Source of the DNA: a virus
Direction: 5' to 3' (one strand)
IMG/VR virus record: IMGVR_UViG_3300007538_000109
Span: 1 to 31,082 of that record
Length of the DNA stretch: 31,082 nucleotides
The notes beneath the pieces were generated by a model, which was not told where the DNA came from, ran no database searches, and was given only the letters and a program-made list of their open reading frames with translations. Below are positions 1-31,082 of the stretch, in pieces (within the stretch, counting starts at the first letter, position 1; every line of letters starts with the position of its first letter). Both the position numbers and the translations under genes were made by a program.

Positions 1-792
1 ATCAATGAACTCATATTCAGTTGCCTTAAAATCATCTCTCCAATTAGAAAATTCCACTGATTCTGTCTTATTTCCCCAGTTAGCAGCACCAACTTTACGG
101 CACTTAACCAGAGCACCTGAGGCATACGCACTTGGCCAGACAGAATAACGAGACTTGACCTTGTTATAGCAGGCATCTTTCTTGCCGCTACCTTTACCTG
201 GTTTATCTTTTACTTCTTGGATGTTCATTTCTTCAGTTTTTACGTTAGTTGGTTTGGCAGCACCAGATTTTTCTGGTTGATTTGGATCTTGACGATTTTT
301 TCTTCTTCTTGCAGATTCCTCTTCTTCGGCACTCAAATTTGCTGCCATTTTAGAACTTCCGCACTTTGGCGTTGAAGTTTGACCTGGTTGACGAGCACAA
401 GGTTTACCTGCCCATTTGCCACCAAGTTGAACCCATCCCTTTTTACCATCTGAAGACTTGGATTTACCAAACCAATCGCGAAGACCTTGATCCCCAGATT
501 TTGTTTCTTCATTAGTCACATAATCTGCTGCAGTATCAATATAATCTGCTGCTTTGGTAATTTTGGATTGAACCCATGCTTGCAAATCCCCCTCACCTTT
601 CTTTCCCATCTTCTTTTGAAGACGCTTTACGGCATTGGTCACGGTCTTTAATTCTGACCGTGCCATGGAGTATTCGTGATCTTTCTTTTCTTCACTCATT
701 TTCTTTTTGCGACCCTGGCAGTGAGCACGTTGACTGAAACCTTTTGGGTTGTTGCAATCAATTGATTTTTTATATTTTTCTGACCAACCCAT
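1..792 (-). CDS. Cys-containing DUF5872-like / WPSAYASG-motif phage protein, 3' part beyond window
   Basis: The frame stays open for 264 codons from ATG at 792 to the window edge, so the C-terminus is missing. The N-terminus reads MGWSEKYKKSIDCNNPKGF. About residues 100-180 hold a module with WFGKSKSSDGKKGW, GGKWAGKPCARQPGQ, STPKC and an Arg/Lys-rich segment ending near GAAKPT, which I recall as DUF5872-like in marine phages and giant viruses. About residues 204-230 hold a second module with CYNKVKSRY, WPSAYASGALVKC and R. The regularly placed Cys residues suggest metal binding or a compact fold, but this is inference. It follows gp16 by 8 nt in the same direction, so it is probably late-expressed. 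The function is unknown; a virion or packaging-associated role is likely from position only. The large terminase gene gp17, expected after gp16, is not seen here and may lie beyond the edge. Confidence 0.8.
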   Translation of the reverse strand, partial: MGWSEKYKKSIDCNNPKGFSQRAHCQGRKKKMSEEKKDHEYSMARSELKTVTNAVKRLQKKMGKKGEGDLQAWVQSKITKAADYIDTAADYVTNEETKSGDQGLRDWFGKSKSSDGKKGWVQLGGKWAGKPCARQPGQTSTPKCGSSKMAANLSAEEEESARRRKNRQDPNQPEKSGAAKPTNVKTEEMNIQEVKDKPGKGSGKKDACYNKVKSRYSVWPSAYASGALVKCRKVGAANWGNKTESVEFSNWRDDFKATEYEFID

Positions 793-800
793 TAGAAAAA

Positions 801-1217
801 TTACTCTTTATTATTTAGGAATCCCTGCTTAAGCATTTTTTGAAGTTCAGAAGTTGATCCAACAAAAACTGCATTATTAGTTACATTATTGGTAGTCTTA
901 ATAGTATCCTCTTCAACATCTTTAAGTTTCTTTTGAAGATCAATTAATTTATCAGTAGTATCAGCAACACTCTTAATTAACTGTCCAGCGACCTCATATG
1001 CCCTTGGGCTTGCTCCTTCCCCCGCAAGTTCCATAATACCATTAATTGCCTCTTGACCCTTCTCTATGAGCGAATAAAGGTTAGCTCTGGTATACTCATA
1101 ATCCTTCTCAATATCACTTCCCTTTGATTTAGAAACCTGTATTTTCTCGGCAGTTGTTTCTATAATACTACTTTCAGTATTAAAAGCCTCATCAAGACCA
1201 TCATAATTGTTACTCAT
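801..1217 (-). CDS. 16: small terminase subunit gp16
   Basis: This is a 138-aa protein matching the cyanophage version of T4 gp16, which recognises DNA and regulates the large terminase gp17 during headful packaging. Recognisable segments are a central DYEYTRANLYSLIEKGQEAI, then SPRAYEVAGQLIKSVADTTD, DLQKKLKDVEE, and a C-terminal FVGSTSELQKMLKQG. Most of the chain is predicted helical, as expected for this family. A TTG start at 1229 would add four residues, but the ATG at 1217 (MSNNYDGLDEAF) agrees with the family N-terminus as I know it, so I chose it. The gene begins 12 nt after gp15 stops. No good Shine-Dalgarno is visible, so translation may depend on coupling to gp15. Confidence 0.9.
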   Translation of the reverse strand: MSNNYDGLDEAFNTESSIIETTAEKIQVSKSKGSDIEKDYEYTRANLYSLIEKGQEAINGIMELAGEGASPRAYEVAGQLIKSVADTTDKLIDLQKKLKDVEEDTIKTTNNVTNNAVFVGSTSELQKMLKQGFLNNKE

Positions 1218-1229
1218 ATATCTAACCAA

Positions 1230-2021
1230 TTAAATATCTTGTTGTTGTGTAGGACTGTATGAATTAGAATCTGTCAAGAATTCCCATCCCTCATCAAATC
1301 CAAAATTATCTTCAGGACCAGCATTGATTGGATTTGGAGTGGCAGTATATCTCATTTCGCGTTTTGCAGAAATATCGCTTGAAGATGAAATATCAACCTG
1401 GACTTTCTTAATAAGACCATCAGTTGTATTGGAAATAGGACCAAATAGATATGTTTTTGCTGTAAATTTTAAAGTATAAATTAATGCTCTTCTTGTGGAA
1501 AAATCTCCTTCATAATCATCTTGAAAAGATATATTATCCAATACAATTGGAATATCTCTTTTTTCACCAATAGAACTAACAAGATCGACAGTTAAAGTAA
1601 ATGCTGGTTGAAAATATGGTAAAATTTGTTCAACAATTTGTAAAGCATCATCATTTAACTTGGTTAAAATATTTAATTCGAATCCAATATTATATGGAAC
1701 TGGCATAAAAACTTTTTTTAAATTTGTACCATCAGATGCTTTAAAAGATTGAGTTACTCCAGATTTTCTTGAAGGATCATAACTAATATCAGTCATCTCG
1801 AATGCCATTCGAGGTAAAGTAATTGCAACTGGTTTATTTAAATCTTCTTGCTCTAATCTTGCCAAAAACTTTTGTACAGGTGCATATGCTAATGGAACTT
1901 TTAAGTCACTTACAACATCTCCATTTGAATCTTTATGCTTTATATTAATATTATTAAATAAAGTTCCAAAACTAACAATAGTTTTTCTAATAATTTCGTG
2001 ATAGTAATAAGTTCCTAACAT
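1230..2021 (-). CDS. 15: tail sheath stabilizer / tail completion protein gp15
   Basis: The product is 263 aa, close to T4 gp15 (about 272 aa). In T4, gp15 forms a hexameric ring at the head-proximal end of the tail, stabilises the sheath terminus and provides the surface that joins the gp13/gp14 neck. The family is recognised by the N-terminal MLGTYYYHEIIRKTIVSFGT, the GTLFNNI segment, the PVAITLPRMAFEM stretch and the central FELNILTKLNDDALQIVEQI, followed by PYFQPAFTLT. The ATG overlaps the gp14 stop by one base (TAATG), indicating translational coupling. Position between gp14 and gp16 is the same as in T4. I see nothing truncated or inserted relative to the family. Confidence 0.93.
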   Translation of the reverse strand: MLGTYYYHEIIRKTIVSFGTLFNNINIKHKDSNGDVVSDLKVPLAYAPVQKFLARLEQEDLNKPVAITLPRMAFEMTDISYDPSRKSGVTQSFKASDGTNLKKVFMPVPYNIGFELNILTKLNDDALQIVEQILPYFQPAFTLTVDLVSSIGEKRDIPIVLDNISFQDDYEGDFSTRRALIYTLKFTAKTYLFGPISNTTDGLIKKVQVDISSSSDISAKREMRYTATPNPINAGPEDNFGFDEGWEFLTDSNSYSPTQQQDI

Positions 2022-3451
2022 TAATAGTTACCAAATGGATTTGATTCTGAAAAGTCAATAATGAGATCTGCTTCTTCTTCTATCTCATCACTCTTGTCAT
2101 ATTTATCACTAAATTCTGCCGTTTCAATATAATCAACACTGTATCTAGCAGAAGATGAAGTTCCGACAATTACATCGGATGCCAAGAAATCACCGTCTGT
2201 TGTACCAACTTTAAGAGTATTTGTAGTGGCATCCCACGTCTTAACTCTTGCTTTCGCACCAGAAATAGATCCAGTAACTTCTTCATTATATTGGAAGGTG
2301 CCAATACCAGTAATAATTGGTGGATCGGAAATTATTGCTGTTGCTGTACCAGAAGTATATCCGATACCAGCATCAGATATGAATACTTTATCAACAACAT
2401 TATCTGTCGTAACCGATACTCTACCAAAAGCAGTACCTATACCCGAAGTTGGTGTTGTAAAAGTAAGAATAGGTGGAGATGGATATCCACTTCCACCAGA
2501 AGTAATTGTAACTCCATTAATACCAGCAGATGAAGTAACTAAAGTTGCTGTTGCTGCTGCTCCAACACCATAAGTTGTATATCCAACACCGGTTATAGTT
2601 TCGCCAACACTGACAATACTAACACTAGGAACAACCGTATATCCAGCACCAGGATTTGTTAGTAAAATTTCTTTTACTGAATAAACATTATTAATTGCAG
2701 TTGTAATTGCAACAGCAGTAGCATTAGTTCCTCCCGCTGGTGCTGTAGAAATTGAAACTGTTGGTACTTTTGTATATCCATAACCATCATTAGTTAATGA
2801 TATTTTGCGAATATATCCTGTAGATGTAGTTACACCAACAGATGCCGTTGATCCAATTGAAATTAACTTCAATGTGGTGATAAAACCTTGTGTTTCAAGA
2901 ACACTATCAATTTCTTCAGTAATTTGAGATTGAACATCCCATCCACCCATTTCATCTTCATATTCAAAGAGTTCGCATCTCAATTCATATACATAATTTT
3001 TTCCTAATTGATAAAATGGTTTTTCATGCTCAACAAACTTAACTTCAAATATTCTTTTACCGAGAGGGAAATAAATTAAATCACCTTCTCTTGGTCTGTT
3101 TGAAATTTTTATCTCATTATCTGGAAAATCCTCTAAAAAAGGAGCAATAAAATCTTCAAATCTTTCTTGAGAAATAGTAATAACTAATTCGTCTTTTAGT
3201 GCAATACCAAATTTTGTAAGAATATCTCCTGATCCACCATAACCTTCATAGGTATTAACATAAGCTTCAATAGAAAAATTATCGTTAAAAACCGATGATT
3301 GTAATTCAGTAAATAGAGTATCTTCTTTTATAAGTTTCCTTGGCAGATAAGTTACCTCCACACCATAAATTTTTAGTTGTTCATTAATTAATGATTGGAG
3401 TAATCTTTGTTCTTCCGAAGAACCCTGTAAAAAGAATGGATTAAGTGCCAT
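2021..3451 (-). CDS. 14: neck protein gp14, enlarged by GxGY repeat modules
   Basis: gp14 joins gp13 to form the head-completion neck to which the tail attaches. The N-terminal 190 residues are family-typical: MALNPFFLQGSSEEQRLLQ, the IYGVEVTYLPRKL segment, GYGGSGDILTKFGI and FELREGD-like RPREGDLIYFPLGKRIFEV. The total is 476 aa against about 256 in T4. The excess is a central insert, roughly residues 200-380, with at least four repeats of the pattern I..I.l.n.G.GYt..P.v.i (for example NDGYGYTKVPTVSI, NPGAGYTVVPSVSI, SGGSGYPSPPILTF, DAGIGYTSGTATAI). A further module near residues 385-440 contains GSISGAKARVKTWD. The C-terminal end (FSESNPFGNY) looks native. The gene overlaps gp13 by one base at its start and gp15 by one base at its end. 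The insert probably forms surface beta-domains on the neck; this is inference. Confidence 0.92.
   Translation of the reverse strand: MALNPFFLQGSSEEQRLLQSLINEQLKIYGVEVTYLPRKLIKEDTLFTELQSSVFNDNFSIEAYVNTYEGYGGSGDILTKFGIALKDELVITISQERFEDFIAPFLEDFPDNEIKISNRPREGDLIYFPLGKRIFEVKFVEHEKPFYQLGKNYVYELRCELFEYEDEMGGWDVQSQITEEIDSVLETQGFITTLKLISIGSTASVGVTTSTGYIRKISLTNDGYGYTKVPTVSISTAPAGGTNATAVAITTAINNVYSVKEILLTNPGAGYTVVPSVSIVSVGETITGVGYTTYGVGAAATATLVTSSAGINGVTITSGGSGYPSPPILTFTTPTSGIGTAFGRVSVTTDNVVDKVFISDAGIGYTSGTATAIISDPPIITGIGTFQYNEEVTGSISGAKARVKTWDATTNTLKVGTTDGDFLASDVIVGTSSSARYSVDYIETAEFSDKYDKSDEIEEEADLIIDFSESNPFGNY
2484..2513. repeat. GxGY-module DNA repeat, gp14 copy
   Basis: The segment beginning tatccacttccaccagaagt encodes VTITSGGSGY on the minus strand within gp14. 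It differs from the gp8 copy at 13011-13040 at three positions by my alignment, although the two host proteins are otherwise unrelated. Confidence 0.75.
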
Positions 3452-4290
3452 TATCCTATTAAATCAAGGGGAGGTAATTCATACTCTGAAGACATTCTTT
3501 GTCTTATGGATTCTAATTCTCTTTCCGCATCTTCATACAATTGTCTCCCATTCAATTCAATTCCTCCAGGAAGTTTTACACCTTGGAATTTTATTAGATT
3601 CTGCCCCCACTGTCTCTTAATTAATGCAGTCAAATACATCTTTACAAAACTATCGTTATAAACTTGACTAAATGATGTTGGATCAAGAGCTCTGTAGCAA
3701 TCGATAACCAAGAAGTTATCCGCTTCTTGAGACGACCAATCAATATCAAGATACAATCTGTCTTGACGCTTATTAAATCTTACTTGTTTATCTGTTGTAA
3801 GTAAATAGTCAATATCTTCCAGATATGATTTTGTCATAGAATATTGTAGTAATTCAATAGAATTGAAATGATACAAATCATTTAAAAACAATTGATATTT
3901 AATACTAAACATTCCACCAGAAATAGAACTAGTATCAAATTTAAATATTTTTTCTATTCCAATAACTGAATCTGGAACTTGAATATAGTTTGAATTTTCG
4001 TAAAAATTAAATGTAGTTGCCGTTCCAACAATAGTAGATGTGCCAGTAGTAGTTACAATACCGACTCCATCAGTGCCTGATGCTTTTCCTCTATTAATGT
4101 CATCTTGAGTAATTTTATACTTCAAATACATCCTCTCAACACCATCAAAATGACGCTCATTAAAGAGTTGAATAGCGTCATCAACTAAATCATCAATTTG
4201 ATCATTATCAACATTTATTTCTAAAACAGGAGCACCAAGTTTCCTTAAACAATAATCAATAAGTTGTTGACGAGTTGTTGGTTTTGCCAT
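3451..4290 (-). CDS. 13: neck protein gp13
   Basis: This 279-aa protein matches T4 gp13 (about 309 aa), which completes filled heads at the portal and forms the neck with gp14. Family segments are MAKPTTRQQLIDYCLRKLG, then VDNDQIDDLVDDAIQLFNER and HFDGVERMYLKYKIT at the N-terminus, SNYIQVPDSVIGIEKIF in the middle, IDCYRALDPT, and the C-terminal KRQWGQNLIKFQGVKLPGG with QLYEDAERELE. A Gly/Thr-rich loop near residues 80-95 (VTTTGTSTIVGTATTF) precedes the conserved VPDSV segment and is, as far as I recall, normal for cyanophage gp13. It starts 9 nt after the preceding 112-aa gene and its stop overlaps the gp14 start by one base, so 112-aa gene, gp13, gp14 and gp15 look like one late operon. Confidence 0.93.
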   Translation of the reverse strand: MAKPTTRQQLIDYCLRKLGAPVLEINVDNDQIDDLVDDAIQLFNERHFDGVERMYLKYKITQDDINRGKASGTDGVGIVTTTGTSTIVGTATTFNFYENSNYIQVPDSVIGIEKIFKFDTSSISGGMFSIKYQLFLNDLYHFNSIELLQYSMTKSYLEDIDYLLTTDKQVRFNKRQDRLYLDIDWSSQEADNFLVIDCYRALDPTSFSQVYNDSFVKMYLTALIKRQWGQNLIKFQGVKLPGGIELNGRQLYEDAERELESIRQRMSSEYELPPLDLIG

Positions 4291-4299
4291 AAAAATACC

Positions 4300-4638
4300 T
4301 TATCTAGTAACGCCTTGTCTAATAAGAACCATTCCTTCAACGACTTTTGTTTTTACTGAATTTTTTTCAATAACAACATCATATACATATCTCCCTTCCT
4401 TCAAACTCAAAGTATCTCCACTAGTTAATGCGATACTAACTTTTCCTGCAGTTTCCGGAGAAACTATAGTCGCCGTAAAATCAGTTGCAGTAGCACTACC
4501 AGCATACTTTCTCATTTGAGAAGATACTGTATATCCAGTCAAATTCAGTGAAGAATTGTCAGAAGCAGATGCTAAATCGAATGTTTGTCTAAAGTCTTCA
4601 TTAGTGTTTATAACAATATTACTGGAATATGTAGCCAT
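4300..4638 (-). CDS. small beta-rich protein at the wac/fibritin position, probable structural protein
   Basis: The product is 112 aa and almost all predicted beta strand: MATYSSNIVINTNEDFRQTF, a SLNLTGYTVSSQMRKYAGS segment, a TATDFTATIVSPETAGKVSI segment, and GRYVYDVVIEKNSVKTKVVEGMV. Alternating hydrophobic strands with the LTGYTV...SQMRK...GRYVYDV pattern resemble the BppU-type N-terminal / Ig-like domains found in some phage baseplate proteins; this is pattern recognition, not a search. I do not know its function. It lies directly upstream of gp13 where T4 carries wac (whisker fibritin), but it shows no heptad coiled coil, so it is not a fibritin homologue. A TATAAATA late promoter lies 27 nt upstream of the ATG. 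There is no strong Shine-Dalgarno. Confidence 0.8.
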   Translation of the reverse strand: MATYSSNIVINTNEDFRQTFDLASASDNSSLNLTGYTVSSQMRKYAGSATATDFTATIVSPETAGKVSIALTSGDTLSLKEGRYVYDVVIEKNSVKTKVVEGMVLIRQGVTR

Positions 4639-4664
4639 TTATCTAACACAACACTACTACTTCT

Positions 4665-4672
4665 TATTTATA
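4665..4672 (-). promoter_or_regulatory. late promoter TATAAATA
   Basis: On the minus strand the sequence reads TATAAATA, an exact match to the NATAAATA consensus reported for late genes of T4-like cyanophages and close to T4's TATAAATA. It lies 27 nt upstream of the 112-aa gene and would drive that gene with gp13, gp14, gp15 and gp16. It covers the TAA stop codon of the 58-aa gene. Confidence 0.75.
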
Positions 4673-4844
4673 TTCCCGTTAAACCAAGATTAAGAACTAC
4701 CTCTTGTTGTTTGAGGTATAACTTACAATAAGATTTTGCAATAATTTTTAGTTCACTATTATTTAATCCATCAATTGCTCTTGCCTGTTTTTCATATTCA
4801 AACATTTTTGTAACACTTTGTAATTCAATTTTGTCTGGATCCAT
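4668..4844 (-). CDS. 58-aa helical protein, conserved cyanophage type, tentative NblA-like pattern
   Basis: This frame encodes MDPDKIELQSVTKMFEYEKQ and then a predicted helical hairpin: helix one about residues 6-22, a short turn DGLNN, and helix two SELKIIAKSYCKLYLKQQEV ending in VLNLGLTGI. It overlaps the end of the 68-aa gene by 20 nt and lies inside the structural cluster, so it is probably late-expressed. I recognise the type as recurrent in cyanomyoviruses, without known function. Its size (58 aa), two-helix plan and a F....Q turn followed by Y....L(K/R)(Q/E) in helix two resemble NblA, the phycobilisome-degradation adaptor, but the resemblance is weak. A virion assembly or chaperone role is equally possible. 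Confidence 0.7.
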   Translation of the reverse strand: MDPDKIELQSVTKMFEYEKQARAIDGLNNSELKIIAKSYCKLYLKQQEVVLNLGLTGI

Positions 4845-5031
4845 TTACCAACTCCTGTAATAATATTTTTATTTCATCAATATCTTTCTTCATCTTATCA
4901 AGTTCTCTTTTTTGAGATTCTCTATATGATAAAGAATTTACATATTGATTATAAGCATTGCTATCATGATTTATGATAGCACCACTTTTCTCATCGCGAT
5001 ATAAATTTTGATACCCTTCTACTCTAATCAT
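4825..5031 (-). CDS. 68-aa protein with C-terminal coiled coil, conserved cyanophage type
   Basis: The product starts MIRVEGYQNLYRDEKSGAII and ends in a predicted short coiled coil, roughly residues 36-63, with hydrophobic residues at heptad spacing in SQKRELDKMKKDIDEIKILL followed by QELV. I recall the N-terminal signature VEG..NLYRDEKSGAIIN with an Asn/Tyr-rich continuation from many T4-like cyanophages, where it is unannotated. Its ATG overlaps the stop of the DUF4815 gene as ATGA, which points to coupled translation, and its own end overlaps the next gene by 20 nt. The coiled coil suggests an oligomer, possibly a small virion or assembly component; function unknown. Confidence 0.8.
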   Translation of the reverse strand: MIRVEGYQNLYRDEKSGAIINHDSNAYNQYVNSLSYRESQKRELDKMKKDIDEIKILLQELVNGSRQN

Positions 5032-8000
5032 CTTATTGCAATTGTTCTAAGATCTTTAAACCTTGGATAGTATGCTGCATTTGTTCCAGACATTACAATT
5101 TTAATTGTATATCCAGTAAACAGATCTAAATTATTTGCTGTAAACTCGTAATCTAAAAATTCATCTTCCAAACTAGGTCTTACAAAAACATCTGGTTTTC
5201 CATTATTTTTGGATTGATCTATTACTGTTAATAATGCATCATTCTCAAATCTCAAATTATCATAACCGGGGAATAATTCAAATTCTTGCTCAACCTCACT
5301 AGAATCTGCCCTATTTAGTTTGTACAATACTCTAAAATCTGCAGTCTGATGTCTGTATGCTGCGACTAAAACTTTAAGTGCTTTTGCTGGATTTTTGAGA
5401 TTCACAGTGTTTGAAACATATACTGCGGCATGTGGATCATACTTAAATGAATTTACTTTATTATCGGATGCATAATCAGTTATTGGATTATTTATTAATG
5501 GCATCTGTAAAATAGTTCCAGTCTCCTCTAGGTAGAAAATTTGTGGAGAAAGATTTTCATCAGTTGTAGATAACCTTATAGCGGTTGTTAATGATTTATT
5601 AGATGGTAATGTGCTTAGATAGGTTTCCTCATTAACTTCAGAAGCCACTATTCTAACAGAAGAAAGTTTATTAACCTGATTTAATTCAACGGGCTCATAT
5701 CCATTATCAACGAATGAATTTTCACTTCCATCAACACTTGTGCCGCTAATAGTTCTAATAGATCCTGAAACCGAAGTGGAATCATTTGGAAGTATTAGGG
5801 GGAAACTGGGGATAATTTCAGTAAATGCAATATTTTCGGAAGCATTTGCATTCTTTCCTCCAGTTTGATATTCATTTGTAAATGATAATTGAGAATAATA
5901 AGAAGTTGCATTATCATCACTTGCTCTGGATGTTCCGTTTGATGATCTATCAACTGAAACATAATAACCACTTATATCCATTCCTTCAGAAGAAACATCA
6001 AGTGTTACACCATTTATTCTTCTTAAAGAAATACCATTTAACTCATATTTACTTACAGGAATACTAAATTGATTTCCATTAATATCAGAAATATTGTGAT
6101 CAATTATATTTGTATTATCAATACCTCTCGTTATATCTATTAATTTATTTCCAATATCAATATCATTATATTGAATAATTTCTCTTCCGATTTTTACATA
6201 TCCAGGATTATTAGGACTGACAATGACTCCTTCAAAAATGTCAAATCCTACCGTGCTTCCAATGCTTATTTCCGAAACATCTGAAGATGCTAAATCTGCT
6301 GTTAAAGTTGTTGCTGATCCAGCACTCGGTGTAATATCATTTAGAACTACTTTATTAGTAGCACCAAACATTCCATGATTAAAGTGATTAACCTTGAAAT
6401 AATTTCCAGAATTTAAAGTAGGTCCATTATCAATCCCTGTAATAGTAGTGTTTGCCATCGAAACAACAACGCCATTATCATCATAATAACTAACACCCAT
6501 ACCAACATTAAATGCTTTGTTTGATCCAGTATCTCCTTGCATACCAGAAACAAATAAGGTATCAATACCTCCAATTTCATTTATGCTTATTTGAGCACCT
6601 TTACCAGTTCTATCAATAGTATCTGCAGTAACAATACCAACAACATCTCCAACTTTGTATCCACTACCACCATTATTGACAACCAATCCAGCAATTTGCA
6701 GGGTTCCGTTTGTAGTTGCAGGAACATCTAAAGTTAAATTTTTGCCATTTCCGACAATATTAAATGTTCCTACATTTGTTGAAGCATTAATACCGTAATT
6801 TGTTCCGCCAGTGATAATTCCAACATCATTACCATTATTGAAAACACTACAACCAACTCCAGTAATATACGCTACACTACCTGGATAATTATTATCTCCT
6901 GCAAGTTTTCTTCCAGGACTTAATACGGTTTCCATGTCACTAAAATCAGACGCACCTTTTTTAACTGGTGTAATTCTAATAGTTGCAGTTTTTGGTAGAG
7001 TTTTTAACGAATTATTTGGCAATTCTCTCTTATACCCATTACTTAAATCTAAAGGAGCATTATAAAAATATGCAGTACCACTTGAGGATTTGAATTTCGC
7101 TTTAAATAAATCAAATTTTAAATCCATATTTTGGTCTTCTGTCCAAATAGATCCATTTTGAGACATGAACAGACCACCAAATGCATATTGTGAAGAATAT
7201 ACGCCTGCATCCGGATTTGGAAGATTCTGGACAGTAACACTCTTTTTACCTTTTTCTGCAACCCAAACCTGATATTGATCACTATATTCGGATATAATAA
7301 CTAAAGCATACTCTCTACCTGGAGCCAAATATATTGGTTCTGGGAAAGTTACTCTAGTTGCAACATCACCTGTTTCAGAAGTTTTTATTATTGTTTCTTC
7401 TGAAATATTTCCATTTCCATCATCAATATATCTTCTTGGTGTTAAATAAGCTGCTTGTCCAATAACTTCTCTTGTTGGTGTGCCCAATTCAACAGTTCTT
7501 ATTTCAACTCTAAGTGGTTTATTTTCTTCGTCTACTGTTGCAAAGTATACATTAGCACCTGTTAAGAAAATGCCATTATCATCATTATTTCTTCCTATGG
7601 CAGTTTCTACATCAATAGTACTGCCAACTGCAAATGATTGTGCTAACGGATCAACATATCTTCTAATAGCTATAGTTGTTGTATTTGTAATAGAGGTGAA
7701 TGTTTGTACAAGAGTGCCTCTTGTTATATATTGAGTTCTTGCAAAAGAAAGTAAAGTATCAAGATCTTCACTAATTAGTGGTCTTCTATTAGTGGAACTA
7801 TTGGTTAATTTGTAAGTATGAGTTGAGTTTTCAACTCTAATATTTCCGGCAATGTTTGGATTTCTTATAAAGAATGATCCAACTAAATCCCCCCATGCAT
7901 CAGTAATTAACCGCAAATCTTTCACAAAAGCAGTTGCGCCACTACTTTGTCCTTCAAGTATAAATCCTTTTTCCAAATAACCACTATATCTACCCTGAGC

Positions 8001-11000
8001 ACTTTGTGACAAAGATGCAGTATCAACATTTAATATTGTTGATCCTTCCGTATACGAATCTGGTATAGTAACTGCCTGTGGATATGAATATGGATCATAT
8101 TGATAAACAGATTCTGGAGAAATAATTGGACCAGTTTTATGATTCGGTTTAGCAAGTCTGAATCTTATTCTGGCAACAGAATTACTATCCCCACTTACTT
8201 CATAACCAACGACTTCTTCGCCAATTGTAAAGGATCCTTTAACATCTTCAACTTGCAATAATTTTGGTATAACATCCAAATTACCCTCAGAATCTAAGAA
8301 TTGATAATACCTCGTATGTGGTTTTAAGTTAGATGCAGAAAACTGCGTATTTCTTGATCTTGCAAACCTTATTGCTGAACTTTGACTAAAAGAATTGAAA
8401 GATTGAGAAAATCCACCAGCTGCCCCAAAATTCACATTATTAAAGAAAGAGACAAAATTCTGAGTAATTGTCCAGAAATCATTTGGTGGCGATAAAGTAA
8501 CATCACCTCTATAAGAAGAAACCTGATATTCGTTTACATTTACATATTTTGTTGCTACAAATTGACTTATCCATGTAACCTCATCGTAATCAAGTGTTAT
8601 TGAATTGCCCTTCTTTTTAACATTTGGATCAATTAATGTTAATGATGGATCCTCATAGTCTATGGATTCTGGATTTCTATTATTTCCAGAAATAGCTATA
8701 GATCCTTTTAAACTACTTCTAACAAGAGTAGGTCTCATTTCATGATTATCTTCATCAATTTGAATGGATGAGATATCTTTATTAATCAATGAATTATTTC
8801 TAAAATCATCTACAAAGAAACCACTCTTAAATCTATCTCTATTTTCTGCATCCTTTATTTGTAAAGTCTGGGTATTAATTTCTAATAATGATAAAGAAGT
8901 TACTTCTTCTAAATTTTCAACTCTATCTTCAATTAATCCAATATCTCTCATAGTATATCTTCTATTATCAACTAAAGATATTTCAGCATCTTGAGGATCA
9001 AATAGATATGGTGGTAAAGATATAGTTGCAATTTCCATTGCATCATCACTAATTAAAGGTGCTTTTGGTCTTATTCCAGATTGACCTTGTTTAATTCCCA
9101 ATACTCCCAACTTATCAATATATAATTTGTCAATTCTTCCAATATAGTAATCATATGATACTAAAGAATCTTCATTTGGGGCAATTGTTTTACTTAGTGA
9201 TGTAAAATTCCTTGAAGTAAAGTCGAAAGGAGATGCACTATTTCCTGTAAATGCGGATACCCTTGGTCTATAATCAAAGGTATCAGTAGCTCTAACTGCA
9301 TCTACACCTATAAGAGGAATATTTTTTTCATATCTATCATTATCATAACTTTGAATTGTAAAAAGATCTCCATTATCAGTTGCTTCTACCTCATAATGGT
9401 CAAATATAATTAAAAGTCTTTTAGACGGTATAGTAGATTCATTTCGTCTAACAATTCTAGAATAGTCATAATATTGATCTCTTTGTCCACGATCCAAAAT
9501 AAAGTTGTCAGTTATATCAGTGTAACTTCCCAACTGAATATTTGTTATTGTAGTTGTTATATTGGATTCTTTAAAAATAACCACATCACCTATATTAAAT
9601 CTTCCAGAATTTAAATATACAATACTAGCAACATCTGTTAAAGTGCTCTTTACAAATCTAGCAATAACAATACCAGATTTGCTAATAATATTTTCACCAA
9701 CAATAGCATTTTCGGCAATATTTGAGGATGATAAGCATGTTATTTTATCTAAAACTGGATCTGAAGAATTTAAAGATTCATAAACGGCAATAATTTCTGA
9801 AACATCAGGGACATTCAATGATATTTCTTCATCTTGCACTCTAAGACCATAACAATTGTTATTGTATGTTAATCCATCATTTACTGTCGTATTTGAATTC
9901 GTGCCAGACTGATTTAATCTTGATAAATTTACTATTAATTCAGTACTTCTAGTGTAATTTTTTTTCTTACTCTTTATTCCAACTTTAGTTAATGTTGCAT
10001 CTAATTTATATGATCTTCCTGGAGAAAGTCCTGAGAAAGAAACTGTATTATTTGCAGTATCAATTTTAAATGAATCAGAAGTTATTGTTCCAATGTATCT
10101 TGGGGCACTATCATTATAAAGAGAGTATCTTTCGGCATCAAATGCACTAAAGTTTACTGTTGATATTCCCGAAGTATCGAAATCATTTAATGACATAGTT
10201 ACTATGCCAACCAAATCTGAAGTTTGTGTTTGATTTGATTGCAATCTTATCTTTAAATTAGATGAAGAAAGATCTAAAGAAGAAATATTATTATTTGGGA
10301 ATTTTTCATATAATTTAGCATCTTCTTGATTTCTTATAATTGGAGCACCAATTCTAGCTTGATATGTGCCATCAGTGATTCCTCCTTTAAAAACTCCGCT
10401 AACTCCGGTTATATCAGCAGTAGTCAATTGCAAACCGTCTTTTGATACATCAGCTACTCTAAAGAATGTTTCTAATGTATCACCAGCAACTGCACTCTTA
10501 TAACGAATAACAGTATCTGTCGTTATTCCCGTGAAATTTCCACCTGCACTTGTTACTGTGTTGCTATTAATAGTAATTTCCGAAACATCATTTGGTAAGG
10601 GAAAACTTTCTAAAGAAGAATCTGCAACAAATCCTGAGGAAGACTGAGAAACAGATTTAATATCTTGAGTTCCGTATGAAATTACATCTGTAATTGAATT
10701 TGAAACTTCAACGCCATTTATTAAAATTTGCTCTCCAATAGCAAATTTTCCCGAGACCTGCGTTAAAGTAACTAAATTATTATTACTATCACTTCCAGCA
10801 CTAACAGCATATCCATTTGCACCACTGTTTTTCCCTTTCACAAAAGATGTAGCAGGTAATGCAGAAGCAGAAACGGAATTGTTTAAATTTAACCTTGTAT
10901 ATGTTTGTACATCATATAAGTATAAATTCCATTTAGTTGAAGGTCCACTATATGCTTGATCAGTTACAGTGAATGTATAAACTCTAGATTTTCCAATATT

Positions 11001-12266
11001 TACTCCTTCACCACCATGCCTACTATAAAAATCTATAGTTCCATTTTGAGTTGGATGACCAGTAACATTGTTAACCCTTAGAACATTCCCCATTGAAAAT
11101 GGGACGTTTGTTACATTTTTTGCAGTATCTCTTGGTTTATCTACATCTAATACTAAAGTTCCATCGGTTTTTACATCAAATCCTTTTACATATGCCTTTC
11201 CAGGGGAAACTTGAACACATAAAAGGTCATCTGATGGAGTATTTAATTGCTCTGTCGTTTGATTTGCATCATAAAGACCATCATTACCTAACCTATCATT
11301 TAAGGAATTTTTTAGTGTTGGTATAAATGGGACAACAGCATAATTTCCAGACTCCTCATAAGTTCTTTGTGCAAGATATTCACGAATAATATTATATTGG
11401 GTTCTATCTTGATTTTTTTTTATTTTTCCATTATCGATTCTTAAAAGTTCTATAAAATCTTTATCGTCCAAATCATTTAAAGATTTTTTAGATAATGAAA
11501 CACCTATTTTTAATCTATCGGCACCTGGAGCAGCATAATTAGAAAATCCTTTCGCATTATCATAAAGTGATGAGTCATCTTTAGCACCAACTAACAACTC
11601 ATCTATTCTTAGACCTACTCTATATGAAGGAGTATTGGAATATTCATCCAATAACATTGTTTCACTATTAACATTAACGAAATAACCTCTTATAAAATAA
11701 ACTCCGGATTGTATTGATACTGAAGATCCAGTTGAGGTCGCATTGGAAGATAACAGAGATGCAAAAGGAGTTCCAGAATTTATAGTAGTATTGCCATAGG
11801 TAATATTTTTATTTGCAATTAAAAATTCTCCATGTAAAAAAGGAGTAAACTCAAAATCTGATGAAGAATCATCATATTTAACATAAATTGTTAAATCATC
11901 AATGTTTGGATCTCCTGGGAAAGCAACATATTTTATAGTTGCAGTAACTCCAGAAACTTGTCCTGTGATTTTTGTGCCAATAAAATTATTAATATATGCG
12001 GAAACTTCAACACCGGAATTTATTGCATTTAATTTTACGGCATAAAAGGAAGGGTCATAAGTTATTCCGCCAGGAATAACCATTGATCCTTCTTTAAAAA
12101 TATGTTTGCCAAAAGATTCTATTTGATTTTGTAATATAGATTGTAGAGTTGTTAGTTCTCTAGATTGTACTGGAAATCCTGGTTTAAATAAAACTTTATT
12201 AAAATTTTTATCACTATCAAAATCGTCGTAATATGGATTAACGTTTAAATTTCTTTTTTGTGCCAT
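5028..12266 (-). CDS. giant DUF4815-type virion protein (position of T4 genes 9-12)
   Basis: This is a 2412-aa protein. The N-terminus (MAQKRNLNVNPYYDDFDSDK, then VLFKPGFPVQSRELTTLQSI, FGKHIFKEGSMVIPGG) is what I recognise as the DUF4815 domain typical of large structural proteins in T4-like cyanophages. A middle part has RSRNTQFSASNLKPHTRYY, TRGTLVQTFTSI and RRYVDPLAQSFAV with GIFLTGANVYF; the C-terminus has PHAAVYVSNTVNLKNPAKAL and ADFRVLYKLNRAD. A GxGY module (NNGGSGYKVGDVVGIV) lies near residue 1860 and SGA.A-type modules occur at several places. It starts 5 nt after gp8 stops. Its place between gp8 and gp13 is where T4 has gp9 to gp12, so it probably supplies outer baseplate or short-fibre functions. 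I see no homology to gp9, gp10, gp11 or gp12 themselves. Confidence 0.88.
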   Translation of the reverse strand: MAQKRNLNVNPYYDDFDSDKNFNKVLFKPGFPVQSRELTTLQSILQNQIESFGKHIFKEGSMVIPGGITYDPSFYAVKLNAINSGVEVSAYINNFIGTKITGQVSGVTATIKYVAFPGDPNIDDLTIYVKYDDSSSDFEFTPFLHGEFLIANKNITYGNTTINSGTPFASLLSSNATSTGSSVSIQSGVYFIRGYFVNVNSETMLLDEYSNTPSYRVGLRIDELLVGAKDDSSLYDNAKGFSNYAAPGADRLKIGVSLSKKSLNDLDDKDFIELLRIDNGKIKKNQDRTQYNIIREYLAQRTYEESGNYAVVPFIPTLKNSLNDRLGNDGLYDANQTTEQLNTPSDDLLCVQVSPGKAYVKGFDVKTDGTLVLDVDKPRDTAKNVTNVPFSMGNVLRVNNVTGHPTQNGTIDFYSRHGGEGVNIGKSRVYTFTVTDQAYSGPSTKWNLYLYDVQTYTRLNLNNSVSASALPATSFVKGKNSGANGYAVSAGSDSNNNLVTLTQVSGKFAIGEQILINGVEVSNSITDVISYGTQDIKSVSQSSSGFVADSSLESFPLPNDVSEITINSNTVTSAGGNFTGITTDTVIRYKSAVAGDTLETFFRVADVSKDGLQLTTADITGVSGVFKGGITDGTYQARIGAPIIRNQEDAKLYEKFPNNNISSLDLSSSNLKIRLQSNQTQTSDLVGIVTMSLNDFDTSGISTVNFSAFDAERYSLYNDSAPRYIGTITSDSFKIDTANNTVSFSGLSPGRSYKLDATLTKVGIKSKKKNYTRSTELIVNLSRLNQSGTNSNTTVNDGLTYNNNCYGLRVQDEEISLNVPDVSEIIAVYESLNSSDPVLDKITCLSSSNIAENAIVGENIISKSGIVIARFVKSTLTDVASIVYLNSGRFNIGDVVIFKESNITTTITNIQLGSYTDITDNFILDRGQRDQYYDYSRIVRRNESTIPSKRLLIIFDHYEVEATDNGDLFTIQSYDNDRYEKNIPLIGVDAVRATDTFDYRPRVSAFTGNSASPFDFTSRNFTSLSKTIAPNEDSLVSYDYYIGRIDKLYIDKLGVLGIKQGQSGIRPKAPLISDDAMEIATISLPPYLFDPQDAEISLVDNRRYTMRDIGLIEDRVENLEEVTSLSLLEINTQTLQIKDAENRDRFKSGFFVDDFRNNSLINKDISSIQIDEDNHEMRPTLVRSSLKGSIAISGNNRNPESIDYEDPSLTLIDPNVKKKGNSITLDYDEVTWISQFVATKYVNVNEYQVSSYRGDVTLSPPNDFWTITQNFVSFFNNVNFGAAGGFSQSFNSFSQSSAIRFARSRNTQFSASNLKPHTRYYQFLDSEGNLDVIPKLLQVEDVKGSFTIGEEVVGYEVSGDSNSVARIRFRLAKPNHKTGPIISPESVYQYDPYSYPQAVTIPDSYTEGSTILNVDTASLSQSAQGRYSGYLEKGFILEGQSSGATAFVKDLRLITDAWGDLVGSFFIRNPNIAGNIRVENSTHTYKLTNSSTNRRPLISEDLDTLLSFARTQYITRGTLVQTFTSITNTTTIAIRRYVDPLAQSFAVGSTIDVETAIGRNNDDNGIFLTGANVYFATVDEENKPLRVEIRTVELGTPTREVIGQAAYLTPRRYIDDGNGNISEETIIKTSETGDVATRVTFPEPIYLAPGREYALVIISEYSDQYQVWVAEKGKKSVTVQNLPNPDAGVYSSQYAFGGLFMSQNGSIWTEDQNMDLKFDLFKAKFKSSSGTAYFYNAPLDLSNGYKRELPNNSLKTLPKTATIRITPVKKGASDFSDMETVLSPGRKLAGDNNYPGSVAYITGVGCSVFNNGNDVGIITGGTNYGINASTNVGTFNIVGNGKNLTLDVPATTNGTLQIAGLVVNNGGSGYKVGDVVGIVTADTIDRTGKGAQISINEIGGIDTLFVSGMQGDTGSNKAFNVGMGVSYYDDNGVVVSMANTTITGIDNGPTLNSGNYFKVNHFNHGMFGATNKVVLNDITPSAGSATTLTADLASSDVSEISIGSTVGFDIFEGVIVSPNNPGYVKIGREIIQYNDIDIGNKLIDITRGIDNTNIIDHNISDINGNQFSIPVSKYELNGISLRRINGVTLDVSSEGMDISGYYVSVDRSSNGTSRASDDNATSYYSQLSFTNEYQTGGKNANASENIAFTEIIPSFPLILPNDSTSVSGSIRTISGTSVDGSENSFVDNGYEPVELNQVNKLSSVRIVASEVNEETYLSTLPSNKSLTTAIRLSTTDENLSPQIFYLEETGTILQMPLINNPITDYASDNKVNSFKYDPHAAVYVSNTVNLKNPAKALKVLVAAYRHQTADFRVLYKLNRADSSEVEQEFELFPGYDNLRFENDALLTVIDQSKNNGKPDVFVRPSLEDEFLDYEFTANNLDLFTGYTIKIVMSGTNAAYYPRFKDLRTIAIR

Positions 12267-12271
12267 TTTTT

Positions 12272-13843
12272 TTAGAATTCCAGAATAATTTTAACGTCTT
12301 CTTTTTGTCTAATATCTCTAGTAACTTCGGGTCTGTTATCTATGTAAATAATATCTCCCGTCTTTCTATTTATCTCAGGATTTGCAAGTCCGGAATTAAA
12401 AGTAACTCCAAGATTTATTTCTTGATTTGCAACCGTCTTTGCAATTCCAGTAAAATCTTGAATAGAAACCGAAAGACTTCCTACAGTAACATTACCCGCA
12501 GACTGTTGAAATTCTGCAAAAGTGGATTTCTTTGTAACATTTGGATGATCAGTTTGATCATATTCATTAGCAAAATATAGTGATCTATCTCTTGTGTATT
12601 TTAATACTTTTGTATTTTTATCATATGATGCAACGTAACCTTGCGCAGTCCCAACTCCTGCTATTTCTTGATACATATAATCGCCAATTGTTGGTGTGAT
12701 TGTTGTATCATCACTTAACATCATAGAATAAAGATTTGAAAAACTACTTTCGGTAAAAATTGATCCTGATGAGGAATATTGTTCTGGATTTTTTATAATT
12801 CCAACTTGTGAAAAATTAGTGTCTGTTGGAAAATCTTTAGTGGAATCATCAAATCTAGTATAAACTAAAACTTTATCGGCACCTAATTCTTTATAGAGAT
12901 CATATCCATGTCCTTTTGATGGTGGAATAATAGGAATTAATAACGCTCTATCGCTAGGAGAACTCCACTGATCCCCCCTAACTGTAGTTAAATCAATGAT
13001 TCCATACGTATATCCACTTCCTCCAGAAGTAACTGTAACGTCCGTAATTTCTCCAGTATTTGCTACTGTAACTGTAACCTTACCGCCAGTCCCATCACCA
13101 AGTATATTTAATCCAGTATAAGTTCCAGATTTGTAATTATCTCCAGCGTTTTTGATATAAACTTTTCTTATTTGATTTTTATTAATATCAGAATTGCCCG
13201 ATTCTCTTACTGATTGTATCTGCGCACTTGTAGATGTTGACCAATCGTTTGGAAGAATAATATATTCAGTAGAATCAAATTTTATAATATCATTTGGAGA
13301 AACAGAAAACAAATATTTCCATATATATCCATCATCACCAACACCAGCTGATGAAGGTTCTAAATCAGTAAAAGTTGGTTCATATTTAGATCTGTTACCT
13401 TTTGCATCAACCCCAGTTTTAGAACCACCATTATCTAAACAAATATAAACCTTAAACTCACTATTCATCACATAAAAATTTGAATCATATAGTCTAGATG
13501 TTCCTCCATTAGGGGTAGGATTATCTATACTATAATCATGACGGTACATATCATAAGGGGTATCAATATTCCAATTGACCCTTCTTACAACTCTACGCAC
13601 ATCAGAAGCGGTTATTTTTCTACCAAATAATGCAGTTTCTCTATAATGCAAAGAATATTGAAAATTGTCAGTAGGTGATGGTGTATTTGTATCCCAATTA
13701 GATGTTCTTCCAAATCCGGGTGAAGATGGAGAAGAATCAACTAATCCCAAAAATGTATAATAAGAATTATTGGTACTCGTTACGGAGTCAATAAAATTAT
13801 TTGCATTTAATATTCTAAATTGGTCCGTTACTATAGCCGCCAT
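12272..13843 (-). CDS. 8: baseplate wedge protein gp8
   Basis: gp8 is a structural subunit of the baseplate wedge, where it binds gp7 and gp10 in T4. The N-terminus MAAIVTDQFRILNANNFIDS parallels T4 AIVTSKFRTEKMLNFYNSIG; YTFLGLVDSSP and FGRTSNWDT parallel the IFITFGRSEPW region; GDDGYIWKYLFSVSPNDIIKF parallels GDGYVWEYLFEIPPD; the C-terminus GDIIYIDNRPEVTRDIRQKE followed by DVKIILEF parallels GEMIYMENRPPIIMAMDQTE and INILFTF. At 523 aa it is about 190 residues longer than T4 gp8 (334 aa). The excess includes residues about 225-300, with NAGDNYKSGTYTG and TSGGSGYTYGIIDL, the GxGY module seen also in gp14 and gp7. A TATAAATA late promoter ends 18 nt before the ATG. Confidence 0.93.
   Translation of the reverse strand: MAAIVTDQFRILNANNFIDSVTSTNNSYYTFLGLVDSSPSSPGFGRTSNWDTNTPSPTDNFQYSLHYRETALFGRKITASDVRRVVRRVNWNIDTPYDMYRHDYSIDNPTPNGGTSRLYDSNFYVMNSEFKVYICLDNGGSKTGVDAKGNRSKYEPTFTDLEPSSAGVGDDGYIWKYLFSVSPNDIIKFDSTEYIILPNDWSTSTSAQIQSVRESGNSDINKNQIRKVYIKNAGDNYKSGTYTGLNILGDGTGGKVTVTVANTGEITDVTVTSGGSGYTYGIIDLTTVRGDQWSSPSDRALLIPIIPPSKGHGYDLYKELGADKVLVYTRFDDSTKDFPTDTNFSQVGIIKNPEQYSSSGSIFTESSFSNLYSMMLSDDTTITPTIGDYMYQEIAGVGTAQGYVASYDKNTKVLKYTRDRSLYFANEYDQTDHPNVTKKSTFAEFQQSAGNVTVGSLSVSIQDFTGIAKTVANQEINLGVTFNSGLANPEINRKTGDIIYIDNRPEVTRDIRQKEDVKIILEF
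13011..13040. repeat. GxGY-module DNA repeat, gp8 copy
   Basis: This 30-base plus-strand segment, beginning tatccacttcctccagaagt, matches the gp14 copy at 2484-2513 at 27 of 30 positions by eye. It encodes on the minus strand the core VTVTSGGSGY of the repeat module in gp8. A more diverged copy lies in gp7 at 14597-14626. Confidence 0.75.
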
Positions 13844-13860
13844 ATTAATCGTTTTTTAGA

Positions 13861-13868
13861 TATTTATA
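13861..13868 (-). promoter_or_regulatory. late promoter TATAAATA upstream of gp8
   Basis: The minus strand reads TATAAATA 18 nt upstream of the gp8 ATG, matching the NATAAATA cyanophage late consensus. The TAA stop codon of gp7 (13864-13866) lies inside it. It would let gp8 and the DUF4815 gene be transcribed independently of the 12-kb gp7 gene. Confidence 0.75.
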
Positions 13869-16800
13869 ATTGTTTTTTGAGAGCTCCAGTGTCTCTAATT
13901 CCATAGATAGATCCTCTTCTTTGAATTACTGGAAATGTTGTCAAACCAGCATCTATTGTTAAACCAGTAACACCTATAGAAATTGAAGAAGATCTGCCAA
14001 ATCCGCCAGTATTTCTTAATTCTCCCCATGAGAATTCTCCAACCGGATTATCATTATCGCCAATAGATGTCAATCCAGTATTAACTTGAACCTTACATTT
14101 TACAATCGCTAAATTTTGACCAGAGAATGTAGATGTGTCTATATTCGTAAGATGATAAACATTATCTGCAAATGTGGTTCCTATACCTACAGTATGAATA
14201 CCTAAAGTATCCATAGCAGTTACTCCAGATCCAATACGAGTATTAAAAACATAAATTGGCGTACCAATTGTTGCTAACTCATTTAATGATCCTAAAGAAG
14301 TTTTTAGAAGTGATAATTGAATTGCAGGATCTCCACCAACTGTTACTGGAGTTATGCTGGTAACTAAACCAGAATATCCTCGCGTTTCATCTCCTTCCAA
14401 ATCAGTAATATTATCTAAAATAATATCTGGTGATGAAATTAATACTTTTGGTGCAATAGTATAACCAAGTCCTGGATTAGTAATTGAAATAGCATTGACA
14501 GATCCATTTGAGAGAGTTGCAGTGGCAGTAGCAGTTGTTCCAACACCTACAGCGATTTCTGGAGGTGCTGATATAGATACTGTAGGAACACTAACATATC
14601 CACTACCGCCAGAGATAGTAAAACCAGTCACTTCTCCTTCCGAGTTCACTGTAGCAGTCGCTGATGCCGTTACTGGGTTTGGAAGACCGCCGACTATCAT
14701 TGCATCAAATGTTCCAGCAACAGCAACATTTGTATCAAAGAATTTAGCGTTATCAACAAATATTGAGTTAGTTTCTGAAGAACTTACATTACCAATTATC
14801 TTTGCAGTTGGATAAATATATGCTTCCAAAGAATCTCTGGTCTTATAAATTTTTTCTCCAGAGATAACTTTATCAGATTTTTGTTTAATAATATTGACAG
14901 GTCTATAATTAATTTCATCCAATCCTTGACCACTATAAAGATTAGTTTGAACTCTATCTGAGTTTGTAATATTAAGTGTCAATCTTTCATCCTGTCCTTC
15001 CATATTTAAAGAAGATCCAAGAATTTGCAACTCATCACCCAATTCTAAAATTGGTTTTCTATTTGAAACATCCTTAATATCTACTCCATTCGTTCCCTTA
15101 TAGAAGAATATATCAATTTGATCTTCAAGTTTGGGGGCGGTTTTAAATCTAAAAGATGTGCCTCCATTAAATTCATATGATTCTCCGGGTTCCTGAAGAA
15201 TTCCATTAACAAATACTAGTAATAAATTTGCAAAATTAACTTCTTCTGACAGTAATTTATCTACCTCAAAACTAAGCAGAACTCCATCTCTATAAGTTAA
15301 TGGGAATCTAGTCCTCACACCATCTTGATAATTTTTAATATTATCTACATAGTCAAGATCTCCAAATCTCCAGAAAGCAAATGAATCCTGATATGTATCC
15401 AATACTTCTAATGTAAATTCTTCTAGTGGGGAAGACAATCTAGAATCTGTTACTAAACCAACCAGAGTAAATTTATCGCCCTTTCTAAATGAATAACCTG
15501 GTCGTGTAATCTTAAAAGTTTGAATTTTTGCATATGTTGATCCAATACCAACTGTTGTTGAAGCTCCACCAACTTCAACTGACATTTGCAGTCCAATTCC
15601 AGTATCTGTAGTTCCATCAAGTCTAGAAATACCTTTTATATTTAAATTTTCATAAGTTGGTTCTGAGACAAAAATCTTAGTTTGAGTAGAGTAATCACTT
15701 CCTCCATCAAGAGTATCAAATGATAATGTTCCTCCTGCACCAACAGTAGCGGATATATTTGCACCAGAACCAGCACCAGTTGGATCATAAGCAGTAACTG
15801 TGACTAATCCAATATTATTGTATCCAGATCCAAGATTATCAGTCGTACCTATTCCAATTGGTCCAATTACACCAGTAGAAGCAAATGTTGTTGTCACAGA
15901 AGCTCCTGCAAGAGGAGCATATCCAACACCACCTGTTGATCCAAGAGAAATAATTATTCCCCCTCTAGGAATTTCATTCAAATTGACATCATAATCAGAT
16001 GTTACAATGAATGAAGAATCGGTAGCAGATCTAATTCCAGTAAATACCACACTCGATATACCGGCATTATTTGATATAATCTCAAAATTTCCATTTGGAT
16101 TATTCAAAGTTGTGGGAGATTGGAATATTCCATTAATTAATAATAAACCAGATCTTTGAGATTCTGTTGTACCTATTCCAGCAGTGTTTGCTCCACCAAC
16201 AGTCAATGCAAAAGTTCTACCTATACCACTAAATTCGTGAGAAATATCATCGAAGATTTCATTACTTTCATAACTACTTCTAAAGTAGACTCTACCATCA
16301 AACTTTGATGTTGGCAATTCTAAATTACTAAAGTCTCTTTCTTCACCATCTTTTCCTCTAGGAGGACTAGTAAAGAATATCTTATTATCAACAATATTAT
16401 ATGAACCTTTATAAACAGTAGCTACTCCAGTAATGTTGGAGTGAGATGTCGCAGAACTACCAACAAAACCTCTAGAAACTTCTACAAGGGCAGTTGTCCC
16501 TACTCCAGTTATTGGACCTACTGTTGTTGTTCCAAAACCAACATTGATAACTTTCATATACTCATCATCCACTCTCAAAATATCGTTAGCAGCAATTGAT
16601 GATATTCCTGAAAGAGAGAATATTGTTCTTGTTGTACTTATTCCAATATTTCCATTATCAATATTTTCATTCAAACTATATTTTGTGGGAGTAAATAATA
16701 GAGGATACTGAATTAAATTGTCAATTGAAATAACAACCTTCTCATTTTTTTTAGACATTTCAAATTTATGAAGATTTCCAGTACCAACTCCAACAAAGGT

Positions 16801-19800
16801 AACTGGAGTTCCAGATCTGGTAGTAGAAATTTGGAATACATCATTTGATTCAACAACAGCGAAAACACTTGATGGAAGTGTACTTGTAATACCTGCGGTT
16901 GAATTATAATATTGCATAGGTGTTGATCCAACACCTACAAAACTAGAACCAGGAGTGTAAATTAATTCCTCATTATTTCTAAAGAAATGATTTTTGATTG
17001 TAAATTTGCCCGTAGATGTATTTAAAATACCACTATCATTTGGATTAAAAGTTTTTGCAAAAATAGGAGTTCCATTATTAGTCAATTCAAAAGATGTTGA
17101 ATTAACTCTATCTCCATTGTGAGCATTATAATGTTTTGTATCCATGTAATCCAATGAATTTCCATTTTGCAGTCCAACAGGAATATTTTCATCAACATTA
17201 GAATAGAAACATTGATTAAATGATAATACTTTTATTTCCGCATCTACAAACTCAGTGTCTGGATGAAACTCCAAAACAAACTGTTCTCCAGAGTATTCGA
17301 CTCCAAATGTACCTATTCCCAACGTATTATCATATTCTTCGTAATCAGTATTTGGTAAATTACTATCTACTGAAATAAATGCAGACTGTTGAGCATATAC
17401 AAAATTGCCATCGTGTAATGCCATTACTTGATGCAAAGCTTTAGTAGATCCACAAGAAACTTGGACAATGGATTTGACCGCATTAAATAATGAAGAATCA
17501 AGTCCTACTACATTTGTGGTTCCAATACCTACAGAATAATTTGATTGATAAATAGCACTTCTAACTGAATCATCTGGTTGACCGACCGCACCAAATTTAT
17601 AAGTACCAACACCTATATCAGCAGAAGTTGTACCTATTCCAATTATTTTAGAACGAAGTCTAACACTAGAAGATGTATCATTGGTGTATGTAATTGAGCA
17701 TATACCACTATTAATATTAGAATCAAAACTTCCTATAGATTGTTTTGTTATAGATGATCCTTCTGCATCAAAGAAAGATTCTGCCAAGAAAGTATTTGTG
17801 TCATCATGAGTCAAATATAACTCAACAAAATTCATATCATTTGTTGATGTATTAATAACCTGGATATTTGCATATAAAGACTTTACATTTTCAGCATCGA
17901 CAGAAACTAAATCGGTTGTTTGAGTTGCAGATACCAGTTTAGTTGAATCAATTAAATTGACAAATCCAATAGTCGTTGTTGCCACACCAACAGAGTCTGA
18001 GGTGAATTTACTACCCAATAATCTTATATCATAATCAACATTATATGGATCATTTGGATAAAAACGAAGATATGATTCATTAGTAATTTCAGTTTCTACT
18101 ACGAATCTTCCATAATCGAGTGACATATCACTCTTATCATTTATAATTCCACCCCTTTGAACTAACACATTAGTACTACCAGAACGTAATAAAGTTAATT
18201 CAGTCAATTGCAATTCAGAATCGTCTAAACTTTCTATTCTAAAAAGAAGGTTTGTATATGTGTCAAAATCATTGATATTAAAAATATTTACAAATTCATC
18301 AGGATTATCATCAAGAGAAGAAAATTGATCACTAATATCATCAATAGTTTTTACTAAATCACTAGTAACATTAATATAATCTGTAAGCTTTCTTTCTTTA
18401 AATTCTATAAATTTGGATGAATCTGACAATATTTCATAATCTCTAACATAATCAAATTGACGGATACTATCCACTCTTTGTTCATCTAAAATATTATAAA
18501 GTTGCGATACAATCATTTCAGAAGTATCTACACCAACATTAGTTGTAACTGAAGTAATGCCAACATCAGCAAAATTTTTCATTCCACTAGTATGAAGCAT
18601 ACTATTAACAGGAGTAATTAAGTCTTGATATGTTATAGGACTCTTTACGGTGTATGATAGATTTTGATAATAATCATTATCCGATGTTACCTGAACATCT
18701 TCATTTAGTTTGCCAATGTTATTTGACCAACCATCAGACTTATTAATAGAATAGTTTATTTTAAACTCTCCATTATTTAAAGTGCTATCAATTGAACTAA
18801 CAGTAGCAACACTTTGAGAATCTTTACCGGTTAAAATATCACCACTAGTTAACTTATATCTACCTTTAACTTTTATAAAATTGGCATTTGATTCTGTTAC
18901 AATTAAATCTCTTTCTAAATTATTGGTAATTATTTTTTCATCAATTATAAAATTAGATTTTTTCTTTACAAGTGTGATAGATGGATAAACATTGCTATTT
19001 GTTACCGTGGCTAATGAATCTGTTATTGTATTTGCGATACCAGTATTTGTAGAAGTAGATATGCCACTTATATCAATCGTAATTGTATTATTGGGAGTTG
19101 CAGATTCATCTACGGCACTAACTCTTAAGAAATTAAAATCATAATCTTCAGAGTTAAAACCTGAACCATTATTACTATTTTTTATAATACCTTCAATGAA
19201 TACATTGTCATCTACCTTAAAAGGAAATACTGTAAATCCTAATGGTGGTGTGGTAATATGGCAAGTAAATGTGGTACTAGAATTTGATTCTACTCTTTCT
19301 ATACTAATTCCATTTGTATTATTTGTTGTATAAACTTCAATCTCATTATCAGGCAGTCCTTTTGGTTCAATAATTGTCTCAATAGAACCTATAGATGATC
19401 CTAGTAATTTACATTCAAATACACCTTTACTAATCTTATTTTTGGATACAGAATCAACAAGTATAATTGATGGCGGAGATACATAGTTACTACCTCCATC
19501 TGTTACAGAAATGATGCCAACAGTATTGTTATCTTTAACTCGAATTAGTGTGGAAATAAGAGCTTTTGGACGTAATGTTTTATCTGAGGGGTATTCAAAA
19601 TTTTCGTTTATAATTCTAGTTTCTTTTATTATTCCAACATTTCTTGCTTTTGGAATAATGACGGCATCTTTACCCAAACTAGTTGTTACATTGGATATTA
19701 CTGGAAGTTTTTTGTATCCAGATCCAGAAGAAAGAATTTTTATATCAGAGATTCCACCAGAGGCAGTTTTAGATGTTGTCTCATACTTAAGAATATTACA

Positions 19801-22800
19801 ATCTGTTTTTTGATAAAAACTTCTTTCGGGTTTTTCAGTTAAGTTGATAGTAAATGTAGTTTCACCCACACCAGTTACAGTGTATTCATTTTGATAAACA
19901 CTATCTACATATAAAATTTCATTATAATTTTTGACATCTTTGTCAGGTTTAATATAAGATTCACTTATAGTTGGATGCTCTCTACTATAATAAAGTTTTG
20001 TTGGTAAATCTTCGCTATAATTTAGGATTATAGAAGATCCTGTAGATACTACATTAAAATTAGTAGTAGATCCAGTAGAAACAAATTGATTTTTAAACTC
20101 ATTATCAGTAAATATTTTATTATTAGTTCCGTTTAATACTAAATTATTCCCTTTGGTTACTTTTATTCTTGGATTTACATTACTTAATAAGAAATCAGTT
20201 CCCGATTTTCCAGTAAAATCAATCGTAGTGGGGGGATTTTTTACACTATCACTATAAGTTTCGCACAATTTAAAAGTATTATCATTAACTTTAAATATAA
20301 AGTAATAACTTTGTTTAACCAACCCAGTTATTTGTCCCACTGATTGACTATATTGAACTTTATCACCAGTATTATAAGTATTTGTAGTGGTTGTTATTGT
20401 ATTATTATCAGTATCTACTGAACTAATGGGAATGTTTGCATTATCATTGATTAATACGTAATCATCACCAGAACTTACTGTAAGTAATATAGCTTGAGTA
20501 GATGTTCCAATACCTACATTAAGATTTGGTTGAACGGATAACTTAACTTTATCCCCATTAGACAATCCATGAGCAGTTGAAACTGCAACAACAGAAGTTA
20601 TCTTACTAACTTTACCAGTTACTTGAGCATAATTAGATTCAAGTAAGTAATCATCCTTATCGGATCCATTTGTATGGAAAAATACTTCATTAAATGCAGC
20701 GGTGATACCTGTCTTAATTCCGATTAAGTTTTTGCCTCTATTCGTAGAATATACGGTTGTTGGCATATCAAATGCATCAGCATCACTTCCATTAGTTGAA
20801 ATTGAAACTGCATTACCAGAAGAAGGAACTGTAAAAGTAAGTTTTTGATTATTCTTAAATGAATGACCTTCTATAAAAATTGTTTGGGTTGGAATTTGAC
20901 GTATTTCAGTAATTCCTCCATATGTTACTGAAACAGCAGTAGAAATGCCTGCGGTAGTTCCTAATCCAACAGATTCAGTTGGATTGAAATATGCTTTATC
21001 ATTAACTCTAGATTCAAAACTTTGAGTATTTGCAGAAATAGTAAATGAATCTGGAACAAATTCAATAACGTCACCGGTAGAATAACCGACTCTACTTCCA
21101 TGAACTCTCATTAAATTTCTATCTCTAGAAATGTTTAAAACTTGTAAAGTATCGGTTTTAATTTTTACACTACTTCCAACAGATACTGTTGGTGGTATAA
21201 ATGCAACCGAAATTTCTGTAGATCCTATTCCAGACGAAACTGTTGAGGTATCTGTAAGAACTGATTTATATGTCGTTATTCCTATCTGGAAAAGATTATT
21301 CAATGTTGATACTGTAGTAAATCCTGAAAGGATTACATAGTCATCATCCAATAAATCATGGCTTGGTGATATAGTTACTTTTACTTGATTATCACTTAAT
21401 CTTGTTACAACCGAATTTTCATATTCTTTTGTCTCAATATTTCTAAGATCGATAATTTGCTTACCTTCTAAATGAGAAACTCTTGCAATTGCACCAGATC
21501 CTTCTGTGCCAGAGTTATCAAAATCCAAACTATCATTTACTTTATAAGAATCACCCGAATTTATAATTTCAAAATCTGTTATTGATCCTTCAGAAACAGA
21601 TTCAATTGATAATCTTTGATCTTTAACTTCTTTAGAACCAAATATAAAATCATAACTCGTATTATCATCAAGTAATTTATATGGGAATGTATTTCTAATT
21701 AAATTTGAATTTATAAAATCAAATGATTGATTTAGTTTAAAATTATCTGAAACAACTTTTGAATTAAAAGTATCTCCAATAAAATAAGGGAATGCTGGAT
21801 CTCCTACAACAGAATCAATAGTTGCATAGTAAGCATATACTCCTTCAGGAAATTCTGGAGTTTTTGCAAATCTTCCATTATGTTTATCCAAATCTCCAGA
21901 ATTATCAAATTTATAATCTTCTATAAATGTCCCTGGGACAAAATCGTCTGAAGATGGTCTATCGATTACATTAGCAACATTTGCATTAGAATAACCAGTT
22001 TCTAATCTTTTAGGTAAAGATTGCGTATTTGTAGGATCGGAGTATCCATATGGACCATATATTGGATTGCCATCATAAGACCATCCAATGATGGGAGAGT
22101 GACCAGATTCTTCAAAATAACTTGTTGAATAACCACAAACTGCATACTGAAGTTTATTTGGAGATTCTATTAGGATTTCTTTTCCAAGTTTTTTTTGCAA
22201 ATTAAATGTCAAATCTCTAATTTTTGGATTAAATTTTGCTCCAGTACCAGCAGATTTGATTAATACTGAAGTTGAAGTATTAGAATATCCAATACCAGCA
22301 TTTACAACTCTAACTTCAGAAACTCTTCCATTAGATATTATAGCTCTTGCCTCTGCACCACTGCCCATTCCAGACGAATCTGTAATTATAACATCTGGGA
22401 CGGAATTATATTCCAATCCTCCATATTCCATTTGTATCGAATCTATTAGACCATTAATTACTATTGGTCTTACTCTACATTCTTTTCCGTTTTTAATCAA
22501 AATTGGAGGTTTGCTCTCAAAATTTACAATAGAAGATCCATATCCAGTTCCTCCTTCATAAAGATACGCATCAATTATTTCACCTCTGACTTCGGTTGTT
22601 AAAGTTACTATTTGTCCTTCTTGACTTGTTGTTCCAAATCCTACAGGTTTATAATTTAAGAAAGCTGAAATATTAGGATATTTAAAATACTGATACCCAC
22701 TACCAGATCCTCCAAAGTTTACATATTTACCTCTCTCAAAATTGGACCTGATGGTGCCACCTATGCCTGCATCAGCCAATCTAAAACTATTATTATCAAT

Positions 22801-25800
22801 CTTTATAACATAATACTTATTGCTTGATGAAAGACCACTAATTGCGGAAGTTTCATATTCATAATTAATGAGATCGCCATGATTGAAATTATGATTAACA
22901 AATTCAATAGAATTTAAACTTTGCGATACTGCGGGAGGTTTTACTATTAATTTTCTATTTGTATAATTTCCACCATCGAGTATTCTTATTTCGGATATTG
23001 TATTTTTAGATGATGCTGTAGTAAATTTATGCACTCCTGCAGTGTTTATAGTGCTAAAACCTACAGTATTGATGCCTGAAGAATAATCAGAATATTTTTT
23101 ATATAATTGAATTGATGAATTATTTAATACTTTTGCAAAATATCTTTGATTATTTGTTAGTGTTGATATTGGTAACTCTAATGGACCTGAAGTATTGATT
23201 CCTATAGGAAGATTGCCATTAGAATTGTAAATAATTTCCTCACCATTAGAGAAATTATGACTAGTTTGGAATGTTATTGTTTCTCCTACAGTATTGATTC
23301 CACCAAGATTGTTAGTTGTTCTTGCATCAAAAAATACTTCTCTAACTCTTTTAGTTAAAATAGGATCTACAACTAAACCACTACCATTTCCACCAGTAAC
23401 TCCAATAGAAATTACTTTATCAATATCAAATTCTTGAGTGTCTACATGTATTTTAGTGACCTTACCAGACAAAACTGGTTGAACAAGTGCATTAACTGTG
23501 CCACCTGCAGAAACTGAAATAACCGGAGGATTAATTACATCATATCCTTCTCCCCTATTAGAAACTTCGATTGATTTTAAAGGTCCAAAATAAATTTTAT
23601 CTCTAGATTTATAATTAAAAATTTCTACACCATCAATTAACATTCCAGTAGGTCCGGGAATAGTATCACTATTTTCACTATTATTAATATTTGATGGGAA
23701 CTTTCTTAAAATCTTCTGTGCTCCTATGACAGAAGATTTTTGAGAATTTAGAGTAAATTTATGATTTCCGGATTCTGTTGGTACTTTAAATGTTTTAAAA
23801 TTAGATTGTGTCCTAATAAAAGATCTTGAGGAATAAAGCCTCAATTGAGAATCATTTAAAACTTCTGCATAATAAACGCCAGTATCTAAACCAACAATGG
23901 GATTTTCTGCAGAATAAAATATTTCATCTCCATTAGAAAATGGAAGTGTGTCATTAAAATTTATTATGCTATAACTACTGATACCAACTTTACCGTCAAA
24001 TTTTGATGAAGAATTTGCAGAAATGGTAACAGAAGAAGATTTTATATTTACACCAATTTGATAAGATTTTGGTGTGGGAACATTAGTTACACCATCATCA
24101 GTGGATGGTAATGAATTTGATGCAACATAATAATATTCATTTCTATCATTATAAAGATTTTGAATATCGGATACAATAAAATCTACTTCTAATGGAGCAG
24201 ATGTTGATTTGGAACCTGCTGTTCTTAAAACTCTCCTAACTTTATAATCTAAAGTATTATCAAAATTACTGTACGCACTTTCAAGTACTATTGTGTTTCT
24301 AACACCATCCACAATCTCTATATTTTTTACTCTTGATTCAAATGATGTTCCCAATAATTTAATTTTATCGCCAATTTTTAAACTGGATTCATCAACCTTA
24401 CTTTTTAAAACTATTTTTGATCCGCCAGAAATAAATTTATCGACATCATAAGAAACACTTGTATTATAAATCCATGAATTTGCAAATATTTCTTTGTATA
24501 TTTTATCGCTTGGATTATCAATTATCTCACCAAGGTTAGAAACAAAAATCTCATCACCTTCACTTACATTTAGGGTATCAGAAATTTGAGTAAAATCTGA
24601 TAATACCCCCAATAAAGAGATTTCAACTTTTTTACTTGTATCTCCATCTTCATATCCAAAATAAGATTCATCTGATCTTATGCTATCAGTTTCGGATATT
24701 GCACTGGAAATTCCCGAACATCCAAAAAACTGATTTATACTTTTATTAGTGTAAGTTATATTAGTATTAATACCCGAAATTATTTTACCAGACTCTTTAA
24801 ATCCTATTGTAGAATCGACAGAAATAGTCGATGCTCCAACACCCACATCTTGTAAAACTTTTGTATTAGGAGTTACAACAAAAGTTCCTTGAACAGCACT
24901 GCCTTCCTCATATCCTACAAATAACTTTATTTTAAAATATTTTTTGCCATTTCTGGTAAAATTTTCTACTGAAGAAACTGAAGCGTTTGTATTTAAATCA
25001 GATTGCTTAAATATTGTCTGACCGACCAAATTAATTGGATTTCCAGAAATAGATTCTGCAATTACAATCTCTCTTCTTGAGAATTCAGCAGATGAAGACT
25101 TTATCAAAAAATCTTCAAGATTTACAATACTAGGTGTTACTCCATAAAGAACATTGAATAAAATTCGAAATGATTCATTTGTTCCTTTTGATTCATACAA
25201 ATTTCTTGCGTGTTTTAAGAAATTGCCAACATTTACGTTTTCATTGAAATTGACATTTTCTAATCCAGGAGCAAAAGTTGATTTTAATTTTTTATAAAAT
25301 TCTTTTAAAAATAATGAACTTATATTTTGTACAGTAGAACCAGACTCATGTTCTGATGCTGATGATGTAGAAAATATAAGTTCTTCTTGATTTATTTCCT
25401 GATGATAATTTGTAATTCCACTAAAACCACGACCTAATTCACAACCAGTAAAAACATTTGTACCAATACCAGTGTATGTAATTATTTCATCATTTATTTT
25501 TAATAAACCATATTTTTTTGGAAATCCTTTGGTACTAGTAACATAAATTTCATCTGCATCAATTGATGTAATACTAGTTGTAGTTGTACTATCAGTTATT
25601 ACTTCTGGTATAAGATTGTCTAATTTCAAATACTGATCCAAATTTTCGGCAATATCTACCGGACCACCTTGATACTCCTGAGAAATATAATATTGCTTTA
25701 AAAATTCAACCGCTTTTGGACTTTCATCCAAAATATAACTAGGTAATTGGCTATCAATAATTTGTTGAATCTTTATCCTAGATTCAAAACCTGTTTGTAT

Positions 25801-25803
25801 CAT
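13864..25803 (-). CDS. 7: giant baseplate wedge protein gp7 (3979 aa) with repeat modules and YHYH domain
   Basis: gp7 is the wedge initiator of the T4 baseplate. About residues 190-310 resemble the C-terminal part of T4 gp7: ARNLYESKGTNESFRILFNV with LYG parallels SYDFYSTKGIEASYKFLFKV with LYN, and NLVGQTIFKQ followed by FTRNGKKYFKIKL parallels DLVGQTIYTATG and SNGKLQWTVTI. The rest, nearly 3700 residues, is a beta-rich extension. It holds modules of the form H.h..GD.h.Y...GL...Y.V.....F.L (near residues 615, 845, 965, 1645, 1743, 1805, 2935; E1_FCCH-like), at least ten GxGY modules (from about 745 to 3800), a YHYH domain at about 1220-1345, and a fibre-like segment LLLVFVNGILQEPGESYEFN near 3520. 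It starts one base after gp6 stops. T4 gp7 has about 1030 residues. Confidence 0.9.
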   Translation of the reverse strand: MIQTGFESRIKIQQIIDSQLPSYILDESPKAVEFLKQYYISQEYQGGPVDIAENLDQYLKLDNLIPEVITDSTTTTSITSIDADEIYVTSTKGFPKKYGLLKINDEIITYTGIGTNVFTGCELGRGFSGITNYHQEINQEELIFSTSSASEHESGSTVQNISSLFLKEFYKKLKSTFAPGLENVNFNENVNVGNFLKHARNLYESKGTNESFRILFNVLYGVTPSIVNLEDFLIKSSSAEFSRREIVIAESISGNPINLVGQTIFKQSDLNTNASVSSVENFTRNGKKYFKIKLFVGYEEGSAVQGTFVVTPNTKVLQDVGVGASTISVDSTIGFKESGKIISGINTNITYTNKSINQFFGCSGISSAISETDSIRSDESYFGYEDGDTSKKVEISLLGVLSDFTQISDTLNVSEGDEIFVSNLGEIIDNPSDKIYKEIFANSWIYNTSVSYDVDKFISGGSKIVLKSKVDESSLKIGDKIKLLGTSFESRVKNIEIVDGVRNTIVLESAYSNFDNTLDYKVRRVLRTAGSKSTSAPLEVDFIVSDIQNLYNDRNEYYYVASNSLPSTDDGVTNVPTPKSYQIGVNIKSSSVTISANSSSKFDGKVGISSYSIINFNDTLPFSNGDEIFYSAENPIVGLDTGVYYAEVLNDSQLRLYSSRSFIRTQSNFKTFKVPTESGNHKFTLNSQKSSVIGAQKILRKFPSNINNSENSDTIPGPTGMLIDGVEIFNYKSRDKIYFGPLKSIEVSNRGEGYDVINPPVISVSAGGTVNALVQPVLSGKVTKIHVDTQEFDIDKVISIGVTGGNGSGLVVDPILTKRVREVFFDARTTNNLGGINTVGETITFQTSHNFSNGEEIIYNSNGNLPIGINTSGPLELPISTLTNNQRYFAKVLNNSSIQLYKKYSDYSSGINTVGFSTINTAGVHKFTTASSKNTISEIRILDGGNYTNRKLIVKPPAVSQSLNSIEFVNHNFNHGDLINYEYETSAISGLSSSNKYYVIKIDNNSFRLADAGIGGTIRSNFERGKYVNFGGSGSGYQYFKYPNISAFLNYKPVGFGTTSQEGQIVTLTTEVRGEIIDAYLYEGGTGYGSSIVNFESKPPILIKNGKECRVRPIVINGLIDSIQMEYGGLEYNSVPDVIITDSSGMGSGAEARAIISNGRVSEVRVVNAGIGYSNTSTSVLIKSAGTGAKFNPKIRDLTFNLQKKLGKEILIESPNKLQYAVCGYSTSYFEESGHSPIIGWSYDGNPIYGPYGYSDPTNTQSLPKRLETGYSNANVANVIDRPSSDDFVPGTFIEDYKFDNSGDLDKHNGRFAKTPEFPEGVYAYYATIDSVVGDPAFPYFIGDTFNSKVVSDNFKLNQSFDFINSNLIRNTFPYKLLDDNTSYDFIFGSKEVKDQRLSIESVSEGSITDFEIINSGDSYKVNDSLDFDNSGTEGSGAIARVSHLEGKQIIDLRNIETKEYENSVVTRLSDNQVKVTISPSHDLLDDDYVILSGFTTVSTLNNLFQIGITTYKSVLTDTSTVSSGIGSTEISVAFIPPTVSVGSSVKIKTDTLQVLNISRDRNLMRVHGSRVGYSTGDVIEFVPDSFTISANTQSFESRVNDKAYFNPTESVGLGTTAGISTAVSVTYGGITEIRQIPTQTIFIEGHSFKNNQKLTFTVPSSGNAVSISTNGSDADAFDMPTTVYSTNRGKNLIGIKTGITAAFNEVFFHTNGSDKDDYLLESNYAQVTGKVSKITSVVAVSTAHGLSNGDKVKLSVQPNLNVGIGTSTQAILLTVSSGDDYVLINDNANIPISSVDTDNNTITTTTNTYNTGDKVQYSQSVGQITGLVKQSYYFIFKVNDNTFKLCETYSDSVKNPPTTIDFTGKSGTDFLLSNVNPRIKVTKGNNLVLNGTNNKIFTDNEFKNQFVSTGSTTNFNVVSTGSSIILNYSEDLPTKLYYSREHPTISESYIKPDKDVKNYNEILYVDSVYQNEYTVTGVGETTFTINLTEKPERSFYQKTDCNILKYETTSKTASGGISDIKILSSGSGYKKLPVISNVTTSLGKDAVIIPKARNVGIIKETRIINENFEYPSDKTLRPKALISTLIRVKDNNTVGIISVTDGGSNYVSPPSIILVDSVSKNKISKGVFECKLLGSSIGSIETIIEPKGLPDNEIEVYTTNNTNGISIERVESNSSTTFTCHITTPPLGFTVFPFKVDDNVFIEGIIKNSNNGSGFNSEDYDFNFLRVSAVDESATPNNTITIDISGISTSTNTGIANTITDSLATVTNSNVYPSITLVKKKSNFIIDEKIITNNLERDLIVTESNANFIKVKGRYKLTSGDILTGKDSQSVATVSSIDSTLNNGEFKINYSINKSDGWSNNIGKLNEDVQVTSDNDYYQNLSYTVKSPITYQDLITPVNSMLHTSGMKNFADVGITSVTTNVGVDTSEMIVSQLYNILDEQRVDSIRQFDYVRDYEILSDSSKFIEFKERKLTDYINVTSDLVKTIDDISDQFSSLDDNPDEFVNIFNINDFDTYTNLLFRIESLDDSELQLTELTLLRSGSTNVLVQRGGIINDKSDMSLDYGRFVVETEITNESYLRFYPNDPYNVDYDIRLLGSKFTSDSVGVATTTIGFVNLIDSTKLVSATQTTDLVSVDAENVKSLYANIQVINTSTNDMNFVELYLTHDDTNTFLAESFFDAEGSSITKQSIGSFDSNINSGICSITYTNDTSSSVRLRSKIIGIGTTSADIGVGTYKFGAVGQPDDSVRSAIYQSNYSVGIGTTNVVGLDSSLFNAVKSIVQVSCGSTKALHQVMALHDGNFVYAQQSAFISVDSNLPNTDYEEYDNTLGIGTFGVEYSGEQFVLEFHPDTEFVDAEIKVLSFNQCFYSNVDENIPVGLQNGNSLDYMDTKHYNAHNGDRVNSTSFELTNNGTPIFAKTFNPNDSGILNTSTGKFTIKNHFFRNNEELIYTPGSSFVGVGSTPMQYYNSTAGITSTLPSSVFAVVESNDVFQISTTRSGTPVTFVGVGTGNLHKFEMSKKNEKVVISIDNLIQYPLLFTPTKYSLNENIDNGNIGISTTRTIFSLSGISSIAANDILRVDDEYMKVINVGFGTTTVGPITGVGTTALVEVSRGFVGSSATSHSNITGVATVYKGSYNIVDNKIFFTSPPRGKDGEERDFSNLELPTSKFDGRVYFRSSYESNEIFDDISHEFSGIGRTFALTVGGANTAGIGTTESQRSGLLLINGIFQSPTTLNNPNGNFEIISNNAGISSVVFTGIRSATDSSFIVTSDYDVNLNEIPRGGIIISLGSTGGVGYAPLAGASVTTTFASTGVIGPIGIGTTDNLGSGYNNIGLVTVTAYDPTGAGSGANISATVGAGGTLSFDTLDGGSDYSTQTKIFVSEPTYENLNIKGISRLDGTTDTGIGLQMSVEVGGASTTVGIGSTYAKIQTFKITRPGYSFRKGDKFTLVGLVTDSRLSSPLEEFTLEVLDTYQDSFAFWRFGDLDYVDNIKNYQDGVRTRFPLTYRDGVLLSFEVDKLLSEEVNFANLLLVFVNGILQEPGESYEFNGGTSFRFKTAPKLEDQIDIFFYKGTNGVDIKDVSNRKPILELGDELQILGSSLNMEGQDERLTLNITNSDRVQTNLYSGQGLDEINYRPVNIIKQKSDKVISGEKIYKTRDSLEAYIYPTAKIIGNVSSSETNSIFVDNAKFFDTNVAVAGTFDAMIVGGLPNPVTASATATVNSEGEVTGFTISGGSGYVSVPTVSISAPPEIAVGVGTTATATATLSNGSVNAISITNPGLGYTIAPKVLISSPDIILDNITDLEGDETRGYSGLVTSITPVTVGGDPAIQLSLLKTSLGSLNELATIGTPIYVFNTRIGSGVTAMDTLGIHTVGIGTTFADNVYHLTNIDTSTFSGQNLAIVKCKVQVNTGLTSIGDNDNPVGEFSWGELRNTGGFGRSSSISIGVTGLTIDAGLTTFPVIQRRGSIYGIRDTGALKKQL
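14597..14626. repeat. GxGY-module DNA repeat, gp7 copy
   Basis: The segment beginning tatccactaccgccagagat encodes FTISGGSGY on the minus strand near the C-terminus of gp7. It shares the tatccact-ccgccaga frame with the copies in gp14 and gp8 but is more diverged. Confidence 0.6.
21775..22145 (-). other. YHYH-domain-like segment inside gp7
   Basis: Residues about 1220-1345 of gp7 read YAVCGYSTSYFEESGHSPII then GWSYDGNPIYGPYGY, later LDKHNGRFAKTPEFPEGVYA followed by YYATID, and FPYFIGD. This is the order and wording I know from the YHYH domain (HSPIIGW..DG.PIYGPYGY ... LD..NGRF..TPE.P.G.Y.Y ... FPYF.G) found in bacterial secreted proteins of unknown activity. The eponymous YHYH is YAYY here. 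Confidence 0.8.
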
Positions 25804-25804
25804 A

Positions 25805-27697
25805 TTACTCTCTTATTAATTTCCCGTTTGAATAACTTGATGTGTAAAAATCTCTAACAAAAACTGTTCCAGATATTTCATCACCTGATGCAATGACATC
25901 TCTGACCATATTTATTTGACTTTTTGATATATTAAAACTGAGATATAAATCTTTCAAACCAACAACATCATTTGATTCTGGAACGGCCTGAACTTCAATA
26001 ATATTATCAGGTAAAGATGTTGAAGTAATGATTACTGTTTCTAATAAAATTTCTCCTTTTTCATAATCCACCGTACCGGCATTTTTTACAATTATTCTAT
26101 TTCTGCCAGTTTCTTTTATTAGTTTAACTATGGATAGTATTCCTGTTTTTTTGTCCTCATTTGGAGTATCCGTCAAGTATACTGTATCAGATTCTCCAAT
26201 TATTTTAAATCCCGTTGATTTAATATTATAACCATCTTCATTAACATGAAACTTATTTCCAAAACATAACTCATACTGTGTAGATTGATTAACAGCAGCT
26301 TTTAAATCTCTTCTTATTTTTACCTTTGTAATATTTGAAGTGATGGCATTATCTGTATTATCAATAACCTGTAACAATTTGCTATATTTGAATCTACCAC
26401 CAAACTTGTTTAGATCAATAGATTTGGAATATGAATTAAGAGAATTTGTAATTCTTGTTTTTAAATCATCAACCTTAGAAGTTTTTGAATAATCAAAATA
26501 TATTGATGATTCTATTTCAACATAAAGAACTTTAAGATCGACTAACTTTTGATTAATACCAGAAACTCCATATTGTTTTAATTTTGATAGTATTTGATTC
26601 TTTGAAAAATCCGAAACAAAAGATCCATTTTTTGGTTTAATACTAATTGTTACTGATCCAAATTCGGGTGGATCAAGTTCCTCTCCACCAATTACCGATA
26701 CTGATTCAGTTTCTGGATAGATCTGTTTTATAATTGCTTCGTAATCCCTTGCTGTAACCGCCCTGTACTGTGCCGAATAGATTCTAGGGGCATAATACTT
26801 AATAGAGTCTAAAGTCTCGGCATTGGACCCACTCTGTGCCTTTAAAACAGTTGTTATAGTAGGATTGCCGGGGTTCTTTGGATTCGATTGTTGGTCAATA
26901 ATACTTCCCGCAAAAGAAAATATTGATGGACCATTACCATCAATACCATCAGTAACAATGTATTCTACTGTAATAGTAGATTCATTTTCCAATTTCTTTC
27001 CAATAAATCCATCACCGAATAATAATTCGTATTTTTCATCCTGAATTTCTTGAATTAAGAAGATTCTTGATTCAGAATTGACATTAATAATATTATCAAC
27101 TAAAGTATACTCAACTCCTTTTCCAGTTTCTTGAGGACCTTTGATGTATACTCTTATAGTTGAAGTATCAACATAAGAATTGTCTAAAATAAATTTTTGG
27201 TTAAGTGAAGTGTCTACTGTAAATGTTCTTCTTAAAAATGTTCCTTGATATACAGTCACATTTTTAAATGATGCAGTACCACCACTTACAGTAGTGGAAA
27301 TATTTTCTGGTGTTGCAAAAGTATATGATGTATCATCATCTCTACCTATACACACCAAACCCGCTTCTAAGGTAACTGTATTAATATCTCCAAGGTTTTC
27401 TATATCAAATGATATCTCTGCTGTTGCTGCAGTTCTAGAGCGAGGTACATAACCAATATTTCTGGCAAGTGATATAACATTTTCACGAAGTGTTGCCGAA
27501 TCCAAAAAGGATTCATTAACAATCATGTTTGAATTAAATGCTGTAATATAAGTATTATATGCTAATGTATCAATCAGCGTCGAAAAATTAGATCCTTCAA
27601 AGTCAAAATCCGTAAATGTAGAGTTTGCACGAAGATAATCCTTGATGGATGTTTTTATCTGATCAAAATCTAGATTAGTAAACTTAGTAAAAGGCGT
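25805..27697 (-). CDS. 6: baseplate wedge protein gp6, apparent ACG start
   Basis: gp6 forms the dimeric ring holding the T4 wedges together. The C-terminal part from ATG at 27526 is 573 aa (MIVNESFLDSATLRENVISL, RNIGYVPRSRTAATAEISF, APRIYSAQYRAVTARDYEAI, IYPETESVSVIGGEELDPPE). The frame stays open upstream and gives a further 57 residues that look fully conserved: PFTKFTNLDFDQIKTSIKDY, LRANSTFTDFDFEGSNFSTL and IDTLAYNTYITAFNSN. The family N-terminus, as I know it, is MPFTKF; here the Met codon position is ACG at 27695-27697, 4 nt after the gp25 stop. No in-frame ATG or GTG lies between the upstream stop at 27716-27718 and 27526. With the ACG start the protein is 630 aa, near T4 gp6 (660 aa). 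Either ACG is used, coupled to gp25, or the base is an error. Confidence 0.88.
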   Translation of the reverse strand, partial: TPFTKFTNLDFDQIKTSIKDYLRANSTFTDFDFEGSNFSTLIDTLAYNTYITAFNSNMIVNESFLDSATLRENVISLARNIGYVPRSRTAATAEISFDIENLGDINTVTLEAGLVCIGRDDDTSYTFATPENISTTVSGGTASFKNVTVYQGTFLRRTFTVDTSLNQKFILDNSYVDTSTIRVYIKGPQETGKGVEYTLVDNIINVNSESRIFLIQEIQDEKYELLFGDGFIGKKLENESTITVEYIVTDGIDGNGPSIFSFAGSIIDQQSNPKNPGNPTITTVLKAQSGSNAETLDSIKYYAPRIYSAQYRAVTARDYEAIIKQIYPETESVSVIGGEELDPPEFGSVTISIKPKNGSFVSDFSKNQILSKLKQYGVSGINQKLVDLKVLYVEIESSIYFDYSKTSKVDDLKTRITNSLNSYSKSIDLNKFGGRFKYSKLLQVIDNTDNAITSNITKVKIRRDLKAAVNQSTQYELCFGNKFHVNEDGYNIKSTGFKIIGESDTVYLTDTPNEDKKTGILSIVKLIKETGRNRIIVKNAGTVDYEKGEILLETVIITSTSLPDNIIEVQAVPESNDVVGLKDLYLSFNISKSQINMVRDVIASGDEISGTVFVRDFYTSSYSNGKLIRE

Positions 27698-27701
27698 ATT
27701 A

Positions 27702-28103
27702 TTATCTTGTTGCCTCTAATAGAAATGTATATTCTTGAGTCGGAAACTCTTGACCAATAATATCAAACACTACTGTAACATCAAATGTATTTTCATCCGG
27801 ATTTGGATTTACAAATACTTGAAGATTATCAACTCTTGGTTCAAAGTTTTCTATTGCAACCTGAATTTGATCCTGAATAACAGAAGCAGTACCAAAATCC
27901 ACAAAATCGAATAAACTACTTCTTACATCAGATCCAAAAATTGAATTAAAAAACTTTTCTGTGGGTATTGTTTGGACAATATTTCTTACAGATCTACGAA
28001 TCGCATTCTCATTTTTTAATATTTGTAGATCTTTTGTCACAGGATGAGGCTCAAAAGACAAATTAATGTCTTTAAAAACCCTTGATATCCTTTTTATTGC
28101 CAT
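27702..28103 (-). CDS. 25: baseplate wedge protein gp25 (lysozyme-like GPW/gp25 family)
   Basis: This 133-aa protein matches T4 gp25 (132 aa), the wedge component that with gp6 and gp53 forms the wedge core and lies next to the sheath initiator. The GPW_gp25 pattern is clear: FKDINLSFEPHPVTKDLQIL, KNENAIRRSVRNIVQTIPTE with KFF, FGSDVRSSLFDF, then QDQIQVAIENFEPRVDNLQV and a final FDVTVVFDIIGQE. The conserved NE-AI-R-SV-N-I/L core is intact. It starts 20 nt downstream of a TATAAATA late promoter and is followed after 4 nt by the ACG codon that appears to begin gp6, so gp25, gp6 and gp7 form a tight wedge operon. Confidence 0.95.
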   Translation of the reverse strand: MAIKRISRVFKDINLSFEPHPVTKDLQILKNENAIRRSVRNIVQTIPTEKFFNSIFGSDVRSSLFDFVDFGTASVIQDQIQVAIENFEPRVDNLQVFVNPNPDENTFDVTVVFDIIGQEFPTQEYTFLLEATR

Positions 28104-28122
28104 TGATCATGAGATTTTTATT

Positions 28123-28130
28123 TATTTATA
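28123..28130 (-). promoter_or_regulatory. late promoter TATAAATA upstream of gp25
   Basis: The minus strand reads TATAAATA followed by AATAAAAATC, 20 nt before the gp25 ATG, in the short gap after the 73-aa gene. It matches the NATAAATA late consensus of cyanophages and would start the gp25-gp6-gp7 transcript. Confidence 0.8.
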
Positions 28131-28143
28131 CCCCTACAATCAA

Positions 28144-28365
28144 TCATTCATGCCATCTTTCAACAAAATCATCAAATCCATTAGACCCTCCACATGGTCT
28201 TGAGAGACGATCCTCTGGAATATGATACTTACTATCTAAATCATCGTGCATAACTTCTTGTAATACTCTTTTTTCAGATAGTGAATTATAATCTGTGATC
28301 AATTTTGTGGTTCCCCACATCTCTTTCATGTATTTTTTGTCTCTATCGACTGATGAATTCGACAT
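28144..28365 (-). CDS. 73-aa hypothetical protein, conserved cyanophage type
   Basis: The product begins MSNSSVDRDKKYMKEMWGTT and continues KLITDYNSLSEKRVLQEVMH, then DDLDSKYHIPEDRLSRPCGG and a C-terminal FDDFVERWHE. It is charged, hydrophilic and has no signal peptide, membrane segment or motif I can name. A good ribosome-binding sequence AGGAG lies 7 nt before the ATG and is partly contained in a small hairpin. It sits alone between the 218-aa gene and the gp25 operon with a candidate AATAAATA late promoter at the 3' end of the upstream gene. Function unknown. Confidence 0.75.
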   Translation of the reverse strand: MSNSSVDRDKKYMKEMWGTTKLITDYNSLSEKRVLQEVMHDDLDSKYHIPEDRLSRPCGGSNGFDDFVERWHE

Positions 28366-28374
28366 TTTTAGCTC

Positions 28375-28392
28375 CTGATTCGTGAAAATCAG
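28375..28392 (-). promoter_or_regulatory. hairpin touching the ribosome-binding site of the 73-aa gene
   Basis: The minus strand has CTGATT, loop TTCACG, AATCAG, a perfect 6-bp stem. The last bases of the 3' arm (CAG) run directly into GAG, giving CAGGAG, the Shine-Dalgarno of the 73-aa gene. The stem could modulate access to it; its effect is not known. Confidence 0.4.
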
Positions 28393-28422
28393 AACTTTTA
28401 GAGGGGTTGCTATCCCTAAAGA

Positions 28423-29079
28423 TTATTTATTTTCTTGTTCTTCTGGTGTTTTCCAGAAATAATCATCAGTATCACCCAATCTTCCCCATCTTACTCCATT
28501 CTCAACTTGATAATACTGAGTTGATACCTTAAAATCGGGTTGTTTTGGTGTTTCGGGTGTGATTGAAAGGTCATATATCCTCATTCTATTGTTTGGATAG
28601 AGTGCAAATTGACCATTTTCAAGTTCAATACAGTTATGAGACTTGTGTTCTTCGGGTATTTCACTTACATTACAGTTTGTAGTGTCAATATCAGGGTGAA
28701 AATTGTCTAGAGTAAACAAATATTCTCCATGAAGAGCACCAAAATTGCGTGTATGAAGCATAAAGTCCATACTTCCAATAAACTGCTTCTCAATACACCG
28801 TATACCATAGTCCATACAATTCCAAAACTGTAGATTAGGTAGATCTAAATCGGGATCAGGTAGTTTTGGACGAGATAAAAAAGCACTAATCGGTAATTTA
28901 TCATACATTGCCGCATATTCTGGCAAATAAGTTTCAAAATAAAAAGCACGCCCAGGAATCGACTTTGCCGATACCCAGACGCCCTCTACAAATTCACCAT
29001 ACCCGTCCTGTAAATCCCGAAGATACTCTTTACGTACCCATACCTTTTGTGGGGGTAGATTTACAACGAGTTGACTCAT
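28423..29079 (-). CDS. 218-aa hypothetical protein, conserved cyanophage type
   Basis: This soluble, aromatic-rich protein begins MSQLVVNLPPQKVWVRKEYL and contains RDLQDGYGEFVEGVWVSAKS, IPGRAFYFETYLPEYAAMYD, NLQFWNCMDYGIRCIEKQFI with GSMDFMLHTRNFG, and a C-terminal YYQVENGVRWGRLGDTDDYF. I recognise the type from T4-like cyanophages near structural genes but know no function and see no catalytic motif or membrane segment. Its ATG overlaps the stop of the 47-aa gene by one base (TAATG), and AAGG lies just upstream, so it is coupled to that gene. It ends with an AATAAATA sequence that may be a promoter for the next gene. It belongs with the small cassette downstream of the sigma70-like promoter rather than with the wedge genes. 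Confidence 0.85.
   Translation of the reverse strand: MSQLVVNLPPQKVWVRKEYLRDLQDGYGEFVEGVWVSAKSIPGRAFYFETYLPEYAAMYDKLPISAFLSRPKLPDPDLDLPNLQFWNCMDYGIRCIEKQFIGSMDFMLHTRNFGALHGEYLFTLDNFHPDIDTTNCNVSEIPEEHKSHNCIELENGQFALYPNNRMRIYDLSITPETPKQPDFKVSTQYYQVENGVRWGRLGDTDDYFWKTPEEQENK
28424..28431 (-). promoter_or_regulatory. candidate late promoter AATAAATA upstream of 73-aa gene
   Basis: The minus strand reads AATAAATA over the last two codons and the stop of the 218-aa gene (AAT AAA TAA), 58 nt before the 73-aa ATG. It fits NATAAATA, but the AAT-AAA-TAA codons could produce it by chance. Confidence 0.4.
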
Positions 29080-29222
29080 TATTTACCTTGTCCCCGATAC
29101 CTTTTCTTTGCCGAGTTACGAGAACTTGCGGATAATTTTGTGTGCTTCCCCGTTCCTTGACGAGACTTCTTGGGTTTGGCTTCCACATAATTGCCACCCT
29201 TCATAAAACCAGTTTTTGCCAT
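29079..29222 (-). CDS. 47-aa very basic protein, conserved cyanophage type
   Basis: The frame encodes MAKTGFMKGGNYVEAKPKKS, RQGTGKHTKLSASSRNSAKK and RYRGQGK. Fourteen of 47 residues are Lys or Arg and only one is acidic, so it is strongly cationic and probably extended; binding to DNA, RNA or a phage structure is possible but unproven. A strong Shine-Dalgarno AAGGAG lies 11 nt before the ATG, overlapping the end of the 52-aa gene. Its stop overlaps the start of the 218-aa gene by one base. I recall near-identical proteins in many T4-like cyanophages, which supports that it is real in spite of its length. Confidence 0.85.
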   Translation of the reverse strand: MAKTGFMKGGNYVEAKPKKSRQGTGKHTKLSASSRNSAKKRYRGQGK

Positions 29223-29230
29223 AATTTTTT

Positions 29231-29389
29231 TTACTCCTTGTAAATTTTAGTTTCTAAATCCGAGGGGTCCGGAGAACCTGTTTGATAGTATTCTACCGCA
29301 AGGTCCTCCATTACCTCAAAATATTCAAGTTGACTTAGATTTTTATATATTCTACGTCCTTTACATAGAATATCATACTTTTCTGTCAT
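29231..29389 (-). CDS. 52-aa hypothetical protein, conserved cyanophage type
   Basis: The product is MTEKYDILCKGRRIYKNLSQ, LEYFEVMEDLAVEYYQTGSP and DPSDLETKIYKE: an N-terminal strand pair followed by an acidic helix. The pattern with DLAVEYYQTGSP and an acidic C-terminus is one I recall as widespread in cyanomyoviruses, annotated only as hypothetical. Its ATG overlaps the stop of the glycosyltransferase-like gene (TAATG), so it is the second gene of that cassette. The last codons (AAG GAG TAA) form the ribosome-binding site of the following 47-aa gene, another sign of tight coupling. Confidence 0.85.
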   Translation of the reverse strand: MTEKYDILCKGRRIYKNLSQLEYFEVMEDLAVEYYQTGSPDPSDLETKIYKE

Positions 29390-30150
29390 TAGATTACGCG
29401 AGTCTTTTCATGCCCCACACGAATTCGTGGATCACACCAAATCTCAAATCCGGCATCAATTGCATCAAGACAGAATGATACATCCTCTCCACACATGTCT
29501 TGTACATCACCAGACTCAAAGACTTGCATCTTTGGAGCAAACCATGGATACTTCATCTCCGTGTGCTCAAAGACTCCGTGCTTGATGAGAAGCCATCCAA
29601 ATCCTGTATAATCAACAGTAAAAGGTTTTTTCCGCTTTGAGATACTCTCAATCGTTTCGTGATTCATCACACCCCCATTGTTACGGAAGTCATCCTCCTC
29701 CAACCAATGAGCAACTGATGTGGTGCGACCATCTTCGGTACAATACCATCCTGCTGCAATGTCTTGGTCCATCAGGATAAGTTGATAGAATTTTTCAGTG
29801 TTGAAAACAATATCAGAATCGATCCAGAGTTGCCAATCATATTTGAGTTTGCCATCCCACGGAAGTTGATCCGGTCCACGCAATACATTTGCACCAAGAC
29901 ACTTGCATCTTGCAAAGTTTACCATGGAGGAATAATCCTGCGAAATTTGGATGCTTGCTCCGTTTTGTACAAGATCAAAACAAAGTTGCACAAAACTCTT
30001 TAGAAATGTATATGATACTCCACGCCCCGGAAGACAAAAGACGACAGACTTACCTCTTACCATTTCTTTTGCCACTTCATAATCCCACTCCTGTTCCGTG
30101 GGAGACGCTGCCATGGGCGTCTTTGCTTTTATTGTAAATCCTTTAGCCAT
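29389..30150 (-). CDS. GT-A-fold glycosyltransferase-like protein
   Basis: This 253-aa protein has the layout of a small GT-A glycosyltransferase: KSVVFCLPGRGVSYTFLKSF near residues 34-53, a central WQLWIDSDIVF with a DxD-type metal/nucleotide-sugar motif near residues 106-116, and a C-terminal CGEDVSFCLDAIDAGFEIWC with DPRIRVGHEK, as in acceptor-site ends of such enzymes. It has no signal peptide or membrane segment, so it would act in the host cytoplasm. The substrate is unknown; phage DNA, a virion protein or host surface polymer are all possible. It is the first gene after a strong sigma70-like promoter and overlaps the following 52-aa gene by one base. No Shine-Dalgarno is visible before its ATG. 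I am confident of the fold class, less of activity. Confidence 0.75.
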   Translation of the reverse strand: MAKGFTIKAKTPMAASPTEQEWDYEVAKEMVRGKSVVFCLPGRGVSYTFLKSFVQLCFDLVQNGASIQISQDYSSMVNFARCKCLGANVLRGPDQLPWDGKLKYDWQLWIDSDIVFNTEKFYQLILMDQDIAAGWYCTEDGRTTSVAHWLEEDDFRNNGGVMNHETIESISKRKKPFTVDYTGFGWLLIKHGVFEHTEMKYPWFAPKMQVFESGDVQDMCGEDVSFCLDAIDAGFEIWCDPRIRVGHEKTRVI

Positions 30151-30172
30151 AATAGTAATTAATTACAATCGA

Positions 30173-30201
30173 ATCATACTGCACTATGTATACTCTGTCA
30201 A
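30173..30201 (-). promoter_or_regulatory. sigma70-type promoter upstream of glycosyltransferase-like gene
   Basis: The minus strand has TTGACA (30196-30201), exactly 17 bp, then TATGAT (30173-30178), one mismatch from the full sigma70 consensus. The start of transcription should lie near 30166, about 16 nt before the ATG at 30150. The -35 box overlaps the last codons of the AbrB-like gene. It should be read by unmodified host RNA polymerase, so the downstream cassette is probably expressed early or throughout infection. Confidence 0.8.
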
Positions 30202-30374
30202 GAACTTTCAATATTTGTAATTACAATACAGTCGTTCTCAACCTCAATATTAACTTCTGTCCCCTCATACCATCCCTGCTCATCTAATATCCATTCAGGG
30301 ATAATCACATAGTGCTCACCACTTACTGGATCAACCTCTATAGTCGTAAAATTTTCTGCGCGATTTTTTTGCAT
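30198..30374 (-). CDS. AbrB/MazE-like 58-aa protein
   Basis: The frame encodes MQKNRAENFTTIEVDPVSGE, HYVIIPEWILDEQGWYEGTE and VNIEVENDCIVITNIESS. The order strand (TTIEVDP), a small Gly turn, IIP-x-W-I-L, a Gly-turn, then T-E-V-N-I-E-V-x-x-D-x-I-V-I fits the SpoVT/AbrB swapped-hairpin fold used by AbrB regulators and MazE-type antitoxins, which act as dimers binding DNA. No toxin gene is adjacent, so a stand-alone regulator is more likely. Its end overlaps the -35 box of the glycosyltransferase promoter. I recall similar short proteins in cyanophages. Upstream, AGAGG lies too close to the ATG (one base) for a normal ribosome-binding site, so initiation is unclear. Confidence 0.75.
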   Translation of the reverse strand: MQKNRAENFTTIEVDPVSGEHYVIIPEWILDEQGWYEGTEVNIEVENDCIVITNIESS

Positions 30375-30500
30375 ACCTCTGATCTTTATAGTTGTTTTTA
30401 TATAGCAAAAAAAATTTTTATGTGGGGTGAGAAAAAAAGAGTGCCTTTGAGATCATGAACGGCATCGTAACACTTTGTAGACTCCGGGGACCCACGGTTT

Positions 30501-30540
30501 TTAACAACGGGGGGGCATAAACCCCCCAAACTGCTGTTAA
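30501..30540 (-). terminator. G6/C6 hairpin after 36-aa gene
   Basis: The plus strand has gggggg, loop cataaa, cccccc (30510-30527), enclosed by ttaaca and tgttaa (30501-30506, 30535-30540). On the minus strand it begins 15 nt after the stop of the 36-aa gene. There is no run of U after it, so it may be a factor-assisted terminator or an mRNA 3'-end protector rather than a classic intrinsic terminator. Confidence 0.6.
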
Positions 30541-30555
30541 CGAACGAATGATGTA

Positions 30556-30666
30556 TTAGGACTGAGTGTCATCAACCTGCTGTTCACTGATAACATCAAG
30601 AATGGACAGAATGTCGTTTCCGGTGTTACCTTTGTTCAGCAGAGAAAGCATCAGTTCGATGGACAT
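30556..30666 (-). CDS. 36-aa small protein, conserved cyanophage type
   Basis: The frame encodes MSIELMLSLLNKGNTGNDIL and SILDVISEQQVDDTQS: two short amphipathic helices joined by a Gly/Asn turn. The codons are unlike the rest of the window (CTG, AAC, GGT, ACC, ATC rather than TTA, AAT, GGA, ATT), which suggests high expression or a different codon-use history. I recall peptides with the MLSLL.KG..GN.ILSILD pattern from cyanomyoviruses, without function. GC-rich hairpins stand on both sides. No clear ribosome-binding site is seen; AACACTTTC precedes the ATG. Confidence 0.65.
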   Translation of the reverse strand: MSIELMLSLLNKGNTGNDILSILDVISEQQVDDTQS

Positions 30667-30706
30667 AAGAAAGTGTTAATGAAGAACAGAGAGTTTGTAT
30701 TAGTCA

Positions 30707-30725
30707 GGGGGGAGAGTGTCCCCCC
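30707..30725 (-). terminator. G6/C6 hairpin after KTSC-like gene
   Basis: The plus strand has gggggg, loop agagtgt, cccccc. It lies 11 nt after the stop of the KTSC-like gene on the minus strand and resembles the hairpin at 30501-30540 in having perfect G/C stems of 6 bp and no poly-U tail. Confidence 0.6.
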
Positions 30726-30735
30726 AAAGTGTTAA

Positions 30736-30963
30736 TCAGGCAGCAACGTTGTTGACATTTTGCAGATCTTTATTGTTGATCGAGAAGTTCACAAACTTGC
30801 CGACAGATTCCTCTGCCTTGATAACGTTATTCAGTTTATTCACGAAACCGGCAACATCAGCGCTGCGATAATCGTACTGGCGACCATTCTTGAATTCAAC
30901 GACGACAATATCATCGGAGGTGGTGATAGCGTTGATAGCGGTGGAAGTAAAAGCGTTGATCAT
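30736..30963 (-). CDS. KTSC-domain-like 75-aa protein
   Basis: The product begins MINAFTSTAINAITTSDDIV, then VVEFKNGRQYDYRSADVAGF and ends EESVGKFVNFSINNKDLQNV plus NNVAA. This matches the KTSC family layout: SxxIxxI near the start, VxFxxGxxYxY in the middle and SxGxFVNxxI near the end. KTSC domains are short proteins of unknown function, sometimes next to nucleic-acid enzymes. Codon use is rich in C-ending codons (ATC AAC, ACC ACC TCC) unlike the AT-rich structural genes, suggesting high expression. A G6/C6 hairpin follows its stop and two more hairpins precede it. No strong ribosome-binding site or promoter was recognised in the 35 nt before the ATG. Confidence 0.8.
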   Translation of the reverse strand: MINAFTSTAINAITTSDDIVVVEFKNGRQYDYRSADVAGFVNKLNNVIKAEESVGKFVNFSINNKDLQNVNNVAA

Positions 30964-30998
30964 GTTGTTAGTAAAGCGATGGAATGTGATGTGTTTTG

Positions 30999-31020
30999 AG
31001 CGGGATGCATCACCCCCGCT
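30999..31020 (-). terminator. GC-rich hairpin AGCGGG/CCCGCT
   Basis: The plus strand has agcggg, a 10-base loop, cccgct. It lies between the KTSC-like gene and a second hairpin at 31024-31063. Either could be the 3' end of an upstream transcript or the leader of the KTSC-like mRNA. Confidence 0.45.
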
Positions 31021-31023
31021 GAG

Positions 31024-31063
31024 GTTATTAGAGAGGGGAAGTTTCCCACCCCTCAGTGATAAC
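31024..31063 (-). terminator. two-part hairpin after probable upstream gene end
   Basis: The plus strand has gttat (31024-31028) and gagggg (31033-31038) pairing with cccctc (31049-31054) and ataac (31059-31063). On the minus strand it begins 1 nt after a TGA at 31065-31067, so it probably ends the transcript of a gene whose body lies beyond the window. Confidence 0.5.
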
Positions 31064-31082
31064 GTCAGGCAAGCAGAAGGTC

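Follow-up and report, generated by a model that had tools for sequence, protein, structure and literature searches.

The ACG codon at the initiator position of the baseplate wedge gene gp6 in a cyanomyovirus contig is an ordinary one-off base change and no new mode of translation start. The analysed DNA (hereafter the window), a metagenome-assembled contig, comprises the 31,082 bases of one IMG/VR virus record. With a probability of about 0.88, its ACG represents a private single-base change of the ordinary gp6 ATG, i.e., either an error in the consensus sequence or a rare variant strain, rather than a conserved or selected non-AUG site. The codon is read directly from the window and is a singleton, and all relatives carry ATG.

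The gene is located on the minus strand, and its full conserved frame (25805–27697) comprises 630 codons including the ACG, plus the stop. The sequence-only reading had placed ACG instead of ATG at the conserved N-terminus of gp6, and sequence and translation agree with this: positions 27697–27695 of the plus strand (gp6 being read in reverse) form an ACG at the expected Met-1 codon, after which the frame continues with PFTKFTNLDFDQIKTSIKDY... Immediately upstream lies the baseplate wedge gene gp25 (27702–28103, minus strand; PF04965, PHROG 261), the 3' end of which reads ...GAG GCA ACA AGA TAA (stop at 27704–27702), followed by TAAT and then the ACG, in line with the spacing of 4 nt between gp25 stop and gp6 initiator position given earlier. 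Likewise, the gp6 frame was found to be closed by an in-frame TAG 6 codons before the ACG (codons between: AGG CAA CAA GAT AAT AAT), and an ORF call allowing ATG, GTG and TTG detected none of the three between this stop and the ATG at 27526, so that the reported lack of ATG and GTG extends to TTG. The mechanical ORF from this first ATG (25805–27526, minus strand, first base 27526) encodes 573 aa, lacks the 57 conserved N-terminal residues and is unlikely to represent the true product.

Assignment of these 57 residues to conserved gp6, proposed from the bare letters, is borne out by profile and protein comparisons. The helical domain PF21379 was matched by Pfam at residues 10–82 of the protein minus its first codon (E 2.3e-16), and PHROG 219 covers residues 3–599 of 629 (E 1.5e-200), both profiles together placing the product at full length in the gp6 baseplate wedge family. 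The gp6 protein of S-SKS1 aligns over its full length with 68 % amino-acid identity (tblastn), and the T4 gp6 structure (PDB 5hx2) aligns from query residue 8 onwards. Also the gene position is that of the family, i.e., after gp25 and before a gp7-like wedge gene (13864–25803), and the order gp25/gp6/gp7 is the same in S-SRM01 and P-SSM2. Downstream of the ACG the frame is complete and undamaged. In all other respects it is an ordinary gp6 of cyanomyoviruses. The T4-like cyanomyovirus S-SKS1 (gp6, AGH31672.1) resembles the window in having gp6 directly after gp25 and in the N-terminus PFTK(F/Y)TNLDFDQIKTSIKDY, but starts gp6 with ATG where the window has ACG. The gene following gp6 (13864–25803) codes for a very large baseplate wedge protein of 3979 aa (PHROG 2885), stretches of which also match the structural-protein families PHROG 701 and 4406. 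Further along the window (5028–12266), a 2412-aa protein matches PHROG 358, a family of unknown function.

Across all fetched loci, pooled and with duplicates removed, 131 of 132 distinct gp25/gp6 junctions possess ATG as gp6 start codon, the sole ACG being that of the window. ATG precedes PFT in each of the best 80 IMG/VR relatives by N-terminal protein sequence, and in all 111 distinct junctions of a second set, which was drawn by a DNA pattern with free start codon (GATAA-N-NNN-CC...) and overlaps the former. In the isolates S-SKS1, S-SRM01 and P-SSM2, the gp6 initiator codon is ATG, and the annotated CDS begins there. An IMG/VR-wide scan for ACG followed by PFTKFT codons returned five matches, all in unrelated sequence and none encoding gp6; a scan of IMG/VR for GATAA-N(0,6)-ACG-PFT, allowing 0–6 nt after the gp25 stop, returned zero. 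The gp25/gp6 junction was not found in contigs of cellular genomes, and nothing relevant on ACG starts in phages or cyanophages was encountered in the literature, as judged from the titles and abstracts listed. An ACG conserved in independent genomes, as expected of a naturally ACG-initiated class, is hence contradicted by the 131 junctions with ATG.

The closest relatives are five IMG/VR contigs (datasets 3300008012, 3300025647, 3300025610, 3300025803 and 3300007234), which match the window at 99.7–99.97 % identity in alignments of 1.8–14.5 kb and were recovered again by a second scan based on a gp25 pattern. Their dataset ids differ from that of the window, making them separate records, yet ones not proven to be independent samples, and some may be reassemblies. 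IMGVR_UViG_3300025647_000049 (49,433 bp) and the four shorter contigs belong, by nucleotide identity and identical start-codon flanks, to the same population as the window, but have ATG where the window has ACG, and about ten other bases are private to the window. The start-codon difference amounts to one base: at plus-strand position 27696 the window carries G and the contigs carry A (5/5), corresponding to T to C on the coding strand. A canonical codon in near-identical genomes is the pattern expected of a private mutation or a consensus error. The sequence-only reading had offered two interpretations, of which that of an assembly error or mutation, taken together, is supported by the ATG of these contigs; that of a non-AUG start does not pass the test of conservation proposed with it, ATG being present in the five contigs, in the three isolates and in some 125 other distinct metagenomic junctions, and neither the comparison of gp6 starts across cyanomyoviruses nor the targeted scans yielding a conserved or second ACG. 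Apart from the start codon, gp25 of IMGVR_UViG_3300025803_001024 has an in-frame deletion (opposite window positions 27943–27966) of 27 nt that are present in the window and in the remaining contigs, by which TIPTEKFFNSIFGS becomes TIFGS with 9 residues lost; it reflects either a polymorphism or an assembly collapse.

Positions 1–19168 of the window differ from the 49 kb contig at only 4 positions, none of them in the listed genes (99.98 % identity). Between 19245 and 30147, about 11 bases are private to the window, namely five synonymous changes, five amino-acid changes and the start codon. The private base in gp25 (27800; minus-strand gene), 104 nt from the ACG, specifies Pro102 in the window and Ala in the five near-identical contigs, with Pro being family-typical (67/85 relatives); similarly, the window-private Ala2 of the ORF at 29389–30150 is family-typical (33/38 relatives). 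Since random errors rarely produce family-typical residues, these two alleles suggest that in this region the window probably represents a genuine haplotype, distinct from that of the five contigs. It follows that the ACG, too, could genuinely belong to the window strain. Unlike the Pro102 and Ala2 alleles, however, the start-codon change is shared by no relative. A mere error-rich copy was rejected as a description of the window, considering the two family-typical alleles and the 99.98 % identity over the first 19 kb. Seven private substitutions cluster within 1.1 kb of the gp7-like gene (22396–23500), which, compared with the 99.98 %-identical first 19.2 kb, gives the impression of a patch resulting from recombination or from a mixture of strains.

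Folding of the junction RNA predicts an AGAGGC/GCCUUU hairpin around the start, modestly better than in shuffled sequences (z −1.6). In the window (27690–27720), AGAGGC near the gp25 end can pair with GCCUUU at the gp6 start, the start codon then residing in or beside the loop. The pairing motif occurs in 96/132 junctions, possibly from shared codons alone. As a family-common sequence the hairpin leaves the ACG unexplained and was rejected as its cause.

Genuine initiation of gp6 at the ACG by fMet-tRNA, via coupling to gp25 termination 4 nt upstream and an AGAGG element in the gp25 3' end, appears unlikely. It would accord with the intact downstream frame without other damage to gp6, with the proximity of the gp25 stop and with the seemingly real haplotype at neighbouring sites, but it has to contend with a singleton among 132 distinct junctions and with two whole-collection pattern scans containing no other ACG gp6. 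Nor is the context unusually strong, the AGAGG being 15 nt from the codon in the window versus about 12 nt in many relatives. ACG initiation is moreover very weak in E. coli reporters, where ACG fell into a group with 0.1–1.5 % of ATG efficiency, the effect depending on context (PMC6925171), so it would be surprising for a late structural gene to function with this start codon. Natural ACG initiation in eukaryotic viruses and plastid systems likewise has a near-cognate codon in place of the initiator; there, however, it is conserved or experimentally shown, whereas the ACG of the window is known from a single assembled contig. That a living cyanophage strain starts this essential baseplate gene at ACG by gp25-termination coupling, and persists as a rare variant within a population otherwise using ATG, is very unlikely.

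A start of gp6 at the internal ATG (27526), without the 57 residues, is hard to credit at all. This ATG is the first of ATG, GTG and TTG in the frame, but its use would eliminate most of the helical domain PF21379 (residues 10–82), and the sequence of the T4 gp6 structure aligns already from query residue 8. The Met at 27526 behaves as an ordinary internal residue (Met in 84/88 relatives, Leu in the rest), and nothing resembling a Shine-Dalgarno sequence can be seen immediately ahead of its codon. C-to-U editing at the RNA level, restoring AUG at gp6 as in land-plant plastids, is of negligible probability: we know of no such ACG-to-AUG editing in cyanobacteria or phages, and it is not needed, because the near-identical contigs carry ATG in their DNA. 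The reaction as such is known from chloroplasts (PMC9845219), which is what speaks for it.

Under the preferred reading of a private base change, the normal start of gp6 would be an ATG directly behind gp25, with translation of the two genes probably coupled, and a coding-strand T-to-C transition in this ATG would have arisen in, and be private to, one metagenome-assembled contig. T-to-C is a common type of polymerase error. The change may represent a consensus error or else a rare strain variant with strongly reduced gp6 output, and the two would seem about evenly balanced. If real, the mutant would probably be hypomorphic. Gp6 is essential in T4, and a phage relying on ACG or on the internal ATG for gp6 would probably be impaired, so that a dead-end mutant or an error fits better than adaptation.

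The case calls for caution, as one deviating base in a viral contig assembled from a metagenome can pass for non-canonical initiation and would lead gene callers to cut 57 residues from a conserved structural protein. Should the ACG work here nonetheless, it would be an unusual case in which nature itself tests the extent to which translational coupling can relax the choice of start codons in phages.

Follow-up and report, generated by a model that had tools for sequence, protein, structure and literature searches.

A tiny-gene array at the end of the window

The window, which is the whole 31082-base stretch of DNA analysed here, is an IMG/VR virus record whose closest annotated relatives are T4-like cyanophages, for example S-SKS1 and S-SRM01. 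Its minus strand carries both the structural genes and the tiny genes of 30501-31063 (Table 1). A related contig, L002, has a KTSC-like gene identical to that of the window and extends 1.6 kb further upstream, where more tiny genes are found with hairpins and promoter-like sequence in between. The 119-aa, KTSC-like and 33/36-aa genes are common to the window and contig L012; beyond these genes the two differ, a pattern that appears much as in cassette shuffling. Among the 22 contigs tested, most of which are fragments, psbA was present in 2 and gp23 in 7.

Table 1. Features of the array, in the order in which they would be transcribed
Feature	Position	Strand	Remarks
119-aa early gene, terminal codons (DLLLA, stop)	31065-31082	-	Cut at window end; complete in L002 1178-1537
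Perfect 6-bp GC stem after 119-aa gene	31033-31054	-	Proposed 3′ stem-loop of preceding unit
TCTAAT, possible weak -10 (5/6 to TATAAT)	within 31021-31032	-	Ends 6 nt before S1; consensus match only
Leader H-type pseudoknot, AGCGGGG-GUGAUG-CA-UCCCGCU-CAAAACA-CAUCAC	30986-31020	-	5′ leader of KTSC-like gene
Pseudoknot stem S1	31014-31020 with 30999-31005	-	
Pseudoknot stem S2	31008-31013 with 30986-30991	-	
Pseudoknot loop L2	31006-31007	-	
Pseudoknot loop L3	30992-30998	-	
Spacer, pseudoknot to ATG	30964-30985	-	
75-aa KTSC-like gene	30736-30963	-	Fold comparison and Pfam hits in relatives
GC stem-loop after KTSC-like gene	30707-30725	-	Relatives have a hairpin there, with other sequence
Weak -10-like TACAAA	30694-30699	-	GGGACA 17 nt upstream within hairpin; 4/6 each; consensus match only
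36-aa ORF	30556-30666	-	33-aa counterpart at same position in L012
GC stem-loop after 36-aa ORF	30509-30527	-	GC hairpin at matching position in L004, L005, L006 and S-SKS1

The whole 31 kb was scanned for hairpins whose stem is perfect, is ≥6 bp long and includes ≥5 G-C pairs, with loops of 3-12. Four of the five such hairpins in the window fall in 30501-31063 (stems at 30509-30527, 30707-30725, 30999-31020 and 31033-31054), the same four that an earlier, sequence-only reading had picked out. Their alternation with genes stands as that reading described it, but the outer bounds it gave (30501-30540 and 31024-31063) extend beyond the actual stems. It was also right that the stems lack a terminator-like T tract 3′ on the coding strand. 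Relatives retain a hairpin after the KTSC-like gene, with differing sequence. When 30481-31082 was shuffled 300 times with dinucleotides preserved, a mean of 0.06 hairpins and a maximum of 2 were obtained, with 0/300 reaching four.

Two further claims of the same reading, a shift in codon use and a short repeat, also held. The two tiny genes, when pooled, have a GC3 of 0.56 and a C3 of 0.38, against a GC3 of 0.13-0.19 in the seven large structural genes (263-3979 aa); values for the six smaller genes in between are 0.17-0.40. The GC3 or C3 of the tiny genes was reached by 0/20000 stretches of equal length drawn from window genes longer than 700 nt. The codon habit extends to five early genes that L002 carries farther upstream, with a GC3 of 0.48-0.57. 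The repeat aagtgttaat is present at 30671-30680 and 30727-30736.

A pseudoknot in the leader of the KTSC-like gene

In the hairpin at 30999-31020, the loop bases are paired with 30986-30991, a contact that the sequence-only reading had not recorded, and the two stems together make an H-type pseudoknot. In its canonical form, S1 has 7 bp, S2 has 5-6 bp and L3 is mostly A. S2 occurs as GUGAUG/CAUCAC, GUGAAG/CUUCAC or UUAGG/CCUAA, and S1 varies at two pairs; the bases of L2, which are unpaired, and most of those of L3 hardly vary among canonical elements.

Compensatory changes show the base pairing of the pseudoknot. For 11 of the 15 distinct canonical sequences, picked for gapless alignment with a seven-base L3, 97.2% of cells were paired and four pairs, two in S1 and two in S2, were altered on both sides. 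The covariation score of this set was 0.266, compared with 0.090 in shuffles (0/500 as high) and ≤0.069 when the partner was slid. The other four distinct sequences have an L3 that is one base longer, and at that offset 5 or 6 of 6 positions were paired. The leaders of loci L109 and L119 are the same at all but 2 of 66 bases, and these two are both partners of a single S2 pair (G-C to A-U). Mapped onto a tree of 56 proteins, S2 requires seven changes among its three states, at least four of which are forced by well supported branches, although such label changes could also arise when phages exchange leaders. The window-type leader has an energy of -24.9, compared with a minimum of -18.3 among 400 shuffles. 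Pseudoknot geometry alone is no proof, since strong foldings of this kind also occur elsewhere in GC-rich contigs (20 sources) and some in shuffled controls; the window has two, of which the leader is one. With the compensatory changes, the pseudoknot itself is well supported.

When only nested pairing was allowed, the fold of the window leader favoured another, long-range hairpin. The long-range stem AAGCG/CGCUU, located before a T run and predicted for the window-type leader, was rejected as a general conformation because it is absent from L033 and from the GUGAAG class. A peptide that would start in the loop, MHPAQNTS, was likewise rejected as coding; length changes in L005 and L006 shift its frame.

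These data bear on the view in the sequence-only reading that the four hairpins have one and the same role, stabilising or terminating short mRNAs at their 3′ ends. The four are perfect, they alternate with genes and three of them behave like the ends of units. The proposed division into separate short transcription units remains tenable for those three. It fails for the hairpin at 30999-31020, which is half of a pseudoknot in a 5′ leader and no separator. This hairpin is retained with the downstream gene in relatives whose upstream genes differ, it lies downstream of predicted promoters in relatives, and its loop pairs with sequence further downstream. We therefore consider it an element of the 5′ leader, and that all four hairpins are alike is very improbable.

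Linkage of the leader to one gene family

The canonical element was found at at least 83 places in 82 IMG/VR loci, each time 53-64 nt before a KTSC-like gene. The exact 20-base hairpin accounts for 28 of its occurrences, spread over 27 contigs and always followed by the ATG of a KTSC-like gene after 54-58 nt. A pattern using the flank only gave 19 places in 18 contigs, all of which have the exact hairpin, and a pattern with a degenerate stem added four more contigs, in which the second pair of the G-C-rich stem is U-A and not C-G. With stem, loop and flank all left free, 91 stretches were matched; 80 of these, among the matches listed, together with two loci from the exact pattern, were taken further, so that 83 places were examined and up to about nine of the 91 stretches lie outside that set. 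At 82 of the 83 places examined, the following gene was KTSC-like by hmmsearch (E 4e-39 to 4e-20); at the remaining one, L225, a 72-aa ORF at +57 was assigned as KTSC-like by eye. The pseudoknot is thus linked to one gene family.

A protein-profile search that was blind to the leader gave 55 and then 80 loci, 135 in all (two loci lacking an ATG were dropped), with 70 distinct combinations of gene and leader. Of these, 41 had the canonical pseudoknot, 15 a short form and 10 neither, and four were cut off; the combinations with neither form are thus 10 of the 66 with enough sequence. The short forms have other stems and have lost the canonical loop sequence. Some are statistically weak when taken singly, as in three of the tests, with shuffles as good in 20/400 cases for L073, 38/400 for L065 and 1/400 for L082. 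By eye, the leaders of L129 and L131 form a nested hairpin and no pseudoknot. The canonical form is absent from the isolates S-PM2, S-CAM1, S-CAM3, S-RIM32, Sf-FR1, Sf-CH3, S-H9-1 and DSL-LC03; DSL-LC03 is the only one of these eight with a short form, the S2 of which was not made out.

Leader sequence hardly tracks the divergence of the protein: the L033 protein is 22% identical to that of the window, yet its leader is of the commonest type. Two KTSC-like paralogues, each with its own pseudoknot leader, were seen in L018 (2242-2460 and 4596-4826), and the contig of L066/L112 likewise has two KTSC-like paralogues.

Comparison of window positions 28000-31082 with Rfam 15 gave no relevant match at E ≤10, with weak sub-threshold noise only. 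No match was obtained for L016, L018, L021 and L033 at the gathering threshold, and eight further loci at E ≤0.5 gave only a tRNA and MIR7526 noise. The element is not named in the literature searched, and it is on this literature and on Rfam only that we base its apparently unpublished status. A blastn search of the leader against phage isolates returned two weak, unrelated matches. For a host origin, a scan of genome contigs with the exact pattern, which variants would escape, gave three matches, none of them cyanobacterial.

The KTSC-like protein

The AlphaFold2 model of the 75-aa protein has a mean pLDDT of 90. In VIA-align, the top five rows were all KTSC domain chains, with Z of 5.3-6.8 against 4.3 for the next row, where Z below 8 may also reflect a merely common arrangement; the chains 4rgi and 7x8c gave Z 6.8 and an rmsd of 2.7-2.8 over 65 aligned residues. 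The best-matching KTSC structures include the C-terminal region of HerA, as present in complexes of SIR2 with HerA. Foldseek alone gave weak matches only. On the basis of the model, the protein is predicted to have the KTSC fold.

Against PF13619, the window protein scored 13.6 bits, below the Pfam cut-off of 25, and for this reason we call it KTSC-like; the family was matched by 6 of 18 relatives (E ≤0.01; best 3.2e-5). The protein is therefore alike in fold to the KTSC domain, and by score it would belong to a divergent, KTSC-like branch. It also matched PHROG 4357 (7.2e-17), the function of which is annotated as unknown. KTSC has been termed an RNA-binding domain in the text available from one source (PMC7824862) and a DNA-binding domain in that from another (PMC9503650). 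The KTSC-like proteins are acidic, with a median pI of 4.60 and a net positive charge in 4/57.

Predicted promoter and transcript start

Of 44 distinct upstream sequences, 25 contain a hexamer like a -10 box (at least 5 of 6 to TATAAT) that ends 8-13 nt before S1, compared with 4.4% in shuffles. With the spacing of sigma70 promoters, the transcript in relatives would have its first base a few nt upstream of S1. In the window, it is possible that TCTAAT serves as the -10, which would put the transcript start at about the first base of S1. The predicted transcript start would coincide with the pseudoknot or be only a few nt away from it.

The other three hairpins and promoter/stem-loop cassettes

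The hairpin at 31033-31054 is also present in L012, L020, L023, L028, L031 and L034. Promoter boxes beside the window's own hairpins are weak only. We counted such boxes in a set that represents every distinct KTSC-like protein by a single contig; its 57 contigs together contain 529 perfect GC hairpins. A -10 box follows the hairpin by 4-20 nt in the sense direction in 171/529 cases and in the antisense direction in 36/529, compared with 10.8% of random positions (∼57 expected); these counts are not independent because the contigs are related. In 56 of the 171 hairpins with a sense -10 box, a -35-like hexamer overlaps the hairpin.

The remaining three hairpins of this region resemble the stem-loops of gene cassettes that combine such a structure with a promoter. 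The end of the window would then be an array of small genes, probably early ones, in which a GC stem-loop closes one unit and an adjoining or overlapping promoter opens the next. In its small genes split by GC stem-loops and its mosaic gene order, the array resembles the PeSLs (promoter-early stem-loop cassettes) of T4-like phages; candidate promoters adjoining or overlapping the stem-loops would add to this likeness, which we read from sequence; as terminators, the stem-loops here are putative, with no coding-strand T tract. In the parts of PMC4503421 available, PeSLs are described as dense in other T4-like phages and few in cyanophage S-PM2. The dense cassettes suggested for the present cyanophage lineage contrast with that low density in S-PM2, and the leader pseudoknot falls outside the PeSL as described there.

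A possible translational operator

In phage T4, the product of gene 32, gp32, is a single-strand binding protein, and the leader pseudoknot of the gene is its autogenous translational operator. We tentatively propose, at somewhat less than even probability, that the pseudoknot described here is a gene-specific translational or post-transcriptional operator that works like the leader pseudoknot of T4 gene 32. Inside the array, the KTSC-like gene has a 5′ leader element of its own in the form of an H-type RNA pseudoknot. The most likely agent of translational control would be the protein that the gene encodes, or a complex of which this protein is part, with nucleation at the 5′ pseudoknot affecting the start region across the unstructured spacer, as in T4 gene 32.

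The T4 pseudoknot lies 67 nt upstream of the start codon and is bound by gp32, according to the available text of PMC3014915. In both systems, a gene of a T4-like phage has a 5′ pseudoknot ∼55-65 nt upstream of its start codon, and the spacer between the two is largely unpaired. Here, the H-type leader pseudoknot falls within 40-70 nt of the start codon (53-64 nt) and both of its stems covary. The systems differ in that the gene encodes a 75-aa KTSC-like protein and not gp32, the sequence and loop geometry are other, the element is at the predicted 5′ end of the transcript, the protein is acidic, and the regulation is something that we infer. The acidic protein argues against simple autoregulation by an RNA-binding repressor; this and the lack of co-divergence between protein and leader are the main weak points of autoregulation, and they keep our proposal tentative. 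Less probable again is the wider suggestion that this is a new family of leader pseudoknots in T4-type cyanophages, through which each KTSC-like protein feeds back on its own translation. If true, it would provide a further case of viral autoregulation by a pseudoknot beside T4 gene 32, in a gene of no known role.

The alternatives differ in what they make of the same structure. As a generic 5′ mRNA cap at the first bases of the transcript, it would block 5′-end-dependent decay and raise expression of a short message with no specific ligand; the start of S1 a few nt past the predicted transcript start in many loci, the stable GC stem and the preservation of structure despite sequence change all agree with this. 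However, a generic protector would be expected before many early genes, and at the 83 places examined only one family was found, an exclusive linkage that favours gene-specific control over a generic stabiliser. A plain cap would also have no need of the near-invariant L2 and L3 bases of the canonical class, and we regard it as unlikely while giving it appreciable weight. Those invariant loop bases in a compact H-type pseudoknot would suit an element that senses a small molecule or host factor, as a riboswitch or the operator of a host protein, and so times the KTSC-like gene in infection. Precedents are manA and wcaG, riboswitch candidates in T4-like cyanophages; in the text available from PMC2864571 these motifs and PhotoRC-II are described from T4-like cyanophages and marine metagenomes as structured RNAs that, like the present element, occupy potential 5′ UTRs. 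They differ in being associated with other genes, and neither the window nor 12 related loci gave an Rfam match. The lack of any matching Rfam family, the absence from the short forms of the loop sequence expected of a common binding pocket, and a start codon outside the structure leave such a sensor with a small chance. Finally, the element could act as DNA, as an operator or recombination site (palindrome GATGCATC) carried by cassette shuffling. The cassette arrays are indeed mosaic among close relatives and near-identical copies of the element precede divergent proteins, but GTGAAGCATC breaks the palindrome while the S2 pairing is retained, and paired changes would be senseless for a DNA site, which makes this reading hardly credible.

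The leader pseudoknot adds a structured RNA absent from Rfam and offers a way into the function of a tiny orphan protein that is widespread. As a gene-specific leader pseudoknot it would be a second case, with clean compensatory changes across many contigs.

Further elements in the window and its relatives

A 58-aa ORF at 30198-30374 on the minus strand of the window is conserved in L004-L006 and S-SKS1, and has a weak likeness to SymE/MazE (AbrB-type) domains. A strong promoter-like site, TTGACA-17-TATGAT, is present at 30201-30173, ahead of the gene that follows this ORF.

Hairpins that hold a -35 box, either in the loop or in the stem, and are directly followed by a -10 box were seen in the 1059 region of L017 and in L019, L025, L210 and L191. 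An example of such a fused element is GGGGTTGACACAGCATCAACCCC followed by TATACT, in which a terminator-like hairpin and a promoter are combined in one. In a lineage outside the clade of the window (L010, L011, L015, L018, L021, L026 and L033), many palindromes resembling TCTCGACTAGA or TCTCGTCGAGA come after the KTSC-like stop codon.

Recurrent sequences are also found between tiny genes. Near-identical promoter/leader stretches (TGTATATTACATAAGTCGTCGGGAGTTCAACCC) lie at 1-110 and 680-803 of L002, each before an unrelated tiny gene. In S-SKS1 (L007), a long intergenic cassette (GATACTCAGGTCAGCCGCGAGT...TGTATT) recurs between unrelated tiny genes at 5500-9001, and TAACACTT occurs eight times in 9 kb, often right after stop codons and ahead of starts. 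The ATTAACACTT of the window is the same motif as this S-SKS1 TAACACTT.
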